Shown here: in pieces, positions 1 through 64,000 of the stretch
Numbering within the stretch: the stretch's first letter is position 1
How the letters are laid out: the number at the start of each line of letters is the position of its first letter
Assembly (NCBI GenBank): GCA_026393675.1
Contig: JAPKZQ010000040.1
Location: forward strand, 1-64,000
Length of the DNA: 64,000 nt
Source of the DNA: Acidobacteriota bacterium
GTDB lineage: Bacteria; Acidobacteriota; Vicinamibacteria; Vicinamibacterales; JAKQTR01
Direction of reading: 5' to 3'
Program-made: the position numbers and the translations under genes
The notes under the pieces: generated by a model
The model's database searches: none
Told to the model about the DNA's origin: nothing
Seen by the model: the letters and a program-made list of their open reading frames with translations, nothing else

Positions 1-59
1 GTCTAATACTTCGGCGGAGGAATCAACCCCTCCCGGTGCCTGGGAGCTCCCCTAATTCT

Positions 60-139
60 CTAACGAGGCCTGCCTCAGACCGTGCGACGAGACCCTCCGC
101 TCCAGACATGCTCGAAGGTCTGAGGCATGGCCTCGTTAG
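60..139. repeat. Long imperfect inverted repeat (hairpin element)
   Basis: The left arm at 60-81 and the right arm at 117-139 are reverse complements over 22 of 23 positions, with one unpaired base, around a 35-nt loop. The outer ends read CTAACGAGGCC and GGCCTCGTTAG. The right arm ends inside the first bases of the dispersed repeat at 136-257. Such a structure would fold as a strong stem in RNA or single-stranded DNA. I see no gene in 1-337. Confidence 0.75.
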
Positions 140-257
140 TCCTTCGATTCACAAGTTCGGTGACGAACTTGTTCCCTCAGGACTAAGTGCTGAGCGAGCG
201 TTTTGACCGATAACCGTGCGGGGATACGCAACCGTAATTGTGAGTCGAAGCACTTAG
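136..257 (-). repeat. Dispersed ~122-bp intergenic repeat, copy 1
   Basis: Read on the minus strand this copy begins CTAAGTGCTTCGACTC and ends near GAATCGAAGGACTAA. It shares the block GCTCGCTCAGCACT(T/A)AGTCCTGAG with the copies at 5941-6064 and 18511-18634. An internal hairpin has a perfect 9-bp stem (ACAAGTTCG, 151-159, with CGAACTTGT, 164-172) around a 4-nt loop. The outer ends form an imperfect terminal inverted repeat. Confidence 0.85.
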
Positions 258-337
258 CAGGCGCGGCTGATGGCGCGCGTGACCTTGCGCGCCAAGCGCG
301 CTTCGAGCGTACTGCGATACGACATGGATACCTGAGT

Positions 338-1378
338 TTAGCGCAGGAGGAGTCGGTCGAGCGTGCGGGGCCAAGTGATCGCCGCGCCGGCTGTCGCCCC
401 GGCCGACCCCATCTTTTCGGCAAGCGCCGGCGATTCGGCGAGTTGCACCATCGCATCGGCGATGGAGGCCGGAGTGGGATCGGTCAGAAGCCCCTCCTGC
501 CGGTGGCGGACCAGTTCGGCCGGCCCTCCGCTATCCGTGCAGGTAATGACCGCCTTGCGGGAGGCGAACGCCTCGACGGTCACCAGGCCATAATCCTCCG
601 ACATGGTCGGGAACACCACGGCGCGGCATCTGGCGAGATAATCCACCAGTTGGGACGTGTTGATGGAACCGACCAGGCGCACGCGGTCCTCGACCCCGAG
701 GTCGTGCGCCAACTGCTTGAGCCGCGGTCCGTCCTCCCCATCGCCGGCAATGGTGCACCTGAGATGTCGAGCCTGCGGCTCGGCACACGCCCTGATCACG
801 AGATCCAGGCGCTTGAGCGGCGAGAGCCGGGAGACCGCGAAGAACTCCTCGCCGTATCCATCGCACCGGTAGGGTCTCTGCGGCGCCGGCGGATATAGCA
901 CCTCGGCCGGGATTCCACCGAAATGTTGGAGGCGCTGCTGGATCGTGGCCGAGATCGTATAGAGCTTCGTGACGTTCCTCGTCAGCAGGTAACGATCGAC
1001 GGTGTGGATGATCCGTCGCCGGATCTTCTCCTTCAACAGCCCCTTCCACTTGAGCGGCACGATGAACCGGTCCCAGAGGTCGTAATACTCCCGCATCCTG
1101 TGGTTCAGCCAGCACACGTGCCTGGGATGCCGCACCGCGTAACTGGGATAGCGGAAGGAGATCACCTGATCGACCGGCGACTCATCGCACGCGACACCGA
1201 CGTCGGTGAGCCACGTCGCCAGGTACGCGGCGCCCTGCCGTCCGAACCGATTCTGCGGTGTCCGGACCAGGTCGACCTCGTGCCCGGCTTCCCGAAGCGC
1301 GTCGACGAGCGATCGGGCAAGCACAACATGGCCGCCCTCGGCGAACAGGGGATTTGAGGTAATGACCGCGATCTTCAT
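338..1378 (-). CDS. Glycosyltransferase family 4 (GT-B fold)
   Basis: A predicted cytoplasmic glycosyltransferase of 346 residues that would transfer a sugar from a nucleotide-sugar donor to a glycan or lipid acceptor. The N-terminal Rossmann strand (residues 3-37, with a GGH turn) and a C-terminal GT1 domain (about 165-340) are visible. The donor-site E-x7-E motif is E261 to E269 within SEDYGLVTVEA, and SPLKRLDLVI (residues 186-195) is the usual start of the donor domain. The ATG at 1378 gives the expected start MKIAVIT. Substrate cannot be told from sequence. It stands alone on the minus strand, ending 80 bp from the dispersed repeat. Confidence 0.88.
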   Translation of the reverse strand: MKIAVITSNPLFAEGGHVVLARSLVDALREAGHEVDLVRTPQNRFGRQGAAYLATWLTDVGVACDESPVDQVISFRYPSYAVRHPRHVCWLNHRMREYYDLWDRFIVPLKWKGLLKEKIRRRIIHTVDRYLLTRNVTKLYTISATIQQRLQHFGGIPAEVLYPPAPQRPYRCDGYGEEFFAVSRLSPLKRLDLVIRACAEPQARHLRCTIAGDGEDGPRLKQLAHDLGVEDRVRLVGSINTSQLVDYLARCRAVVFPTMSEDYGLVTVEAFASRKAVITCTDSGGPAELVRHRQEGLLTDPTPASIADAMVQLAESPALAEKMGSAGATAGAAITWPRTLDRLLLR

Positions 1379-1482
1379 AATTGGTCAGCCGCCAGGGCGC
1401 TCGATCGCGCACCGCCGACGTTCGCGATTGTATGGGCTGGCGCCGGGGCCGTCAACGAAGCGGCGTTACATCAGGTTGAAAG

Positions 1483-1550
1483 CGTCATGCCGGCGAACGC
1501 CGGCATCCAGAGAGGTCCACGACTGGATTCCGGCTTTCGCCGGAATGACG
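1483..1550. repeat. REPIN-like inverted pair of short palindromes
   Basis: Two 28-bp units lie head to head. Unit one (1483-1510) holds ATGCCGGCG-AA-CGCCGGCAT, and unit two (1523-1550) holds ATTCCGGC-TTTC-GCCGGAAT. Each is a near-perfect palindrome, and together they form a larger inverted repeat ending in CGTCAT and ATGACG. The same family recurs at 35596-35664. In form it resembles REP/REPIN or neisserial dRS3-type repeats; short apparent reading frames across it are spurious. Confidence 0.8.
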
Positions 1551-1587
1551 AGATAAGTAGAAGGTAGTCGGCAGCCAGTAGACCGTA

Positions 1588-1610
1588 GGGGCGGGCCCCC
1601 GTGCCCGCCC
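1588..1610. repeat. GC-rich hairpin repeat
   Basis: GGGCGGGC (1589-1596) pairs perfectly with GCCCGCCC (1603-1610) around a 6-nt loop. It sits between the REPIN-like pair and the UPF0104 gene, in the 1379-1698 gap. No T-tract follows, so it is not an obvious intrinsic terminator. The rest of this gap holds nothing else I can support. Confidence 0.55.
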
Positions 1611-1698
1611 GAATCACGAAGCGGCGTTGTCGGAGACTTCGCGGCCATGGTACGATGTCGCCTTTGCGGGTTGCCCGGCATCCCAACGGTCGCACCGT

Positions 1699-2691
1699 AT
1701 GATCGACACGCCAGACAGCCCGCCGCCAAGCACCACCCGCCGCATCGCCACCCTGCTCGTCAAGATTGTCGTCAGCGCGGGTCTGATGGCGCTGCTGCTG
1801 GCGAAGACCGATCTCGCCAGCCTGTGGAGCCACTTCCGCAGCGCGTCGCTGCTGTGGCTTGGCGCGGCCCTGGCCTTGTACCTCGTGATGATTCTGATTA
1901 GCGCGTGGCGCTGGCACCTGCTGCTCGATGCCCAGCGATTGGTCATCGGTCGCGCGTGGCTCGTGGATTCGTACCTGGTCGCCACTTTCTTCAATAACTT
2001 CCTGCCGAGCAACATCGGCGGAGACGTGATTCGTATCCGCGACACATCCGGCCACGCGGGATCAAAGACCATCGCCACCACTGTCGTGCTCATGGATCGG
2101 GGCATCGGTCTTCTGGGCCTGTTCCTCGTGGCCGCGGTGGGCGCGTCGGCGGCCGCGGCGGCAGGCGGGCATGCCCCCGTCTGGGCGTCGCTGCTGTGGC
2201 TGGCGTTTGGCGGAGCGCTGGTGGTCGGTGCTGCCGCTGTCTTTTTGCCGAAGAGCGTCGGCATGCTGTTGAAACCGCTTCGGGTGATTCATCAGGAATG
2301 GGTCGGCGAACGCATCAACCGCCTGATTGGGACGCTGGAACGCTTTCGGACTCAGCCGCGCTCGCTCCTCTCGTGTTTCAGCGGCGCGATCCTGGTCCAA
2401 GCCGTCCTGGTGGCGTTCTACTTTGCCGTGGGCCGGAGCATGGGGATCGCCGTGCCCATCTCCGACCTGGCCGTCATCGTGCCGGTATCGTTCGTGGTCC
2501 AGATGCTGCCGGTCTCGCTCAACGGCCTCGGCGTGCGCGAGGCGACCTTCAAACTCTACTTCGCGCAGATCGGGCTGCCGGCGGCGTCGGCGCTCGCCGT
2601 GTCTCTGATGGGCGCAGCGCTGGTGATGATCTTCTCGCTGTCGGGCGCCGTGGCGTATTTGTTGCGCGGCTCCAAGCGGTCGCTCCGCTGA
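1699..2691 (+). CDS. UPF0104 / LPG synthase-type flippase domain membrane protein
   Basis: A polytopic inner-membrane protein of 330 residues with about eight hydrophobic segments, matching the LPG_synthase_TM (UPF0104) family. Family members without the soluble aminoacyl-transferase domain are thought to handle lipids or lipid-linked glycans. The family signature is visible as FFNNFLPSNIGGDVIR near residues 95-110 and SLNGLGVREA near 274. I chose the ATG at 1699 (MIDTPDSPPPS). A TTG start 24 codons upstream would add a polar extension unlike the family, and a TACGAT -10-like box lies inside that extension. A second family member is at 38247-39236. It lies among glycan genes, which suggests an envelope role. 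Confidence 0.85.
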   Translation: MIDTPDSPPPSTTRRIATLLVKIVVSAGLMALLLAKTDLASLWSHFRSASLLWLGAALALYLVMILISAWRWHLLLDAQRLVIGRAWLVDSYLVATFFNNFLPSNIGGDVIRIRDTSGHAGSKTIATTVVLMDRGIGLLGLFLVAAVGASAAAAAGGHAPVWASLLWLAFGGALVVGAAAVFLPKSVGMLLKPLRVIHQEWVGERINRLIGTLERFRTQPRSLLSCFSGAILVQAVLVAFYFAVGRSMGIAVPISDLAVIVPVSFVVQMLPVSLNGLGVREATFKLYFAQIGLPAASALAVSLMGAALVMIFSLSGAVAYLLRGSKRSLR

Positions 2692-2708
2692 GATCCCCCG
2701 ACATCCAA

Positions 2709-3665
2709 CTACGACAGGTGCTCTCTGATTTCGCGAATGACGTAGGTCGGCTTGTCCTGGGATTCGTAGTACGTCCGCGCCTGCATTTCCGCCAGCATGC
2801 CCACGGTCACGAACTGGACACCAGCGAGCAGGAGCAGCACGCCAATCAGCAGTACGGCTCGATTCCCAACGGGCTGTCCGTCACACGCCGCCAGCCAGGC
2901 CACCCAACCGAGCATCGCCATACCAATGGCGCCCGAGGCCAGCCCGAGTGCGCCAAAGAATCTGATGGGTCTGCCGGCATGATTGAGGAAGAACTTCACC
3001 GTGAGCAGATCGAGCACGACAGGCACGATGCGCCCGAGACCGTACTTGGAGCGGCCGAACCGGCGCCGACGGTGATTGACGATGCGTTCGACAATGGTCG
3101 CGCCCCGTTCCGACGCGATCGCCGGCAACAGGCGGTGCATGCCACGGTAGAGCTTCAGCGGCTTGACGATGTCCGCCCGGAACGCCTTCAGTGAACACCC
3201 GTAATCGTGCAACCTCACGCCGGTCACGCGCGAGATGATCCAACTGGCCATCATCGACGGCACCCGGCGTGAGAAGAAGCGATCCTTGCGATCCTGACGC
3301 CAGCCGCAGGCGATGTCGGCGCCCTGCTCCACCATCGAAACCAGCGCCGGGATATCGTGCGGGTCGTTCTGCAGATCGCCGTCGCATGTCACGACGACCT
3401 GGCCGCGCGCAAGCGCGAAGCCCGCGGCAAACGCCGCCGTCTGGCCGAAGTTGCGACGGAACCGCACCACCCGCACCCGCGAATCCGCCGCCTGGATGGC
3501 GACCAGCCTCTCGAAGCTGTCGTCTGTGCTCCCATCGTCAATGGCCAGCACCTCGTACGGACGTCCCGATGCCCCAAGCGCGGCCGCGAGCTCGACGAAC
3601 AACTCGGGAATGCTGGCCGACTCGTTGTGGATGGGGACGACGATGGAGAGGAAGGGCGCGGTCAC
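2709..3665 (-). CDS. Polyisoprenyl-phosphate glycosyltransferase (GT2, GtrB/ArnC type)
   Basis: A 318-residue GT2 enzyme of the dolichyl/undecaprenyl-phosphate hexose synthase type, which moves a sugar from a nucleotide donor to a lipid phosphate on the cytoplasmic face. The catalytic domain begins FLSIVVPIHNES, with DDGSTDDSF and the metal-binding CDGDLQNDP. The later KDRFFSRRVPSMMASWI and LHDYGCSLKAF stretches are family hallmarks, and two C-terminal membrane helices follow (about 230-290). The GTG at 3665 (VTAPFLS) gives family length; longer starts run through the upstream gene. It begins 13 bp after the DedA-like gene ends, so the two are probably co-transcribed. The product could serve the GT-C enzyme at 4411-5964. 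Confidence 0.88.
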   Translation of the reverse strand: MTAPFLSIVVPIHNESASIPELFVELAAALGASGRPYEVLAIDDGSTDDSFERLVAIQAADSRVRVVRFRRNFGQTAAFAAGFALARGQVVVTCDGDLQNDPHDIPALVSMVEQGADIACGWRQDRKDRFFSRRVPSMMASWIISRVTGVRLHDYGCSLKAFRADIVKPLKLYRGMHRLLPAIASERGATIVERIVNHRRRRFGRSKYGLGRIVPVVLDLLTVKFFLNHAGRPIRFFGALGLASGAIGMAMLGWVAWLAACDGQPVGNRAVLLIGVLLLLAGVQFVTVGMLAEMQARTYYESQDKPTYVIREIREHLS

Positions 3666-3678
3666 GATCGGCTGTCGA

Positions 3679-4278
3679 TTATACCTCGCCCGCTGCCCGC
3701 TGCCGATTCGACCAGTAGTAGAGCGCGAGGATCGCGGCAGCAACTGCGCCGGCAATGAGACCGACCTCACGCCCATGTGTGCGCAGATAACCCAACGCCG
3801 CCTCGCCGTAGTAGTACGCCAGAACGCCCTCGATCAGGTATCGGAGTCCACGGCCGATCGCGATTGAACTCGCCAGTTGGCGCACAGTCATGCCGGCCAC
3901 GCCCGCCGACAGCACGAACAACTTCAGAGGCACCGGTGGCGGCAACATCGATGGCACGATGACCGCCGCCAGCCCATAGCGTCTGAACGCCGCAAGCGCT
4001 CGCTCGACCCTGGCCGTCTTGAAACGGCGTCGCAACAGCGCCTCGCCCCCTTTGCGACCGAGATAGTACACGGCGAGGCATCCGACCACGGAACCTGCCG
4101 TGGCCATCGCGACGTAGTACAGCAGCATCGAGGGCGTTCGCGTCACCATCCAGACAATCAGGATGTCGTTGACCTCTGGCAGCGAGACAAACGACGCGTC
4201 GGCGGCAGCAATGAGGAACAGGCCCGGCCCTCCGACACTCATGGCGAATGCTTGTGCCCAGGCAATCAATCGTGTCAT
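3679..4278 (-). CDS. DedA/VTT-domain membrane protein (YqaA-like)
   Basis: A small inner-membrane protein of 199 residues with the VTT (SNARE-associated) fold. It has several hydrophobic helices, an acidic early segment (SLPEVNDILIVWMVTR), GSVVGCLAVYYLGRKGG in the middle, and an arginine-containing amphipathic turn (SIAIGRGLRYLIEG). DedA relatives are implicated in phospholipid or undecaprenyl-phosphate translocation and membrane homeostasis; the exact substrate here is unknown. It is the first gene of a two-gene minus-strand unit with the polyprenyl-phosphate GT2. It is divergent from the GT-C gene starting at 4411, so 4279-4410 must hold both promoters. Confidence 0.82.
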   Translation of the reverse strand: MTRLIAWAQAFAMSVGGPGLFLIAAADASFVSLPEVNDILIVWMVTRTPSMLLYYVAMATAGSVVGCLAVYYLGRKGGEALLRRRFKTARVERALAAFRRYGLAAVIVPSMLPPPVPLKLFVLSAGVAGMTVRQLASSIAIGRGLRYLIEGVLAYYYGEAALGYLRTHGREVGLIAGAVAAAILALYYWSNRQRAAGEV

Positions 4279-4410
4279 CAGGTCGCCATCCGCCCGTGGT
4301 TCCGGCCAATTGGCATCACGTGTTCAAGTCGAATATGTGGTGTACAGTGGCTCGACTGGCGTTCTCCCGCCAGTCCGGGCAACACTCAAGAATATCAGGC
4401 GACCACGCGC

Positions 4411-5964
4411 GTGACCACTGTCGATCACACACACCTGCCAGGGAGCGCCAGCCCCGCCATTCCCGAAGCGCGACGTCCAGCTCGCATCACGCCTCGCCTG
4501 GTTGCCGTGTTGGCGTTGGGGATCGGTCTGGCCGCAGCGATCTACTACGCCCACGCAGGGTTGACGCTGGCCCATTTCGACGCGAAGGGCCACCTGGTGG
4601 TGACGCGCCGCATCATCGACAGCATTACGCCTGGATGGCTCCAGATAGGCGCGCTCTGGCTGCCGCTGCCCCACCTGATCAATCTGGTGCCGGTCCAGTT
4701 TGATTTCTTCTATCGCACGGGGGCATTTGCGGTCGCCGTCTCGATCGCCTCGTTCGGCCTCGCAACCTGGGCGATCGCGACGATGATTCTGACGGCTACC
4801 GGGTCCCGGACGGCTGCCGCGTTGGGAACGGCGGTGTTTGCGGCCAATCCCAACGTCCTGTACCTCCAGGCGACGCCGATGACCGAACCCCTTTTCTGGG
4901 GCCTCGCCTGCTGCTCGGTCGTACTCACGCGTGATGCGCTCGTGTCGGATAGCCCGATCGCCATTCGCCGGGCCGGCCTGGTCATCGCCGCCGCCGTCCT
5001 GACGCGGTACGAAGCGTGGCCGATCTGCGTGGCCCTGCTTGGCCTCGGCGCCCTGGCACTACTCAGACAAGGAACGCCCTGGCGACACGCGATCCAACGG
5101 GTGGCGAAGGTATCGGTCTATCCGGCCGTGGCGATCCTCGCGTTTCTGGTGTTGAGCCGCGCGACCATCGGTGAGTGGTTCGTGCGGTCGGGCTTTTTTG
5201 TTCCTGAACCGGAGACGTTGAACCAGCCAATGGACTCTGCGCTGGCGGTGTGGCGAGGGTTGAAGCAGTTGACCACCGAGCCGCTCATGTGGATTGGAAT
5301 GGTTGGACTGGCCACCCCTCTCGTCGTCGCCATTCGCGATCGCCGCCGCGCGCTCGATCTACTGCCGCTATCGGTTGCGGCGGCAGGATTGCTGCCCTGG
5401 TTCGCGTTTTACCAGGGACACGTCTTCCGCGTCCGCTACATGACGGCGCTGCTTCCGGTTGTCGCCATCGGCGCCGGATTGCTGGTGGGCCGGCTGCATC
5501 GTCGCTGGTTGGTGGCCGGTGCGCTGCTCCTGCTTGCGGCCATCGGGCTCGGGCCACGTCCCTTTGATCGGTTGGCGGCGATGCCGCTCGAGGCCCAGTG
5601 GGACATGCGCCTGAGGGTCGGCCGTCAGCAGGTCACCGCCTATCTTTCGCGCGCGTGGGATGGCGAACCCATCATGGCCAGCATGGGTTCACTCGCCCAC
5701 TACATGCACGAGCTCTCGGGGTCTGGCTTCCGGTTACGCGATTTTCTGCACGAGGGAAACGGGGACATCTGGCTGGAGGCGCTGGTCTATCCCGATCCGA
5801 TTGTCGAATGGATCCTGATTGAGGAGAGCGCCAGGGGCGGCGACATGCTCGCCGCCCTGGCGCGAGAGCGACCGCAGTTTCTGGCGGGCTACGACAAGGT
5901 GGCCGAGGGCGGGGGCACGGCCCTCTACCGCCGTCGTCCCCTTAGTGCTTCGACTCGCAAGTAG
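4411..5964 (+). CDS. GT-C fold membrane glycosyltransferase (RgtA/ArnT-like)
   Basis: A predicted polytopic glycosyltransferase of 517 residues that would use a lipid-phosphate sugar donor on the outer face of the inner membrane. After a first helix (about 32-50) comes the extracytoplasmic acidic loop with LAHFDAKGHLVVTRRIIDS, typical of the catalytic region of GT39/PMT-like enzymes. About ten further hydrophobic segments and a soluble C-terminal part follow. I chose GTG 4411 (VTTVDHTHLPGS) because longer forms run antisense through the divergent DedA-like gene. The last eight codons and the stop lie inside the dispersed repeat at 5941-6064, so the C-terminus seems to have been rewritten by repeat insertion. 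Confidence 0.8.
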   Translation: MTTVDHTHLPGSASPAIPEARRPARITPRLVAVLALGIGLAAAIYYAHAGLTLAHFDAKGHLVVTRRIIDSITPGWLQIGALWLPLPHLINLVPVQFDFFYRTGAFAVAVSIASFGLATWAIATMILTATGSRTAAALGTAVFAANPNVLYLQATPMTEPLFWGLACCSVVLTRDALVSDSPIAIRRAGLVIAAAVLTRYEAWPICVALLGLGALALLRQGTPWRHAIQRVAKVSVYPAVAILAFLVLSRATIGEWFVRSGFFVPEPETLNQPMDSALAVWRGLKQLTTEPLMWIGMVGLATPLVVAIRDRRRALDLLPLSVAAAGLLPWFAFYQGHVFRVRYMTALLPVVAIGAGLLVGRLHRRWLVAGALLLLAAIGLGPRPFDRLAAMPLEAQWDMRLRVGRQQVTAYLSRAWDGEPIMASMGSLAHYMHELSGSGFRLRDFLHEGNGDIWLEALVYPDPIVEWILIEESARGGDMLAALARERPQFLAGYDKVAEGGGTALYRRRPLSASTRK

Positions 5965-6064
5965 GTTACTTATTCGTGCGAGCCGCTCCGGTGAAGAACG
6001 CTCGCTCAGCACTAAGTCCTGAGTGAACAAGTTCGTCGCCGAACGTGTGAATCGAAGGACTTAG
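5941..6064 (+). repeat. Dispersed ~122-bp intergenic repeat, copy 2
   Basis: It begins CTTAGTGCTTCGACTCGC and ends GAATCGAAGGACTTAG. The two ends are imperfect inverted repeats of each other (13 of 16). The internal hairpin CAAGTTCG-TCGC-CGAACGTG has one mismatch. It lies between two convergent genes and contains the stop codons of both: the GT-C stop (5962-5964) near its left end and the beta-barrel gene stop (6061-6063) at its right edge. Confidence 0.88.
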
Positions 6065-6756
6065 AACCGAATCCGGAGCGTCCCCAGCACGTTGACGCCA
6101 CCCAGATCGATCTTGTTGCTCAGGAAGTCGTTCGACAGGTTTCCCTGTCCCCATTGCGCCCGCACTTCGATGCCGGCATCGGCCCGCCCGGATACACGCG
6201 CCCGAATCCCAAATGTCGCCACAGGCCCAACTGACGTCCCGCTGCCGACATACGCCGCGCGATAGATGCTGTTGTCGGTGAAGTCGACGAACTCGCCGGT
6301 TTCGCTGTACCGCCAGACATACACGGCGAGGCCAACGCCCACGTATGGCTGGAACGCGCTGCGCGCCCCGAAGGGCAGGTACTTCAGCGTCGCCACCACG
6401 GGCACCACACGCAGTTTCATCTCCTGCGAGATCTCACTGCCGTCCGTGTTGACCCACGCGTCGTAGACCGCAGACACCGGGCGCTGGTAATAGCCGACGC
6501 CGATGCCGGCCTCGAGGTTGCCGCCCACGGTCACGAGCCATTCGCCACCGCCGGTGAAGCCCTTGAAGTCGTTGACGTTGAATAACAAGTACTGGCGGTT
6601 GGTCACCAGCACATCACCGGCAGTCCGCCCGTCCTCGGCCCGGGGCGTGAACACCCCGAGTTGGATATTCAGGCTCTGCTGGGCTCGCGCCAGCGATGCC
6701 TGCAGCAAGAGCACGGATACCGCCAAGAACGCCACGCCGGTCTTGTGTCGCAACAT
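6061..6756 (-). CDS. Outer-membrane beta-barrel protein
   Basis: A 231-residue secreted protein with a clear signal peptide (MLRHKTGVAFLAVSVLLLQA, cleavage near residue 25) and alternating hydrophobic strands such as GGEWLVTVGGNLEAGIGVGYY and FQPYVGVGLAVYVWRY. It ends in RIRF; a C-terminal phenylalanine is typical of barrels inserted by the Bam machinery. The likely fold is an 8-stranded OmpW/OmpA-like porin. Function is unknown. The TAA stop comes from the edge of the dispersed repeat directly after the terminal Phe codon, so the mature end is intact. Confidence 0.75.
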   Translation of the reverse strand: MLRHKTGVAFLAVSVLLLQASLARAQQSLNIQLGVFTPRAEDGRTAGDVLVTNRQYLLFNVNDFKGFTGGGEWLVTVGGNLEAGIGVGYYQRPVSAVYDAWVNTDGSEISQEMKLRVVPVVATLKYLPFGARSAFQPYVGVGLAVYVWRYSETGEFVDFTDNSIYRAAYVGSGTSVGPVATFGIRARVSGRADAGIEVRAQWGQGNLSNDFLSNKIDLGGVNVLGTLRIRF

Positions 6757-6870
6757 ACAGCCCCCTGGGAAAACAGTTCAACCTGAAACCAGCACGTTTG
6801 ATGCCAACCTCAGGGCCCTGGTTACACACGATCCGCCGTCGCCGGCGTCGGATGATGTCCTTGTGAGGTG

Positions 6871-7701
6871 TCAGGACGTCCGGTTAAGTGAACGATCGCG
6901 CCGGAATTCGGCAATCAGCTCGAGCATAGGTTGGAGCAGGGCCGGGTTGGCGGCCACCACGTGTCCGGCACGAGGGGCGAAACGAGATCCGTCCATGCCG
7001 CAGACGTGTCCGCCCGCTTCCTCCACGAGAAGGGCTCCTGCGGCCACGTCCCACGGGCGCAGGCTGGCCTCCCAAAAGCCGTCGAGACGTCCGGCCGCCA
7101 CGTAACACATGTCGAGTGCGGCCGACCCGAGCCGCCGCACGGCGCGCGCGCGTGTGATGAAGGCGCTGAACAGGCCCAGGATGTTGCCGGGATCCTGATG
7201 GATGTCGTACGGAAACCCCGTGACCAGGACGGAGTCGACGAGCCGCTCGGCCTTCGCCACAGCCATGCGCGACCCGTTCAGGAACGCCCCGACGCCCCGT
7301 TCCGCCGTAAACAACTCGCGTCGCGTGGGGTCGTAGATGGCGGCAATATCGACGCGTCCGCGGATTTCGAGCGCGAGCGCCGCGCAGAAGATCGGCAATC
7401 CGTGCGCGTAGTTGGTCGTGCCGTCGATCGGATCGAAGATCCAGCAGTACTCGCTGGTGCCTGCCGTGGCATCCGGGCGTCCGCCAAATTCCTCGGCCAG
7501 GATGGCGTGCGACGGAAACCGCTCAGCAAGCACGGCACGGCACATCTGCTCGACCTCGATGTCCACCTCGGTCACCAGGTCGATCGGGCCTTTCATGTCG
7601 ACGCGGAAGTCGCCGCCGAAGCGGCGCATCTGCAGTTCGCCGGCGCGCAGCACGATGTCGATCGCGGTGGCCAGGTATCGAGCCGTGTCGGGTGTCGCCA
7701 T
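6871..7701 (-). CDS. Inositol monophosphatase family protein (SuhB-like)
   Basis: A 276-residue cytoplasmic Mg-dependent phosphatase. The metal-site motif FDPIDGTTNYAHG (about residues 88-101) and the C-terminal WDVAAGALLVEEAGG (about 217-231) are the two IMPase signatures. LVTEVDIEVE and LAEEFGG supply the other conserved acidic residues. Substrates in the family include inositol phosphates, fructose bisphosphate and PAP, and SuhB also acts in antitermination, so I do not assign one. It begins 8 bp after the RsbW-like gene ends and is probably in an operon with it. Confidence 0.92.
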   Translation of the reverse strand: MATPDTARYLATAIDIVLRAGELQMRRFGGDFRVDMKGPIDLVTEVDIEVEQMCRAVLAERFPSHAILAEEFGGRPDATAGTSEYCWIFDPIDGTTNYAHGLPIFCAALALEIRGRVDIAAIYDPTRRELFTAERGVGAFLNGSRMAVAKAERLVDSVLVTGFPYDIHQDPGNILGLFSAFITRARAVRRLGSAALDMCYVAAGRLDGFWEASLRPWDVAAGALLVEEAGGHVCGMDGSRFAPRAGHVVAANPALLQPMLELIAEFRRDRSLNRTS

Positions 7702-7709
7702 GAGGGTAG

Positions 7710-8159
7710 TCAGGAGTGCCCGGGCAGCTTCTTGGTCAGGCGCACTTCCATGCCGCCTTCATGCGCCCGTTCGATGCGCACGTCGTCCATGAAACTGCGC
7801 ATGAAGAAAATGCCGCGCCCGCTGGATTTCAGGAGATTTTCGGGCGCGAGCGGGTCAGGCAACGCATCGGGATCGAAGCCGTCGCCCTGGTCGCGAATCG
7901 AAATCACCAACTCGTCTGGTTCGACCTCGGGGCGGGTCATGAACTCCACGAAGACCTGCTTCTGGAGGTCGTGCTTGTTGCCATGTTTGATGGCGTTGAT
8001 GACGGACTCCCGCACCGCCACTTCCATCCACACGAGGGCATCATCCTCGAAATTGAGCAGGCGGGCAACCCTGTCGCTGACCACCTGAACCATGTCGAGC
8101 ATCTCGAACGCGCTATTGAAGCGCAATCTGATCGTGGATCCCCTGGCGGGAAGTGTCAT
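7710..8159 (-). CDS. RsbW-like anti-sigma factor / serine kinase (HATPase_c_2)
   Basis: A 149-residue GHKL-type ATP-binding protein. The N box is ESVINAIKHGNKHD, followed by IRDQGDGFDP (G1 box) and GRGIFFMRSFMDDV (G2 box). This is the RsbW/SpoIIAB layout without a receiver or membrane domain, so it probably phosphorylates an anti-anti-sigma partner or binds a sigma factor. No partner antagonist is next to it. It starts the unit with the inositol phosphatase and is divergent from aroA. Confidence 0.85.
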   Translation of the reverse strand: MTLPARGSTIRLRFNSAFEMLDMVQVVSDRVARLLNFEDDALVWMEVAVRESVINAIKHGNKHDLQKQVFVEFMTRPEVEPDELVISIRDQGDGFDPDALPDPLAPENLLKSSGRGIFFMRSFMDDVRIERAHEGGMEVRLTKKLPGHS

Positions 8160-8296
8160 ATCCGCACTCGGTCGTCAGTTCGTGCGCCAGCCGCCGATAC
8201 CCTAACATAGTCCAACTTCGCTGCGGGCGCGACCGCGAATCTCGGATTGACGCGGGTCGGCGCCGCCCCTGGTTGCCCGGGTGCTATAGTGCGAAG

Positions 8297-9604
8297 GTGA
8301 CTCCTGGCCACACCATCACCGTCAGGCCCGTGCGCCGCATCAGTGGCGTGGTCCGGGTCCCGGGCGACAAGTCGATCTCCCACCGGGCCCTGATTCTCGC
8401 GGCGCTGGCCGCGGGTCGATCCGAAATCGTGAACCTGGCTCCGGGCGACGACTGTCGCGCCACGCTGGACTGCCTGCGGCGCCTCGGCGTCGGCGCCTCA
8501 GCCGCAGCGTCACCCGATGACGGGAACAACTGCCGGTGGCTGATCGACGGCGTTGGCCTCTCCGGCCTCCGGCCCGCGTCTGATGGCCTTGACGCACAAA
8601 ACTCTGGCACGACCGCGCGCATGCTGATGGGCGCCCTGGCGGCAAGCGCGTTCAGCACCAGGATCTCCGGAGACGGCTCGCTCCAACGCCGGCCCATGCG
8701 ACGTGTCGTCGAGCCGCTTTCGCTGATGGGCGCGCACATCGAAACCAGCGACGGGCGGTTACCCGCGACTGTCACGGGCTCCCCGTTGCACGGCATCGAC
8801 TACTCAGTGCCTGTCCCCAGCGCGCAGGTCAAGAGCGCGATCCTGCTGGCCGGCCTGTCGGCGAGCGGCGTCACCACTGTCCGCGAATCGATCACCACGC
8901 GCGACCACACAGAGCGCGCGCTCGGCGCATTTGGCGTCAGTGTTGAGGTTGGGCCCGGGATGGTGGCTATGACTGGAGGCCAGCGGCCATCGGCAGCGAG
9001 GATCAACGTGCCCGGCGATCCATCCTCCGCGGCCTTCTGGGCGGTGGCGGCCGCCGCGCTGCCCGGCTCGTCGATCGACATTCGGGATGTCGGCCTGAAT
9101 CCCACGCGAATCGGATTCCTCCGGGTTCTCCAACGGTTCGGAGCGGCTGTCGCCACCATGGAGTCGTTGGAGGCTGACGCCGAAGCGAGAGGCACCATTC
9201 GCGTGTCGCATCGGACACTGGGCGACGTCGTGGTGGACGCATCGGAAGTCCCCGGCCTCATCGACGAACTGCCGGCGCTGGCGGCACTGGCCACGCACGG
9301 CGGACGATTCTCGGTGACGGGCGCGGCTGAATTGCGCGTCAAGGAAAGTGACAGGATCTCGGCGCTTGCGTGCGGGCTGCGGCTGATGGGTGCCGACATC
9401 GAAGAGACCCCCGATGGATTCCGCATCGACGGTGCGTCACGGCTTCGCGGCGGGGCCGTCGACGCGGTTGGCGATCACAGGCTGGCGATGGCGTTCGCGA
9501 TTGCCGCGCTTGGTGCCACGGGGCCGACCACGATTGCCGGAGCCGACGCGGTCTCAGTCTCGTACCCTGGCTTTTTTGATGTCCTCGAGAGCATGTGTGC
9601 ATGA
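8297..9604 (+). CDS. aroA: 3-phosphoshikimate 1-carboxyvinyltransferase (EPSP synthase)
   Basis: The sixth step of the shikimate pathway: condenses shikimate 3-phosphate with phosphoenolpyruvate. The 435-residue protein shows VRVPGDKSISHRALILAALA (about 11-30), the PEP-loop NSGTTARMLMG (about 98-108), the DHTERAL stretch, and the C-terminal RVKESDR. GTG 8297 starts the protein (VTPGHTITVRP) as expected for the family. Upstream in-frame sequence is not protein-like. A TGCTATAGT extended -10-like box ends only 6 bp upstream of the GTG, so the message may be leaderless. The 3' end overlaps aroK by 4 bp. Confidence 0.95.
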   Translation: MTPGHTITVRPVRRISGVVRVPGDKSISHRALILAALAAGRSEIVNLAPGDDCRATLDCLRRLGVGASAAASPDDGNNCRWLIDGVGLSGLRPASDGLDAQNSGTTARMLMGALAASAFSTRISGDGSLQRRPMRRVVEPLSLMGAHIETSDGRLPATVTGSPLHGIDYSVPVPSAQVKSAILLAGLSASGVTTVRESITTRDHTERALGAFGVSVEVGPGMVAMTGGQRPSAARINVPGDPSSAAFWAVAAAALPGSSIDIRDVGLNPTRIGFLRVLQRFGAAVATMESLEADAEARGTIRVSHRTLGDVVVDASEVPGLIDELPALAALATHGGRFSVTGAAELRVKESDRISALACGLRLMGADIEETPDGFRIDGASRLRGGAVDAVGDHRLAMAFAIAALGATGPTTIAGADAVSVSYPGFFDVLESMCA

Positions 9605-10101
9605 GAGCCGACAAGGTCTATCTGGTCGGGTTCATGGGCGCCGGCAAGACGTCACTCGCCCGCGAATTGGCACGGCGGCTCGACTGGAAGGTCGAAGATG
9701 TCGACGATCGCATCGAGTCGCACGAACGGCGCACGGTCAGGGAGATCTTCGCCCAGAGCGGTGAGACGCATTTTCGGATGATTGAGCGTCTCGTGGTCCG
9801 GGATCTCCTGCCGCTGCGCCACGTCGTGGTCGCGACTGGCGGCGGCACGTTCGTCGATGCGGACAACCGGGCGGCGATCATGGCGGACGGGACGGTCTTC
9901 TGGCTGGACGTTCCGTTTCAGGTCCTGCTCGATCGCATCCCGCTCGACGGGAGCAGGCCGCTGGCCCCCAACCGGACGCAGATGGAACAGCTCTATCTGA
10001 TGCGCCTCGCCGCATACGTGCAGGCGCACGTCAGACTGGACGGCGCGCGACAGTCAGTCGGAGAGTTGGCGGATGTCATCATCGAATGGCTTGGCGCGTA
10101 G
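9601..10101 (+). CDS. aroK: Shikimate kinase
   Basis: Phosphorylates shikimate using ATP, one step before AroA. The 166-residue protein has the P-loop GFMGAGKTS (residues 9-17), the acidic VEDVDDRIE that binds shikimate and Mg, the ATGGGTF loop, and the lid-region arginine within SRPLAPNR. The ATG at 9601 overlaps the aroA stop (ATGA), the usual sign of translational coupling. Two rare upstream codons could extend it but break this arrangement. Confidence 0.94.
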   Translation: MRADKVYLVGFMGAGKTSLARELARRLDWKVEDVDDRIESHERRTVREIFAQSGETHFRMIERLVVRDLLPLRHVVVATGGGTFVDADNRAAIMADGTVFWLDVPFQVLLDRIPLDGSRPLAPNRTQMEQLYLMRLAAYVQAHVRLDGARQSVGELADVIIEWLGA

Positions 10102-10143
10102 GCCTCACCATTCGTCGACCATTCGGGATAGCGGCGGAGACAG

Positions 10144-10881
10144 ATGCGATACCTGGTGCTGGCTGATATCCACGCGAATCTTTCCGCCCTCGAGGCCGTC
10201 CTGGTCGACGCGCAACTTCGAGGGTTTGATCAGATCCTGTTGCTGGGCGATCTGGTCGGGTACGGGGCGCAGCCCAATGAAGTGCTCGACCGACTTGCCA
10301 GCCTTCCAGTCGCTGCCGCGATTCGTGGCAACCACGACAAGGTCGCTGCGGGCCTGGACGATGCCGATGCGTTCAATGCCGTGGCGAAACAAGTTGCCGA
10401 ATGGACGCAGCACGCGTTGACGCCACCCCATGCGATCTTCATCCGGGCGCTTCGGCAGGGACCGCTGAGCGTGACCGACTGGATTGAGATCTGCCACGGG
10501 TCGCCGTACGACGAGGACGCCTATGTGCTGGATACACTCGACGCCCTGAACGCCCTGCGGGCGACCCATCGCCCGCTCTGCCTGTTCGGCCACACCCACG
10601 CGCCAATGGCCTTCCTGTTTGCGGGCAACGAACTGCATTATCGGGAAACCGCCGCCGACTCCGTGTTGCAGGTGAGCCCCGGCTGGACCCACCTGGTGAA
10701 TGTTGGGTCGGTGGGACAGCCCAGAGACGGGGACCCGAGGGCGGCCTACGGCATCGCTGATGACGATCGGAAGGAGGTCAGCTTCTTCAGGGTTCTGTAT
10801 GATGTCGCGGCCGCCCAGCAGGCCATCAGGGAGGCGGAACTCCCAGACGCGCTCGCCAAGCGCCTGGCGCTGGGCCGGTAG
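10144..10881 (+). CDS. Metallophosphoesterase (YfcE/calcineurin-like)
   Basis: A 245-residue binuclear metal phosphoesterase. All motifs are present: LADIHANL (D-x-H), LLGDLVGYG (GD), IRGNHDK (GNHD), CHGSP and LFGHTHAP (GHxH). The C-terminal NVGSVGQPRDGDPRAAYGI is typical of the YfcE-like subgroup. Substrate is unknown; relatives hydrolyse cyclic nucleotides, dinucleoside polyphosphates or phosphoproteins. A purine-rich GGAGA ribosome site lies just upstream of the ATG. It is 42 bp downstream of aroK and may share its transcript. Confidence 0.9.
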   Translation: MRYLVLADIHANLSALEAVLVDAQLRGFDQILLLGDLVGYGAQPNEVLDRLASLPVAAAIRGNHDKVAAGLDDADAFNAVAKQVAEWTQHALTPPHAIFIRALRQGPLSVTDWIEICHGSPYDEDAYVLDTLDALNALRATHRPLCLFGHTHAPMAFLFAGNELHYRETAADSVLQVSPGWTHLVNVGSVGQPRDGDPRAAYGIADDDRKEVSFFRVLYDVAAAQQAIREAELPDALAKRLALGR

Positions 10882-10886
10882 CGACC

Positions 10887-11045
10887 CTACCCTGCGGCTT
10901 TGGCGGCCTTACGGGCGGCGTCGCCTTCGCGGCGTCTCATTTCGACGGCAAACGCGTCACGCGCGGCGCGCGAGCCGAGAATCCAGCCAATGACGATGCC
11001 GATGAGGATCGTCGCTGGAATATACAGAAAGTGACCGGCGCCCAT
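10887..11045 (-). CDS. 52-residue single-span membrane protein at the end of the ccm operon
   Basis: A short reading frame, MGAGHFLYIPATILIGIVIG... to ...KAAKAAG. It has one hydrophobic segment (about residues 6-24, IPATILIGIVIGWILG) and then a basic, alanine-rich cytoplasmic tail (SRAARDAFAVEMRRREG). It begins 10 bp after the CcmD-like gene ends and runs the same way, so it is the last gene of the cytochrome c maturation operon. I do not recognise a family. It may be a small accessory subunit of the heme-handling complex, but that is inference from position. Confidence 0.65.
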   Translation of the reverse strand: MGAGHFLYIPATILIGIVIGWILGSRAARDAFAVEMRRREGDAARKAAKAAG

Positions 11046-11055
11046 CAGGCCTCTC

Positions 11056-11334
11056 TTACCGCGACGGTACGCGCTTCTGCAGATCCGCCAGTTCGCGTTC
11101 GATCTTCTTCATTCGCCGCCAGATCGACCACACGTAGACGAGCAGGGCCAGCCATACGAAGATGTACGCCCCGATCAGGAGGGGCGCCGCCGGTAGCTGC
11201 TCGGCCGGCGGCAGCGAACTGAGAGGCACGAAATCACCCCGCCCCGGCGCCGAAGGCGGGGGCTGGGTGGCGGCGAGAACAGAGCCCGCCGTCAACAGCA
11301 TCGACACGATGGTGGTCATCACACGTCGCCTCAT
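11056..11334 (-). CDS. ccmD: CcmD-like heme exporter accessory protein
   Basis: A 92-residue protein with an N-terminal hydrophobic segment (VMTTIVSMLLTAGSVLA) that looks like a signal peptide or anchor, a proline-rich linker, and a C-terminal helix (LIGAYIFVWLALLVYVWSIW) followed by a charged coil, RRMKKIERELADLQKR. The last part is the CcmD family pattern: one helix, then a basic cytoplasmic tail. CcmD helps release holo-CcmE from the CcmABC complex. I chose ATG 11334 because GAGG lies 8 bp before it; ATGs at 11355 and 11352 are alternatives. It sits 33 bp after ccmC. Confidence 0.75.
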   Translation of the reverse strand: MRRRVMTTIVSMLLTAGSVLAATQPPPSAPGRGDFVPLSSLPPAEQLPAAPLLIGAYIFVWLALLVYVWSIWRRMKKIERELADLQKRVPSR

Positions 11335-11367
11335 GGAGGTCGCCTCACACATCATCAGCCCGCTTCA

Positions 11368-12027
11368 CTACTCGTCGATCGCCAGATAGATCTGTTCCAC
11401 GGTTGCCCGTTGGTCTTCGAGGTGTTTCCGCAGGGTCAGCAGAAGCACATAGAGCAGCAGGAACGACGCCACGCAGAACCAGAACGGTCCCCGCATACCT
11501 GGCCCAAGCGTCATCACCACGTTGGTCGTCGGGTGGATGGTCCGCCAGAAGTTGACCGACACGTAGACGAACGGCACGTTGGCCATGCCAAAGATGGCCA
11601 TCGCCGCCGACAGCTTCTCCGATCCGGATCCGCCGTATCGCCGGACCAGCAGATAGGCCACGAACATCATCCACAAAAGTAACGACGAGGTGAGCCGGGC
11701 ATCCCACTGCCACCAGACGCCCCACGCCTTGCGGGCCCACATCGGCCCGGTCACCAGGACGATCAGCCCGAAGACAACAGCCAGTTCTCCGGCGGCGACT
11801 GCCAGCCGGTCGGCCGCCGCGGATCGCTTGAACAGAAACACCGCGCTCGCGATGCCGCAGATGAACGCCGAGAGAAACAGCATCATCGCGGACGGCACGT
11901 GGTAGTAGAAGACCCGCTGGATCAGGCCCATGGTCTGTTCGGGCGGTGCAGAAGCGACAAACAGCGGCGCGACGGCGAACAGGATCATCGCGAGAACAGT
12001 CAGCGGTGTATACGCTTTTGCCATCAT
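11368..12027 (-). CDS. ccmC: Heme exporter / heme-handling protein CcmC
   Basis: A 219-residue inner-membrane protein with six hydrophobic segments. The tryptophan-rich WGVWWQWDARLTSSLLLW (about residues 107-124) is the periplasmic WWD heme-binding motif of this family. Conserved histidines lie in VFYYHVPSAMM and the later HPTTNV loop. CcmC presents heme to CcmE. The start codon overlaps the ccmB stop by one base (TAATG), and ccmD follows. Confidence 0.93.
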   Translation of the reverse strand: MMAKAYTPLTVLAMILFAVAPLFVASAPPEQTMGLIQRVFYYHVPSAMMLFLSAFICGIASAVFLFKRSAAADRLAVAAGELAVVFGLIVLVTGPMWARKAWGVWWQWDARLTSSLLLWMMFVAYLLVRRYGGSGSEKLSAAMAIFGMANVPFVYVSVNFWRTIHPTTNVVMTLGPGMRGPFWFCVASFLLLYVLLLTLRKHLEDQRATVEQIYLAIDE

Positions 12028-12710
12028 TACTCCGTCATGAGCGGCTCAAAGGTCCACAACGCCAGGGTCACGAACACGGCGTCGAAAAATACCAGCAACG
12101 CGACCCAGAATCGCGCCATGGGCTCATCGGGAACGGTCTGAAGCAGTGCCACGGTTCCGCGCACTCCAGCGATGATGATCGGAATCGTGATGGGATACAA
12201 GAGTACCGGCAGCAGCACGTCCCGACTGCGCGCGCGGACGAGCATGGCGGCAAACAGGGTCCCGACAGACGCGAAGCCGAGCGTGCCGGCGACCAGCAGC
12301 AGCACCAGCCACAGCGGGCTCGCGCCGAAGGACGCATTGAAGAGCAGCCCGACCAGGGGAACCAGCACCATCTCGACCACGCCGAGCAGAATCAGGATGC
12401 CGAACAGTTTGCCGACGTAGATGGCGGGCCGGTCTGACGGCGCCAGCATCAGGGCGCGCAATGTCTCGGTCTGCCGTTCCCGCTCAAAGGTCCGTCCGAG
12501 CGCGAGCGTGCCGGCAAACGCGATGGCGATCCACAGGATGCCCGCGGCCGCGTCCTCCATGGGTTGTCCTTCCCGCACCAGCGCGAAGGCGAACACCAGG
12601 ACGCACGAGGCCGCGAAAAACACGGTGGTGTAGAGGATTTCCCGGCTTCGGACCTCGACAGTGAGGTCCTTTCGCATCACGATCCAGGCGACTCGCAGAA
12701 ACTGTCTCAT
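12027..12710 (-). CDS. ccmB: Heme exporter membrane protein CcmB
   Basis: A 227-residue membrane permease of the CcmAB ABC complex, which uses ATP to free holo-CcmE from CcmC. The family pattern is visible: an early RKDLTVEVRSREILYT segment, then GILWIAIAFAGTLALGRTFERERQTETLRALMLAP, and about five further helices. It overlaps ccmA by 4 bp (ATGA) and ccmC by 1 bp, so translation is coupled. Confidence 0.93.
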   Translation of the reverse strand: MRQFLRVAWIVMRKDLTVEVRSREILYTTVFFAASCVLVFAFALVREGQPMEDAAAGILWIAIAFAGTLALGRTFERERQTETLRALMLAPSDRPAIYVGKLFGILILLGVVEMVLVPLVGLLFNASFGASPLWLVLLLVAGTLGFASVGTLFAAMLVRARSRDVLLPVLLYPITIPIIIAGVRGTVALLQTVPDEPMARFWVALLVFFDAVFVTLALWTFEPLMTE

Positions 12711-13420
12711 CGTCGTGCCGCCGCAACCGCGTCGCGATAGCGTTCCCGCAGACTCGCAGACGAATCGTCGACCAGCAGCAGCCGGCCATCTCGCAGCACG
12801 GCGACGCGGTCGAACAGCCCTTCGGCCAAATCAAGATCGTGCGTGGCCACCAGGACGATGCGGCCGTCCTGACGGAGACCGCGGAGGCGGGCCACCAGGG
12901 TCTGTCCGGAGGCGTCGTCTAGGCCGGTGAACGGCTCGTCGAGCAACAGCAGCCGGGGCTCGTGCAGTAACGCGCGCTCCAGCGCGAGGCGTTGTCGCAT
13001 CCCCCTCGAGAATCCCGACACCAGATCGTCGGCGCGCTCGCGAAGCCCCGCGCGACCGAGAGCGTCGCCGACCACGCCCGGCACGTTCGGACAGCCGTAC
13101 AAGCGCGCAAAGAACTCGAGATTCTCGCGAGCGCTGAGTTCGGGATACAGGTACAGGTCGTGGCCAAGCAGCCCCAGCCGGGCTCGAAGCCATGGGCCCA
13201 TCGCGCGCGATGTCGCCGATCCGTAATGGATTTCACCCGACGAAGCCGTCAACAGCGTGGACAGGATAGCGAGCAGCGTGGACTTGCCGGCGCCGTTGGG
13301 CCCCAGCAGGCCGACAATTTCTCCGGCGCGACACGTCAGGTTGACACGATTCAGCGCGCGACGACGGCCGAAGTTTCGCGAGACGTCTTCGACGACCAGG
13401 TGATCGAAATCGAACGTCAC
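12707..13420 (-). CDS. ccmA: ABC transporter ATP-binding protein CcmA
   Basis: The ATPase of the CcmAB complex, 237 residues. Walker A is GPNGAGKST (about 38-46). The signature region reads FSRGMRQRLALERALL instead of LSGGQ, a change common in CcmA. Walker B is LLLLDEPFTGLD and the switch histidine is in LVATHD. It overlaps both neighbours by 4 bp: the upstream uncharacterised membrane protein (stop at 13417) and ccmB. Confidence 0.93.
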   Translation of the reverse strand: MTFDFDHLVVEDVSRNFGRRRALNRVNLTCRAGEIVGLLGPNGAGKSTLLAILSTLLTASSGEIHYGSATSRAMGPWLRARLGLLGHDLYLYPELSARENLEFFARLYGCPNVPGVVGDALGRAGLRERADDLVSGFSRGMRQRLALERALLHEPRLLLLDEPFTGLDDASGQTLVARLRGLRQDGRIVLVATHDLDLAEGLFDRVAVLRDGRLLLVDDSSASLRERYRDAVAAARR

Positions 13421-14625
13421 GCCACCAGTCCCTCGCCGGGCGCGCCAGTATGTTGATCCAACTCCCCGTACACTCGTTCGAGTTGATCGAACAGATCGCT
13501 TCGTCTGCTGGCGTACCGGGTGGCATCAACCGCCCCGGTCCGCTGTTGTTTCTCGAGTCGGACCAGGTCCGCCATCAACTTGGTGCGCCGCTGTTCCAAT
13601 TCCGCCTTGCGTGCCAGATCTCCCGTGCGCGCCGTCGCTGTCGCCGCTCCCCAGATGCCACCAATCAACACGAGGACAGCCAGGGCGATGGCCACGAACC
13701 GTCCCGCGTGGTTTCGCGAAGGCACCCCGGCAAGCGCCACGCTCAGTGGCTTTCCCGACTCCAACATGGCGCCCGTGCCCAGGATGAAGTTGTGCGTGTC
13801 GCCCGGCACGTCGTTGGTTGACGCGAACTGCGGGGATGTCATCGACAATCCGGGAAGCTTGGTCGCAATCACCTGCACCCTGGCCCAGGTGACAGGCAGT
13901 ACTTGAGCAATCACCCGCTCGGAGCCTGCCGGCGGAAGCCCGAAGGCAATCTGGACCGGCGTCGAGCCTGGCGCGAACGGACCGGCAATCGACACGCGGC
14001 GCCCGCGCAACGTCGCCTGCGTCGACGAGCCTTCGAGCAAGGTCGGCTGCTCGGCGCCCTCAGGCAAGTCGAAGGCGATCGCCGATTTCGGAGACACGGG
14101 CGCGGCGCCGGCATTCACGATGTCGAAGATGTAGAACACCGTCAATGCATCGTCATCGAATTCTATCTGGATCCGGCTGTCGCCGCCCAGAATGGCTTCT
14201 CCGGCGATCGGTGCGATCTGGCCCCCTCCCGCCGCGCCGCCGCCGTCGGCCCCGGCTGCCAGAATGAGACGAATCCCACCCGACGCCGGCACCTGAAAGG
14301 GCTGCGATTCGAGGCGACGTCCGTCAATGACCGCCGAGGCACGAGCCGTCGCCCCTGGCGCGAGGCCATCGAACTGCGCGTGCCCGTTGGCATTCGTCCT
14401 GGCGGTCTGTGTCTTGTCGCCCACCTGCAGTTCGACCGCATGGCTCACGATGTTGTCGGTCAGCGCCCCACGCACGAGACGCACTACAACGGTGCCAACC
14501 TGTACGTCGCCGACCGGCATGGGGATGCCCGACATCTGGCGAGCGTCCGGCATCTGCGCCCAGATGGACGTCGTCGCGACCACCAGCATTCCCACGAACA
14601 GGCCCAACATGCGACGGGCCGTCAT
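13417..14625 (-). CDS. Uncharacterised ccm-operon membrane protein with exported domain and cytoplasmic helical tail
   Basis: A 402-residue protein lying between ccmF and ccmA. It starts with a signal peptide or anchor (MLGLFVGMLVVATTSIWAQ). A beta-rich exported region contains a carboxypeptidase-regulatory or Cna-B-like repeat (VVVRLVRGALTDNIVSHAVE, then ANGHAQFDGLAPG). One membrane helix (about 316-336, FVAIALAVLVLIGGIWGAA) follows. The C-terminal tail has LMADLVRLEKQQRTGAVD and RYASRRSDLFDQLERVYGEL. That tail resembles the short coiled motif of the upstream zinc-ribbon protein and of CcmI-type proteins. The ATG at 14625 overlaps the upstream stop (ATGA), which sets the start. A role in cytochrome c maturation is inferred from position only. 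Confidence 0.72.
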   Translation of the reverse strand: MTARRMLGLFVGMLVVATTSIWAQMPDARQMSGIPMPVGDVQVGTVVVRLVRGALTDNIVSHAVELQVGDKTQTARTNANGHAQFDGLAPGATARASAVIDGRRLESQPFQVPASGGIRLILAAGADGGGAAGGGQIAPIAGEAILGGDSRIQIEFDDDALTVFYIFDIVNAGAAPVSPKSAIAFDLPEGAEQPTLLEGSSTQATLRGRRVSIAGPFAPGSTPVQIAFGLPPAGSERVIAQVLPVTWARVQVIATKLPGLSMTSPQFASTNDVPGDTHNFILGTGAMLESGKPLSVALAGVPSRNHAGRFVAIALAVLVLIGGIWGAATATARTGDLARKAELEQRRTKLMADLVRLEKQQRTGAVDATRYASRRSDLFDQLERVYGELDQHTGAPGEGLVA

Positions 14626-15320
14626 ACGTCCCCCGCGATCCGGGTCCCGCACGATTTACAGAACCTGGCATCCTTGTCACTGACCGTCGAACAGTCGGGA
14701 CAGGTTCCTATTGGCGCAGGCACCGTGGCCGGCCGATCACCCGCCTCGGTTGTCCCGATCGTGCCCGAAGGCGCGGGGGCCGAAGTTGGCGACGACAACA
14801 GGGCGGCCAGATCGCGTTCAATCAGCGCCCGGTAGCCGCCTCCCCCCTCGAGCTGGCGGATCAGGCCCACGGCGCGTGTTCGCAGTCTTGGAACGATCTC
14901 GCTGTAGTCGGCCTCAGAAATCTTTCGCATCGCGCGATCGAATTCGACTTCCTTGATCGACCGCAGGACCAACATCTTCTCGCGCTCGAGCGCCGCGCGC
15001 GTCCGGCCAGCCAGCATTTCGGTTGCCTCGCCGGCGTCAGCGGCCACCAGCGGCCCGAGCGTCCTCACCAGGCCCGCGGCCACCAGGCCCGCTGTGAGGA
15101 TGGTGACGATCACCGCGACGGTCTGGACCGTTCCGCCGTCGCGCGTCACCACGGCGCCCGCCGCGGCCGACATCAGTACTCCGAGCACGAGGAGGTGCCA
15201 CGGTCGCACTCCTCCGACCTGTGGAGGGGCGGGTGTGGACTGCGGAGCGGGAGCGGCCTGGACTCCCGCCCGCTGGTTGCCGCCGGGTTGCCCGGCTGTC
15301 GTCGCGGTCTTACGTTTCAT
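14622..15320 (-). CDS. Uncharacterised ccm-operon membrane protein with CcmI-like motif and C-terminal zinc ribbon
   Basis: A 232-residue protein with a proline/alanine-rich N-terminus, two membrane helices (about 42-62 and 68-90), then a helical segment EREKMLVLRSIKEVEFD-RAMRKISEADYSEIVPRLR. This matches the pattern seen after the helices of CcmI-type proteins. The C-terminus is a zinc ribbon (CPDCSTVSDKDARFCKSCG). It overlaps ccmF by 4 bp and the next gene by 4 bp. No ccmH or ccmG lies in the window, so this gene occupies the position where ccmH/ccmI functions are often encoded. Family and function are not established. Confidence 0.75.
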   Translation of the reverse strand: MKRKTATTAGQPGGNQRAGVQAAPAPQSTPAPPQVGGVRPWHLLVLGVLMSAAAGAVVTRDGGTVQTVAVIVTILTAGLVAAGLVRTLGPLVAADAGEATEMLAGRTRAALEREKMLVLRSIKEVEFDRAMRKISEADYSEIVPRLRTRAVGLIRQLEGGGGYRALIERDLAALLSSPTSAPAPSGTIGTTEAGDRPATVPAPIGTCPDCSTVSDKDARFCKSCGTRIAGDV

Positions 15321-17305
15321 ATCGTCGCGGCTCCGGCCGGTGCTCGTCCAATCGCAAACTCAAATGCCCGCTCCGGCAGCAGCGCAATGCCAGTGCCCAG
15401 CACAAGGATGCCAAAGCCCATCCAGATCCAGCTCACCAACGGATTGATGACGACCTGGAGACTCATGGACTGGTCCTTTAACTCGTACGCCGGCATCACC
15501 AGATACAGGTCCTCGGCGATGGCCCGACGAATGGCGACATCGGTTGTCGGCTGTTCTTCATGCTTGCGGTAGAACCACCGGGCCGGATACAGCGTGCCCA
15601 CGGATTTTCCGTCTTCGGACACCGCCACCTGACCGGTCACCATCTGCTTCTGGCCGTCGTCCGTCACTTTGACGCCCATGTTCCGGACCGTGTAGTGACC
15701 CAGCGTGGCCTCTTCGCCCTGCTTCAGCAGGACCTGGGCGTCCATCTTGAAGCCTTCCCCGGCAAACCCGAGGAACATCAGCACAATCCCGAGGTGCACG
15801 ATGTAGCCGCCATACCGGCGGCGTTCGCGCATCACGAGGCCAATGGTCGCCGTCAACAGATCCGTCCCGGTCGCGTTTTTGCGCACCCGCGCACCGCGCA
15901 CGAATTCCTGCGTGATGGTCGCCGTCACGAAGGCGGCCAGCGCGAAACAGATGCCCGACGACCACACGCGAACGCCAAGCGCCACCAGCGTGCCCGAGAC
16001 GAGGATGCCGAAGAGCACCGGCCACACAAACGACTCGCGCAAGTTCGAGAGCGTGGAACGGCGCCAGGCCAGCAACGGTGCGACGCCGGTCAGGGCGAGC
16101 AGCACCAGGCCGAGCGGCATCATCCACTTGTTGAAGAACAGCGGGCCAACCGTGAGGCGATTGCCCGTCAGCGCCTCGCTCATCGTCGGGAACATCGTGC
16201 CGAAGAGGACCAACACCGCGGCGATCAGCAAAATCCAGTTGTTCGCCACAAACGCGGCCTCCCGCGAGATCCACGAGTCCATGTCGTAGCGCGGCCGCAG
16301 CATCGGCAGCCGGTGGATGACCCAGCCGAAACTGAACAGCAGAATCGCGACCATGAAGATCGAGAACATCCAGGCGAGGGCCCGGTCCTCTCCAAACGCG
16401 TGCACCGACTGCACCACGCCGGACCGCGTCATGAAGGTGCCGAAAATCGTGAGGAAAAAGGTGGTGATCACCAGCGTGACATTCCACACTTTCAGCATGC
16501 CGCGGCGCTCCTGCACGATCACCGAGTGCAGAAAGGCCGACGCCGTGAGCCACGGCAGAAGACCGGCGTTTTCAACCGGGTCCCAGCCCCAGTAGCCGCC
16601 CCACCCGAGCACTTCGTAGGCCCAGATCATCCCCAGCGTCAGACCGAGCGACAAGAACAGCCAACTCACCATCGTCCACCGGCGGACGGCTCGCAGCCAC
16701 GAATCATCGAGATGTCCCGTGATGAGCGCCGCCATGCCGAACGCGTACGGAATCGTCATCCCCACGAAGCCGATATACAGGCTCGGTGGATGCACGACCA
16801 TGTAGATGTTCTGCAGCAATGGATTCAACCCCTGCCCGTCGGCCGGCGTCTGCACCAGGAACGTGTCGAACGGGTTCTTGTGGACGACCATGAGGAACAG
16901 AAAGAACATCTGCACGCCGGAGATGATCGCCACCACGTACGGGATGAGTTCCCGATGCCGATCGCGGTTCACGTACACCGCGAGCGCGCCGAAGACGGCC
17001 AGCAGGAATACCCAGAACATGATCGAGCCGTCGAGGCCGCCCCAGTACGACGTGATCTTGTAGAACAGCGGCTGCACGCGGTCCGAGTAGTGCTGGACGT
17101 ACTTGATCTTGTAGTCGTTGGTGACAAACGCGTGCGCAAGGACGGCAGAGGCAACCGTCATGGTCGCCGCGATCAGATAGAAGGCCCCCACACCGCTTTC
17201 AACGAGTCGGCGGGACCCGCGACGCGCGCCAGAGAGTGATGCGGCGACGGCGTACGCGCAGATGACAAATGTCGCAAACAACAGGAAGGATCCGAGGGAT
17301 GCCAT
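15317..17305 (-). CDS. ccmF: Cytochrome c heme lyase subunit CcmF
   Basis: A 662-residue membrane protein that, with partners, attaches heme to apocytochrome c on the periplasmic side. The WWD motif WGGYWGWDPVENAGLLPWL (about residues 233-251) is intact. Conserved histidines occur in NPLLQNIYMVVHPPSLY and ASAFLHSVIV, and a large periplasmic C-terminal domain (about 500-620) precedes the last helix. AGGTGAG lies upstream of the ATG. The reading frame is full length. It overlaps the zinc-ribbon gene by 4 bp and follows ccmE after a 119-bp gap with a hairpin. Confidence 0.95.
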   Translation of the reverse strand: MASLGSFLLFATFVICAYAVAASLSGARRGSRRLVESGVGAFYLIAATMTVASAVLAHAFVTNDYKIKYVQHYSDRVQPLFYKITSYWGGLDGSIMFWVFLLAVFGALAVYVNRDRHRELIPYVVAIISGVQMFFLFLMVVHKNPFDTFLVQTPADGQGLNPLLQNIYMVVHPPSLYIGFVGMTIPYAFGMAALITGHLDDSWLRAVRRWTMVSWLFLSLGLTLGMIWAYEVLGWGGYWGWDPVENAGLLPWLTASAFLHSVIVQERRGMLKVWNVTLVITTFFLTIFGTFMTRSGVVQSVHAFGEDRALAWMFSIFMVAILLFSFGWVIHRLPMLRPRYDMDSWISREAAFVANNWILLIAAVLVLFGTMFPTMSEALTGNRLTVGPLFFNKWMMPLGLVLLALTGVAPLLAWRRSTLSNLRESFVWPVLFGILVSGTLVALGVRVWSSGICFALAAFVTATITQEFVRGARVRKNATGTDLLTATIGLVMRERRRYGGYIVHLGIVLMFLGFAGEGFKMDAQVLLKQGEEATLGHYTVRNMGVKVTDDGQKQMVTGQVAVSEDGKSVGTLYPARWFYRKHEEQPTTDVAIRRAIAEDLYLVMPAYELKDQSMSLQVVINPLVSWIWMGFGILVLGTGIALLPERAFEFAIGRAPAGAATI

Positions 17306-17335
17306 ATTTCGCTCTCACCTACCAGGGGGCCGGCA

Positions 17336-17361
17336 GCAGGCCTCCCCCACCGGGGGCCTGC
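17336..17361 (-). other. GC-rich hairpin between ccmE and ccmF
   Basis: GCAGGCCTCC pairs with GGGGGCCTGC over 10 bp, with one G-T pair, around a 6-nt loop. It lies in the 119-bp gap between the ccmE stop and the ccmF start. With no T-tract downstream on the minus strand it is more likely an RNA stability or attenuation element than a full terminator. It may set different levels of CcmE and the rest of the operon. Confidence 0.5.
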
Positions 17362-17424
17362 CGACGCGTAGGTTGTTAAAGAGGACCGTTCGGGGGAACG
17401 CAAGAGGAGCGCGAGGCGCGAACG

Positions 17425-17859
17425 TTACATGCCCGGGCTGCCCAACCCCTTCTTCGGCTCGTACTTCGAAGGACATTTGGCCATGACGCCGTTCGGGGTC
17501 ACATGGAAACCATCCGCCTCCAGGCGACCTTTAAGGACCACTTCCGAATCGTCCTTGAACGTGTCGGGCACGATTCCGATATAGGTGGCGTCGACGACGG
17601 CGCCTTTGCTTTGAACCTTGAACTTGTATTCAAGGGAGTCGCGTTTGCGCAGGATGGAGCTCTTGACCACGAACCCGTGGATCTGCAGGTTCTTCCCCTG
17701 CCACTGGGTGGGGTTCACCATCACTTCTTCCACGTGCTTGTAGTATTCGGTGCCCTCGTTCAAGGTCGAATAGAGGAGGCCGGCCAGGGCCAGAACCAGG
17801 ACCACGCTCGTTATACCGATTTTGACGGCTTTCTGTTTCATAGGCAGAGCGTTCACCAC
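17425..17859 (-). CDS. ccmE: Heme chaperone CcmE, CxxxY variant
   Basis: A 144-residue periplasmic heme chaperone with one N-terminal anchor (about 12-31) and the OB-fold core (NLQIHGFVVKSSI; YIGIVPDTFKDDSEVVLKGR). The usual covalent heme ligand is the histidine of HxxxY. Here the motif is C129-P-S-K-Y133, with Y133 conserved. This is the known CxxxY subtype, found in organisms that lack the standard CcmH. An AGGAG lies 4 bp before GTG 17859; ATG 17841 (MKQKAVKIG) is an equally plausible start. It is the first gene of the ccm operon. Confidence 0.92.
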   Translation of the reverse strand: MVNALPMKQKAVKIGITSVVLVLALAGLLYSTLNEGTEYYKHVEEVMVNPTQWQGKNLQIHGFVVKSSILRKRDSLEYKFKVQSKGAVVDATYIGIVPDTFKDDSEVVLKGRLEADGFHVTPNGVMAKCPSKYEPKKGLGSPGM

Positions 17860-17899
17860 ACTCCTGTCCCATCAGAATACCGCCCGGAGCGCCGACCGG

Positions 17900-18487
17900 T
17901 CAAACGCCAGAAACAGCCGTCGCACCCCCGGTCAGGCCCAGTTCGCGCAACAGGCCGTACAGGGTCGATACCGGCAGACCCATGACATTGCTGTAGGACC
18001 CCTCCACCTCCACCACAAACCTCGATGCGATACCCTGAATGGCATACGCGCCAGCCTTGTCCCTGGGCTCACCGGTGGCCACGTAGGCCAGGATCTCGTC
18101 GTCTCGGAGTGTCGCAAACGTCACCGTGGAACGCTCGACGGCCTGCCGCATACGCGACGCGTAGCACACGCAAAGACCGGTGAGCACCTCGTGGCTCCGG
18201 CCCGACAATCGGCGCAACATGGCGGCGGCCGCTTCGTCGTTCTCGGGCTTGCCGAGAATCAACTCCTCGATGACGACGACGGTATCAGCCGCGACCACGC
18301 CGCGCTGCGGGTACAGATGGGCAACCGCCGACGCCTTGGACAGTGCCAACCGCCGAACGTGGTCGTCTGGGCGCTCGCCGGGCAGCACGCGCTCGTCCAC
18401 ATCCGCCGGGACGGTATCAAACGCGAACCCGGCGGCGGTGAGCAGGTCGGCGCGGCGGGGAGAGGCGGACGCCAGCACAAGTCGCAC
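17900..18487 (-). CDS. maf: Maf family nucleotide pyrophosphatase
   Basis: A 195-residue Maf/YhdE protein that hydrolyses non-canonical or pyrimidine nucleoside triphosphates. Family signatures are ASASPRRADLL (residues 6-16), DVDERVLPGE, the catalytic VAADTVVVI, and SGRSHEVLTG. The C-terminal YAIQGIASRFV and SYSNVMGLPV are also standard. It starts at ATG 18487, 24 bp from the dispersed repeat (copy 3), and lies upstream of ccmE on the same strand with a 41-bp gap. Confidence 0.93.
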   Translation of the reverse strand: MRLVLASASPRRADLLTAAGFAFDTVPADVDERVLPGERPDDHVRRLALSKASAVAHLYPQRGVVAADTVVVIEELILGKPENDEAAAAMLRRLSGRSHEVLTGLCVCYASRMRQAVERSTVTFATLRDDEILAYVATGEPRDKAGAYAIQGIASRFVVEVEGSYSNVMGLPVSTLYGLLRELGLTGGATAVSGV

Positions 18488-18510
18488 ACGCGGATGTTAC
18501 ACTAGGCGGT

Positions 18511-18634
18511 CCTCGCGCTTCGACTCGCGATGACGGTTGCGTATCTTGCGAGACGATCCGGTCGCCGGTGCTCGCTCAGCACTAAGTCCTGAGGGAGTAA
18601 ACTCGTCGCCGAGTTTATGAATCGAGTGACGTAG
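18511..18634 (+). repeat. Dispersed ~122-bp intergenic repeat, copy 3
   Basis: Same orientation as copy 2. It shares GCTTCGACTCGC at the left, GCTCGCTCAGCACTAAGTCC in the middle and a degenerate right end. The internal hairpin is TAAACTCG-TCGC-CGAGTTTA, a perfect 8-bp stem whose sequence differs from copy 1 at three pairs, all compensated. It fills most of the divergent space between maf and the DciA-like gene. Confidence 0.85.
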
Positions 18635-18645
18635 GCTTCGACGTC

Positions 18646-18975
18646 ATGGAACCTGTTCAGCACCTCGTCTCGTCCGCCATTGCCCGCATCGTGCGTCCGG
18701 CTCCGCTCACGATTGAGAAGGTCATGTTCGCCTGGCGCGTCTCGGTGGGCCCAGCCCTGGCGCGTCTCACGCGTGTGACGCTCAGCCAGAACGGCGTGAT
18801 GGACGTGGTCGTCGAAGACGGTCGCTGGGTGAAAGAGCTGGAACGCTTGTCACCCACGATCCTGGAACGGCTGCGCGACCTCCTCGGACAAGACGAGGTT
18901 CGTCGCATCGAGTTGACCTGTCCCGCCAGCCCCCGATCGGATCGTCGCCGCCCCCGGAGCACGCGCAGTTTATAG
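18646..18975 (+). CDS. DUF721 / DciA-like protein
   Basis: A 109-residue protein of the DUF721 family, whose best-studied member DciA loads or stimulates the replicative helicase DnaB. The core VMFAWRVSVGPALARLTRVTLSQN followed by VDGRWVKELERL-type residues and LRDLLGQDEVRRIEL shows the KH-like domain. The protein is shorter than many DciA proteins and lacks a long tail. It starts 11 bp after dispersed repeat copy 3, which may therefore carry or influence its promoter. Confidence 0.78.
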   Translation: MEPVQHLVSSAIARIVRPAPLTIEKVMFAWRVSVGPALARLTRVTLSQNGVMDVVVEDGRWVKELERLSPTILERLRDLLGQDEVRRIELTCPASPRSDRRRPRSTRSL

Positions 18976-19032
18976 AGGCAATCCGGACGCGCATCATCAC
19001 GGCAGCATCATTATTCTTCAGGGGGAATCGCC

Positions 19033-19878
19033 ATGATCAGCACGGTAGGAGTCGTTGGTGCCGGCACGATGGGTAATGGAATCGCACAGACGTTTGCGCA
19101 GTGCGGGTTCCAGGTCATCCTCCAGGACGTGGTTGAACCAGCGCTTCAGAAGGCGCGAGCCACCATCGAGAAGAGCCTCGCGAAGTTCGTGGAGAAAGGC
19201 AAGCTGTCGGCGTCCGACAGGGATGCGACGCTGGCACGTCTCACGACCACAACCGACCTGAACGCCATGAGTCAGGCAGACTTCATCGTGGAAGCCGCCA
19301 CCGAACGCATTGATCTGAAGCTGAAGCTGTTCGGCGAGCTTGATCGCATCAGTCGCGCCGGCGTCATTCTCGGCTCGAATACGTCCTCGATTTCAATCAC
19401 GATGTTGGGAGCGGCCACCAAGCGACCGGATCTCGTGCTGGGCATGCACTTCATGAATCCGGTCCCACTGATGACGCTGGTTGAGTTGATCAAAGGCCAG
19501 GCGACGTCGGCCGACGCGATGGCGGCCGCGACCGCGTTGTGCCAGCGGCTGGGCAAGACCCCGGTCGAAGCGGCCGACTACCCCGGCTTCATCGCCAACC
19601 GCATCCTGATGCCCATGATCAACGAGGCCATCTTCGCGTTGATGGAGGGCGTGGGCACACCAGAGGCGATCGACACGGTGATGAAACTGGGCATGAATCA
19701 TCCGATGGGCCCTCTGACACTGGCGGACTTCATCGGTCTCGATGTGTGCCTGGCCATCATGGAGGTGTTGCACAATGGGCTGGGCGACCCCAAGTACCGG
19801 CCGTGTCCGCTGCTGCGCCGGATGGTGATGGCGGGACAGCTGGGCCGGAAGAGCGGAAGAGGTTTCTACACTTATTAG
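19033..19878 (+). CDS. 3-hydroxybutyryl-CoA dehydrogenase
   Basis: An NAD(P)-dependent dehydrogenase interconverting acetoacetyl-CoA and 3-hydroxybutyryl-CoA. The 281-residue protein has the dinucleotide motif GVVGAGTMGNGIAQ (about 6-19), the catalytic-region GMHFMNPVPLM with its histidine, NRILMPMINEA, and the C-terminal GLGDPKYRPCPLLRRMV and GRKSGRGFY. This is the length and layout of the single-domain HBD/PaaH-type enzymes. GGGGG lies 7 bp before the ATG. It could act in butyrate-type metabolism or fatty acid and amino acid breakdown; no pathway neighbours are present. Confidence 0.92.
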   Translation: MISTVGVVGAGTMGNGIAQTFAQCGFQVILQDVVEPALQKARATIEKSLAKFVEKGKLSASDRDATLARLTTTTDLNAMSQADFIVEAATERIDLKLKLFGELDRISRAGVILGSNTSSISITMLGAATKRPDLVLGMHFMNPVPLMTLVELIKGQATSADAMAAATALCQRLGKTPVEAADYPGFIANRILMPMINEAIFALMEGVGTPEAIDTVMKLGMNHPMGPLTLADFIGLDVCLAIMEVLHNGLGDPKYRPCPLLRRMVMAGQLGRKSGRGFYTY

Positions 19879-19948
19879 CGTGCTGCCAACGCGGCGGAAT
19901 GGCGACGGCAGAAACTGCAATCGGCAGCCGCTCAGAAGTACGCAAATT

Positions 19949-19969
19949 CTGCGCCATGTGATGGCGCAG
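19949..19969. other. Perfect hairpin downstream of the dehydrogenase gene
   Basis: CTGCGCCAT and ATGGCGCAG form a perfect 9-bp stem around GTG. It lies 70 bp past the dehydrogenase stop and about 70 bp before the recA -35 box. No T-run follows, so it may be a weak terminator or a protein-binding palindrome. Confidence 0.5.
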
Positions 19970-20038
19970 GCGAAAGTCTCAATAGCCGTAACTTACTGAT
20001 TATCAAGGCCTCCGCGTTATCTGCGGCGTCATCTTCGC

Positions 20039-20067
20039 TTGACATAGCGATGGCACGTTTCTAGAAT
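20039..20067 (+). promoter_or_regulatory. sigma70-type promoter of recA
   Basis: TTGACA (20039-20044), a 17-bp spacer and TAGAAT (20062-20067) make a near-consensus promoter. Transcription would start near 20074, giving a leader of about 30 nt. I could not identify a LexA operator with confidence. Confidence 0.85.
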
Positions 20068-20103
20068 AGGATCCTTCTGTTACATCGCCACCAAGGAGTG
20101 TTC

Positions 20104-21171
20104 ATGGCTGTCGACGAACGCAACGAGAGAACCAAGGCCCTGGAAGTCGCCCTCACGCAGATCGAGAAGCAGTTCGGTAAAGGCTCGATCATGCGGCTTG
20201 GCCAGAAGGGCGCCATTCTGCCTATTGACGCGATTTCCACCGGAGCGGTCAGCCTCGATTATGCCCTCGGCGTCGGTGGCGTACCCCGCGGCCGCGTGAC
20301 TGAAATCTACGGGCCGGAGTCGTCGGGGAAGACGACCCTCGCGCTTCAGGTGATTGCGCAGGCACAAAAACTCGGCGGGATGGCGGCCTTCGTCGATGCC
20401 GAGCACGCCCTCGACGCAGCCTATGCGCAGAAACTCGGCGTCGTACTCGACAACCTCCTGGTGTCCCAGCCGGACCACGGCGAGCAGGCGCTCGAAATCG
20501 TCGAGGTGCTGGTTCGATCGGGCGGCGTGGATGTCGTGGTGGTCGACTCGGTGGCCGCGTTGGTGCCTCGCGCCGAGATCGAGGGTGAGATGGGCGAGGC
20601 GCAGATGGGCCTGCAGGCGCGACTGATGTCGCAAGCACTGCGCAAGCTCACCGGCGTCGTCTCCAAATCGGGAACGTGCCTGATCTTCATCAACCAGTTA
20701 CGCGAAAAGATCGGCGTCATGTTCGGCAATCCCGAAACCACCACCGGCGGGCGTGCGCTCAAGTTCTACGCCTCCGTGCGCCTCGACATCCGGCGCATCG
20801 CCAGCATCAAGGAAGGCGAAGCCGTCATCGGTGGACGGGTGCGCGTCAAGGTCGTCAAGAACAAGGTGGCGCCGCCGTTCCGCGAGGCGGAATTCGACAT
20901 TCTGTACGGCGAGGGGATCTCACGTGAAGGCGACCTGCTCGACCTCGCCGTCGAGCACAAGATCGTCGAGAAGAGCGGCACCTGGTTCTCCTATGCCAAT
21001 GAACGACTCGGCCAGGGCCGCGAAAACGCGAAGCAGTTCCTCCGTGAGAATCCGGACCTCTGCAAGAAGCTCGAAGATCGGGTACGCAAGGAACTCGGCT
21101 TGGTGAGAGATGCGGACGCGCCGGCCGAACCGGTGGCTGAGAAGGAGAAACCGCCGGCGCCGCGTAAATAG
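20104..21171 (+). CDS. recA: Recombinase RecA
   Basis: The 355-residue strand-exchange and LexA-coprotease ATPase. The N-terminal [20 protein letters not shown], Walker [10 protein letters not shown] (residues 70-78), Walker [12 protein letters not shown]2-region [20 protein letters not shown] and the MAW-type [11 protein letters not shown] are all present. AAGGAG (20093-20098) is 5 bp before the ATG at 20104, which decides this start over the GTG six bases upstream. The acidic/proline C-terminal tail ([15 protein letters not shown]) is usual. The gene is monocistronic, with tRNA-Phe 75 bp downstream. Confidence 0.97.
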
Positions 21172-21188
21172 CGCAGCGCGCGTCGTCG

Positions 21189-21217
21189 TTGTCGTGGTCG
21201 GATCCGCGTGCTATATT
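21189..21217 (+). promoter_or_regulatory. Promoter of tRNA-Phe
   Basis: TTGTCG (21189-21194), a 17-bp spacer and TATATT (21212-21217), preceded by TGC as an extended -10, lie 29 bp upstream of the tRNA. The predicted start is near 21224. Confidence 0.75.
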
Positions 21218-21246
21218 GAAAAGCCCGCGAGGGCCAGACCTCACGT

Positions 21247-21322
21247 GCCGAGGTAGCTCAGTTGGTAGAGCACTGCACTGAAAATGCAGGGGTCCCCAGT
21301 TCAAGTCTGGGCCTCGGCACCA
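21247..21322 (+). tRNA. tRNA-Phe (GAA)
   Basis: A 76-nt cloverleaf with the acceptor GCCGAGG pairing to CCTCGGC, a D-arm AGCTCAGTTGGTAGAGC, anticodon loop CTGAAAA (anticodon GAA), the T-loop GTTCAAGTC, and an encoded CCA. Its 3' 45 nt is the left attachment core of the integrated element, which restores the gene exactly. Confidence 0.97.
21278..21322 (+). repeat. attL core (tRNA-Phe 3' half)
   Basis: The 45 bp from the anticodon loop (CTGAAAATGCAGG) through the CCA end are identical to 32108-32152. Sequence diverges at once on both sides (CGTAAAG after attL, GAAACCCC after attR). Confidence 0.95.
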
Positions 21323-21390
21323 CGTAAAGCCAACAAACACAGCGGCTTAGACATTCGGGACAACCGAAGGTCTGTGCGGCGATATTCCCA

Positions 21391-21409
21391 GTGGTGCCCT
21401 GGGTGGTGC
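21391..21409 (+). promoter_or_regulatory. Candidate integrase arm-type sites, left end
   Basis: Two direct GTGGTGC heptamers (21391-21397 and 21403-21409) start 12 bp apart. The same pair with the same spacing lies at 31955-31973 near the other end. The wider context AGTGGTGC-N5-GTGGTGCT is shared. The remaining part of the 21323-21673 gap shows no gene. Confidence 0.55.
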
Positions 21410-21635
21410 TCGGTAGGTCGAAAGTGCCGCTCTACCGCTGTGGCGGCTTCGAGTGCGAATCCAAGTTCAACTTGATGTTGTCAGCCGCCCGCACGGCCGG
21501 CGAGTTCGACGTAGATCGAAGTCGTCCGGCAACATCGCTGAGATTCTAACCCGCAGGTCCACTCGGACCTATCCCCCACCATCTCTGACCGTCCCTTTAC
21601 TCAAGAAGTCGCGTGGAAATCTCCCGCGATGTCGC

Positions 21636-21665
21636 TTGACTCGTGTAACGTAGTTGCTTTACAGT
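21636..21665 (+). promoter_or_regulatory. Candidate promoter of the ribbon-helix-helix gene
   Basis: TTGACT (21636-21641), an 18-bp spacer and TACAGT (21660-21665). The start would be near 21672, almost at the ATG at 21674, so the message would be leaderless or nearly so. Confidence 0.45.
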
Positions 21666-21673
21666 GGCTCGTG

Positions 21674-21859
21674 ATGGCGGACCGAGTACTGCTCAACTTC
21701 CGAATCGATCACGAGCTGGCCGAGGGCTTGAAGGCGGTGGCCGTCCGCGACGGCGTGCCGCAGTCTGAGCAGGTGCGGCGAGCGATTCGGCGGTGGTTGG
21801 AAGATCGGAAAGCGATCAAGGCGGAGCGTCCACGGCCGGCAAGCCGCAAACGCTCCTAA
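21674..21859 (+). CDS. Small ribbon-helix-helix DNA-binding protein
   Basis: A 61-residue protein: an N-terminal beta strand (ADRVLLNFRID), helix LAEGLKAVAVRDG and helix PQSEQVRRAIRRWLEDR, then a basic tail. This is the CopG/Arc/MetJ layout, so it probably binds operator DNA as a dimer. It is the first gene inside attL and could be the element's repressor or a plasmid-type copy regulator. ATG 21674 is preferred over an upstream start that would precede the promoter. Confidence 0.7.
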   Translation: MADRVLLNFRIDHELAEGLKAVAVRDGVPQSEQVRRAIRRWLEDRKAIKAERPRPASRKRS

Positions 21860-21939
21860 ACCGTCACCCTGCGTAACCAGGCCGACGATCTGCTGGCTAT
21901 TCTACCAGCGACCCGCCGGCCTCCGATCCTGGAGGCAGT

Positions 21940-22269
21940 ATGGCAACATCCCGCAAGCGGAAACCTCAACAGTCCCCCGTAGACACACATGAACGCTTCG
22001 TGCAGGCTAGGCGCCAGCTTCAGCGAGACGCGCAAGCCCTTGTCGCCGACTTCTTCGCGTCGTTCGACTTCTTGGGCGCGATTGCTGAGAGACAGGACTG
22101 TGAGCAGTTGGCCAAGAAACACGCCGCGGCCGAATTACGGATCTCGGAGAGCGGCGATGCGGCCCTGACGAAACAACTGGCCGAAGAGAAAGCGATGTAC
22201 GCGATCGGCGTGGCAGTTGGTCAGCGGCTGGAGGCCCGCGCGTTCGACACGACTGGCGGTGTCCGATGA
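21940..22269 (+). CDS. Hypothetical element protein (109 aa)
   Basis: No family recognised. It has a basic N-terminus (MATSRKRKPQQS), then a mostly helical charged region (RFVQARRQLQRDAQALVADFF; CEQLAKKHAAAELRISES). It overlaps the next gene by 4 bp (ATGA) and begins a three-gene coupled set with the genes at 22266 and 22529. Confidence 0.6.
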   Translation: MATSRKRKPQQSPVDTHERFVQARRQLQRDAQALVADFFASFDFLGAIAERQDCEQLAKKHAAAELRISESGDAALTKQLAEEKAMYAIGVAVGQRLEARAFDTTGGVR

Positions 22270-22532
22270 GCGCGCCACACACGCCGACCGTTGAAGAACG
22301 ACTATGCGAAGTGGAGTCGACGCTTGCACTGCTGCTGTTGACGACGCGCGCCCTGTCGTCGTGTGACGAGCTCTGCCTCGACGACAACGACAAATCCGCC
22401 GCGTGGGCGAAACTGGACGACCTCACGATAGATGCCCTGGCCAACACGCGCGCAGTCAAACACGCGTTGCCGTTCGCCAGCTCGAACCTTCGCGCGCCCG
22501 ATGCAGAGAAACGATCGGCGGTGCCGTCATGA
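22266..22532 (+). CDS. Hypothetical element protein (88 aa)
   Basis: No family recognised. The N-terminal half has a helical pattern (TVEERLCEVESTLALLLLTTRAL), possibly a short coiled coil; the rest is polar. It overlaps both neighbours by 4 bp, so it is probably translated with them. Confidence 0.55.
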   Translation: MSAPHTPTVEERLCEVESTLALLLLTTRALSSCDELCLDDNDKSAAWAKLDDLTIDALANTRAVKHALPFASSNLRAPDAEKRSAVPS

Positions 22533-22891
22533 CGCGCAACGTGCTGTTCGTCAGTGAGCTCATGGAGGCCTTGGGTTGTAGTCGCCGCACCATCGAGCGA
22601 TGGCGGCGGGCGGGGCGATTCCCGATTCCAGAAGTGTTGCCGCGGCTGGGACGTCGGCCGCGATTCCGTCGAGCGGATGTCGAGGCGTACGTCGACGGCA
22701 CGTCACGACGACGGCCGGCGGCACAAGGGACAGTACGAAGATGCGACCAGGCTCCAGCGGATCGGCGGGGGAAATTGTCTTTGTGCACCGTACAACGCCG
22801 TTGGACGTTCGGACATCCCGATCCTGTAGCGCATGCCGAGGCACAGCCGTTGCGAATGAGCCGCCCCGCTACGGCGGCCCAGTGTCCGTGA
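22529..22891 (+). CDS. MerR/AlpA-type helix-turn-helix protein
   Basis: A 120-residue protein with an N-terminal winged HTH: VSELMEALGCSRRTIERWRRAGRFP (residues 8-32), then PRLGRRPRFRRADVEAYV, the pattern of AlpA/excisionase proteins. The C-terminal 50 residues are basic and low in structure, so the true domain is the first 65. ATG 22529 overlaps the upstream stop. It may be a transcriptional activator or directionality factor for the element. Another HTH of this class lies at 29496-29738. Confidence 0.7.
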   Translation: MTRNVLFVSELMEALGCSRRTIERWRRAGRFPIPEVLPRLGRRPRFRRADVEAYVDGTSRRRPAAQGTVRRCDQAPADRRGKLSLCTVQRRWTFGHPDPVAHAEAQPLRMSRPATAAQCP

Positions 22892-23034
22892 GACGGTTGC
22901 GGACTATCCGTCCACGAACTATAGTCCACACAAATCACAGCCCCCACGGACAATCAGCGGCATTCTCAGAAGAGCGTTCGACGATCGGAACGGGAACGCC
23001 GTAGACGAGCTGCCGCAGGCTCGGAGACCTACCC

Positions 23035-23250
23035 ATGACTCGACGCGACCAATGGATCGTCGTCGCCCTTGTGTTGGTCGTCGCCCTGCTGTACCTGGCG
23101 TTCCCGCGCTACGAGTGGCGCCAGGCGACCAATGGGCGCATGACTCGCGTTGACCGCTGGACTGGCCAGGCCGACTTCATGGTACCGGGGGCGGACGGCC
23201 AATATGTCCCATACGTGCGTCCGCTGGCACCGACGGAGCCCGTAAAATGA
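23035..23250 (+). CDS. Small single-span membrane protein
   Basis: A 71-residue protein with one N-terminal helix (WIVVALVLVVALLYLAF, residues 7-23) after a basic start (MTRRDQ), then a polar exported or cytoplasmic part. Function unknown. It overlaps a 33-codon frame by 4 bp. The 143 bp upstream hold no feature I can support. Confidence 0.55.
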   Translation: MTRRDQWIVVALVLVVALLYLAFPRYEWRQATNGRMTRVDRWTGQADFMVPGADGQYVPYVRPLAPTEPVK

Positions 23251-23348
23251 CCACCAAACCCACGCTCGCCGCCCTGCTCGACGATTGCTGCGCCCACTAC
23301 AACAGCCTCGAGGCCAGCGCCGTTTCACTCAGGTATGGAGGTTGTTAG
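23247..23348 (+). CDS. Very short ORF (33 aa), possibly a truncated gene
   Basis: It begins at an ATG overlapping the previous stop (ATGA) and reads MTTKPTLAALLDDCCAHYN... to ...SLRYGGC. The coupled start suggests that a real gene began here. The short length and abrupt end suggest truncation; I cannot identify a family. Confidence 0.35.
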   Translation: MTTKPTLAALLDDCCAHYNSLEASAVSLRYGGC

Positions 23349-23399
23349 GCTGTAGAAGGTTGACGCCTCCGCGAATGGCGCCAGGCTCGCTGACTCATG

Positions 23400-23834
23400 C
23401 TAGTCGTGGATGTTGACCACGATGCCGTTGTTCGTCGCATGTGCTCCCGGCGACTGCGCGGACGCGGCGCCGGTCGATTCCATGACCGGCAACAACACCC
23501 TGAACGTCTCCAAATCGTCGGCCGCTCGTATGATGTGGGCGGCCATCGCCTCCGCCCACTTCACGCCGATGACGTGGTGAACCTGCTCAAGCCACCAGGC
23601 GCGCCACTCCGGGCGCCTGAACCGCCAGCCGACTTGCACGTGTGACAGGCCGGCCAGATGTCCGATGTTGCGGGTGGTAGGCGGTTTCCGCTCCGCGCGA
23701 AGCGTCAGCCATGCATCCAGGATGGCCCAGTCCTTCGGCGTTGGGTGGTAGGGGGCGGGAACGGTAGGCTCCGGAAGGGTTCTCCGCCAGGCGCGTGGCG
23801 TCGCCTGCTGTTCCTGCGAAACGAGTCCGGGCAT
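23400..23834 (-). CDS. HTH-containing phage protein, possibly small-terminase-like
   Basis: A 144-residue protein. Residues about 30-80 form a helix-turn-helix-like unit (PKDWAILDAWL; TRNIGHLAGLSHVQVGWRF; RPEWRAWWLEQV), followed by a helical AEAMAAHIIRAADDLETFRVLLPVME and a flexible tail. DNA-binding N-terminus plus helical oligomerisation region is the general design of small terminases, but I see no diagnostic motif. AAAGGAA precedes ATG 23834. It lies directly downstream of the iteron cluster. Confidence 0.5.
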   Translation of the reverse strand: MPGLVSQEQQATPRAWRRTLPEPTVPAPYHPTPKDWAILDAWLTLRAERKPPTTRNIGHLAGLSHVQVGWRFRRPEWRAWWLEQVHHVIGVKWAEAMAAHIIRAADDLETFRVLLPVMESTGAASAQSPGAHATNNGIVVNIHD

Positions 23835-23871
23835 GGTCGTTCCTTTCAACTGCGCGGGTGTTGCTCATCTC

Positions 23872-24135
23872 CGGACAACGGACGCCGGACAGGGACAGAC
23901 ACCCCCTCTAAAGAGGGGGGTTGTCCGTCCGCTCTGTCGAGGGCTGTTTGTCCGGACAAGTTGTCCGCCAAATTCGGCCAATGATTACGGGCGCGTTTCG
24001 CGTACTCGGGGCGCTTGTCCGCTCGCGTTCGGACAACGTGTCCGAAAAAGTTGTCCGCTCCACTTGTCCGCCCGTATTTCCTAACAAAAACACAGAAACC
24101 CCTGTCTTGCCGATGACGTGTCCGGAACTTGTCCG
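23872..24135. repeat. Iteron cluster: ten TTGTCCG sites in both orientations
   Basis: TTGTCCG occurs at 23921, 23948, 23961, 24015, 24051, 24064 and 24129; its complement CGGACAA occurs at 23872, 23953 and 24030. GTGTCCG variants lie at 24038 and 24118. The sites at 23948 and 23953 form a perfect palindrome, TTGTCCGGACAA. An A-rich stretch (24071-24104) lies among them. This fills the 315-bp gap between two minus-strand genes. It fits a replication origin or a multi-site operator. Confidence 0.8.
23902..23919. other. Strong hairpin within the iteron region
   Basis: CCCCCTCT pairs with AGAGGGGG over 8 bp with AA between. No clear T-tract follows on either strand. Confidence 0.5.
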
Positions 24136-24149
24136 CTCCCGTCCCGAGG

Positions 24150-24467
24150 TCATGACTGTTGTCCTACCAGCACCTGGAGCCGGCGGGTCAAGTCCTCATA
24201 TTCCGGTGTGTTCTGTTGGCCGCTGGCATCCATCGCCTCAAGGGCTTGCGCCAACTCGGTGGCTTGCATCAACACCTGTTCCTGCTCGAGCGTCGAGTCG
24301 AGGGGCTCTGGGGCCTGCAGGTCGCCACGAAGGGGAACCGGCTTGCCTTGGTCCTGCAGCGTGTCGATCGAGGCTCCACGTGGCCGCAGGCCGAAGGGGC
24401 CATTACCCAGGGGAAGGGTCGGGCGTGGGGTCAGGCCGGAGGCGGTGAGTGATGGGCGAATTCTCAT
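24150..24467 (-). CDS. Hypothetical element protein (105 aa)
   Basis: No family recognised. The N-terminal half is proline/glycine-rich and probably disordered. The C-terminal half is a helical pair (EQEQVLMQATELAQALEAMD; PEYEDLTRRLQVLVG). GGAG lies 7 bp before the ATG. It lies downstream of the two long phage-type genes on the same strand and may be a small virion or assembly factor. Confidence 0.5.
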   Translation of the reverse strand: MRIRPSLTASGLTPRPTLPLGNGPFGLRPRGASIDTLQDQGKPVPLRGDLQAPEPLDSTLEQEQVLMQATELAQALEAMDASGQQNTPEYEDLTRRLQVLVGQQS

Positions 24468-24505
24468 AGGGTGACTCCGTTCCGACGTTGTATCCTTGCC
24501 CTCGT

Positions 24506-24853
24506 ATGTCCTCAGACGTTCGTGACTTCTGGCTTCTCGTCACGGGCCTCGTCCTCGCCTTTGGCTCCGCCGCACTCGTCATCCGTTGGATGCGGCGGGC
24601 GACACCGACACACTGGTCTCGCCCGACGCGTTGGGCCTATCTTGGCTTCAAGTGGACGCTCATCTCGTTTGGCGGATACGCCTGCCTCGGGCTTGCCGTC
24701 CAGGAACTACAAGAGAAACGCGTCGGCATCGGCACGGGCGTCCTCTTCACGGTCGTCTTTGCCACCATCAAGGCCCTGATTACTGTTTGGACGACACTAC
24801 GACACCAAAGCGGCCCAGAATCTCCCCAGCCTCCTGCGCGTTCTGATTCGTGA
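24506..24853 (+). CDS. Small membrane protein, possible holin
   Basis: A 115-residue protein with three hydrophobic segments (about 9-27, 50-65 and 75-93: FWLLVTGLVLAFGSAALVI; WTLISFGGYACLGLAV; GTGVLFTVVFATIKALITV) and a polar tail. Size and layout fit a class I holin, but no signature proves it. ATG 24506 is chosen. Its last 74 bp overlap the 3' end of the convergent gene 24780-26348, so one stop may not be used as drawn. Confidence 0.5.
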   Translation: MSSDVRDFWLLVTGLVLAFGSAALVIRWMRRATPTHWSRPTRWAYLGFKWTLISFGGYACLGLAVQELQEKRVGIGTGVLFTVVFATIKALITVWTTLRHQSGPESPQPPARSDS

Positions 24854-26348
24854 TTGCATCTTCCAGGCGCTTCGCCCACACCCCCGCCCTCATTTGGTTG
24901 TTCCGGAGCCAATTGGCTGCAAAGGACAACAGCGGCAGTTTCCCGCTGGCAATCTCGCCCGCGGCGATGACATGCGCGGGGAGACTGACGGCATCGCGGT
25001 TGCCCTGTCGGAAGAGCGTCCGATCAAGGGTCTGTTTCGCCTGAATCGCCGCCTTCTGTTGGGCGAACAGGGGTTGTGTCTCTGGAACAGCCGCCTTCAC
25101 TGAGTCACGGGCCGCGCGTTCCACGGCCTTGCTCGCTTCCTGCCCGGCCCCCTTCATCTCGCCCCACGCCTTGCGGTTACTCCAGCGCGACGTACCACGC
25201 GCAATATCCAGCGCCTCCCCAGGCGCAACGTCAGTCCTGAGCGCACGCGAGGCAACCTGTTGCGGGGTCAACGCCGGCTGTCCGGACGCATTGAAGAGAC
25301 CGGCGATCGACGGTCTCATAACCGTCTTCGTGACCGTTTCCGATAGTGGTGATTGCTCGAGCAGTTCACTGGCCGCGCGGCGAATCGTGGCGACGTCATC
25401 GGCGGGAAGGCCCTGTTTCGCCGCGCTTCGTTCAAGGGCCTGGAGATAGCGCATGGCGCGTTGTGGCGCATCGCTGACCGCGCTGCTCTTCGAGAGCGCG
25501 TCCTGAATCCCTTTCTCAGCCGCCGTAATGAGCGCCTCTGCCTTGGCCGGTGTCGTCAGTTTGTTGTCGAGAATGAATCGGCTGAGGCGATTGGCGATCG
25601 CGTCGATACCCTGGACGGATGCCCCAGCCTGCTGCTTCATGGCCGTGACGGTCGGCTTGATGGCCGCGCGGACGAGCGGCACCGCCAACGATCCGATCCC
25701 CTCCGCCGCCTTCGCAACGGCGCCACCGATGACGGGCATTGCGGCGCCGACGCCTGCCGCCGTTCCAACATCCCCGCCCTGGATCTTCGTCATGCCTGCC
25801 GATAAACCGGACTGCACGGCGGATCGTGTCCCGAGGTTGATTGCTGACCGGCCGAGACGACTCGTCACCGCTGGCAGCACTTTCGCCGCGATCCCTGTCG
25901 CGAGTTTCTCGGCTTGGGCTCCGGGGACGAAATACTCAGCGACCTGTTCGATGACATTGCCGACCTTCTGCGCGGTGTTCTGTGGAGCCAGATCAGGCCC
26001 AACGTCTTCTAGCGCCTGCTTCGTGTTGATGCCGGGCACCCCGAGCGCGCCGTAGCCCGCATCGATTGCGGCGGCGACCCCTGGGATCTTCGTGGCCAGT
26101 TTCCCCAGGCCGACCGCGCTCGTGCCGAGCCCCTTCAACGCGCCGAGTAGGGCGTCCACGATGACGCCGTGATCGACGGGCTGGCCGTTGACGCTGAAGT
26201 GTGCTGACTCGCCGACGTTGACACGATCGGTCGGCGCATTCGAGGCGAACCAGTTATCCCCACCCGAGGGAGCGGCTACAGGCGGAGCAATGAGCGCGCC
26301 AGGCTTCGGCGCATTCGAGGCGAACCAATCAGGCTGTTGAGGCATCAT
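24780..26348 (-). CDS. Large phage-type protein with repeated WFASNAP motif (522 aa)
   Basis: The N-terminus carries WFASNAP twice (residues 8-14 and 33-39), joined by a proline/alanine-rich linker. A long alanine/glycine-rich helical body follows, with a hydrophobic stretch at 170-230, then helices with ERAARDSVKAAVPETQPLFAQQKAA near 410-435. This is the style of phage internal or ejection proteins, which are poorly conserved. It overlaps the upstream 515-residue gene by 4 bp (ATGA), so the two are translated together. Function not established. Confidence 0.6.
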   Translation of the reverse strand: MMPQQPDWFASNAPKPGALIAPPVAAPSGGDNWFASNAPTDRVNVGESAHFSVNGQPVDHGVIVDALLGALKGLGTSAVGLGKLATKIPGVAAAIDAGYGALGVPGINTKQALEDVGPDLAPQNTAQKVGNVIEQVAEYFVPGAQAEKLATGIAAKVLPAVTSRLGRSAINLGTRSAVQSGLSAGMTKIQGGDVGTAAGVGAAMPVIGGAVAKAAEGIGSLAVPLVRAAIKPTVTAMKQQAGASVQGIDAIANRLSRFILDNKLTTPAKAEALITAAEKGIQDALSKSSAVSDAPQRAMRYLQALERSAAKQGLPADDVATIRRAASELLEQSPLSETVTKTVMRPSIAGLFNASGQPALTPQQVASRALRTDVAPGEALDIARGTSRWSNRKAWGEMKGAGQEASKAVERAARDSVKAAVPETQPLFAQQKAAIQAKQTLDRTLFRQGNRDAVSLPAHVIAAGEIASGKLPLLSFAANWLRNNQMRAGVWAKRLEDAITNQNAQEAGEILGRFGVVVSSKQ

Positions 26349-27892
26349 CGGATCACCGTCGCCCCAAGCGATTTGTAGTGTTCCACGAGGCCAGCCGGAA
26401 CATCCGAAATCTGACCGTTCGGTGCCTTCATCTTGACCGTCCCGTCACCGCCAGCAGGAGACGCTGACGCTGTGGCAGGCGGAGGCGCTGCCTGTGGTGG
26501 CGCCCCGCCCATCCGTGTCGTGATGTGATCGATCGTGGCGCCGTACCCGTCAATCGTCAGGCGCATCTCGCGTTTCATCAGGCCGACCACACTAGCCAGC
26601 GTGGTCGGATTCATTGTGGCCTTCACCAGATCCTCCGCCGCCTTGCGGGCGGAATCCGACGAGGCCGCGACTGCCCCGGTGGACCCTTCCATGATCTTCG
26701 CGTATTCGGTCGAGAACGTCGTGATTGCGTTGAACAGCATCGCCGTGTCGCTGTCGCCAGCAATCTCCTTCTTCCCGGCCAGAAGCCAACTGTTCAACAT
26801 CGGAGAAGCCGTGCGCCCGACCTTGGGCGAGAGTTCGCTGATGATATCCGTCTGAGCCAGGGCCTTCGTCTCGAAGGACTCCGCCGCCGCACTCATCGTC
26901 GTCATCTTCCCCAGCGCCCCGCTGTCAGCCTTGTAGGCGGCCTGTTTCTGGATGGCCATGACCGGAGTCTGTCGCAGCGCCTTCGCCTGTTGTGCCGTTC
27001 GGTTGATGATGGCTGCGCGCGCCTGAGCGTTCCCCATCCCGAGCGCCGGCATCACGCCCGTAACACGGTACTGCGTGGCCGCGTAGTCAACCCCTTCGTC
27101 GGTTAGCGCGCCATTCGTGCCAGGCCCGCCACCCAGCATATTGACGAGGCTCGGTTTCCACGTGGCCGTCGCGTGCTCCTTCGCGCCCTGCAGCATCTGG
27201 TCCGGCGTCGGATTCTTGCCGTACTTTCCGATGATGTAGGCGCCCTCAGACCCCATCGGCGGGATCGGCTGTTCGCGTGGTGGCCCCTGAAACGTCTCTG
27301 ACACTCCGGGCCTCGCTGTCGGCCGCGTGCCAGAACTGCCAGGCGTGTAGATGTGTGTCTTGCCTTGGTCCTCGGCGAAGCTCTTCATCCACGTTGCGTC
27401 AAACGCCTTCTTCGACGATTCCTCCCGCGTGTCGAGCGGCAGTTCGAAGCCCGGAACCCCGATTGACGGCTGGCCGGGTATTGGGTAGGGCTTCAGCTTC
27501 TCCCGCGTCTGCTGTTCCATGAAGGTCGGCAAAGATCCGAATCCGAAGTCTTGTTCCCCCGCCGGCTGTTCGCGTGACGTGAACTGCAACATTGACTCCG
27601 GCGCGTCGATCAGCGAGTACCGCCCGTTGATGGCGTTGTAGTTCACCAGCGATTCGTCCCGCGCCTTGCCCTCGTTCGACACGGTCGCGATCATCTTCCG
27701 AAGGTCCTGCTCCTGCTGCGCGATCCGGTCCAGCCGGCCTGCTCGATCCTGCTCGGCTTTCGTCTTCGCCGCGTCCGCCTTCATCCCCTGCATCCACTGG
27801 TATGCCTTGAAGAACCCGTCGAGCCCTTGGCCGAGCCCGTAGCCGATCGCGTTCCCCCACCCGCCAGCCTTCTGGAGTTGTGCTTGTGGCAT
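26345..27892 (-). CDS. Large phage-type protein (515 aa)
   Basis: It begins MPQAQLQKAGGWGNAIGYGL and continues with a charged coiled stretch (KTKAEQDRAGRLDRIAQQEQDLRKM). The middle is polar. The C-terminus ends in KAPNGQISDVPAGLVEHYKS then GATVIR, a phrase I associate with phage structural or ejection proteins. No enzymatic motif is visible. The downstream partner overlaps it by 4 bp. It follows the ATPase gene after 41 bp. Confidence 0.6.
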   Translation of the reverse strand: MPQAQLQKAGGWGNAIGYGLGQGLDGFFKAYQWMQGMKADAAKTKAEQDRAGRLDRIAQQEQDLRKMIATVSNEGKARDESLVNYNAINGRYSLIDAPESMLQFTSREQPAGEQDFGFGSLPTFMEQQTREKLKPYPIPGQPSIGVPGFELPLDTREESSKKAFDATWMKSFAEDQGKTHIYTPGSSGTRPTARPGVSETFQGPPREQPIPPMGSEGAYIIGKYGKNPTPDQMLQGAKEHATATWKPSLVNMLGGGPGTNGALTDEGVDYAATQYRVTGVMPALGMGNAQARAAIINRTAQQAKALRQTPVMAIQKQAAYKADSGALGKMTTMSAAAESFETKALAQTDIISELSPKVGRTASPMLNSWLLAGKKEIAGDSDTAMLFNAITTFSTEYAKIMEGSTGAVAASSDSARKAAEDLVKATMNPTTLASVVGLMKREMRLTIDGYGATIDHITTRMGGAPPQAAPPPATASASPAGGDGTVKMKAPNGQISDVPAGLVEHYKSLGATVIR

Positions 27893-27933
27893 GGTCGTCC
27901 TCGCCTATATGTGTCCGTTTGCCTCGAGCGCCG

Positions 27934-29160
27934 TCACGACGCCCGCCTTTCAACCAAGTGGATTCGGGTCACGCCGTCAGCCCCCGGCTGCCGGGTAAAC
28001 AGCTTCGAACAGCGGCGGACGGTCCGTTCGATCGTCTCGACCTTAGCGTCAAGTTCGGTTGACATCGCCGTCAGAGTCATCGGGCCGCTGGTCAGCGTGC
28101 CGCGCATCCGCTGCCACAGCGGCAGCTTGCCGGCGAAGTCCTCGGACTCGGTGAGGTTGCTCGGCTGGATAGAGATGCGATCGCCCCGAAATGAAATCTG
28201 GAGCCCTCGGGCAGCCAGCAGCGGTCCCGTGTTGCACTTGCGATGGAACAGCGCCACCGTCACGTCACTGGCGTTGCCGTCAGCCTCGGAGCGTTTGGCG
28301 AACCATGTACTCCGCGCGCTGTTGTGCCAGAAGGCCGAGCCGAATGGCTTTTGGTCGCCGTTCTCGCTGCGGTTGATGTGCGCGATCATCGTGGCCCCGA
28401 CGCGCAACTGGCGCATGGCGCGACAATAGGCGTTGGCCGTCTCGGCGGCCTCGGGCGGTCCGTCGCACCCGTAGGCGAGCGAATCGAGGATCATGTACTG
28501 AATCCCGTGCGCCACGATCAGACGCCGGAGCCGGTCCACTTCAACTGTAAGCGGGGCCTCACAGCGCGCGTACCGCACGTCGGGCATGTCGGCACCGAAC
28601 AGAGATTCGAGCCGGGCGCGGTGATCCCCCGCGCTGGTTTCCCAATCGGCATAGAGCACCGACACCCCGCGCTGTGCGAGTTCGCCGGCCCGCGCGAGGG
28701 CAATCAGGGACTTGCACGCGCCGCCATCGCCGAAGATGATCTCGGGGTGATCCTTGAGCACGGGCAGCCCGTGGATGGTCCAGGTCGCGTCAGGTGAGGG
28801 TTTCGGCATGTCGCGGAGCAGCACCGCCGACGCGCCTGTCCGCTCGGCGATAACGACCCGCTGACAGAAGTACTCAAGCGTGCCGTACCAGTCGTAGTCG
28901 CTGGCCTCACTGCGCTTCGCCAATAACTTCGCGCGGGTCTCGCGGGCCGAGATGGATGAGAAGTTGAGGCTGCCGACCAGCAGCGCACCGTCGCCGTTGA
29001 CACGCTTCGCGCCTGGCAGGTCGCACGTCACCGTCAGTTCGCCGATCAGTTCGCCCGAGTGCCGCGCCAGACGGTCCACCGATAGCACGATACCCGGCCC
29101 CGGCACTTCGAGCCGGTAGCAACCGTCGCCTCGATCGATGAAGTCCTGCTCGGGCGTCAT
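27934..29160 (-). CDS. RepA/DnaB-like P-loop ATPase
   Basis: A 408-residue RecA-fold ATPase of the AAA_25/RepA type. The P-loop region is IIFGDGGACKSLIAL (Walker A at 144-151), where the usual glycine before the lysine is Cys149. YADWETS (about 170-176) gives the catalytic acid, and QYMILDSLAY (221-230) is Walker B. ATMIAHINR and KPFGSAFWHNSARSTWF are the later family motifs. A winged-helix-like C-terminus follows (LTSGPMTLTAMSTELDA). The likely role is replication initiation or helicase for the element, possibly with the iteron cluster. It overlaps the upstream gene by 4 bp. Confidence 0.78.
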   Translation of the reverse strand: MTPEQDFIDRGDGCYRLEVPGPGIVLSVDRLARHSGELIGELTVTCDLPGAKRVNGDGALLVGSLNFSSISARETRAKLLAKRSEASDYDWYGTLEYFCQRVVIAERTGASAVLLRDMPKPSPDATWTIHGLPVLKDHPEIIFGDGGACKSLIALARAGELAQRGVSVLYADWETSAGDHRARLESLFGADMPDVRYARCEAPLTVEVDRLRRLIVAHGIQYMILDSLAYGCDGPPEAAETANAYCRAMRQLRVGATMIAHINRSENGDQKPFGSAFWHNSARSTWFAKRSEADGNASDVTVALFHRKCNTGPLLAARGLQISFRGDRISIQPSNLTESEDFAGKLPLWQRMRGTLTSGPMTLTAMSTELDAKVETIERTVRRCSKLFTRQPGADGVTRIHLVERRAS

Positions 29161-29444
29161 GCGGCGCGCCCCGTTGCACCACGCGACGTGTAGCGCGCGA
29201 GTTCAGCCCGCAGCGAACGGATCGCCCCACGCTGGCTGATGATCGTCGCGCGCAGCCGCTTCACCGTTTCGGTGAGTGCCGCCACTTCGGCAACGGCGAC
29301 CTGATTCAACTCGCGGTAGATGTGCATGTCGGCGGCCAATTCTCGCGCCTCATCAGTCGGGTCGTGCTCGGAGAACGCGAGTTCGCGGATGACTAGATCC
29401 GCTGCGCCGAGTGGTGGTAGAGTGTGCGAGTCCATCTCGTGCAT
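29157..29444 (-). CDS. Small coiled-coil element protein (95 aa)
   Basis: Acidic N-terminal half, then a heptad-rich helix (AEVAALTETVKRLRATIISQ, then RGAIRSLRAELARY). It overlaps the ATPase start by 4 bp and so may be a partner or loader of it, but no family is recognised. A second ATG nine bases in is an alternative start. Confidence 0.6.
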   Translation of the reverse strand: MHEMDSHTLPPLGAADLVIRELAFSEHDPTDEARELAADMHIYRELNQVAVAEVAALTETVKRLRATIISQRGAIRSLRAELARYTSRGATGRAA

Positions 29445-29495
29445 GTGTCTTCGCTCCGGGCCGCGCTGCCAACGCGGCCTTCCGTCTGTACGGGC

Positions 29496-29738
29496 TCATG
29501 CCGCCGGCCGGACCGTGTGGCTGTCGAGCCACCGTTCGAGATCGGCCACGCGGTAGCCAATCAACCGCCGGACGCGGACAAACGTCGGCCCGCGGCCGAA
29601 GATGCGCGCTTTCTTCAGATACGCTCGGCTCATGCCGAGGTAGCGGGCCGCGTCCGGTTCGCGGAGCACGGCCGGAACGATGCCGCTTGCAGTGATGGAC
29701 GTCGTAGCGTTGGTGGGTGCCTGGGTATGCTGCATCAT
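29496..29738 (-). CDS. AlpA-family excisionase-like HTH protein
   Basis: An 80-residue protein with the AlpA/HTH_17 pattern: LREPDAARYLGMSRAYLKKAR, then GPTFVRVRRLIGYRVADLERWLDSH. Proteins of this kind act as excisionases or activators of integrase genes in P4-like elements and satellites. It lies upstream of the replication ATPase and downstream of the integrase on the same strand. Confidence 0.8.
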   Translation of the reverse strand: MMQHTQAPTNATTSITASGIVPAVLREPDAARYLGMSRAYLKKARIFGRGPTFVRVRRLIGYRVADLERWLDSHTVRPAA

Positions 29739-29787
29739 GCCCGGAGAATACCGAGCACGGGACCACCGAAAAAGGACAGTTAAGGAC

Positions 29788-30708
29788 TCAGCCTAGCCCG
29801 GTGACTTTTCGAGGTCGGCCCGTTCGAACGGGCGCGCGCAACGTGACCCCCACGATTGGCGCCAGCCGAACAACCGCATCACGCACGGTGTTGTGGGGTG
29901 CTTCGCGTGACGCCACGGGAAGCCCCTTCGCGATCGTGGCGTAGGACTCGCGGTTCATCTGATAGCGAACCAGCCAGACAAAATGCCTGTCGTCTGAATC
30001 ATCAGCCGAGCCTCGCCGTGCCCGCAGCCGCTTCAATCCGTTGGCCTCTGCTTGTGTCAACACGTCGCGGGCGTGTTGCTTGGCGCGTGCGCCATACTCG
30101 GTCGTGGTGTCCCTCAGGGGGTCAAGCCGCGGGAGTCCCCGCGGTGGACGTTGCGCCGCTTCGATGAACCAGCCGTCTGCCTCCGGCGACGTGCGCGTGA
30201 AACGCGGCCCCTTCCCTGTCGCGGGCGCTGATGACTCTGGCGCGTCCACGGCTGCCACGGCGGCGGGATGTGGGAGCGGCGTCGGTTGCGGGCCGAATCT
30301 ATCGGCGACGTGCCACGTTCCACGCCCAAGCGTCCCACGGAACCATCCCGTCATCGACTCCCGAATGATGGAGCGGAACGGACCGTCAGACAGGCCGTAC
30401 CGGGCCGCCCATGCGTCAACGTCAGGATTGCAGAGCCACGGGACCGCGTCGAACGTGACTGGGCCTGTCACAATTGGCGCCGGCGGCGGACTCGCCTTCT
30501 GGGTCGTGTTCATCCTCGCATCCATCAGCGCCAGCGCGTCCGCTCCCATCAAGGCTTCCACTTCCTTGAACACGAGCGGGCATCGCGCGGGCGTCATGGC
30601 TTCGAAGAACCGCGCCACGGCGCCGTGGATGGGATAGCGCGGATCGTACAGGTCGCCAGGGATGAGCCGTTGCGGTGGCCGCTTCGGGTCTTGCGTGCTG
30701 TTGGGCAT
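29788..30708 (-). CDS. Hypothetical element protein (306 aa)
   Basis: No family recognised. It has a globular N-terminal part (DLYDPRYPIHGAVARFFEAM; WAARYGLSDGPFRSIIRESM), a proline/alanine linker near 150-170, and a basic C-terminal region. The latter contains FVWLVRYQMNRESYATIAKG and TVRDAVVRLAPIVGV, which look like a DNA-binding HTH. It starts 5 bp after the integrase gene ends and is likely co-transcribed with it. It could be a replication or regulatory protein. Confidence 0.6.
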   Translation of the reverse strand: MPNSTQDPKRPPQRLIPGDLYDPRYPIHGAVARFFEAMTPARCPLVFKEVEALMGADALALMDARMNTTQKASPPPAPIVTGPVTFDAVPWLCNPDVDAWAARYGLSDGPFRSIIRESMTGWFRGTLGRGTWHVADRFGPQPTPLPHPAAVAAVDAPESSAPATGKGPRFTRTSPEADGWFIEAAQRPPRGLPRLDPLRDTTTEYGARAKQHARDVLTQAEANGLKRLRARRGSADDSDDRHFVWLVRYQMNRESYATIAKGLPVASREAPHNTVRDAVVRLAPIVGVTLRAPVRTGRPRKVTGLG

Positions 30709-30713
30709 CGTCG

Positions 30714-31937
30714 TCAGCCCGCCGCCACGAGCTTCGCCACCGCGGCCGCGCGATGCTCAGGCGCCAGATGGGCGTACCGCAGCGTCATCTTGATGTCCGC
30801 GTGCCCAAGCAGCTCGCGCACCGTGTTCAGATCGACGCCAGCCTGTACCAACTTCGACGCGAACGTGTGCCGCAGGTCATGGACCCGGAATCCGGCAATC
30901 GGTGTGCCGATGACGCTCGTGAGCAGGTTCTTCCATGCGGTCTTGATGTCTACGAGCCGCCCGCCGTCCTCGCCGGGAAACACGTAGCCATCGGCGGGAT
31001 CGGGCTGCCACGCCTTGAGTACATCCGCCACCGTCTTATTGAGCGGGACATATCGGGTCTTGCTGGACTTCGACGTTTCGCCGCGCACTGTGAGCAGCGC
31101 CCCGGTCAGATCCACATCACGCCACGTCAGGCCGCAGGCTTCGCCGAATCGCAGCCCGGTATGGAGAAGCATGATCACCAGTGGGGTCAGCACGTCGGTG
31201 TACATCCCGAGTTCGGGCCAGAGTTCGTACCCGCGCTGTGCCCGCCAGACGTTCGCTGAGACGCGCGCTTGACGACGTTCCTCGTCTCGCGCGGCCAGCG
31301 CCGCCCGCAGCCGCGTTTCTTCATCGGGTGACAGGTAGCGCAGCCGCCCGATCGCGTCCACTCTCGCGAGCTTCAGGCCCGCCAGGGGATGCCGATCAAG
31401 GTGGCGCCACTCCACCGCCTTCGCGAGACAGGCCTTCAACGCCGCCAGCACCCGGTTGGCCGTGGCCGGGCTCCGGCCGCGCTTCAAATAGGCATTTCGC
31501 CACTTCTCGATCGCGAACGGCGTCAGATCGGCCAGCAACGTGTTGAGGAAATCCTTAAAACGGCCCTCGAGCATCTTGATCGTGTCGTCGCCGCTCGTGC
31601 GGTTCGCACGAACCCACGGCGCGTAGGAGTCGGTGATGAACTTCCCGAGCGCGATCCGCCGCTTGGCTTCTTGCGCCTGCCGTTTCTTCGCCGCGATCGG
31701 GTCATCGCCGCCAGAGTCCTCGCCGAGCCGTTCACGCGCCAGCTTGCGCGCCTTCAGCGGAGGGATCACATCGGCCCGCCCGATTGTGAACCATCGTCCT
31801 CGGCCGAGCCGGACCAGCCACGAGTGGTGGCCGCTCGGTCGGACGCGCAACACCAATCCGCGTTGTTCGCTATCAGCCAGGTCATACGAACCGGGTTTGA
31901 GCGAGTCAAGAAGCGCCTGGGTGATCTTCGTTCTCAC
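30714..31937 (-). CDS. int: Tyrosine-type site-specific integrase
   Basis: A 407-residue integrase catalysing recombination between attP and the tRNA-Phe site. An N-terminal arm-binding region of DUF4102 style (residues 1-90) is followed by a core-binding domain (about 95-190) and the catalytic domain. The active-site residues are all visible: R263 (HTGLRFGEA), K293, H353 and R356 (HDLRHTFAS), H379 (LLGHADI) and Y388 (TLRYAHL). It begins 170 bp from attR and reads inward. It looks intact, so the element may still excise. Confidence 0.94.
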   Translation of the reverse strand: MRTKITQALLDSLKPGSYDLADSEQRGLVLRVRPSGHHSWLVRLGRGRWFTIGRADVIPPLKARKLARERLGEDSGGDDPIAAKKRQAQEAKRRIALGKFITDSYAPWVRANRTSGDDTIKMLEGRFKDFLNTLLADLTPFAIEKWRNAYLKRGRSPATANRVLAALKACLAKAVEWRHLDRHPLAGLKLARVDAIGRLRYLSPDEETRLRAALAARDEERRQARVSANVWRAQRGYELWPELGMYTDVLTPLVIMLLHTGLRFGEACGLTWRDVDLTGALLTVRGETSKSSKTRYVPLNKTVADVLKAWQPDPADGYVFPGEDGGRLVDIKTAWKNLLTSVIGTPIAGFRVHDLRHTFASKLVQAGVDLNTVRELLGHADIKMTLRYAHLAPEHRAAAVAKLVAAG

Positions 31938-31954
31938 GGTGCCTCAAATCCCTA

Positions 31955-31973
31955 GTGGTGCTCCTGGTGGTGC
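31955..31973 (+). promoter_or_regulatory. Candidate integrase arm-type sites, right end
   Basis: GTGGTGC at 31955-31961 and 31967-31973, in direct orientation and 12 bp apart. They mirror the pair at 21391-21409 at the other end and sit between the integrase start and attR. The rest of 31938-32238 holds only attR. Confidence 0.55.
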
Positions 31974-32107
31974 TTTGCGCGTCATTCTCGGTGGTCGCAG
32001 CGTCACCCGCCATATCCGACACAGCCAGTGTAACCCATTGGTAGGTAAGGGTCACACGGTATTTGATGAGTGATGGAGAGTAGCGGGTGTGAGACAGGAA
32101 AATCACT

Positions 32108-32152
32108 CTGAAAATGCAGGGGTCCCCAGTTCAAGTCTGGGCCTCGGCACCA
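32108..32152 (+). repeat. attR core
   Basis: Perfect 45-bp copy of the tRNA-Phe 3' end, without the 5' half of the tRNA. It marks the right boundary of the element. Confidence 0.95.
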
Positions 32153-32238
32153 GAAACCCCACACACATACATCGCGGTTAACGGGCGGCGCCGAGAGGCG
32201 CTCGCCCGCTCATACCGCTTCGGTATCCGGCCAGCGGT

Positions 32239-32835
32239 CTATTCGTCGCCCGCTTCGTCGGCCACTTTGTCGGCCACTTTGTCGGCCACTTTGTCCTGGT
32301 CGGGAAGGCTGGTGGCGAAATCATCGTACTGAGCGGGCGGCACGGCATCTACGGCCGGATCGTCCACGTCGTACACCCGCCCACCGCCACGCACCTTGAT
32401 CGGCCCCTTCGGCCCCGGGTCGCCCCGCCCTTTCCCTTGCGACGTCCGCTTGCCTTTCGGCGGCGCGGGCGGACCGAAGTTGCGCTCTCGCCGGGCCCCG
32501 GGCTCGCCCCCGCCAGGCGCGGGCGGCCCCCCGGGTCTCGGGCCAAAGCTCGAGGGCCCGCCCATCATGGGGCGCGGTCCCCGTTCTTCCCTGGGCCGGG
32601 CCTCGCTTACCGACAAGGCCCGTCCCATGAACGGCTGCCCGTTCAGTTGGCGAATGACCTCGGTTGCCGCAGCCAGATCCGCGTAGTCGACAAACGCAAA
32701 CCCGCGAGGGCGACCTGTTTCGCGGTCCATCGGCAGAACGACGGACAGCGGTGGCGCGACGCTTGTGACATGAGCCCGAACATCGGTCTCTGTCGCGCTG
32801 TATGGGAGATTTCCAAGAAACAACCGGACTGCCAC
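32239..32835 (-). CDS. RNA-binding protein with one RRM domain and a Gly/Pro/Arg-rich tail
   Basis: A 198-residue protein. The RRM (residues 3-80) has RNP2 LFLGNL and RNP1 RGFAFVDY. A low-complexity GP/R-rich tail follows (about 85-150), and a short acidic C-terminus contains VADK repeated. Bacterial single-RRM proteins of this kind are often cold-induced RNA chaperones. The C-terminal repeat comes from three tandem 12-bp DNA units (32258-32293 region), which could expand or contract. It stands alone, next to attR. Confidence 0.88.
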   Translation of the reverse strand: MAVRLFLGNLPYSATETDVRAHVTSVAPPLSVVLPMDRETGRPRGFAFVDYADLAAATEVIRQLNGQPFMGRALSVSEARPREERGPRPMMGGPSSFGPRPGGPPAPGGGEPGARRERNFGPPAPPKGKRTSQGKGRGDPGPKGPIKVRGGGRVYDVDDPAVDAVPPAQYDDFATSLPDQDKVADKVADKVADEAGDE

Positions 32836-33082
32836 GCTGTTATTTCACCTCGTGATGACACGGCGACATGCCGCTGTATGGCGCGATAAGTGACTGCTCT
32901 GGCGGAAAGGTAAGATGGGGAGTCAAGGCTTCAGTGCGTGTACCGGCCTTGACTGTAGCAAACCTCTCATTTCCGCGCAACTGCGAAACACAAGACGCCC
33001 CTTTCCGGTGCCCCTTCCGTGCCTTGCGTATCGGCGGACGGTCTGGTACCTTGGGGCTGTCCTTGCTATTCTGGGAGTTACC

Positions 33083-34117
33083 GTGAAGAGAAGCCTAGCC
33101 GTGCTCGCCGTCGTTGTTTTCTGTGCCACTACTGCCGCGTGCGGGAAGAAGGAAGCGGCCAAGCCGCCAGCCGCTCCGGCCAGATCCCCCGCCACCACCG
33201 CCCCCGAAGGCGCCGCCAAGCCTGTGCCCGCACAATTGCCGGACGTAGTCGCCAAGGTCAACGGCGAGGATGTGACCCGGGCTGAACTCGACATGGCGGT
33301 GCGCACCCTCGAGCAGCGCGCGCGCAACACCGTGCCGCCCGAGCAACGGGACGCCGTGTACCGCCAGGTGCTCGATCGCATCATCGGCTTCCACCTCCTC
33401 GCCCAGGAAGCCCGATCGCGAAAAATCGTCGCCGCCCCATGGGACGTGGACAAGCAGCTCGGCGATCTCAAGAAACAGTTCCCCAACGAGGCGGCATTCA
33501 ATCAGATGCTCCAGGCGCGCGGCGTGAGCTTCGATCAGCTGCGCAAGGAGACCGAGGACACCCTGGCGGTCAACCAGATGCTGCAGGCGGAGATCGAGCC
33601 GCAGGTCAAGGTGCAGGACGCGGACCTCAAGACGTTCTTCGACCAGAACAAGCCCCGCTTCCACCAGGCGGAGTCGGTACATGCCAGCCATATCCTGATC
33701 CGCGCCGACGAGAAGGCTGACGTCGTCACCAAGACCAAGGCCAAGGCGCAGGCCGACGATCTGCTGAAGCAGCTCCGGAGGGGTGCCAAACTCCCCGACC
33801 TCGCCAAGAAGTTCTCCCAGGACCCGGGCTCCGCGCAAAACGGCGGGGACCTCGGCTTCTTCAACCGCGGCCAGATGGTAGCGCCGTTCGACCAGGCGGC
33901 CTTCGCACTGAAGCCGGGCCAGATGAGCGGTGTGGTCGAGACCCCGTTCGGCTACCACATCATTCAAGTGCTCGAGGCCAAGCCCGCGCGCGACGTCGGG
34001 TTCGACGAAGTGAAAGACCAGATTCGCGAGTACCTGGCCACTCAGCAGCGAGAACAGATAAGCCAGGTGTTCGTTGATCAGCTGAAAGCCAAGGGCAAGA
34101 TTTCAGTCTTGATCTAG
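33083..34117 (+). CDS. Parvulin-type peptidyl-prolyl isomerase lipoprotein (PpiC/SurA/PrsA-like)
   Basis: A 344-residue periplasmic folding factor. The lipoprotein signal (residues 1-20, ending TTAAC with Cys20) is followed by a SurA-N-like helical region (about 55-185), then a parvulin domain (about 198-298: VHASHILIRADEKA; FSQDPGSAQNGGDLGFF; VVETPFGYHIIQV). GTG 33083 has GGGAG five bases upstream. A TGCTATTCT box ends 10 bp before the GTG; if it is the real -10, the message would be almost leaderless. The M28 peptidase gene follows after 26 bp. Confidence 0.92.
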   Translation: MKRSLAVLAVVVFCATTAACGKKEAAKPPAAPARSPATTAPEGAAKPVPAQLPDVVAKVNGEDVTRAELDMAVRTLEQRARNTVPPEQRDAVYRQVLDRIIGFHLLAQEARSRKIVAAPWDVDKQLGDLKKQFPNEAAFNQMLQARGVSFDQLRKETEDTLAVNQMLQAEIEPQVKVQDADLKTFFDQNKPRFHQAESVHASHILIRADEKADVVTKTKAKAQADDLLKQLRRGAKLPDLAKKFSQDPGSAQNGGDLGFFNRGQMVAPFDQAAFALKPGQMSGVVETPFGYHIIQVLEAKPARDVGFDEVKDQIREYLATQQREQISQVFVDQLKAKGKISVLI

Positions 34118-34143
34118 ACGCCCTGGCGGATGGACGCCCCCAA

Positions 34144-35520
34144 ATGACCAGACCTGCTCTCGCCCTCTTGATGGTGGCGTTCGTGCTGTCGGCGATCCTC
34201 GTCGCCGCGCCCGCGCCTCCCGACTGGCTCACGCCGCATCGGGACGCCGCGTCTCGCCTCATCGGTGAAGCCCTGTCCACCACGCACGCGTGGCAACGCC
34301 TGGCCGAGTTGACCGACACGTTCGGCCATCGACTGGCCGGCTCGAAGGCGCTCGACGACGCGATCGCGTGGGCCGTGTCCGAGATGAAGAAGGACGGCCT
34401 CGACAACGTCCACGCCGAGAAGGTGATGGTCCCGCACTGGGTTCGCGGGCGTGAGAGCGTGGAGCTGGTCGAGCCGGGTCCGCAGCAACTCGTCATGCTC
34501 GGGCTGGGCAATAGCGTCGGCACGCCACCGGAGGGCATCAAGGCCGAGGCCGTCGTCGTCGGCAGCTTTGATGAACTTGACGCGCTCGGCACGCGCGTCG
34601 CAGGACGCATCGTCGTCTATAACGTGCCGTTTACCAACTACGGCGAAACGGTTCGCTATCGCTCCACCGGCGCCTCGCGCGCAGCCGCCCTGGGCGCCGT
34701 GGGGATGCTGCTCAGATCGGTGGGCCAGCCCGGCCTCCGAACGACGCACACCGGGGCGCTGACGTACGCGGACAATGCCCCCCGGATTCCCGCAGCGGCC
34801 ATCACCTACGAGGATGCGGACCGCCTCCAGCGGCTCCAGGATCGTGGAGTGAAACTGGTCGTTCGCCTGTCCATGGAAGCGCGCATGCTACCGGACGCCG
34901 AATCGGCGAACGTCATCGCAGAGATTGTCGGACGGGAACATCCCGAGGAGGTCATCGTCATAGGCGGTCACCTCGACTCGTGGGACGTCGGCACTGGCGC
35001 GACCGATGATGGGGGCGGCAGCATCGCGTCGTGGGAAGCCATTCGCCTGATGAAGAAGCTGGGCCTTCGGCCGCGGCGCACGGTTCGCGCGGTGCTCTTC
35101 ACCAACGAGGAAAACGGCCTGCGCGGCGGCCTGGGCTATCGCGACCAGCACAAGGCCGAACTCCCCAACCATCTTCTGATGATTGAGATCGACGGTGGCG
35201 TCTTCAGACCACGGGGATTCGGGTTCTCTGGCAGCGAGGCGGCACGCGCCCTCGTCAAGGACATCTCGTCGCTGCTGGCCGGCATTGATGCGACCGCCAT
35301 CGGATCCGCAGGTGGCGGTGCCGACATCGGTCCGAGCGTCGAGGCGGGCAAGATCGCTTCGATGTCGCTCGATGTCGATTCGAGCCTCTACTTCACGATC
35401 CATCACACGATGGCCGACACGATCGAGCGGATTGAGCCGGCCGATCTGGCGAGGTGCGTTGCGGCGATCGCGGTGATGAGTTACGTCGTCGCCGACATGC
35501 CACAGCGCCTTCCCCGCTGA
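34144..35520 (+). CDS. M28 family metallopeptidase (carboxypeptidase Q-like)
   Basis: A 458-residue exported zinc peptidase. The signal peptide (MTRPALALLMVAFVLSAILVA) is followed by a PA-domain insert (about 130-240), then the catalytic domain. H276 and D278 (GGHLDSWD), D288 (GATDDGGG), E322/E323 (FTNEENGL) and the later EID and IHHT residues supply zinc ligands and catalytic acid. This is the layout of PGCP/carboxypeptidase Q-like enzymes, which cleave dipeptides. It is probably co-transcribed with the parvulin gene. Confidence 0.9.
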   Translation: MTRPALALLMVAFVLSAILVAAPAPPDWLTPHRDAASRLIGEALSTTHAWQRLAELTDTFGHRLAGSKALDDAIAWAVSEMKKDGLDNVHAEKVMVPHWVRGRESVELVEPGPQQLVMLGLGNSVGTPPEGIKAEAVVVGSFDELDALGTRVAGRIVVYNVPFTNYGETVRYRSTGASRAAALGAVGMLLRSVGQPGLRTTHTGALTYADNAPRIPAAAITYEDADRLQRLQDRGVKLVVRLSMEARMLPDAESANVIAEIVGREHPEEVIVIGGHLDSWDVGTGATDDGGGSIASWEAIRLMKKLGLRPRRTVRAVLFTNEENGLRGGLGYRDQHKAELPNHLLMIEIDGGVFRPRGFGFSGSEAARALVKDISSLLAGIDATAIGSAGGGADIGPSVEAGKIASMSLDVDSSLYFTIHHTMADTIERIEPADLARCVAAIAVMSYVVADMPQRLPR

Positions 35521-35595
35521 CCAGCTCGCATGCTTGAATGGTCTGGGCGCGCTCATGGATGATGTGCCGGTTTCCACCGGCATGACGCGAGTCCT

Positions 35596-35664
35596 CGTCA
35601 TTCCGGCGAACGCCGGAATCCAGCCAGCGTTCCTCTCTGGATGCCGGCGAACGCGGGAATCCAG
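35596..35664. repeat. REPIN-like repeat pair
   Basis: Unit 35596-35623 contains ATTCCGGCG-AA-CGCCGGAAT, and unit 35637-35664 contains GATGCCGGCG-AA-CGCGGGAATC. It belongs to the same family as 1483-1550. It lies in the 35521-35884 gap, otherwise holding only the ferredoxin promoter. Confidence 0.75.
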
Positions 35665-35820
35665 ACCGCGCAGATAACACCACTCGAAATGCGACGGCTG
35701 GGGTCGGCATTGGCATGAAGCTTGGCGAGTTTTCGACGACAAGACGCCGGGAAACCGGCGCTCTCGGAAACATCGTGGGATTGTCGTGGGAAAACGTCCT
35801 TTTCAGAGCGGATCGAAGTT

Positions 35821-35829
35821 TGCTATTCT
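35821..35829 (+). promoter_or_regulatory. Extended -10 promoter element of the ferredoxin gene
   Basis: TGC-TATTCT, an extended -10 box with a weak TTTCAG at the -35 position (35801-35806). It gives a leader of about 50 nt before the ATG at 35885. Confidence 0.5.
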
Positions 35830-35884
35830 GTAAGCGAAACGAAACTTCGTGCCCATGGTGGCACTGATTTGGAGGAAACCGGTC

Positions 35885-36136
35885 ATGGCAATGTTTATCA
35901 AGGAAGCGGATTGCATCAGCTGCGGCGCCTGCGAGCCTGAGTGCCCGAACGAGGCAATTACTCAGGCGGAATCCGTGTACGTCATCGCAGTCGACAAGTG
36001 TACGGAGTGCGTGGGCGCCCATGATGCCGCCAAGTGCGTCGAAGTATGCCCCGTGGACGGCTGCGTCGTCACGGACCCCAACAATGTTGAGTCGCGTGAG
36101 GATCTCGAAGCCAAGTACGCACGGCTGCACGTCTAG
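35885..36136 (+). CDS. 2[4Fe-4S] ferredoxin (YfhL type)
   Basis: An 83-residue electron carrier. Cluster one uses C10-x2-C13-x2-C16-x3-C20-P. Cluster two has C39-x2-C42-x8-C51-x3-C55, the long insertion typical of YfhL and Allochromatium-type ferredoxins, and C60 is an extra cysteine. A GGAGG lies 9 bases before the ATG at 35885; a second ATG is two codons later. A strong terminator follows, so it is monocistronic. Confidence 0.93.
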   Translation: MAMFIKEADCISCGACEPECPNEAITQAESVYVIAVDKCTECVGAHDAAKCVEVCPVDGCVVTDPNNVESREDLEAKYARLHV

Positions 36137-36171
36137 TCTGTCGGCGTAGTCTGCACCTTGCGACAGTTACT

Positions 36172-36198
36172 GGGGGACCCGCGTGGTCCCCCGTTTTG
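36172..36198 (+). terminator. Rho-independent terminator after the ferredoxin gene
   Basis: GGGGGACC (36172-36179) pairs with GGTCCCCC (36185-36192) around a 5-nt loop, followed by GTTTTGT. Confidence 0.85.
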
Positions 36199-36306
36199 TG
36201 TACGCTCACAAGTGAGCCTCGGCACCGACGACCGCGCCGGAGCGTAGCTTCCGCTTGGCCCGATACAGTATTCTGGACTGACATGATTCGTTGCCGCGTG
36301 ACTCCT

Positions 36307-37197
36307 ATGAATAACACTCGCATGCGCTTGCGTCTTGCCGCATCAGTCGTTCTCTGCCTCCTCGTTCTCGGCGGCCAGAGCGCGGCCACAATGGAGGTCG
36401 GGCAGGCAAAGCAGGGCACCAAGGTCGGAGCGAAGCCTAAGCGGACTCAGCCAGCCAAGCGCCCACCGGCGAAGAACGCGGCGGTCCCGGCTCCCGCGCC
36501 AAAAGTCGAGCGTCCCGTGCCGTTCACGGCGGGCGAGACACTGTCATACGACGTGTCGTGGTCGATGGCCTTTGTGACGGCCGGTACGGCGACGCTTCGC
36601 GTGGTCGACAAGCACTCATCATACGGATCGCGGGCGTACTACATCCTTGGTGAAGGCCGCCCGACGCCAATGCTGGCGAAGCTGTACTCGCTCTACTACA
36701 AGGCTGATTCGCTGCTCGATGTCTACACGCTCACGTCCCAGCGCGGTTCCGTCTATAGCGACGAGAATGGCCGGACGCGCATGAAATCGCTCCGATTCAA
36801 TCCCGACGGCCGGACGGCGCTCTTCGAGATGCAGACCTCGACCAATATGAAGAAGGACATCGCCGTCCCGGCGCAGTCGCAAGACGCGTTGTCAGCGCTT
36901 TTCGCGCTGCGTGCGATGACGTTGTCCTCGGGCATGACCATCAGGATGCCGGTGTGCATCAGCGACACGGTCTACTACATGTCTGCGACGGTTGGTGCTC
37001 GGGAGGATGTGAAGACGGGCATCGGCACCCAACCTGCGCTGAAGATCACACCCGTTATGACCGACGCGACGGGCAAGCCGGTCGGCCGCAAACTGTCGCT
37101 GTGGCTGTCGGACGACGCCAGGAGGATGCCGCTCCGGTTGCAGGCCGATCTGGCGGTCGGCAGCTTCAACCTGGTCTTGAGAGAAGCGAAGTATTAA
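36307..37197 (+). CDS. DUF3108 domain exported protein
   Basis: A 296-residue exported protein of the DUF3108 family, often found with glycan or envelope genes but of unknown function. A signal-like helix (MRLRLAASVVLCLLVLGG) is followed by a basic, proline-rich linker and the DUF core: FTAGETLSYDVSWSMAFVTA, YYILGEGRPTPML and LSLWLSDDARRMPLRLQADL. Start choice is uncertain: ATG 36307 is chosen, while 36283 and 36322 are alternatives and none has a good ribosome site. A TATTCT -10-like box lies at 36269. It converges on the GT2 gene 18 bp away. Confidence 0.82.
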   Translation: MNNTRMRLRLAASVVLCLLVLGGQSAATMEVGQAKQGTKVGAKPKRTQPAKRPPAKNAAVPAPAPKVERPVPFTAGETLSYDVSWSMAFVTAGTATLRVVDKHSSYGSRAYYILGEGRPTPMLAKLYSLYYKADSLLDVYTLTSQRGSVYSDENGRTRMKSLRFNPDGRTALFEMQTSTNMKKDIAVPAQSQDALSALFALRAMTLSSGMTIRMPVCISDTVYYMSATVGAREDVKTGIGTQPALKITPVMTDATGKPVGRKLSLWLSDDARRMPLRLQADLAVGSFNLVLREAKY

Positions 37198-37215
37198 TGG
37201 ATCTTGAGAGCGGTT

Positions 37216-38250
37216 CTAGGTAGAAGCGTCGGCCGCGCTGAACGGCCATCGCCCGCCCGTCGCCAGATTCACGACCGCCCCGAATCCCCAACATAGGTGG
37301 ATGGTCGCGAACGCCGCCATCAGAAACGGCTGGAGCCGCCACTTGCCCGTTCTTCTGCACGCGTCCGCGGCTGCCAGGGCAAGCACGGCGGCGTAGAACG
37401 CCAGAAGGCCGAGCAGTACCACGCTCGCGACCCGCGAGAACACTCCCAGCACGCCAAGCGCGATCAGCACGGCGACAAAGGCCGCAGGCACCGCTTGCCG
37501 CCATCGGAGCGATGCCGGATGCAGCCGCAGCATGGCGACCTTCCACCAGCCATACCGGAAGTACTGGCGCGCCAGCGCTCCGAACGTGGCCCGCGCGAAG
37601 TATGTGGACCTGATGGCCGGATCGAGCACGACGCGGCGGCCGATCGTGCGCACGCGGTAGTTGAACTCGTAGTCTTCGTTGGTCAGCAGGCGTTCATTGA
37701 GGCCGCCAAGTTCGGTCCACAGCGTCTTCCGATAACAGCCGAACGGCACCGTGTCGACATCCTGCCGCGCGGTCGAGCCTCGGGCAATCCGGTACGCCGC
37801 ATCGCCCGCTCCTGCCGGATGCGAGCCGGCGCGTGCAATCGCCTCGGCGGCCAGCGTATTCGCTCCCGGCGCCACCTGCCACACCCCGCCCACCACGCCG
37901 ACCTCGGCGCACTCCTCGAGTGCGGCGACCGCCCGGGCAATGTACTCGGAATCAGGAACGCAATGGCCGTCCAGCCTGACGATCACTTCTCCTGTCGCTC
38001 GAACTACACCCGCGTTGACGGCAGCCGGGATTGACGCCTTCACGACCGGCACCACGCGAACCACGAGGGATGGATGTTCACGACAGTACGCGGCCACCAC
38101 ATCGGCCGTGTTGTCCGATGAACTGTCAACGATGACGATCTCGCTCACCACATACTTCTGTTGCCGGATGGCTTCGAGAAGGCTCGTGATGTGCCGCGCC
38201 TCGTTTCGGCACGGCACCACGACCGAGACGCGACTCGTGTTCGCCGTCAT
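37216..38250 (-). CDS. Family 2 glycosyltransferase with C-terminal membrane helices (ExoA-like)
   Basis: A 344-residue GT2. The catalytic domain starts VSVVVPCRNEARHI with IVDSSSDNTADVV, the metal site is VRLDGHCVPD, and the acceptor side has LLTNEDYEFNYRVR. The segment RQYFRYGWWKVAMLRLHP is a feature of the succinoglycan ExoA-like group. Two to three membrane helices follow (about 248-330). Overlap of 4 bp with the UPF0104 gene means the two are translated together, suggesting a shared job in making or moving a lipid-linked glycan. Confidence 0.88.
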   Translation of the reverse strand: MTANTSRVSVVVPCRNEARHITSLLEAIRQQKYVVSEIVIVDSSSDNTADVVAAYCREHPSLVVRVVPVVKASIPAAVNAGVVRATGEVIVRLDGHCVPDSEYIARAVAALEECAEVGVVGGVWQVAPGANTLAAEAIARAGSHPAGAGDAAYRIARGSTARQDVDTVPFGCYRKTLWTELGGLNERLLTNEDYEFNYRVRTIGRRVVLDPAIRSTYFARATFGALARQYFRYGWWKVAMLRLHPASLRWRQAVPAAFVAVLIALGVLGVFSRVASVVLLGLLAFYAAVLALAAADACRRTGKWRLQPFLMAAFATIHLCWGFGAVVNLATGGRWPFSAADAST

Positions 38251-39236
38251 CGCCGCCCTCGAATCATGGCCAGTACGTCAGGCCCGAGCGTGGCGTCGCG
38301 GGTCACTCTGGCCAGCAACCACGCGCCGAGCACGAGTTTGGGTCCGTACGCGATCACATACAGCACCACCGAATAGGCCACAGCCGTGGTGCGGTCGACT
38401 GAGTAGACACCGAGCGCGAGCACCGTCAGGTACTGGAACACGCCCAGATTGCCAGGCGTAGAGACTGGCGCGCTGCCCACTTGCAGGACCAGCAGCACCA
38501 ACAGCGCGGCCACCGGAGAAACAGGAATGTGAAAGGCCAGCAACAGCAGGTAGTTTGTGAACACGGAAAGCAGGAGGATCACAGCTGAGAGCGCCAGTGC
38601 CGCGCCCAGCGTCCGGGGATCCCGCAGTTGCGCGGCTTCCCCGACCGCCGTCGCGCTTCGCCGGGCAAACCGCGCCAAGCCCTTGTGCGTAAGCGTTTCC
38701 ACTTTCGCTCGTAAGAATGCCGACACGCGCCGGCCGGCGAGCATGGTCGCCACCCCGAGCGCGGCTGCGATCAAACCGGCGATCGTCATGGCGCGGACCG
38801 GCCCTGCCAACCATGGAGGGAAGGTAACCTGCAAGGCGAGCCAGGCGGCCGCAAGCGCGACCACGCCCATGTCCATGAGGCGCTCAGCCACCACTGTCAC
38901 AAATGTGCGTTCGAGTGTCTGGCCTCCCGTTCTGGAGACCAGAAGCACGCGCACGAGTTCGCCGACCCGGATTGGCAGCGCGATATTGACGGCCTGCCCA
39001 ACGACCTGCGCCTTGAAGAGCAGACCCCATCGTGGTGAGTGATGGGTCGATCGTCCGAAGAGGACGCGCCACCGTTCCGTGACGAGCGCAAGCGAGGCGG
39101 CAATCGACACGAGCGCAGCCATTGTCCACCATGGATCGGTCTGCCCGATCGCCGCGACGAGCGCCCCGGGCGACTCGCCCCGGAACGCCAGCCACAGCGC
39201 TACGAGCCCAATGATCGATCCGACGACGACGCGCAT
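38247..39236 (-). CDS. UPF0104 / LPG synthase-type flippase domain membrane protein
   Basis: A second UPF0104 protein, 329 residues with about eight hydrophobic segments. Landmarks are NIALPIRVGELVRVLLVSR (about 94-112) and STPGNLGVFQYLTVLALG (about 266-283). I chose ATG 39236 (MRVVVGSIIGL); the longer frame adds seven unlikely residues. Coupled by a 4-bp overlap to the GT2 gene. Divergent from the radical SAM gene. Confidence 0.87.
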   Translation of the reverse strand: MRVVVGSIIGLVALWLAFRGESPGALVAAIGQTDPWWTMAALVSIAASLALVTERWRVLFGRSTHHSPRWGLLFKAQVVGQAVNIALPIRVGELVRVLLVSRTGGQTLERTFVTVVAERLMDMGVVALAAAWLALQVTFPPWLAGPVRAMTIAGLIAAALGVATMLAGRRVSAFLRAKVETLTHKGLARFARRSATAVGEAAQLRDPRTLGAALALSAVILLLSVFTNYLLLLAFHIPVSPVAALLVLLVLQVGSAPVSTPGNLGVFQYLTVLALGVYSVDRTTAVAYSVVLYVIAYGPKLVLGAWLLARVTRDATLGPDVLAMIRGRR

Positions 39237-39295
39237 CCTCGGCAGTCTAACGCACACACGCGGATGCGGCCAGCAGAACAGGAGGGACTGTGGTC

Positions 39296-39335
39296 AGTAC
39301 GTCATCTGTCCCGGGGAATTAGTACGATATCTGTC
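39296..39335. repeat. Paired 15-bp direct repeats upstream of the radical SAM gene
   Basis: AGTACGTCATCTGTC (39296-39310) and AGTACGATATCTGTC (39321-39335) match at 13 of 15 positions and are spaced 25 bp start to start. They lie in the 39237-39440 divergent gap and could be a tandem operator or a relic of a mobile sequence. Confidence 0.45.
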
Positions 39336-39440
39336 GGGTCGAGAGGCGGGTGGGGTGTGGCCGTCGATGGGATATGCGGACGTATCCTGACGCCGCCGTG
39401 GAGGGGGTGGCACCAAGGCGTGCTATCCTACCGGGCGTCC

Positions 39441-41039
39441 GTGAACAGTCTGCTGATCTCCCCCCGGTTCCCCTCGACCTTCTGGTCATACGAGCCAATT
39501 CTCGAGCTGGTCGGCAAGAAAGCCTTGATGCCCCCGCTCGGCTTGATCACGGTCGCGGCGCTGCTGCCTGATAGCTGGACGTGCCGGCTGGTGGATTGCA
39601 ACGTCCGACCCGTCACCGACGCGGAGTGGGCCTGGGCCGACATCGTTCTGCTGTCGGCCATGATCGTCCAGAAGCCGCACCTGCTGGAGCTGGTCGCGGA
39701 GGCCAAGCGCCGCAACAAGCCGGTCGTCGTTGGCGGGCCGTACGCGACGGCACTCCCCGACGAACTGCGGAACGCCGGCGCCGACTTCCTCGTCCTCGAT
39801 GAGGCCGAGCTGACGCTGCCACCATTTCTCGAGGCCCTGACGCAGGGCGTCGCCGGGGGCACCTTCACTGCCGGCGGGGCGAAGCCCGATGTGACCACGA
39901 CGCCGGCCCCGCGCTTCGACCTGCTGGAACTGGCCGCCTACGACTCGATGTCCATCCAGTTCTCCCGAGGGTGTCCCTTCCTCTGCGAGTTCTGCGACAT
40001 CATCGTGCTGTACGGTCGGCGCCCGCGGACGAAGAGGCCGGACCAGATGCTGGCCGAGATGGATCGGCTTCACCAACTCGGGTGGCGCGGTACTGTCTTC
40101 ATCGTCGACGACAACTTCGTCGGCAATCGCCAAGCGGCCAAAGAGATGCTGCGCGAGCTGGTCGGCTGGCAGGCCACGCGTGGCTTTCCGTTCCACTTCG
40201 ACACCGAGGCGTCGGTCGACCTCGCCCAGGACCAGGAGTTGCTCGACCTCATGGTGGCCTGCGCGTTCAGGTCGGTCTTCCTCGGCATCGAAACCCCCGA
40301 TGCCGAGAGTTTGGAGCGTACGCTCAAGCACCAGAACCTCCGCCAGCCGCTCGACGAGGCGGTCGACACCATTACGGGATCCGGCATCCGCGTGATGGGC
40401 GGGTTCGTCATCGGGTTCGACGGGGAGGCGGCAGGCGCCGGGTCACGCATCGTGGCGTTTGTCGAGCGTACGGCGATTCCGACCGCGTTCGTGTCGATGC
40501 TGCAGGCGCTCCCGGGGACGGCCCTGTGGGATCGCCTGGGCCGCGAGGGCAGGCTTCGCGACACGGCGACCGCCTCGGGCAACCAGACGTATCTGACCAA
40601 CTTCGCGCCGACCCGGCCGCTTTCACAGGTCGCCCGGGAGTTCGTGGAGGCGTTCGAGCGGCTGTACGAGCCGCGCGCGTACCTCGACCGCACGTGGCGG
40701 TACTTCCTTGCGCTTGGCGCGACTAGACGCGTGGCGCGGCCCGTCCAGGCTACCCCACCGTCGGTCCGGGAGGTGCTGCGGACGCTTCCAGCCCTCATTC
40801 GCATTCTCTGGCGCCAGGGTCTGGCCCGCCGCACGCGCTGGCGCTTCTGGCACCATCTGGTGAGCATCAGTCGCCACAATCCGGGTGCGCTGGCTGACTA
40901 CGTGACGGTGTGCGCCCTCAACGAGCACTTCCTGGTGTTCAGGCGGTTGGTGCGCCGCGGCATCGACGTACAGTTGGATGCCATGCGCGCGCCCGACCTG
41001 TTGCCGGCGGAATCGGAACCTGCCGTCGTCGTCTCCTGA
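39441..41039 (+). CDS. B12-binding radical SAM protein (DUF4070 type)
   Basis: A 532-residue cobalamin-dependent radical SAM enzyme. The N-terminal B12-binding region (about 1-150) has SFxxxW-type entry residues and KALMPPLGLITVAALLP. The [4Fe-4S] site is C178-x3-C182-x2-C185 (RGCPFLCEFCD). VFIVDDNFVGNR and FLGIETPDAESL are later core motifs, and a DUF4070-like C-terminus follows. The family includes hopanoid methylase HpnP, but no hopanoid genes are nearby, so I do not assign that role. GTG 39441 (VNSLLISPRFPSTFW) is the family-like start. A TGCTATCCT box ends 11 bp before it. Confidence 0.88.
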   Translation: MNSLLISPRFPSTFWSYEPILELVGKKALMPPLGLITVAALLPDSWTCRLVDCNVRPVTDAEWAWADIVLLSAMIVQKPHLLELVAEAKRRNKPVVVGGPYATALPDELRNAGADFLVLDEAELTLPPFLEALTQGVAGGTFTAGGAKPDVTTTPAPRFDLLELAAYDSMSIQFSRGCPFLCEFCDIIVLYGRRPRTKRPDQMLAEMDRLHQLGWRGTVFIVDDNFVGNRQAAKEMLRELVGWQATRGFPFHFDTEASVDLAQDQELLDLMVACAFRSVFLGIETPDAESLERTLKHQNLRQPLDEAVDTITGSGIRVMGGFVIGFDGEAAGAGSRIVAFVERTAIPTAFVSMLQALPGTALWDRLGREGRLRDTATASGNQTYLTNFAPTRPLSQVAREFVEAFERLYEPRAYLDRTWRYFLALGATRRVARPVQATPPSVREVLRTLPALIRILWRQGLARRTRWRFWHHLVSISRHNPGALADYVTVCALNEHFLVFRRLVRRGIDVQLDAMRAPDLLPAESEPAVVVS

Positions 41040-41128
41040 CGTCGGTCAGGTAGCGTCGTCGGGCCGAGGATCCGCCTCACGCGAATCAGCACCACCGCCA
41101 GCATCTGGAAGGAAGGTCCAGCCAGTTG

Positions 41129-41443
41129 TCAGGCGACCCTCAGCGGCTTGATGCGCGCGACCTCAGACTTCATGGTCCGAGCCGCATCCCACAGGTCCAC
41201 AGCGCGCTGCGCGTTGAGCCAGAACTCGGGCGAGTTGCCGAAGAGGCGCGAGAGCCGCAGCGCCATGCCCGAACTCACCGCCCGACACCCCCGAAGCAAC
41301 TCGTTGATCGACTGGCGGGAGACGCCCACGGCCTCAGCAAGGCTGGAAACCGTGAGTCCGTAGTCCGGCAGGAAGTCCTCCCGCAGCATCTCGCCGGGAT
41401 GTGTGGGCCGGCGCATCAACGCGCCGGTGTTTGGAATACTCAT
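41129..41443 (-). CDS. higA: HigA-type antitoxin (XRE HTH)
   Basis: A 104-residue antitoxin. PTHPGEMLREDFLPDYGL starts the HigA pattern; the HTH is SSLAEAVGVSRQSINELLRG, and LSRLFGNSPEFWLNAQRAVDLW completes the family signature. ATG 41443 has GAGG six bases before it. It should bind its own operator and neutralise HigB. The toxin gene next to it (41457-41678) looks broken, so this antitoxin may now be an orphan. Confidence 0.9.
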   Translation of the reverse strand: MSIPNTGALMRRPTHPGEMLREDFLPDYGLTVSSLAEAVGVSRQSINELLRGCRAVSSGMALRLSRLFGNSPEFWLNAQRAVDLWDAARTMKSEVARIKPLRVA

Positions 41444-41456
41444 GTCAGACCTCATC

Positions 41457-41678
41457 TCAGTGGTAGTCCGTGATCTCCACATCATAGGCGTCGCCATCGA
41501 CGCATCTGAAGCAGATGCGCCATTGATCGTTGACAGAGATGGCGTGCTGTCCCTTCCGGCCGCGATCGAGCTGGTGCAACCGGTTGCCGGGCGGGACCTT
41601 CAGATCATCAAGGCGCGCCGCCACGGCGTACCAGCGTCTCGATCAAGCGCTCGATCGATTTCTGAAAGAGGTGAGGAT
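41457..41678 (-). pseudogene. higB: Broken higB toxin gene
   Basis: The C-terminal half reads LDDLKVPPGNRLHQLDRGRK, then GQHAISVNDQWRICFRCVDGD, and ends DVEITDYH. This is a clear HigB/RelE-family toxin (plasmid killer type). Upstream in the same frame is ILTSFRNRSSA, the N-terminal SFR pattern, then a TGA at 41643-41645. Only about 17 residues remain between SFRNR and LDDL instead of roughly 35-45, so there is both an internal deletion and a stop. It lies just upstream of higA in the usual toxin-antitoxin order. Confidence 0.8.
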
Positions 41679-41730
41679 TGCTGCGTAGAGAACTTGACTC
41701 AATAACTCAGATCCGGGTCAATCAAGACTT

Positions 41731-42438
41731 CTAGACAATGATCCTCTGGAAGATCCGATTGCTCGATGACAGATCCTCGAAGAACTTGGGATTCCATGGA
41801 CGAAGGCTCGTCCCCACTAGTCCGGCAAGATCGTGCTGGTGGACTTCGAAGCCATAATCATGCACGCCAATGAAGTCCGAGGCCTTCAGGTCGCCAGCGA
41901 ACAGCTGTACCTCTCGGGCCTTGTTTCCGTTGTCACAATAGAGAAACACCGACGGCCCTCGGTTGACGAGCTTCTGAATGATTGTTCGCGTTTTCGGATG
42001 AAAGATATCGCGACGATAAACTCGCCCACCCAACTTCCGAACGAGACGCAGCGCCCGATAGTTGGCGCGCTTTGTCGGGGCTGTTTTCCGTTGCAAGTCG
42101 AACGTGAAGAACCTCGCGCCGTTCAGGTATGCGTAAGTGGCGAGGTAACAGGAAAAAGCACCGGAGCCGGTCCCCAATTCGACAATGACCTTGGGCCGCT
42201 GAGAAGCCAGGAATACGTCAATGGTGAAAATGTCTGACCATTTCCGTTCTATCACCGTGCCAGCGTAGGCCCGCCAACCGCCATCGGGACGCTCACCCAA
42301 CAAGCTCGCCAAGGTGAGACTTTCGACCTGGCGGTCACAAAAGATCGACCAGTCATGCTTCACGCCCGCACCTGTGGCCCGGCGTACCGCCTCGACGAAT
42401 GCCCGCGGGATCAACGACCGCGCGATGTGGGATCTCAT
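41731..42438 (-). CDS. Class I SAM-dependent methyltransferase-like protein
   Basis: A 235-residue protein with the Rossmann motif I VIVELGTGSGAFSCYLA (about 84-100). An acidic end of strand 2 (FFTFDLQ), FLYCDNGNKAREVQLFAGDL and FIGVHDYG follow. The layout resembles CmcI-like or small glycan-modifying methyltransferases; substrate unknown. Codon and base use is less GC-rich than the neighbours, and the surrounding 42439-43100 is also less GC-rich, which suggests acquisition by transfer. Confidence 0.78.
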   Translation of the reverse strand: MRSHIARSLIPRAFVEAVRRATGAGVKHDWSIFCDRQVESLTLASLLGERPDGGWRAYAGTVIERKWSDIFTIDVFLASQRPKVIVELGTGSGAFSCYLATYAYLNGARFFTFDLQRKTAPTKRANYRALRLVRKLGGRVYRRDIFHPKTRTIIQKLVNRGPSVFLYCDNGNKAREVQLFAGDLKASDFIGVHDYGFEVHQHDLAGLVGTSLRPWNPKFFEDLSSSNRIFQRIIV

Positions 42439-43100
42439 CGATTCCGCCTCCAGCCTGATGGGTCAAAGCCCTCGAACTCAAGTTCACCGTAATCATATCG
42501 CGTCATTCAATCGGGCGGCTTCGCCAATTCAGCCTCAACGGGCAGTGCGTGTAGATTCGACACGCCGCACGGCGCACTACCCCACATGCCTCTTCGCCGC
42601 GGCTCCTCCCTCGGGTCTGCCGAGATCGTGGCGTCGCTCCCGTCTACTTCAACCAGCCCAAGACGACGTAGTTGACCTCTCGCTCACGCCCACAAGTCCG
42701 GCACGTTTCCGTTGACGCCTACCGCAGGGTCCGGAAGCTGTCAGGACTCGCGCGGATGCGCGAGATTGACGACGATGACATCAAGTTCCGGCGCTACATA
42801 GAGCGCCTGGGCGGACCACCGCAGGCGGCGCCCTGAAGTCGAGTATTCTGGCGTCGCGTCATGGTTGCATGGAACCGGACGGCGAGGGGCGCCGCCGAGT
42901 ACGCGTCGGCCACGCGCCAGTGATGCGTCGGAAGCGACTATAGCGACGGCTCGGCGCCGACGTGCCCTGGCCCAGACATAGGCAGCGCCCCCCCCAGCGG
43001 AGACGCCGAGTTCGCGCCAAGGCGAGCGTCCAGCCGTACACAGAAAGGGCGGTAGGAACCCCTAGGTGGCTACCTATTGGCTACCTACCGCCTCGAAAAC
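42439..43100. other. 660-bp stretch without a convincing gene
   Basis: No full-length gene is visible. A short open stretch at 42673-42837 ends in DIKFRRYIERLGGPPQAAP and has a protein-like composition, but it begins after a stop with no good start; it could be a gene relic. GGCTACCTA is repeated at 43064 and 43078, next to tRNA-Pro. Confidence 0.5.
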
Positions 43101-43177
43101 TGGTCGGGATGACTGGATTCGAACCAGCGACCCCCTGAACCCCATTCAGGTGCGCTACCAAACTGCGCTACATCCCG
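43101..43177 (-). tRNA. tRNA-Pro (GGG)
   Basis: A 77-nt cloverleaf on the minus strand. The acceptor CGGGATG pairs with CATCCCG, followed by A and an encoded CCA. The anticodon stem CCTGA/TCAGG holds loop ATGGGGT (anticodon GGG, with G37 as usual for proline). The T-loop is GTTCGAATC. It lies 23 bp after the MerR gene on the same strand and may be read from its transcript. Confidence 0.96.
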
Positions 43178-43200
43178 ATCTCAACTCCATGCGATGGGCA

Positions 43201-43722
43201 TCATGTCCTGCGACGTGGTGCCCTGCTCTTTCCTCCCGCGGCGGCGTCCGGCGTCTTTTCAGTCTGCGTCACGCGCTCACCCGCCGCCTCAGCACCGATA
43301 TCGAGCAGCGTCGGTTGTCCGGATCCCGCTACCTTCCGAGGCTTCGCAGCGTGAACCGGCGGGCCGCCCAGCATCTCGAGCAACGACCGCAATTCGCCCT
43401 TGATGCCGTCCAGCTTCCGCCGAGCGCCAGGTGCCACACCCGCCGGTATCCCATCATCGGCCGTATGTGCGTCGCCGTCAAGCCTGCGCCGCGCACCAGC
43501 CAGCGTCAGCCCTTCGCCATACACGAGCTGTCTGATCCGGAGCACCCGCTCGACGTCACTCCGCCGATAGACGCGCGGCGTGCCAGGAGTTCTCGCAAAG
43601 CCGAGCGTCGGAAACTCCGATTCCCAGGACCTCAGCACATACGGCTGCACGCTCGCGATCTCGCAAACGTCCGCTGCCTTGAACAGCTCCCGATCCGGAA
43701 TCTCTGCGATGGTATCAGCCAC
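43201..43722 (-). CDS. MerR-family transcriptional regulator
   Basis: A 173-residue regulator. The winged HTH is FKAADVCEIASVQPYVLRSW followed by TPGTPRVYRRSDVERVLRI and YGEGLTLAGARRRL (about 14-82). The C-terminal half is a short helix (RRKLDGIKGELRSLLEML) and a basic unstructured tail, with no metal-binding cysteines. It is like the short MerR proteins found beside der or HU/IHF genes in several phyla. It starts 6 bp after der ends and so is in the same transcript. Confidence 0.88.
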   Translation of the reverse strand: MADTIAEIPDRELFKAADVCEIASVQPYVLRSWESEFPTLGFARTPGTPRVYRRSDVERVLRIRQLVYGEGLTLAGARRRLDGDAHTADDGIPAGVAPGARRKLDGIKGELRSLLEMLGGPPVHAAKPRKVAGSGQPTLLDIGAEAAGERVTQTEKTPDAAAGGKSRAPRRRT

Positions 43723-43728
43723 GTACTT

Positions 43729-45207
43729 CTAGCGAAAAAGTATACCACGCCCTCCGCGCTTCATCCTGTCTGAGCGCTTCCGCGATCGCGCCCGCACTTG
43801 AATGCGAATCGGCGTTCCCACATAACCAAACGCCTCGCGCAACTTATTCACCAGGAAGCGCTGATACGAGAAGTGAAACGTCGTCGCCACGTTGGTGAAG
43901 AACACGAATGTCGGCGGGGCGATGCCCACCTGTGTGGCATAGAGGATGCGCACCTCGCGGCGCCCCTTCACCACCGGAGGATTGGCAGCCACAATCATCT
44001 CGACGAACCGGTTCAATTCGCCAGTCGGCACCCGACGGCGCCGCGCCTCGGCCACCCGGTCTATCGTCTCCAGCAACTTGGGCACCCGCTCACCGGTCAC
44101 CGCCGAAATGTGCAGCAGCGGCGCGTACTCCAGGAACTTCAGCTTCCGCTTGAGTTCGTCGTCGAACTCCGCGGCGGCAGTGGGCCCCTTCTCCTTCATC
44201 AGGTCCCACTTGTTGGCCGCGACAATCAGCCCGCGTCCGGCCTTGTCGGCCTCGCCCGCGATCGTGCCGTCCTGATCGGTGGGCCCTTCGACGGCGTCGA
44301 GCAACAGCACGACGACGTCGGCGCTCGCGATGGCACGGCGCGCCTGGAGCACGCTCACGGCTTCGACGGCGCCCGCGCCCGCCACTTTTCCTGAGCGCCT
44401 GATTCCGGCCGTGTCCACAATCCGAAAACGCCGCCGGTGCCAGTTCAGCACCATATCCACGGCATCCCGGGTTGTCCCTGGCATATCACTGACGAGCATG
44501 CGTTCCTCGCGCATCAACCGATTGACCAGCGACGACTTGCCGACGTTCGGCCGCCCCACGATCGCGACCGCCGTTTCAATCTGCTCATCGGCCAGATCGC
44601 GTTCCACTCCCGGTGCCTCCGACCCGCCTGCCGTCTCCGCTTCAGTTTCCCGCCCTTCGCCGCCCGGGCGGCACGCGTGCGCGACAATCTGCTCGAGCAG
44701 ATCTCCAATGCCATGTCCGTGCTCGGCGGACACCTCGACCACCGGCTCAAAGCCGAGTGCGTAGAATTCCAGACCGCCGGCTTTAGCCCGATTGTCGTCG
44801 CACTTGTTCAACACCATGACGACCGGTTTCCCCGAGGTTCTGAGCGCCGCCGCGATCTCCTCGTCGGACAACATCTTGCCGTCTGTCGCGTCCACGACAA
44901 ACAGCACAAGGTCGGCTCCCGCAATCGCCCGGTGACCGCCGCCAACGACCAGGTCTCGGAGCGGGTCAGCGCTGGCACCGAACATCCCGCCGGTATCGCA
45001 GAGCTGGAAGGTCGCCCCCTGCCACGAGACGGGCATCGCAATGACATCTCGCGTGGTGCCGGCGATTGGCGCAACGATGGCGCGCCGCTTCCCTGCCATG
45101 CGGTTAAACAGGGTCGACTTCCCGACGTTCGGGCGACCGACGAGGACGACGGACGGGAGCGGCCGTGGCACGTGCTGTGAGGTCCTTTCGTGTTGCGGAT
45201 CGATCAT
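43729..45207 (-). CDS. der: Ribosome biogenesis GTPase Der (EngA)
   Basis: A 492-residue tandem GTPase acting in 50S subunit assembly. Domain 1 has GRPNVGKSTLFNRMAG (about 25-40), DTGG and NKCD. Domain 2 has GRPNVGKSSLVNRLM (about 215-229), DTAGI and NKWD, and a KH-like C-terminal domain follows (FFTNVATTFHFSYQRFLVNKLREAFG). The linker between domains is acidic and long. ATG 45207 adds about 18 residues before the first strand; GTG 45171 is an alternative. Divergent from the HU gene. Confidence 0.95.
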   Translation of the reverse strand: MIDPQHERTSQHVPRPLPSVVLVGRPNVGKSTLFNRMAGKRRAIVAPIAGTTRDVIAMPVSWQGATFQLCDTGGMFGASADPLRDLVVGGGHRAIAGADLVLFVVDATDGKMLSDEEIAAALRTSGKPVVMVLNKCDDNRAKAGGLEFYALGFEPVVEVSAEHGHGIGDLLEQIVAHACRPGGEGRETEAETAGGSEAPGVERDLADEQIETAVAIVGRPNVGKSSLVNRLMREERMLVSDMPGTTRDAVDMVLNWHRRRFRIVDTAGIRRSGKVAGAGAVEAVSVLQARRAIASADVVVLLLDAVEGPTDQDGTIAGEADKAGRGLIVAANKWDLMKEKGPTAAAEFDDELKRKLKFLEYAPLLHISAVTGERVPKLLETIDRVAEARRRRVPTGELNRFVEMIVAANPPVVKGRREVRILYATQVGIAPPTFVFFTNVATTFHFSYQRFLVNKLREAFGYVGTPIRIQVRARSRKRSDRMKRGGRGILFR

Positions 45208-45239
45208 AGCGCGAAAGCGTTCGGAGCCGAACCAATTCC

Positions 45240-45268
45240 TTGACAGGCTAAGTCTATGTTTCTATGAT
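45240..45268 (+). promoter_or_regulatory. Consensus sigma70 promoter of the HU/IHF gene
   Basis: TTGACA (45240-45245), 17-bp spacer, TATGAT (45263-45268). Transcription would start near 45275, giving a ~29-nt leader. It is among the strongest promoter matches in the window. Confidence 0.88.
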
Positions 45269-45303
45269 AGTTAGCAATTGTTCAGAGAGGGAGCACGGTC
45301 GGC

Positions 45304-45573
45304 ATGATAAAGGTCGACATCGTCGACGAGGTGGCCCGCGCGGCAAACATCACCAAGGTCAAGGCCGAAATGGCCGTCGACGCGGTGTTTGACACGATGC
45401 GGATCTCCATGCAGCGAGGCGAGCGGATAGAGCTTCGCGGCTTCGGTGTCTTTCAGGTCAAGCCCCGCAAGCGCGGCATCGGCCGTAACCCACGGACCGG
45501 CAAGGAAGTTAGGATTCCTCCGGGCCGCACCATCCGATTCAAACCCGGGAAAGACCTCCAGGCGCTCGGCTAA
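45304..45573 (+). CDS. HU/IHF-family DNA-binding protein
   Basis: An 89-residue nucleoid protein. The helical N-terminus (VDIVDEVARAANITKVKAEM) is followed by ELRGFGVFQVKPRKRGIGRNP and RTGKEVRIPPGRTIRFKPGK, the conserved DNA-wrapping arms with the PP intercalation site. Its IHF-alpha-like arm sequence does not decide HU versus IHF. AGGGAG lies 10 bp before the ATG. The M50 peptidase follows after 33 bp. Confidence 0.95.
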   Translation: MIKVDIVDEVARAANITKVKAEMAVDAVFDTMRISMQRGERIELRGFGVFQVKPRKRGIGRNPRTGKEVRIPPGRTIRFKPGKDLQALG

Positions 45574-45606
45574 CCGGGGCCTGGCTGCCAGACCCTCGAG
45601 TCATTC

Positions 45607-46512
45607 GTGTCCGATTTGCAGCCCAGAACTGATCGCAAGTGGTTGAACGCGTTGCTGTTGGCCGCCACGCTGGCGACGACCACCCTCACCGGTGCGTGCC
45701 ATTGGCTCTCGTTTGAATCGGACTTTCAGGCGGTTGATCCCCAGCTCACGCTGGGGGCAGTCGCCAACGGCCTGTGGTACTCCTTGACGATCCTGGCGAT
45801 TCTTGGGGCGCACGAACTGGGGCACTACCTGGCCTGCCGCTACTACGGCATCAACGCATCGCTCCCCTATTTCCTGCCCATTCCATTCCCGCTGACCGGA
45901 ACCGCTGGAGCCTTCATCCGGATTCGGCAGCCCATCACCACCAAACGCGCTCTGTTTGATATCGGGATTGCCGGTCCACTGGCCGGATTTGTCGTCGCTG
46001 TCCCAGCCCTCGTCATCGGCATGGTGATGTCCCGTGTCGTTGGAGGACCCTCGGATTTTGCCGGGGTTTCGCTCGGAGAACCACTCCTGTTTAAGGCAGT
46101 CAGTTGGCTGATCTGGGGAACCCCTCCAGAAACCGCGTCGATCAACATGCACCCGATGGCATTCGCCGCGTGGTTTGGCCTGCTGGCGACCGCCCTCAAC
46201 CTGATTCCGATTGGGCAGTTCGACGGCGGGCATATCGCGTATGCCACGCTCGGACGGCATGCGCACAAAGTCACCCTTGTCGCGGTGGTGTTCGCGGTCG
46301 GCCTGAGTGTGTACTCGTCGTCGTGGGTCGTGTGGACGTTACTCGCCGTGGGACTTCTGTTCGCGTTTGGCTGGCGGCATCCCGCTGTCTGGGATGAGGC
46401 GGAACCGCTCGATCCCTCCAGGCGCTGGCTTGCGCTCCTGGCGCTGGTCATCCTGGTGCTCTGCTTTACGCCAGCTCCCATCGAGCCGCTCGACCTGCTC
46501 CAGCCGAAGTAG
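45607..46512 (+). CDS. Site-2 protease family metallopeptidase (M50)
   Basis: A 301-residue membrane protease with about six hydrophobic segments. The zinc site is H69-E-x2-H73 (GAHELGHYLACRYYG) and the third ligand lies in NLIPIGQFDGGH. FDIGIAGPLAGF is the other family motif. The cysteine in GACHW is probably not a lipid site since it is too far in. Such proteases cleave membrane-bound anti-sigma factors or other single-span proteins; no substrate is adjacent. It starts with GTG. Confidence 0.9.
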   Translation: MSDLQPRTDRKWLNALLLAATLATTTLTGACHWLSFESDFQAVDPQLTLGAVANGLWYSLTILAILGAHELGHYLACRYYGINASLPYFLPIPFPLTGTAGAFIRIRQPITTKRALFDIGIAGPLAGFVVAVPALVIGMVMSRVVGGPSDFAGVSLGEPLLFKAVSWLIWGTPPETASINMHPMAFAAWFGLLATALNLIPIGQFDGGHIAYATLGRHAHKVTLVAVVFAVGLSVYSSSWVVWTLLAVGLLFAFGWRHPAVWDEAEPLDPSRRWLALLALVILVLCFTPAPIEPLDLLQPK

Positions 46513-46527
46513 TTCCTGGGGACGGTT

Positions 46528-49044
46528 CTAGAGCACGCTCAGCGGGTCCACATCAATCGTGGTTTTTCGCCGAAGGTCCGGGCGTGCATCGAGCGCCCCC
46601 CGCACGGCGTCCCGCATCGCTCGCCGCATGGCCGGTGTACCTTTGACGAAGAACTGCGCCCGATGCTCGCCCTTGAGCCGGGCCAGTGGTGCTGGCGCCG
46701 GCCCGAGCACGGTGAACGCCGAGCCCGGCGCGGCGGCGGCGCGCACCCGCCCCGCCAGGTCGGCGGCATCGCTGCTGGCTTTTGCATAGGACGGCCCCCG
46801 CACCACCGCGTTGATCAGGGCGACGACCGGCGGATACCGCATCGCCCGGCGGAAGTGCAGCTCTTCTTTGAAGAACGCGCCGTAGTCCTGCCGGCACGCA
46901 TGACGGATACTGTAATGTTCCGGATAGATCGTCTGGATGATGGCGTCGCCCAGGATTTCGCCTCGCCCGGCACGGCCCACCACCTGCGTCAGCAACTGAA
47001 ACGTTCGCTCCGAGGCGCGAAAATCCGCCAGGCCGAGCCCGACATCGGCGGAGATGACGCCGACCAACGTCACCCGCGGGAAGTCGTGGCCCTTCGCGAT
47101 CATCTGGGTGCCGATCAGGATGTCGATCTGCCCCGCACCAAACCGGTTCAGCAGGTCAGGAATGGCCCCGCGATGCCGGACACTGTCGCGGTCGAGGCGC
47201 GCCACCCGCGCGGCGGGAAACGCCGCCCGCACGTCCGCCTCAACCCGCTCTGTGCCGAATCCGAGCTGCTCAAGAAACGGTCCGCCACACGCCGGGCATG
47301 TTCGCGGCACCCGCGCGTTGTAGTTGCAGTAATGGCACGCGGCACCGCTCCGGGCGTGCACCACGAGCGAGACGCTGCAGTTGGGACACTCCACCGTCCC
47401 GCCGCATTGCCGGCAGAACACGGCCGTGGAATAGCCTCGCCGATTCAGCAGCAGCAACACCTGCTCTTTGCGGCTCAACCTGCCGGCGACCGCTTCGCTC
47501 AGCGCGCGACTCAGAATGACGCCGGGGCCAACCTCGGCGAACTCGTCACGCATGTTGATGGTGCGCACGGCGGCCAGCGGCCGGTCGAGGACGCGTCGTT
47601 CGAGAGGAATCAGCTCGTACCGGCCGCGCGACGCATGCTGGAACGATTCCATCGACGGAGTGGCTGACCCGAGTACGACCAGCGCGCCTTCCTGCTGACC
47701 GCGGACGATGGCCAGATCGCGACCGTTGTACCGGGGTGTGTCCTGCTGCTTGTAGGAGCCGTCGTGCTCCTCGTCGACGACAATCAAACCCACTGACGAC
47801 AACGGGGCGAAGATGGCCGAGCGCGTACCGACGACGATGTCGACGTCGTTGCGTCGAATCCGCTGCCACTGGTCGTGACGTTCGCCATCGGACAACCCGC
47901 TGTGCTGAATGGCCACGCGGTCCCCGAATCGAAGGCGGAACGCCAGGGCAACGGCCGGTGTCAGCGCAATCTCCGGAACCAGCACGAGGGTCCGTCGCGA
48001 AGCCGCCAGCACGTGTTCGGCCAGGCGCAAGTAGAGTTCCGTCTTCCCGCTGCCGGTCACACCGTGCACCAGTGCGACGCGAAACGCCGGCGGCGCGCAC
48101 AACCCGGTCAGGCGCTCGAGCGCCGACGCCTGTTCGGCCGTCAGCTCGCGAGCCCGCGCGTCGGCCAGCGCTGGTGCGACGTGTCGTCCCCACGGCCCTT
48201 CGAACGGATCGCGGTCGAGGGGCACTCGGTGAATCGTCACCAGCCCTCTGGTCGCCAGGCGTCTCAGCCCGTCTGGCGCCAATTGCCGTTCAACCAGCGC
48301 CGAGGTGGGCAGTCCGTCCGGCGCCGACGCCAGAGCACGCAGGGCCTCCTGCTGTCTGGGACCGAGCCCGGCGACCGACGCGCCGGATTCCAGGCCGCGC
48401 GCCACATCGAGTCCCTGTGCCGTGGCACGCACCACGCGGGTGGTCTTGTACGCCCGCCGCTCCCCTTCCAGAACCTGGGCCGCGGAGATGAGACCCGCGC
48501 GCTCGAGCGTGCGGACCAGCGCGTTCATCGGCACCCGGACCTGTCCGCCGAGTTCCTTCGCCAGACGGCTGCGGAGCGACGATACCGGGAGTCCGCGGCC
48601 TCCAACCAGCACTTTCAGTGCGGCATGTTGCATCGCCGAACTGCTGTCGCCAGGCAACTCCTCGAGACGCCGAAGACCGGCGTCGGTCAACGTCACGATT
48701 CGTCGGCTTTCAACCCAGGCCATCGGCGGGACGGCGGCGGCGATGGCTTCGCCTGGTCCGCACGCGTAGTATTCCGCTACCCACAACGCCAGTCTGACAA
48801 CCGAACCCGGCAGAAACGCGTCCTCGTCCAGCAGGTCGATGATGTCGCGGAGTGTCCCGCCGCGCACGCGATCGTCGTCATCCTCAAGCGAATCGGTCGA
48901 GACCACGCACCCGGTGACCGTCCTGGTGCCAAGCGGCACCAGGACGCGACTGCCGATGGCTGGCGCATCCAGCTCCGGGGGAACACGGTACGTGAGGAGG
49001 CCGAGGGCAGGAACCGGAACGGCCACCGAGGCAAGACGCAACAT
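46528..49044 (-). CDS. priA: Primosomal helicase PriA
   Basis: An 838-residue replication-restart helicase. The 3' DNA-binding domain (1-105) is followed by Walker A GVTGSGKTELYLR, motif II VVDEEHDGSYKQ, and the zinc-binding cysteine block (CRQCGGTVECPNCSVSL; CHYCNYNARVPRTCPACG). Helicase motifs IV-VI follow (IGTQMIAKGHDFPRVTLVGV; QVVGRAGRG). The gene is full length. It closes the long minus-strand run and ends 15 bp from the M50 gene. Confidence 0.96.
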   Translation of the reverse strand: MLRLASVAVPVPALGLLTYRVPPELDAPAIGSRVLVPLGTRTVTGCVVSTDSLEDDDDRVRGGTLRDIIDLLDEDAFLPGSVVRLALWVAEYYACGPGEAIAAAVPPMAWVESRRIVTLTDAGLRRLEELPGDSSSAMQHAALKVLVGGRGLPVSSLRSRLAKELGGQVRVPMNALVRTLERAGLISAAQVLEGERRAYKTTRVVRATAQGLDVARGLESGASVAGLGPRQQEALRALASAPDGLPTSALVERQLAPDGLRRLATRGLVTIHRVPLDRDPFEGPWGRHVAPALADARARELTAEQASALERLTGLCAPPAFRVALVHGVTGSGKTELYLRLAEHVLAASRRTLVLVPEIALTPAVALAFRLRFGDRVAIQHSGLSDGERHDQWQRIRRNDVDIVVGTRSAIFAPLSSVGLIVVDEEHDGSYKQQDTPRYNGRDLAIVRGQQEGALVVLGSATPSMESFQHASRGRYELIPLERRVLDRPLAAVRTINMRDEFAEVGPGVILSRALSEAVAGRLSRKEQVLLLLNRRGYSTAVFCRQCGGTVECPNCSVSLVVHARSGAACHYCNYNARVPRTCPACGGPFLEQLGFGTERVEADVRAAFPAARVARLDRDSVRHRGAIPDLLNRFGAGQIDILIGTQMIAKGHDFPRVTLVGVISADVGLGLADFRASERTFQLLTQVVGRAGRGEILGDAIIQTIYPEHYSIRHACRQDYGAFFKEELHFRRAMRYPPVVALINAVVRGPSYAKASSDAADLAGRVRAAAAPGSAFTVLGPAPAPLARLKGEHRAQFFVKGTPAMRRAMRDAVRGALDARPDLRRKTTIDVDPLSVL

Positions 49045-49050
49045 CGACGG

Positions 49051-49806
49051 CTACGCCGGCGTATCGGCGGTGTCGCCACGCAGCACGGCGCGCACCTTCT
49101 TCATGTCGTCCCACACGTCGCGCTTCCTGTCGGGGCTGCGAAGCAGGAAGGCGGGATGAAAGGTCGCAATCAACGCCGCGTCGCCGTACGTGTAGAAGCG
49201 GCCGCGCAGTTTCGAGATCGGCTCAGTTGTTTTCAGGAGCGTGCGGGCGGCAAATGTGCCCAGCGCCACGATGACCTTCGGCTTGATGATCTGCACCTGC
49301 CGGAACAGGAACGGTTCGCAGGTATCGACCTCATCCGGCTCGGGGTTTCTGTTCTCGGGCGGGCGGCACTTGATGACGTTCGCGATATACACCTGGTCGC
49401 GCGTCAACTCGATGGCTTCAATGATCTTCGTCAGCAACTGTCCCGCCCGGCCGACAAACGGAATACCCTGCACATCTTCGTCGTGGCCCGGAGCCTCGCC
49501 AACGAACATCAGATCGGCATTCGGGTTACCTACGCCATATACCACTTGGGTCCGGCCCAGCCGGTGCAGTTTGCATCGTGTGCAATCGCCGATGTCGGCG
49601 CGAACCATCTCGAGGGTTTCCATCACCGCTCCACCCGCCCCGCCCGACTCGCCATCCAGTGGAGACTCGGGACTCCCACTCTCGTGAGCGACCGGCGACT
49701 CGACACGCCGACGCCATGCAGGATCGCGTGAAACACCCGCTACCCCTAACTCTCCGAGAAACCTCAGATGCTCGGCGAGCTGCGCCCTGTCATCGGTCTG
49801 ACTCAT
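49051..49806 (-). CDS. Uracil-DNA glycosylase, family 4 (Fe-S)
   Basis: A 251-residue DNA repair enzyme that removes uracil. GDCTRCKLHRLGRTQVVYG provides the first Fe-S cysteines, GEAPGHDEDVQGIPFVGRAG is the active-site motif, and VIKCRPPENRNP with VDTCEPF contribute the other cysteines. TFHPAFLLRSPD is the C-terminal motif. A variable N-terminal tail of about 65 residues precedes the core. It starts 29 bp after coaBC and ends 6 bp before priA. Confidence 0.92.
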   Translation of the reverse strand: MSQTDDRAQLAEHLRFLGELGVAGVSRDPAWRRRVESPVAHESGSPESPLDGESGGAGGAVMETLEMVRADIGDCTRCKLHRLGRTQVVYGVGNPNADLMFVGEAPGHDEDVQGIPFVGRAGQLLTKIIEAIELTRDQVYIANVIKCRPPENRNPEPDEVDTCEPFLFRQVQIIKPKVIVALGTFAARTLLKTTEPISKLRGRFYTYGDAALIATFHPAFLLRSPDRKRDVWDDMKKVRAVLRGDTADTPA

Positions 49807-49835
49807 ATCTGCTCGACTTCCATTCCCCTGCGGGC

Positions 49836-51053
49836 CTACGGTTGCACCGGGTCACGGTCTCCGAGCCGGGCTTCAATCCGGTCAAGAATCAGTCCGGCGA
49901 TGGAGACCTTCGACTGGATGGGCAACGGCTCACTCGAGTTCGGACCAATCAGGGTGACGATGTTGGTGTCGGATTCAAAGCCGGCCCCATCCTGCAGCAC
50001 GTCGTTGGCCACGATCAGATCAGCGCCCTTCGCGGCAAGCTTATGCTTTGCACGGGCCACCGCATCCTGCGTCTCGGCCGCGAACCCCACGATGACCGGC
50101 TGATGCCCGCCGTGCTCCTTCCGCCACCGGCCGATCTCGGCCAGAATGTCCGGCGTGCGCGTGAGCGTCACGGTGAGCGACTCGGCCGTCTTTGCGATCT
50201 TGTGGGCCTCCTGATGCGCGGGCTGGTAGTCGGCGACCGCGGCCGCCATCACCACGACATCGGCCACGGCCAGGCGCGTCATCACCGCGTCTCGCATCTG
50301 CACCGCGCTGCGGACGCGGACCAGTTCGGAGACATCAGGTGGCGTCACCGATGTCGGACCAGCCACCAGGGTGACGTCGGCGCCACGCCGCACCGCTTCG
50401 GCGGCGATGGCAAACCCCATCTTCCCGCTCGATCGATTGCCGAGGAACCGGACCGGGTCGAGATCCTCAAACGTCGGCCCAGCCGTCACGAGGACCTTGC
50501 GTCCATCGAGCGTGCGACGCGGTTGCAGAATCCGTATGGCGGCCTCGACGATGCTTTCCGGCTCAGCGAGACGACCCTTGCCGGTCCAACCACAGGCCAG
50601 GTACCCGGAATCAGGCTGCAGGATATGCACCCCTCGCTCGGCCAGCACCTTCAGGTTTGCTGCGGTCGCCGGATGCTCGAGCATGTGGCTGTTCATCGCC
50701 GGAGCGACCAGCACCGGCGCAGGCGTCGCCAGGTACAGCGTCGACAAAAAATCGTCCGCGATGCCCGCCGCGAATTTGCCCAGGATGTTGGCCGTGGCCG
50801 GCGCGACCACCAGCAACTCGATAGACGAGGCGAGCGCGATGTGTTCGATATCCGCGTTGGCGCCCGCCGCCCACTGGGTCGTCACGACACGCCGTTTCGT
50901 GATCGCCTCGAAGGTCACCGGGCCGATGAATCGCCGGGCGTTCCTCGTCATGATCGCCACGACGTCGTGGCCGCGTTTCTGAAGACCCCTCGCCACTTCG
51001 ACGGCTTTGTACGCCCCGATGCCGCCTGTTATCCCGAGCGCTATCAGAGCCAT
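49836..51053 (-). CDS. coaBC: Phosphopantothenoylcysteine synthetase/decarboxylase CoaBC
   Basis: A fused two-step coenzyme A enzyme of 405 residues. The CoaC half has GITGGIGAYKAVEV, the active-site region IEHIALAS, APATANILGKFAAG and APAMNSHML. The CoaB half has LVTAGPTFEDLDPVRFLGNRSSGKMG with the conserved NRSSG-K. The start follows the gmk stop after 3 bp. The omega subunit gene rpoZ, which often sits between gmk and coaBC, is absent here. Confidence 0.95.
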   Translation of the reverse strand: MALIALGITGGIGAYKAVEVARGLQKRGHDVVAIMTRNARRFIGPVTFEAITKRRVVTTQWAAGANADIEHIALASSIELLVVAPATANILGKFAAGIADDFLSTLYLATPAPVLVAPAMNSHMLEHPATAANLKVLAERGVHILQPDSGYLACGWTGKGRLAEPESIVEAAIRILQPRRTLDGRKVLVTAGPTFEDLDPVRFLGNRSSGKMGFAIAAEAVRRGADVTLVAGPTSVTPPDVSELVRVRSAVQMRDAVMTRLAVADVVVMAAAVADYQPAHQEAHKIAKTAESLTVTLTRTPDILAEIGRWRKEHGGHQPVIVGFAAETQDAVARAKHKLAAKGADLIVANDVLQDGAGFESDTNIVTLIGPNSSEPLPIQSKVSIAGLILDRIEARLGDRDPVQP

Positions 51054-51056
51054 GGC

Positions 51057-51701
51057 TTACTCCACGTGTCCCGGCACGTCAAACGTCGCGGCGATGCGTT
51101 CCGCCGCCGGCGTCGCGGCCGCCAGAGTCAGACGCGCAGCTGTCACGATCGCGCAAAGCTGCTCGACCGACGCGCCGACCTCGTCATTGACGACTACGAA
51201 ATCGTATTCACGGAAGGCCCTGATTTCTTCCCGGGCCACCTCGAGGCGACGCTGGATCTGCGCTTCACTGTCTGTGCACCGGCCTCTCAGTCGCGATTCG
51301 AGGACGTCGAGCGACGGCGGCATGACGAACACCGCCACAACGGGAACGCCCCGGCGGCGGATCTTCCGGGCGCCCTGCACGTCGATGACCAGAACCAGAT
51401 CGTCCCCGTCCGATTGTATGCGCTCGGTATCAACCTGGGATGTTCCGTACAGATTGCCGTAGATATCGGCCCACTCGAGAAATTGATCGCCTGCAATCAT
51501 CGCTTCGAAGCGCTGGCGGGACACGAAGTTGTAGTCCACCCCGTCCGCCTCGCCCATCCGCGTCTGGCGACTGGTGTAGGAGCGTGACATCCGCAGATGC
51601 GGCATCAACTCGACCAACGTCTCGACGACGGTCGTCTTCCCTGTGCCGGAGGGTGCCGACACAATAAACAGTTGTCCCCGCCGCGTTGGGCTACTCGACA
51701 T
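51057..51701 (-). CDS. gmk: Guanylate kinase
   Basis: A 214-residue kinase converting GMP to GDP. The P-loop is SAPSGTGKTT (about 15-24). SRSYTSRQTRMGEADGVDYNFVS is the GMP-binding site, and LEWADIYGNLYGTSQ and VIDVQGARKI are also typical. It overlaps the 3' end of the yicC gene by 11 bp. Confidence 0.95.
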   Translation of the reverse strand: MSSSPTRRGQLFIVSAPSGTGKTTVVETLVELMPHLRMSRSYTSRQTRMGEADGVDYNFVSRQRFEAMIAGDQFLEWADIYGNLYGTSQVDTERIQSDGDDLVLVIDVQGARKIRRRGVPVVAVFVMPPSLDVLESRLRGRCTDSEAQIQRRLEVAREEIRAFREYDFVVVNDEVGASVEQLCAIVTAARLTLAAATPAAERIAATFDVPGHVE

Positions 51702-52584
51702 TCTGTACCTGTTCCCGCATCTTCTCGAGTTCCGCCTTGATCGAAATCACCAGTTCCGGAACCCCCTCCCCATCGGCTTTCGAACCGGTCGTATTGACTT
51801 CGCGGTTCATTTCCTGCAGCAGGAAGTCCAGCTTGCGGCCGCACGGCTCTGGTCCAGCGGCCAGCGACGTCCACTGCGTCACATGCGCCCGGAAGCGCAC
51901 CAACTCCTCGCTGATGTCGGAACGCGAGACGAAGCGCACGATCTCCTGCGCGACCGAACTGCGGTCAACCGCGAGATCCGTCGTCATTTCGGCGATCCGC
52001 GCGCCCAGCCGATCCCGGAGCGTGTGCTCCCCTGCCTGCGCCAGCCCCGCGACACGTTCCATCAGGTTGGCGACAGCCGCTTTGCGCGCATCCAGGTCGT
52101 GCTGGAGAAGAGCCCCCTCCCGGCGGCGCATGACGTCCAACTCCTGCAGCGCCTGCTCGACCGCGCCCAGGATTCCGACCTCGATCGCCGCGGCGGCGTC
52201 GGCGTCCAGTTCCGCGGCCTGCTCTCGAACGGTCAACGCCTGGGGAAAACGCATGATGTCGCCCGGCTGCAACGCGCCTTCGACCAGTCCGACGGCCCTG
52301 GCCCGCGCCATCGCACTGGCCAGCGCGGTCGCGAACGCCTCGTTCAACTCGATCTCGAGCTTCGGCGGCTGTCTGAGCTGGATGGAGATCGCGACCTCGA
52401 CGCGCCCCCGCGCCACGCGCTGCTGGACCACACCGCGAATCCTCGGCTCGATGGAACTCAGGGACTGAGGAAGACGCAGTTGCACATCCAGGTACCGATG
52501 ATTCACGCTCCGTACGGTCACGCCGATGCTCGCGCCCTCATCCTCGCGTGTGACGCTCGCGAAGCCCGTCATGCTCTTCATCAT
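51691..52584 (-). CDS. YicC/YloC family endoribonuclease-like protein
   Basis: A 297-residue protein of the YicC/YloC family, which includes a recently described endoribonuclease acting on small RNAs and mRNAs. The MKSMTGFASV start and VRSVNHRYLDVQLRLP are the family opening. The C-terminal EELVRFRAHVTQW, LDFLLQEMNREVNTTGSK and LVISIKAELEKMREQVQNVE are diagnostic. ATG 52584 (or 52581) is chosen over an upstream GTG because it gives the family start. Confidence 0.92.
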   Translation of the reverse strand: MMKSMTGFASVTREDEGASIGVTVRSVNHRYLDVQLRLPQSLSSIEPRIRGVVQQRVARGRVEVAISIQLRQPPKLEIELNEAFATALASAMARARAVGLVEGALQPGDIMRFPQALTVREQAAELDADAAAAIEVGILGAVEQALQELDVMRRREGALLQHDLDARKAAVANLMERVAGLAQAGEHTLRDRLGARIAEMTTDLAVDRSSVAQEIVRFVSRSDISEELVRFRAHVTQWTSLAAGPEPCGRKLDFLLQEMNREVNTTGSKADGEGVPELVISIKAELEKMREQVQNVE

Positions 52585-52615
52585 GGTTCGACGCTCCACC
52601 CCTCCGCTGACGGTT

Positions 52616-54400
52616 TCAGGATTCTCCTGCCACTCGGCCCGGAATCAGTCGGTCCCGGGTGCTGCCTTTCCGGCGCGAGCCGGCGAACTGCAACTCGTAC
52701 AACCCAGCGTACACCCCATCGGGACGCGCCATCAGCTCATCGTGCCGGCCAACTTCCACGACGCGACCGGTTTCGAGGACCACAATCAGATCGGCCCGTT
52801 GAACCGTCGACAGGCGATGCGCGATGACAAACGACGTTCGATCGCGCATCAGGTTGGCCAACGCATCCTGCACGAGCGCCTCGGATTCGGAATCGAGCGA
52901 TGAGGTCGCCTCGTCGAGAATCAGGATCGGCGAGTTCTTCAGGATCGCCCGCGCAATCGCGAGGCGCTGTCGCTGTCCGCCAGACAACCGCTGGCCGCGT
53001 TCGCCAATCCTCGTCTGGTACCGTGCGGGCATCGCCGTAACAAAATCGTGGGCCCGGGCTGCCCGCGCGGCCGCTTCGATTTCGTCGGGACCCGCCCCCG
53101 GACGGCCGTACGCAATATTGTCGGCGACGGTATCGTCAAACAGCACCGTCTCCTGCGTCACCATCCCGATCTGGTCCCGCAATGAGGCCAGGCTGATCCG
53201 CCGGATGTCCACGCCGTCAATAAGGATCGCGCCATCAGATGGATCGTAGAACCGCGGGAGAAGATTGACGAGACTGGTCTTGCCGGCACCGCTTCGGCCA
53301 ACCACCGCCACCGTCTGACCGGCGCGCACGGTGAACGACACGCCTCCCAGCGCCGTTCGGCCCCGCCCATCCTCGTACTCGAACGTCACGTCGCGAAACT
53401 CGATGCCGTGTTGCAGGGGCGCCAGTCGCGGGGCTCCGCGTTCATCCGGCACCTCCGTGTGCGTATCCATCAACTCGAAGATCCGCTGCGATGCGGCGAT
53501 CGCCTGCTGAATATTGGCGTGAACGCGACTCAGCTTCTTGAGGGGGCCGTACATCAGGAGCAGCGCACCCATACACCGGAAGAACTGGCCCTCTGTCATG
53601 CGCTGGGCCGCAATCTCCCGGGCGCCGTACCACAGCGCCGCCGCAATCGCCACACCACCAACCAACTCCATGATGGGCGGCATCATCGACACCGCGGCCG
53701 TCACCTTCATGTTCGCCCGGTACAGCGCCCGCGTGGCCATACCGAACCTGTCCCCCTCGCGGTCCTCCGCGCCAAACGCCTTGACGATCCGCAATCCCGT
53801 GAACGCTTCAGTTGCGACGTGCGACATCGTCTCCAGGTGTTCCTGGCTCCTTCTCGTCGTCTTGCGCAAGGCTTGACCGAGCCGAACGAGTGGATACAGC
53901 ACCAGCGGCGCGCCGGTCAGGCATACCAGCGCCAGTCCGAGGTTGAAATAGAACAACACGCCCGCGAACCCGACAACGGCGAGCGACTCCCGCAGCAGAT
54001 CGCTCATCGTTTCCGACACCACCTGCTGAACCTGGCCGACGTCGTTGGTCAGCCTCGACAGGAGCTGCCCAGTGCTTCGCGACTTGAAGAAGGCGGCCGA
54101 CTGCCCGAGCGTGTGGCGAAACAGGCCGTCGCGGATGTCGCGCACCACGTGCTGCCCGACGTTCGCCATCAGGTAGGCCGAAACGTACGATCCAAGACCT
54201 TTCAGGAAATACGCGAGCAGAATCGACCATGCAACCCTGGCGACGGCTTCCTGTCGAATCAGCACCTTGTCGACGATCGGTTGGATAAGGACCAGCAGCC
54301 AGGTGGACGCGCCACCGTACACGAGCATCGCGAGCAGGGCCACGACGAATCGGCCCCGATACGGGCGTGCGTACCCGAGCAGTCGCAGCAGCGGATTCAC
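52616..54400 (-). CDS. MsbA-like lipid ABC exporter (fused permease-ATPase)
   Basis: A 594-residue half-transporter. Six membrane helices lie in the first 320 residues. The ATPase has Walker A GRSGAGKTSLVNLL, signature RLSGGQRQRLAIARAI and Walker B ILILDEATSSLDSE, and the H-loop is FVIAHRL. MsbA-type proteins flip lipid A or lipid-linked glycans. GTG 54400 (VNPLLRLLGYARPYRG) is chosen because longer forms overlap galE; the exact start is uncertain. Position between galE and yicC suggests a link to the glycan cluster. Confidence 0.9.
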   Translation of the reverse strand: MNPLLRLLGYARPYRGRFVVALLAMLVYGGASTWLLVLIQPIVDKVLIRQEAVARVAWSILLAYFLKGLGSYVSAYLMANVGQHVVRDIRDGLFRHTLGQSAAFFKSRSTGQLLSRLTNDVGQVQQVVSETMSDLLRESLAVVGFAGVLFYFNLGLALVCLTGAPLVLYPLVRLGQALRKTTRRSQEHLETMSHVATEAFTGLRIVKAFGAEDREGDRFGMATRALYRANMKVTAAVSMMPPIMELVGGVAIAAALWYGAREIAAQRMTEGQFFRCMGALLLMYGPLKKLSRVHANIQQAIAASQRIFELMDTHTEVPDERGAPRLAPLQHGIEFRDVTFEYEDGRGRTALGGVSFTVRAGQTVAVVGRSGAGKTSLVNLLPRFYDPSDGAILIDGVDIRRISLASLRDQIGMVTQETVLFDDTVADNIAYGRPGAGPDEIEAAARAARAHDFVTAMPARYQTRIGERGQRLSGGQRQRLAIARAILKNSPILILDEATSSLDSESEALVQDALANLMRDRTSFVIAHRLSTVQRADLIVVLETGRVVEVGRHDELMARPDGVYAGLYELQFAGSRRKGSTRDRLIPGRVAGES

Positions 54401-54467
54401 TGGCCGGACCGGTCGCGTCGGTGGCCCGGAAACCGCGGATCGATCACGATTCCGCGGAGCTCCGGCA

Positions 54468-55466
54468 TCAACGCACCGCCTCCTCCTGAATCCCGTGTGG
54501 ATGAGCCCGTCGCCATTGCCACGCGCTCTCCACCATGCCGTCCAGATCAACAAATTCCGGGCGCCACCCCAGCTCAGTCCGAATGCGCTCGCTCGAGGCG
54601 AACAGGACACCCGGGTCTCCTGGACGCCGAGACGCCCGTTCGGTTGGCACCCGCCTGCCACTCACTCGTTCGACTGAATTGATCACGTCCTGCACCGAAA
54701 ACGGCTTGCCAATACCAAGGTTGTACACCCCGGTGGCACCCTGATCGTCCAGGTGTTCCAGCGCCAGCAGATGTGCGCGGGCGAGATCGCTCACGTGGAC
54801 GTAGTCCCTGAGGCATGTCCCGTCCGGCGTCGGATAGTCAGTGCCGAACACCTGAAGAGCGGGACCGCCCAGCGCGGCTTCGACGGCACGCGGAATCAGA
54901 TGCACCTCAGGCCGGTGTTCCTCTCCCAGTTCGCCATCAGGATCGCTGCCTGCCGCATTAAAATAGCGCAACGAAACACTCCGGATGCCGTAGGCGCGCT
55001 CAAAGTGAGCGAGCGCGCGTTCAACGGCAAGCTTGGTCTCGCCGTACGCGTTGATCGGGCGCGTCGGATGGTTTTCGGTGATCGGCGTTTCGGCGGGTTC
55101 GCCATAGACCGCCGCCGTCGACGAAAACACGAACCGGCTGACCGACTCCCCAACCATGGCCTCCAGCACGGCCAGCGTCCCGCCAACATTGTTGGCGTAA
55201 TAGCCGATCGGGTCTCGCACCGATTCGCCCACCAGCAGCGAGGCCGCGAAGTGCATCACGGCCGACACCTCGTGCCGCCGAATCGTCTCGCGAACCCGTG
55301 CCACATCGTGGACGTCGGCGACAACCAGCTCACCCCAGCGGACGGCACCCCGATGCCCGTTCGACAGATTGTCAATGACGACGACGCGCCGGCCCGTGGC
55401 GGCGAGCGCCTTGGCGACGTGGCTCCCGATGTAGCCCGCCCCTCCGGTGACAAGGACGGCCCCCAC
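54468..55466 (-). CDS. galE: UDP-glucose 4-epimerase
   Basis: A short-chain dehydrogenase-type epimerase of about 332 residues. NAD motif VTGGAGYIGSH; DNLSNGHRGAV; catalytic S-x24-Y-x3-K as FSSTAAVYGEP and NAYGETKLAVER; RYFNAAGSDPDGELGEEHRP is the GalE signature. GTG 55466 lies one base after the ugd stop and gives a normal GalE start; ATG 55499, 32 bp inside ugd, is the alternative. It makes UDP-galactose for the glycan genes nearby. Confidence 0.92.
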   Translation of the reverse strand: MGAVLVTGGAGYIGSHVAKALAATGRRVVVIDNLSNGHRGAVRWGELVVADVHDVARVRETIRRHEVSAVMHFAASLLVGESVRDPIGYYANNVGGTLAVLEAMVGESVSRFVFSSTAAVYGEPAETPITENHPTRPINAYGETKLAVERALAHFERAYGIRSVSLRYFNAAGSDPDGELGEEHRPEVHLIPRAVEAALGGPALQVFGTDYPTPDGTCLRDYVHVSDLARAHLLALEHLDDQGATGVYNLGIGKPFSVQDVINSVERVSGRRVPTERASRRPGDPGVLFASSERIRTELGWRPEFVDLDGMVESAWQWRRAHPHGIQEEAVR

Positions 55467-55467
55467 C

Positions 55468-56769
55468 TTAGCGGCCGATGCTGAAGTACTGGAAGCCATG
55501 CGTCCGCATCACCTCGCGGGTATAGATGTTGCGGCCATCGAAGATGAGCGGCGTCTTCATCGCCTTGCGCATCTTCGCGAAGTCCGGTTCTCGGAACTCG
55601 TTCCACTCGGTCACCAGCGCCATGGCGTCGGCGCCCTCGAGCGCCTTGTAGCTGGTCGGTGCCAGCACGATCCTGGTCCCGAACAGCTGCTTCGCGACTG
55701 GCATCGCCTCGGGGTCGAACGCCTGGACCTTCGCTCCCGCCGCCAGGAGGCGTTCGATGAGCACAACCGCCGGGGCCTCGCGCATGTCGTCAGTGCGGGG
55801 CTTGAACGACAGCCCCCAGACCGCAATCGTCTTCCCTTTCAACGACCCAAGATGCTTCTCCATCTTGGAGGCCAGGACCGATTTCTGCGACTGATTGACG
55901 GCATCGACGGCTTTGACAATGCGGAAGTCGTAGCCCTTGTCGGCCGTAAACTTGATGATCGCCTTGACGTCCTTCGGGAAGCAGCTCCCGCCGTAGCCCG
56001 TGCCTGGGAACAGGAACGACGGGCCAATCCGGTGGTCTGAGCCGACCGCGCGTCGAACCTGGTCGACGTCGGCGCCGAACAACTCACAGATGTTCGCGAT
56101 TTCGTTCATGAACGAGATCTTCGTCGCCAGCAGCGCATTTGCCGCGTACTTGCAGAGTTCCGCGCTGGCGCAGTCCATCACCATGATGGGCGCGCCGGTG
56201 CGCGTAAACGGGCTGTACAGGTTTCGCATGACCTCGGCGGCCTTTTCGTCCTCGGCGCCAATCACGACGCGGTCGGGCTTGAAGAAATCGTCAACTGCGG
56301 CGCCCTGCTTCAGGAACTCGGGGTTGCTGACCACACTGAACGGATACGTGGTCTCGCGCCGGATGATCTCCCGCACCCGGCTGGCCGTGCCAACAGGAAC
56401 CGTGCTCTTGTCGACGATCACCTTGTAACCGTTCATCGCCTTCGCGATTTCGCGGGCGACACCGAGCACCTGCTGGAGGTCGGCCGAGCCGTCCTCACCT
56501 TGCGGGGTGCCGACCGCAATGAAGATGACCGACGCCGATCGCACCGCTTTGGGCAACTGGGTCGTAAACGTCAGGCGCTTGTCCGCGACGTTCCGCTTGA
56601 CGACCTCTTCGAGCCCAGGCTCGAAAATGGGCATCTTCCCCTTCCGGAGCAGCCTGATCTTCGCCTCGTCCTTGTCGACGCATACGACATCATTTCCGGT
56701 TTCCGCAAAACACGCCCCGGCGACCAACCCGACGTAACCTGCACCTACGACAGCCAGTTTCATGCGCAC
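55468..56769 (-). CDS. ugd: UDP-glucose 6-dehydrogenase
   Basis: A 433-residue enzyme oxidising UDP-glucose to UDP-glucuronate with two NAD. The Rossmann motif GAGYVGLVAGACFAETG (about 8-24), STVPVGTASRV, and the catalytic GTGYGGSCFPKDVKA with the nucleophilic cysteine are all intact. GGAGG lies 8 bases before the ATG. UDP-glucuronate is the substrate expected for the epimerase/decarboxylase starting at 63845. Confidence 0.96.
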   Translation of the reverse strand: MRMKLAVVGAGYVGLVAGACFAETGNDVVCVDKDEAKIRLLRKGKMPIFEPGLEEVVKRNVADKRLTFTTQLPKAVRSASVIFIAVGTPQGEDGSADLQQVLGVAREIAKAMNGYKVIVDKSTVPVGTASRVREIIRRETTYPFSVVSNPEFLKQGAAVDDFFKPDRVVIGAEDEKAAEVMRNLYSPFTRTGAPIMVMDCASAELCKYAANALLATKISFMNEIANICELFGADVDQVRRAVGSDHRIGPSFLFPGTGYGGSCFPKDVKAIIKFTADKGYDFRIVKAVDAVNQSQKSVLASKMEKHLGSLKGKTIAVWGLSFKPRTDDMREAPAVVLIERLLAAGAKVQAFDPEAMPVAKQLFGTRIVLAPTSYKALEGADAMALVTEWNEFREPDFAKMRKAMKTPLIFDGRNIYTREVMRTHGFQYFSIGR

Positions 56770-56822
56770 TTCCTCCGCCGCCGGCGCCAGATCGATCGGA
56801 TGCCGGAATGTAGAAACGTCTG

Positions 56823-56851
56823 AAAGTACTATAGGCAGTACTAGCTGTCAA
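56823..56851 (-). promoter_or_regulatory. Promoter of the ugd-galE-msbA run
   Basis: On the minus strand, TTGACA (56846-56851), a 17-bp spacer and TACTTT (56823-56828). Transcription would start about 45 bases before the ugd ATG. It lies in the divergent gap with the exopolysaccharide operon. Confidence 0.75.
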
Positions 56852-56949
56852 GGCATTGTAAATCAACAGGTTGCAGCCGATTTGGTCTCCGGCCAACGCA
56901 GACGTTCCCGTGGCAGGGCGCAATCGGGATACCATACACAACGGCAAGG

Positions 56950-58116
56950 ATGCGCCTCTTTCTTGACTATCGACCGGCGTTGAAGGAACCGACGGGCGTG
57001 GGAGCGTGGATCCACGAACTGGTCCGGGCCCTCCTGGCACTCAAGGCTTCTGGCGAACCCAGGGCAGAAGGCTTGGAAATAGCCCTGTTTTCGAGTTCTT
57101 TGCGCGATCGGCTTGCCGGGTCGGCCGTCGGGGAGCTGGCTGGCGTGACGCCGGTTGACTGTCGCCTCCCCGTCCGCGCGCTCAATCTGGCGTGGTATCG
57201 GCTTGGTTGGCCGCCCGTGGAATGGCTCGCCAGGGGCCCATTCGATATCGTCCACGCCACCACCCCGGTGCTGCTGCCGGCACGGTCGGGACTCCGGGTG
57301 TCGACCATCTACGACCTTGATTTCCTCCACCACCCTGACCGCGCGTGGGGCGAAATGCAGCGGGATTTCCCGCGCCTGGTCGGCGACCACTCCCGCAGGG
57401 CAGATCTGGTCGTGACCATCTCGAATCACTCCGCACGTGGTATCAGTCGAGAACTGGGCGTTTCCGACGACAGGATCGCTGTTTGTCGGCCCGGCGTTCC
57501 CCGGTGGATCACGTCTCAGGCCACGGTTCAACCGCCGAGATCCGGGGGATACATCCTTTTTGTTGGCACGCTCGAGCCGAGAAAGAACATCGCCGGTCTG
57601 CTCGACGCCTACGAGCGACTGCTGTCGCGTTGGCCTGACGCCCCTCACCTCATTTTGGCCGGGCGCCAAACGCCGGCTGCCCAGCCCTGGATTGAGCGCG
57701 CAAAAGGATCTGCCTTCAAGGGACAGGTCGACATTCGTGGATACATCTCGGACGCCGACCGGGCCGCCACGTACCTCGGGGCCGCGGTGGTTGTCCTGCC
57801 TTCGTTTGAGGAGGGATTCGGACTTCCGGCCCTCGAGGCGATGGCCCTCGGCATCCCGGTTGTCGTGTCGAATCGAGGGGCCCTCCCTGAGGTGGTCGGT
57901 CACGCCGGCCTCCAAGTTGATCCAGCGGATGCCGACGGCATCGCTGACGCGCTCTACCGCTTGCTTAGGGAGCCGGGACTCCACCGAACGTGTCGAGACG
58001 CCGGCCTGGCGAGAGCTAGGGAGTTCAACTGGAGCGACTCGGCGCTCCTTCTCCTGCAGCACTATCTGGCGGCGATGGCTCGGCAACCTCAGGCGGCGCG
58101 CCAAGGGAAGCGTTGA
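56950..58116 (+). CDS. Glycosyltransferase family 4
   Basis: A 388-residue GT-B enzyme. It begins MRLFLDYRPALKEPTGVGAW, whose GVG turn is typical. The donor domain has FVGTLEPRKNIAGLLDAYE and the E-x7-E of EEGFGLPALEAMALG, followed by VSNRGALPEVVGHAG. First gene of the plus-strand exopolysaccharide operon; the next gene starts at its stop codon. Sugar specificity unknown. Confidence 0.9.
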   Translation: MRLFLDYRPALKEPTGVGAWIHELVRALLALKASGEPRAEGLEIALFSSSLRDRLAGSAVGELAGVTPVDCRLPVRALNLAWYRLGWPPVEWLARGPFDIVHATTPVLLPARSGLRVSTIYDLDFLHHPDRAWGEMQRDFPRLVGDHSRRADLVVTISNHSARGISRELGVSDDRIAVCRPGVPRWITSQATVQPPRSGGYILFVGTLEPRKNIAGLLDAYERLLSRWPDAPHLILAGRQTPAAQPWIERAKGSAFKGQVDIRGYISDADRAATYLGAAVVVLPSFEEGFGLPALEAMALGIPVVVSNRGALPEVVGHAGLQVDPADADGIADALYRLLREPGLHRTCRDAGLARAREFNWSDSALLLLQHYLAAMARQPQAARQGKR

Positions 58117-59249
58117 TGATGCGGATTGGCGTCGATGTTCGCGAACTGCTGGGTCGCCCGACCGGCGTGGGCCGGTACGTCCTGCACCTGCTGGTCGAAT
58201 GGGCAACCGCGGCCAGGAAGGGCGCATTTCCCCACCAGATTGTGCTGTATTCTCCAGCGGAGTGCCCGCCCGAGACCGCAGCCGCGTTCGACGCCCTGGC
58301 ACCCGAGCGTCGGATTGTGCCCGGGTCACCCGGCACGTGGTGGGAGCAGGTGCAGCTCCCGCCCGTCGCGTCGCGGGACCGCCTCAACGTCTTCTTCGCG
58401 CCGGCGTACACCGCACCGCTGAGGATCACCTGTCCGGTCGTCCAGACGATTCACGACCTGTCGTTTCTCGCGCATCCCGAGTGGTTCTCTCTCCGCGAAC
58501 GGCTCCGGCGGGCGTGGCTCACCCGATCCTCAGCCCGGCGCGCACGGATTGTCCTGACAGATTCCCGCTTTTCCGCGGGCGAAATCCGCGGCCGGCTCGG
58601 CATTCCTGATGACAGGATTCGCGTGATCCCGCTCGGCCTCACCACACCCGGACAGTCAACCACTCCCGGAGTGATTGTTCCGTCGGCATGGCCGACATTC
58701 GGCGAGCGCCGACCCATCGTGCTGTATGTGGGGTCGGTATTCAACCGGCGGCGTGTGCCCGACTTGATCCGCGCCTTTGCGCACGTCGCGGCTCGCGTCC
58801 CGGACGCACGTCTCGAGATCGTCGGCGAGAACCGCACACATCCGACTCAAGACCTTGCCGCACTCTGTCGTACGCTGAATATCGCGGACCGCGTCGTCGT
58901 CCGGGCCTATGTCAGCGACGACGAACTGGTGGGCCTGTACCGCTCGGCTCGTGTGTTCGCCTTCCTCTCGGAATACGAGGGATTCGGGCTGACGCCGCTC
59001 GAAGCGCTCAGCTGTGGGATTCCCGTCGTCGTGCTCGATACTCCCGTCGCGCGCGAGACGTGCGGCGCCGCCGCCTGCTACGTCGGACCGGGCGACACGG
59101 AAGAGGTGGCGACACACCTGACGAGGCTCCTGTCCGACGAGCGGGCGCACCGCGAGGCGCTCGCACCAGCGGCCGAACTGCTCGCGCGATACAGTTGGCC
59201 TGATGCGGCTCGAGCCACTCTCGACGCGCTCGAGGCCGCCGCGCGCTAA
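58116..59249 (+). CDS. Glycosyltransferase family 4
   Basis: A GT-B enzyme of 377 residues, similar in layout to its upstream neighbour: MRIGVDVRELLGRPTGVGRY at the start, VLYVGSVFNRRRVPDLIRAF for the donor domain, and YEGFGLTPLEALSCG with E-x7-E. The ATG at 58116 shares a base with the upstream stop (TGATG); GGGAAG lies five bases before it. A second ATG follows at once and may be the true start. Confidence 0.9.
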   Translation: MMRIGVDVRELLGRPTGVGRYVLHLLVEWATAARKGAFPHQIVLYSPAECPPETAAAFDALAPERRIVPGSPGTWWEQVQLPPVASRDRLNVFFAPAYTAPLRITCPVVQTIHDLSFLAHPEWFSLRERLRRAWLTRSSARRARIVLTDSRFSAGEIRGRLGIPDDRIRVIPLGLTTPGQSTTPGVIVPSAWPTFGERRPIVLYVGSVFNRRRVPDLIRAFAHVAARVPDARLEIVGENRTHPTQDLAALCRTLNIADRVVVRAYVSDDELVGLYRSARVFAFLSEYEGFGLTPLEALSCGIPVVVLDTPVARETCGAAACYVGPGDTEEVATHLTRLLSDERAHREALAPAAELLARYSWPDAARATLDALEAAAR

Positions 59250-59254
59250 TCACC

Positions 59255-60082
59255 ATGGCAGACCTCACCATCATCATCGTGTCGTTCAACACGCGGTCGG
59301 AACTGGAGGCGTGCCTCGGTTCGCTCGTCGAGCATCGACCGCGTACTTCCCACGAGATTCTGGTGATCGACAACGCATCCAGCGACCACACGGCCACGGC
59401 GCTTCGTGAACGCTGGCCTGGAGTCCGCCTGATCGAGCCGGGCCGGAACATCGGGTTCGCGGCCGCCAACAACCTGGGCATCCGCGCCTCGTCCGGCGAG
59501 TTTGTCCTGCTGCTCAACAGCGACACGCTTGTGCGCCCCGGTGCGATCGACACGCTCGTTGACGAGTTGCGGCGCTCAGCCGAGGTGGCCGCCGCCGGGC
59601 CGCGCATCGTCGACGCCGATGGCAGGGCCGAACTGTCGTTTGGCCGCATGATGTCGCCGCTGGTCGAGGCTCGCCAGAAACTGCTGACCCGGCTGCACGA
59701 GCGGGGCGTCGGGTGGGCGAACCGCCGCGTCGAGCGTCTCACGCGGACTCGACACTATCCCGATTGGGTGAGCGGCGCGTGCCTCATGGTTCGCCGAGAC
59801 GACGCTGTCGCGGCGGGCCTGCTGGACGAGCGATATTTCCTCTACGGGGAGGACGTCGATTTTTGTGCCGCGCTGCGGGCCTTGGGCAAACGAGTGCTCT
59901 TCGTCCCTGACGCGGAAATCGTTCACCTCCGGGGCCGCGCCCGGGCCACCAGGCCGATTGCCTCAGAGCTGGCCTATCGCAGAGCGCATCTGGCGTTCTA
60001 TGCGAAGCACCATCCGCTGTGGCTTCCGTGGCTTACGCTCTACCTGCGTGTCCGCGGCACACTTCCCCCCGAGGGGACATGA
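59255..60082 (+). CDS. Family 2 glycosyltransferase (rhamnosyltransferase-like)
   Basis: A 275-residue GT2. It has LTIIIVSFNTRSELEACLGS, VIDNASSDHTA, the metal site LLLNSDTLV, and WVSGACLMVRRDDAVAAGLLDE with GEDVDFCAALRALG. This is the WbbL-like group that adds rhamnose and related sugars to lipid-linked acceptors. It starts 5 bp after the preceding GT gene. Confidence 0.9.
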   Translation: MADLTIIIVSFNTRSELEACLGSLVEHRPRTSHEILVIDNASSDHTATALRERWPGVRLIEPGRNIGFAAANNLGIRASSGEFVLLLNSDTLVRPGAIDTLVDELRRSAEVAAAGPRIVDADGRAELSFGRMMSPLVEARQKLLTRLHERGVGWANRRVERLTRTRHYPDWVSGACLMVRRDDAVAAGLLDERYFLYGEDVDFCAALRALGKRVLFVPDAEIVHLRGRARATRPIASELAYRRAHLAFYAKHHPLWLPWLTLYLRVRGTLPPEGT

Positions 60083-60167
60083 TGGCCAGGGTCGCTCGCC
60101 ACCGACCGAGCGGAACTCGCTGCTCGCGCGCTGTGGTATCGTGACAAACCGAAACGAGGCCTGATAC

Positions 60168-61277
60168 GTGCGCATCGCCATTGACGCCCGGAAGTTACAC
60201 GACTTCGGGATTGGCACCTACATCCGCAATCTGCTGAAGCACCTCGCGTCGTTTGACCACGACACCGAGTATGTCGTTGTGTGCCGTCCCCAGGACTGCG
60301 AGACCGTCCGGCAGCTGGCGCCGAACTTCACGCCGATCGCTGAGAAGGCCAAGCCGTATTCGATCCGGGAACAGATCGCGCTGCCGCTCCGGCTTCTGTC
60401 GGCACGCGCCGACCTGTTTCATGCGCCGCACTACGTGCTGCCCCCGCTGGTGCCGTGTCGATCGATCGTGACGATCCACGACTGCATCCACTTGATGTTC
60501 CCGCAGTACCTGCCCAACCGGATGGCCTACCTCTATGCGAGGGCGAGCCTGGCCGCCGCGGCGGCGCGGGCGGCCCGGATCCTTACGGTGTCCGAGACGT
60601 CGAAATCGGACATCCTTCGGTATTGCAATGTGCCGGCTGACCGGATCATCGTCATCCCCAACGCGATTGATCATCGGCTCACGACACCGCCCCTGGAGGA
60701 AGACATTCAGCGGACCCGGGAGCGATATCAACTGGACGGCCCCTTCGCGCTGTATGTGGGCAACATCAAACCGCACAAGAACCTGGAACGGCTGATCGAA
60801 GCGTTTCATCTCGTGCGTCGGGAGGGATTCGAGCAGCTGAAACTGCTCATCATCGGGGATCAGATCTCCAAGTTCCCCAGGCTCCGTCGCGCGGTCGACC
60901 GCTACAAACTGCACAAGCACGTCCGTTTTCTCGGGTTTGTTGGTGACGACACCCTGGCGGCGTTGTACAGGCTGGCAACAGTGTTCGTGTTCCCGTCGCT
61001 GTATGAGGGTTTCGGTCTGCCTCCCCTGGAGGCGATGGCGAGCGGCACGCCCGTGGTCACCTCAAACGTGTCGTCGTTGCCCGAGGTGGTCGGCGATGCC
61101 GCGGTCCTGGTCGATCCCTACAGTGCCAAGTCGATTGCCGACGGCATCCAGCGGGTGCTCGTGGATCCGGACTTGAGAGAGACGCTCAGAATCCGTGGGC
61201 TTGCGCGCGCCCGGACCTTCTCCTGGGAGGCGTCGGTCCGGCGAACCCTGGACGTCTACAGGGAAGTGATCGGGTGA
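60168..61277 (+). CDS. Glycosyltransferase family 4
   Basis: A 369-residue GT-B enzyme. [20 protein letters not shown] at the start, [20 protein letters not shown] for the donor domain, and [15 protein letters not shown] with E-x7-E. It is related to mannosyltransferase-like members. GTG start at 60168; an 85-bp gap precedes it with no obvious terminator. Confidence 0.9.
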
Positions 61278-61290
61278 GCCCGGAGCGATC

Positions 61291-62388
61291 ATGAAAATCG
61301 CGCTGGTTCACGACTGGCTCACCGGCATGCGGGGTGGGGAGAAGGTCCTGGAGGTGCTCTGCGATCTGTACCCCACCGCCGATGTGTTCACGCTGCTGCA
61401 CGTGCCGGGCTCGGTGTCGCCGGGCATTGAACGGCACAGCATTCACACGTCCGTCGTTCAGCGACTTCCGCACAGCGGGACGGGATACCGGCGGTATCTT
61501 CCCCTCTTCCCTTTCGCGATCGAGCAGTTCAACCTGGATCGATACGACGTGGTCATTAGTTCCAGTCACTGCGCGGCGAAAGCGGTGGTGGTCCCTGGAC
61601 GGGCGCGCCATATCTGCTACTGCCATTCACCCATGCGCTACGCCTGGGATCAGTTCGATGCCTACTTCGGCCCGGCGCACGTAGGTCGGATACGCAGCCG
61701 CTGGATCTATCGACCGATGCTGGCATGGCTCGCCAGGTGGGACGCTGCCACCGCGCCGCGTGTCCACCGATTTGTCGCCAACTCCCAATTCGTCGCCGAT
61801 CGGGTGGCCCGATACTATAATCGACAGGCTTCGGTGGTGTATCCACCCGTCGACACGGACTTCTTTCGGCCCGACGGGAGCGCACCGGGGCGTTCGGCGC
61901 TGGTGGTTTCGGCCCTGGTGCCCTACAAACGGATTGATCTGGCGATTGCCGCGTGTGTGCACGCCGGGATTCCTCTTCGGATTGTAGGTACCGGCCCCGA
62001 ACTCGAGCGGCTGCGGAAGATGGCTGGACCAACCGTGTCGTTTCTCGGATGGTTGGACGACAGCCAGATTCGCGATGAATACATCCGGGCGGGCGTCGCG
62101 CTGTTGCCCGGCATCGAAGACTTTGGCATCGTGCCGCTCGAGGCGCAGGCGTGCGGCAGGCCGGTGGTCGCGAACAATCAAGGTGGCGCCACCGAGACGG
62201 TCGTCGACGGCGTCACGGGCATACTGGTCGGCGAGGTTGGCGCCGAGGCGTTTGGGAAGGCCATTCGGACGACGCTCGATGCCAGGTTTGATGCCGGAGC
62301 GATTCGAATCCATGCCGAACAGTTCGGCCGGGCGCGTTTTGAGGCAGAGATGCGGGCGTGCGTGCATGGGGTACTGACCGCGTTGTAA
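61291..62388 (+). CDS. Glycosyltransferase family 4 (WbaZ-like)
   Basis: A 365-residue GT-B enzyme with the opening KIALVHDWLTGMRGGEKVLE and ICYCHSPMRYAWDQFDAYFG, features of the WbaZ/WbdA-like mannosyl- and related transferases. The donor domain is VVSALVPYKRIDLAIAAC and IEDFGIVPLEAQACG with E-x7-E. It starts 13 bp after the previous gene and the phosphotransferase starts 2 bp after its stop. Confidence 0.9.
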   Translation: MKIALVHDWLTGMRGGEKVLEVLCDLYPTADVFTLLHVPGSVSPGIERHSIHTSVVQRLPHSGTGYRRYLPLFPFAIEQFNLDRYDVVISSSHCAAKAVVVPGRARHICYCHSPMRYAWDQFDAYFGPAHVGRIRSRWIYRPMLAWLARWDAATAPRVHRFVANSQFVADRVARYYNRQASVVYPPVDTDFFRPDGSAPGRSALVVSALVPYKRIDLAIAACVHAGIPLRIVGTGPELERLRKMAGPTVSFLGWLDDSQIRDEYIRAGVALLPGIEDFGIVPLEAQACGRPVVANNQGGATETVVDGVTGILVGEVGAEAFGKAIRTTLDARFDAGAIRIHAEQFGRARFEAEMRACVHGVLTAL

Positions 62389-62390
62389 TT

Positions 62391-63839
62391 ATGGTCAAAC
62401 GGTACAAGCGAACGCTCGCCGCCTTCTACGTGGCGACCGACGCGGTGCTCGGCGTGATGGCGTTTGTCGGGGCCTATCTGGTCCGCTTCGACACCCAGCT
62501 GTTTCAGGTCACCAAGGGCTACCCTCCTTTCTGGCAGTATGCGGCCGTCCTGCCGTTTGTGGGGCTGCTGGTTCCCGTTGCGTTCTACTTCCAGGGACTC
62601 TATAGCGTTCGACGCAACCGGTCGCGGGTCGACGACTTCTTTGCGGTCTTCATCGGCAGTGTCGTGGCGGTCGTGCTCGGTGTGCTCACGACTCTCTACG
62701 TCGGGGCGTACTACACGCCGGTCGAGTTGAAGGAACGCGGCGTCCTCGAGGTCTCCCAGCTGGTCTGGGGACTGTTCCTGCTGTTCAACGTCACACTCAC
62801 CTTCGCGTCACGCGAGGTCGTCAGGCAGACGCTCGAGCGCCGCTGGCGGGCGGGCATCGGACTCAAACGCATTCTGATTGTTGGAGCGGGCGATCTCGGC
62901 AAATTGGTGGCCGACAAGATCATCCAGCACCAGGAACTCGGCTATCAGATCGTGGGGTTTCTCGACGACCGGGCTGAGCGCGATCACCTGGGCTACCGCG
63001 GCCTGCCGCTGCTCGGGACGACGGCCGAGACGACCGAGATTTGCGCCCGCGAGCGCGTGGATCACATCTACGTCGCGCTCCCGCTGGAGGAGCACCGCCG
63101 GATGATGGAGGTCATCGAAGCGGCCGCCAAGGACCTGATTGACGTCAAGATCGTGCCCGACCTGCTGCAGTTCATCGCGCTCCGGGCACGGATCGAAGAC
63201 CTCGATGGCGTGCCCATCATCAATCTGAACGAGGTGCCGCTGCAGGGGCTGAACGTCTTCGTGAAACGCGCCGTCGATCTGTTCGTGGCGATTGTCTCCC
63301 TGGTCATCCTGGGGATCCCCCTGGCCATCGTCGCGGCCATCATCCGGCTGACCTCGCCCGGTCCCGTGCTGTACCGCCAGGAGCGAATGAGCCTCGACGG
63401 GTCATCCTTCTCGGTGTACAAGTTCCGCTCGATGTACCGCGAAGCCGAGGAAGACACCGGCCCGATCTGGGCGCGCGACGAGGATCCCCGCTGCACGCCG
63501 CTCGGACGTTACCTGCGCCGCTACGATATCGATGAGCTGCCCCAGCTCTTCAACGTGCTGCGAGGCGAGATGTCGCTGGTCGGGCCGCGCCCAGAACGTC
63601 CGTACTTCGTCGAGCAGTTCAAGAACCGGTATCCGCAGTACATGCTGCGCCATAAGGTCAAGTCGGGCATCACCGGGTGGGCGCAGGTCAACGGGTGGCG
63701 GGGAAACACGTCGCTCGAGAAGCGTATCGAATTCGATCTGTATTACATCGAGAACTGGTCGCTGAGTCTTGACGGGAAAATCATGTGGCTCACCCTCGTC
63801 CGGGGGCTGGGGCTGTTTCACGGAACCACTGCCGAGTAG
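62391..63839 (+). CDS. Undecaprenyl-phosphate sugar phosphotransferase (polyisoprenyl-phosphate hexose-1-P transferase)
   Basis: A 482-residue priming enzyme of the WcaJ type: it moves a hexose 1-phosphate from a UDP-sugar onto undecaprenyl phosphate to start a repeat unit. Four N-terminal helices (about 10-130), a Rossmann domain ([18 protein letters not shown]), a fifth helix near 300, then the catalytic bacterial sugar transferase domain: [51 protein letters not shown] and [13 protein letters not shown] 62391 is chosen. Confidence 0.95.
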
Positions 63840-63844
63840 TCACC

Positions 63845-64000
63845 ATGTCAAAGCCGCGCGTTGTCATTACCGGAGCCGCCGGGTTCATTGGATCGCACTT
63901 GTCGGAGACGCTGCTCGACCGGGGCTACAGCGTGATTGGCATCGACAATCTGCTGACCGGCGACATGGCCAACCTGACGCACCTCCAGAACCGGGACTTC
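63845..64000 (+). CDS. NAD-dependent epimerase/dehydratase, 5' part (cut by window end)
   Basis: The first 52 residues of a short-chain dehydrogenase-type sugar enzyme. [19 protein letters not shown] is the NAD-binding motif and [15 protein letters not shown] the acidic strand end. The opening is most like UDP-glucuronate decarboxylase or dTDP-glucose dehydratase. The ATG at 63845 lies 5 bp after the phosphotransferase stop. The rest of the gene is outside the window. Confidence 0.8.

Follow-up and report, generated by a model that had tools for sequence, protein, structure and literature searches.

A probable phage satellite with two podophage ejection-type genes in a tRNA-Phe gene of a soil Acidobacteriota bacterium

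A 10.8-kb element inserted in the phenylalanine-tRNA gene of a soil bacterium of the phylum Acidobacteriota is most likely a phage satellite and not a decayed prophage. The element was analyzed within a window, i.e., the whole stretch of DNA under study, of 64,000 nucleotides. The preferred reading, to which a probability of roughly 60% is assigned, is an integrated satellite of the PICI/cf-PICI type in which the capsid-packaging slot is filled by two podophage ejection genes; its cycle and its benefit are inferred. A satellite had been proposed in the original prediction from the sequence, and this view is supported by the family sharing the backbone, the empty tRNA site in a relative, and the long proteins of ejection type.

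Integration site, gene content, and backbone family

The element is bounded by two att cores of 45 bp (21278–21322 and 32108–32152, both +), which are identical at 45/45 positions and lie 10,830 bp apart from start to start, consistent with the perfect cores in tRNA-Phe that had been predicted. The left core forms the 3′ part of the tRNA-Phe(GAA) gene identified by ARAGORN (21247–21322, +), the integration site, which is restored by the att core. In the family member G001 (L113), the tRNA-Phe site is unoccupied and single-copy. A specific att site together with an integrase of its own is one criterion for a satellite, and it is met by the 45-bp cores, the tRNA-Phe gene, and the empty site in G001.

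The tyrosine integrase (30714–31937, −) is intact as proposed and contains both expected domains (Phage_integrase, E=2.6e-31; Arm-DNA-bind_3, E=5e-9). It is followed by a backbone protein, p306 (29788–30708, −), which is 30% identical over 135 aa to its L072 counterpart; the same position is occupied by a protein of 169–186 aa in several relatives, and alignment A4 of this protein is weak. Two AlpA/HTH_17 proteins correspond to the predicted AlpA-type regulator: a probable excisionase (29496–29738, −; HTH_17 E=2e-4, below the Pfam cut-off), a homologue of which lies beside the integrase in L070–L075, L078, and L079, and an excisionase-like regulator (22529–22891, +; Pfam E=2e-11; PHROG 66, excisionase/regulator, E=4e-13). 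A small coupled protein of 95 aa, p95 (29157–29444, −; 44% identical over 45 aa to L023), precedes repA. The RepA/DnaB-like ATPase of the original prediction (27934–29160, −) has an AAA_25 match just under the cut-off (E=8e-6) and relatives that are 37–52% identical in prophages, satellites, and phages; its assignment as a putative replication protein of the RecA/DnaB type rests on its being conserved across phages and satellites and on iterons that adjoin the gene there. The predicted iteron cluster, a probable replication origin, comprises 13 TGTCCG/CGGACA hexamers at 23872–24135, more than in any of 300 Markov simulations of the element (mean 2.1, maximum 4), and the motif directly follows repA in at least eight relatives. 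RepA and the 13 iterons as its own replication module, together with an AlpA-type regulator, fulfill a second criterion for a satellite.

A ribbon-helix-helix regulator (21674–21859, +; RHH_1 E=1e-5) is 60% identical to a counterpart in E2, a second element on the same contig, and 44% identical to one in satellite L027. A small accessory protein of 109 aa (21940–22269, +) is related only weakly, through a 17-aa C-terminal block, to proteins next to the left ends of E2 and satellite L024. A hypothetical protein of 88 aa (22266–22532, +) belongs to no Pfam or PHROG family, and a small protein with one hydrophobic segment (23035–23250, +) and a protein of 105 aa (24150–24467, −; coding score 19) are predicted from the ORF list and coding score and from coding score, respectively. 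An ORF at 24488–24853 (+) was rejected as a holin-like gene, with a coding score of about −1 to 3 and an overlap with the end of p522. The HTH protein of 144 aa (23400–23834, −) resembles TerS by layout only: it matched neither Pfam nor PHROG, has no relative in viral contigs, and gave an unusable AlphaFold model (pLDDT 48.4), leaving a weak similarity (29% over 48 aa, E=0.03) to the HTH_Tnp_1_2 protein that neighbors repA in L028. The small-terminase-like role once suggested for it is unsupported; of the proposed Int-AlpA-replication-TerS layout the first three components are retained and TerS is unproven. A packaging-redirection function (TerS, Rpp, or a cos/pac site), a further trait of satellites, likewise has no proof, and neither has a packaging signal of the element's own. 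No capsid, portal, or large terminase was matched among the ten element proteins tested against Pfam and PHROG, as had been anticipated, and such an incomplete virion gene set is a third criterion that the element meets.

Membership in a family of small elements is observed directly. Relatives of the integrase (about 43–61% identical, ~50% typically) are found at nine loci in eight related Acidobacteriota genomes; AlpA adjoins int at most of these, att repeats of 47–53 bp (one broken by a mismatch) bound six of the nine with a spacing of 4.9–10.6 kb, and five contain an HK97 capsid gene. The shared gene order is int, a protein of ~170–300 aa, AlpA, and Rep, followed in the relatives by the HK97 capsid gene or by a capsid/portal/terminase set. 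The nearest relatives in IMG/VR are contigs of 7–11 kb, one of which (L116) is circular; L116 and L118 have confirmed capsid, portal, and terminase genes, and L115 and L119 have some of these. The element groups in the integrase tree with the capsid-carrying L072 and L075 (support 0.74), within the satellite set; further members have different cargo or hardly any (L077, 4.9 kb; L079). A search for the same order elsewhere, as recommended with the original prediction, found int/AlpA shared with small att-bounded elements and with capsid-forming satellites. Separately, L085 (G046), with an integrase gene at 17421–18686 and a p522-like ORF at 12395–13003, resembled a second satellite with an ejection gene; it is not counted as one here, as its ejection-like gene appears split, with only a weak match and no att detected.

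The ejection-type gene pair and the position of the iterons

Two genes for proteins of more than 500 aa, p515 (26345–27892, −; gp20-like position) and p522 (24780–26348, −; gp16-like position), lie directly behind repA. Briefly, p515 shares 61% identity with L002 across 241 aa, with related proteins in L003, L004, and L008, and p522 shares 45–49% identity with counterparts on three phage contigs (alignment A1), which are positioned after neck genes. The homologues reside in podophage contigs of 41–64 kb at the positions of P22 gp20 and gp16, where they come after P22-type neck genes (Hc3, phrog_578) and a phrog_598 "DNA ejection" protein, i.e., in the order 7-20-16. The two reading frames are uninterrupted and score strongly as coding, and two long proteins of phage type, as first proposed, are borne out by these scores and by the homologues in phage contigs. 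The assignment of p515 and p522 as putative podophage ejection-type proteins is supported by homology and by the gene position of the homologues. The comparison with ejection-protein profiles suggested earlier succeeded only in part: homologues occupy the ejection-gene position, but no direct match to a known family was obtained. Neither protein matched Pfam, PHROG, or phage GenBank records, and their profiles gave only chance-level matches to sequences of solved structures. For p522, no good homologue was detected in any of the 192 remaining genomes of the class and no match among genome contigs, and its AlphaFold model (pLDDT 39.5) is unusable. The exact element was found once, in one genome only. 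The criterion for a chimeric virion, a substitute for a DNA-delivery protein of the helper, is met by the pair on homology alone.

The location of the iterons bears on the origin of the pair. The iterons start within about −200 to +240 bp of the repA stop codon in L024, L025, L026, L042, L044, L047, L089, and L095, whereas they lie +3.76 kb from it in the present element, past p515 and p522. The pair therefore looks like an insertion between repA and the iterons, as far as gene order can tell. The same observation weighs on the alternative of a decayed prophage, in which an internal deletion in a podophage carrying this integrase and RepA would have taken out the head and neck genes and left int, rep, and the two ejection genes, a reading already disfavored and judged unlikely. 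Such a phage is conceivable from the 41-kb podophage IMG/VR 3300044500_000007, in which a related RepA is followed in the same direction by TerL, portal, capsid, Hc3, the phrog_598 ejection protein, and relatives of p515 and p522; E2 in the same genome, furthermore, is also without portal and capsid and keeps phage genes. However, the iterons directly follow repA in that podophage and would be removed by a deletion from repA to p515, yet they are present beyond p522 here. No single deletion in such a phage yields the present order, and the element fails the criterion for a decayed prophage, a gene order obtainable in that way. Moreover, the int/AlpA backbone is the one seen in small satellites, in genomes as well as on viral contigs, and decay is also at odds with the identical att cores, the uninterrupted ORFs, and the 4-bp start/stop overlaps of p95 with repA and of p515 with p522. 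At this site, the analysis found no full-length relative that carries capsid and terminase genes, the case named beforehand as a refutation.

Proposed cycle and role of the pair

Every step of the cycle of the proposed satellite, and its benefit, is inferred. Infection or induction of a P22-like podophage would trigger the cycle; Int and the AlpA-type protein would excise the element from tRNA-Phe, and RepA would replicate it from the TGTCCG iterons. The predicted gp20-like tunnel protein p515 and gp16-like inner-membrane protein p522 would be synthesized in that cell and incorporated into helper procapsids, where they would replace the pair of the helper; capsid, portal, terminase, tail, and a third, gp7-like ejection protein would come from the helper. 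In the next cell, the satellite pair may form the conduit for entry of the packaged DNA. The likely gain would be particles that pass ejection-directed superinfection exclusion or cross envelopes poorly handled by the helper's pair. SieA of P22 acts on gp16 and gp20. In P22, gp16 and gp20 of Sf6 work together and neither works alone, whereas gp7 works alone (PMC10883804), and by analogy the element would carry exactly the pair that requires a joint swap. This suggests that the element re-equips the injection machine of a helper phage. A helper prophage, which was to be sought in the source genome, was not found with one TerL (phrog_2) and one portal (phrog_156) profile, the only two used; the sole phrog_2 TerL is in E2, and phrog_156 pointed to no helper prophage.

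The pair could alternatively poison the injection machinery of the helper in a dominant-negative manner with gp16/gp20 and protect the host population without a role in the element's own transfer. P22 virions with mismatched gp16 assemble and do not infect (PMC10883804), and Rta of PLE11 is a precedent for satellites that attack tail assembly (PMC12987554); nevertheless, one mismatched protein would suffice for poisoning and the element keeps a cognate pair, as function requires, which renders this explanation improbable. Passenger cargo, recombined in from a phage by chance and now without a role in a plain PICI-like or integrative element, would agree with the presence of the pair in one genome only and with the differing or scant cargo of L077, L079, and other integrase-set members, but it is very doubtful given the intact, strongly coding ORFs in a compact run with repA and the retention of a siphophage counterpart, the tape-measure protein (TMP), in other RepA elements without portal and capsid, which is hard to explain as chance cargo.

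Relation to known satellites and significance

The proposed satellite resembles cf-PICIs (PMC10690885; PMC12987554) as a tRNA-integrated element of ~10 kb with a tyrosine integrase, AlpA, and its own Rep, and its integrase family also occurs in IMG/VR elements carrying TerL, portal, protease, and HK97 capsid. Unlike cf-PICIs, it has two podophage ejection proteins instead of capsid, portal, and terminase, and TerS is unproven; the cf-PICI set of capsid, portal, protease, connectors, and terminase is therefore not met here and is whole or partial in the integrase relatives L115, L116, and L118. PLE satellites of Vibrio cholerae encode their own TMP and build chimeric tails (PMC12987554; Nature 2026). 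The present element shares with PLE a DNA-delivery virion protein of its own and predicted chimeric particles, but the PLE backbone is unrelated, its proteins are the TMP, TAC, and baseplate hub of a contractile-tailed helper and not ejection proteins of a short-tailed one, and its chimeric delivery has been demonstrated experimentally (PMC12987554), which is not the case here. P22-like and other podophages with the ejection genes 7-20-16 (PMC8954989; PMC10883804) share the position and order of the pair, and podophages with homologues of it have Hc3 (P22 gp10-type) neck proteins and the phrog_598 ejection protein, whereas the element lacks other morphogenesis genes and a gp7-like partner, and p515 and p522 have no detectable match to known ejection families.

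Further parallels are the Acidobacteriota elements L024 and L027, which have a related RepA, tRNA-borne integration, and a DNA-delivery virion protein, with no portal or capsid seen; they differ in having TMP and TerL instead of the ejection pair and in their integrases. E2 encodes a giant protein of 2042 aa, and a search of its C-terminal 914 aa through the class found the best relative at a contig end, where it is uninformative. It is possible, and proposed only tentatively, that satellites repeatedly capture DNA-delivery proteins of helpers, rather than or besides capsid genes, and rebuild the helper's injection machine: a gp20/gp16-like pair, as the minimal cognate unit, where the helper is a podophage (the present element), TMP plus TerL where it is a siphophage (L024, L027), and perhaps the 2042-aa protein of E2.

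That satellites hijack capsids or build their own was already established, and since 2026 a swap of the TMP has been known as well (PLE). A satellite with podophage ejection proteins would extend the known swaps to the injected conduit, the target of SieA-like superinfection exclusion, and why satellites manipulate DNA delivery becomes a testable question. These elements provide a first look at a set of Acidobacteriota satellites whose related backbones hold capsid, tape-measure, and ejection cassettes.

Site, gene order and backbone of the element

The element in the tRNA-Phe gene is regarded, with a probability of roughly three in four, as a satellite rather than a prophage remnant. The host genome (3.25 Mb, 46 contigs, 98.6% complete) carries it on a contig (C40) of 127,843 bp, where it begins at 21278 with the tRNA-Phe core and ends at 32152 with a second core copy. 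The perfect 45-bp att cores of the original prediction were borne out: both copies (21278-21322 and 32108-32152) are identical, and the left one completes the tRNA-Phe. In G001, a genome of the same family, recA and tRNA-Phe are followed within ~0.6 kb by the gene flanking the element on the right and the core is present once; therefore, this locus is an empty site. From the right att, the minus strand carries int, p306, alpA, p95, repA (27934-29160), p515 (26345-27892), p522 (24780-26348), p105, an iteron cluster, and a gene for a 144-aa HTH protein, and from the left att, the plus strand carries an RHH regulator, two small genes, a second HTH_17 regulator, and a 71-aa protein. The p95 and repA genes share 4 bp, as do p515 and p522, and a gap of 41 bp separates repA from the start of p515; the two long genes thus form a single run together with the replication genes and not a separate late-gene block.

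Relatives of the integrase (~43-61% identical) were found among 193 genomes of the class at nine loci in eight other genomes, and an AlpA homologue is encoded at eight of the nine, adjoining int in most. Repeats of 47-53 bp at tRNA-Val, -Ala or -Lys genes (27+20 bp with one mismatch between in L071) bound the elements L070 (9,133 bp), L071 (8,407 bp), L072 (9,255 bp), L074 (8,415 bp), L075 (10,613 bp), and L077 (4,948 bp). One HK97 capsid gene each is found in L070-L073 and L075 (phrog_10/617; PF05065 above the cut-off in four), where inspection by eye only, not gene by gene, revealed no portal or TerL; these seem to be tRNA-integrated satellites of ~8-11 kb bringing only a capsid protein. A lambda-type tail tube protein is also encoded in L075.

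In IMG/VR, the five best integrase relatives (45-51% identity) are located on contigs of 7.4-11.3 kb with the order int, a protein of ~150-240 aa, AlpA, Rep, and then TerL, capsid, portal, and protease in varying orders; L116 and L118 have a confirmed capsid, portal, and TerL, L115 a confirmed capsid and TerL, and L119 a confirmed TerL. Judged by sequence, all five are similar to capsid-forming PICIs (cf-PICIs), and L116 (IMGVR_UViG_3300009610_000181) is inferred from its 123-bp terminal identity to be a circular, cf-PICI-like molecule of 10.2 kb. An att-like tRNA-Val sequence adjoins its int. Integrases at ≤41% identity also occur in contigs of 34-52 kb (L120, L121, L124, and others). In a FastTree phylogeny, the integrase clusters with those of L072/L075 (support 0.74) within the small-element set. 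The backbone is classed, at the level of sequence, as that of a satellite.

The putative ejection-protein pair

The p515 protein matches one encoded on contig L002 at 61% identity over 241 aa, and p522 has homologues in L005, L006, and L007 with 45-49% identity. In long phage contigs (41-64 kb), their homologues are encoded directly behind neck genes and ahead of tail-fibre-type and lysis-type genes. In the IMG/VR podophage contig 3300044500_000007, TerL (phrog_2), portal (phrog_156), capsid (phrog_283), Hc3 (phrog_578, 1e-67), and a 690-aa phrog_598 'DNA ejection' protein all precede the p515-/p522-like proteins; this order matches P22 7-20-16, from which p515 is inferred to be gp20-like and p522 gp16-like. 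Pfam/PHROG matches are absent for both, as expected because ejection proteins diverge fast, gp16 homologues being 16-26% identical (PMC8954989, PMC10883804). Furthermore, a tandem WF..N.P / WFASNAP tag at the p522 N-terminus (26230-26345) and a KMKAPNGQ...HYKsLGATV tag at the p515 C-terminus (26345-26440) recur in L003, which has both, and in L004, but not in closer homologues; the remainder of the tag-sharing phage proteins is only 20-25% identical, and the tags may be modules that bring the proteins into a particular kind of head or target them to the virion. Separately, L085 (11307-18686; G046:C6) carries an apparently split p522-like gene, with an integrase and an HTH protein encoded 4-5 kb away, possibly a second or decayed ejection-gene satellite.

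Iteron position and history

Most RepA relatives are from Acidobacteriota MAGs. Scanning for TGTCCG around repA in 21 relatives revealed a cluster at the repA end, with its start roughly -200 to +240 bp relative to the stop, in at least 8, including the full podophage 3300044500_000007; in several others, this position is occupied by a cluster of a different hexamer. In the present element, the iterons are 3.76 kb from repA, beyond p515-p522-p105. A decayed prophage would imply a podophage in which the whole stretch from repA to p515 was deleted; however, because iterons are located at the repA end in relatives including 3300044500_000007, such a deletion would also have removed them and is disfavoured, since here they are kept on the far side of p515-p522-p105. 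The simplest history is that a satellite with repA beside its origin received the ejection pair between them, although an unrecorded rearrangement or integrase swap is not excluded. The RepA homologue encoded by podophage 3300044500_000007 itself (L047:4281-6338) is 685 aa long and its match is split around query residues 147-169, probably by an intein or another type of insertion in the P-loop region of the ATPase.

Helper, precedents and proposed use of the pair

No helper prophage was found in the same genome by the TerL profile phrog_2 and the podophage portal profile phrog_156, these two families only: phrog_156 has no match, and the sole phrog_2 match (C40:108827-110131) is 77 kb away in E2. 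The helper is possibly a lytic phage or a lysogen of another strain. E2 (C40:101782-120906; L068:17783 to L069:17006) is a second element-like region of the contig, outside the window, with an RHH gene 60% identical to that of the element, a primase-helicase, TerS (phrog_51), TerL, a serine recombinase, a 686-aa 'endolysin' family protein (phrog_10475), and a 2042-aa giant protein (phrog_9880); portal or capsid was not seen.

Satellites with virion genes have precedents: PLEs of Vibrio cholerae carry genes for alternative tape-measure proteins, which are built into chimeric tails, and tmp genes have also been noted in further putative satellites (PMC12987554). L024 (G080:C112:47618-62718; 15.0 kb, bounded at tRNA-Leu by perfect 59-bp repeats) encodes a RepA relative, integrase, TerL, and a 1303-aa tape-measure protein, and L027 a RepA relative, integrase at tRNA-Leu, TerL, and a 1097-aa tape measure; neither portal nor capsid was seen in either, and L024 is a candidate tape-measure satellite outside Vibrio. 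RepA accompanies a tape measure in L026 (partial contig), and TerS (phrog_51) and an integrase in L023. Satellite-encoded ejection proteins were not reported in the literature searched, which excluded most subscription papers and bioRxiv.

In P22/Sf6 hybrids, gp16 and gp20 must share a phage origin, gp7 may be foreign (Table 4, PMC10883804), and virions with mismatched gp16 hold the protein yet do not infect (PMC10883804). The element carries the gp20/gp16-like pair and no third ejection protein, and we lean, less firmly than for its satellite nature, towards a functional pair used in chimeric virions. Because the exclusion protein SieA acts via gp16/gp20 and HK620 ejection proteins render P22 partly resistant to it (PMC10883804), we infer that satellite-supplied ejection proteins could open cells that are closed to the helper.
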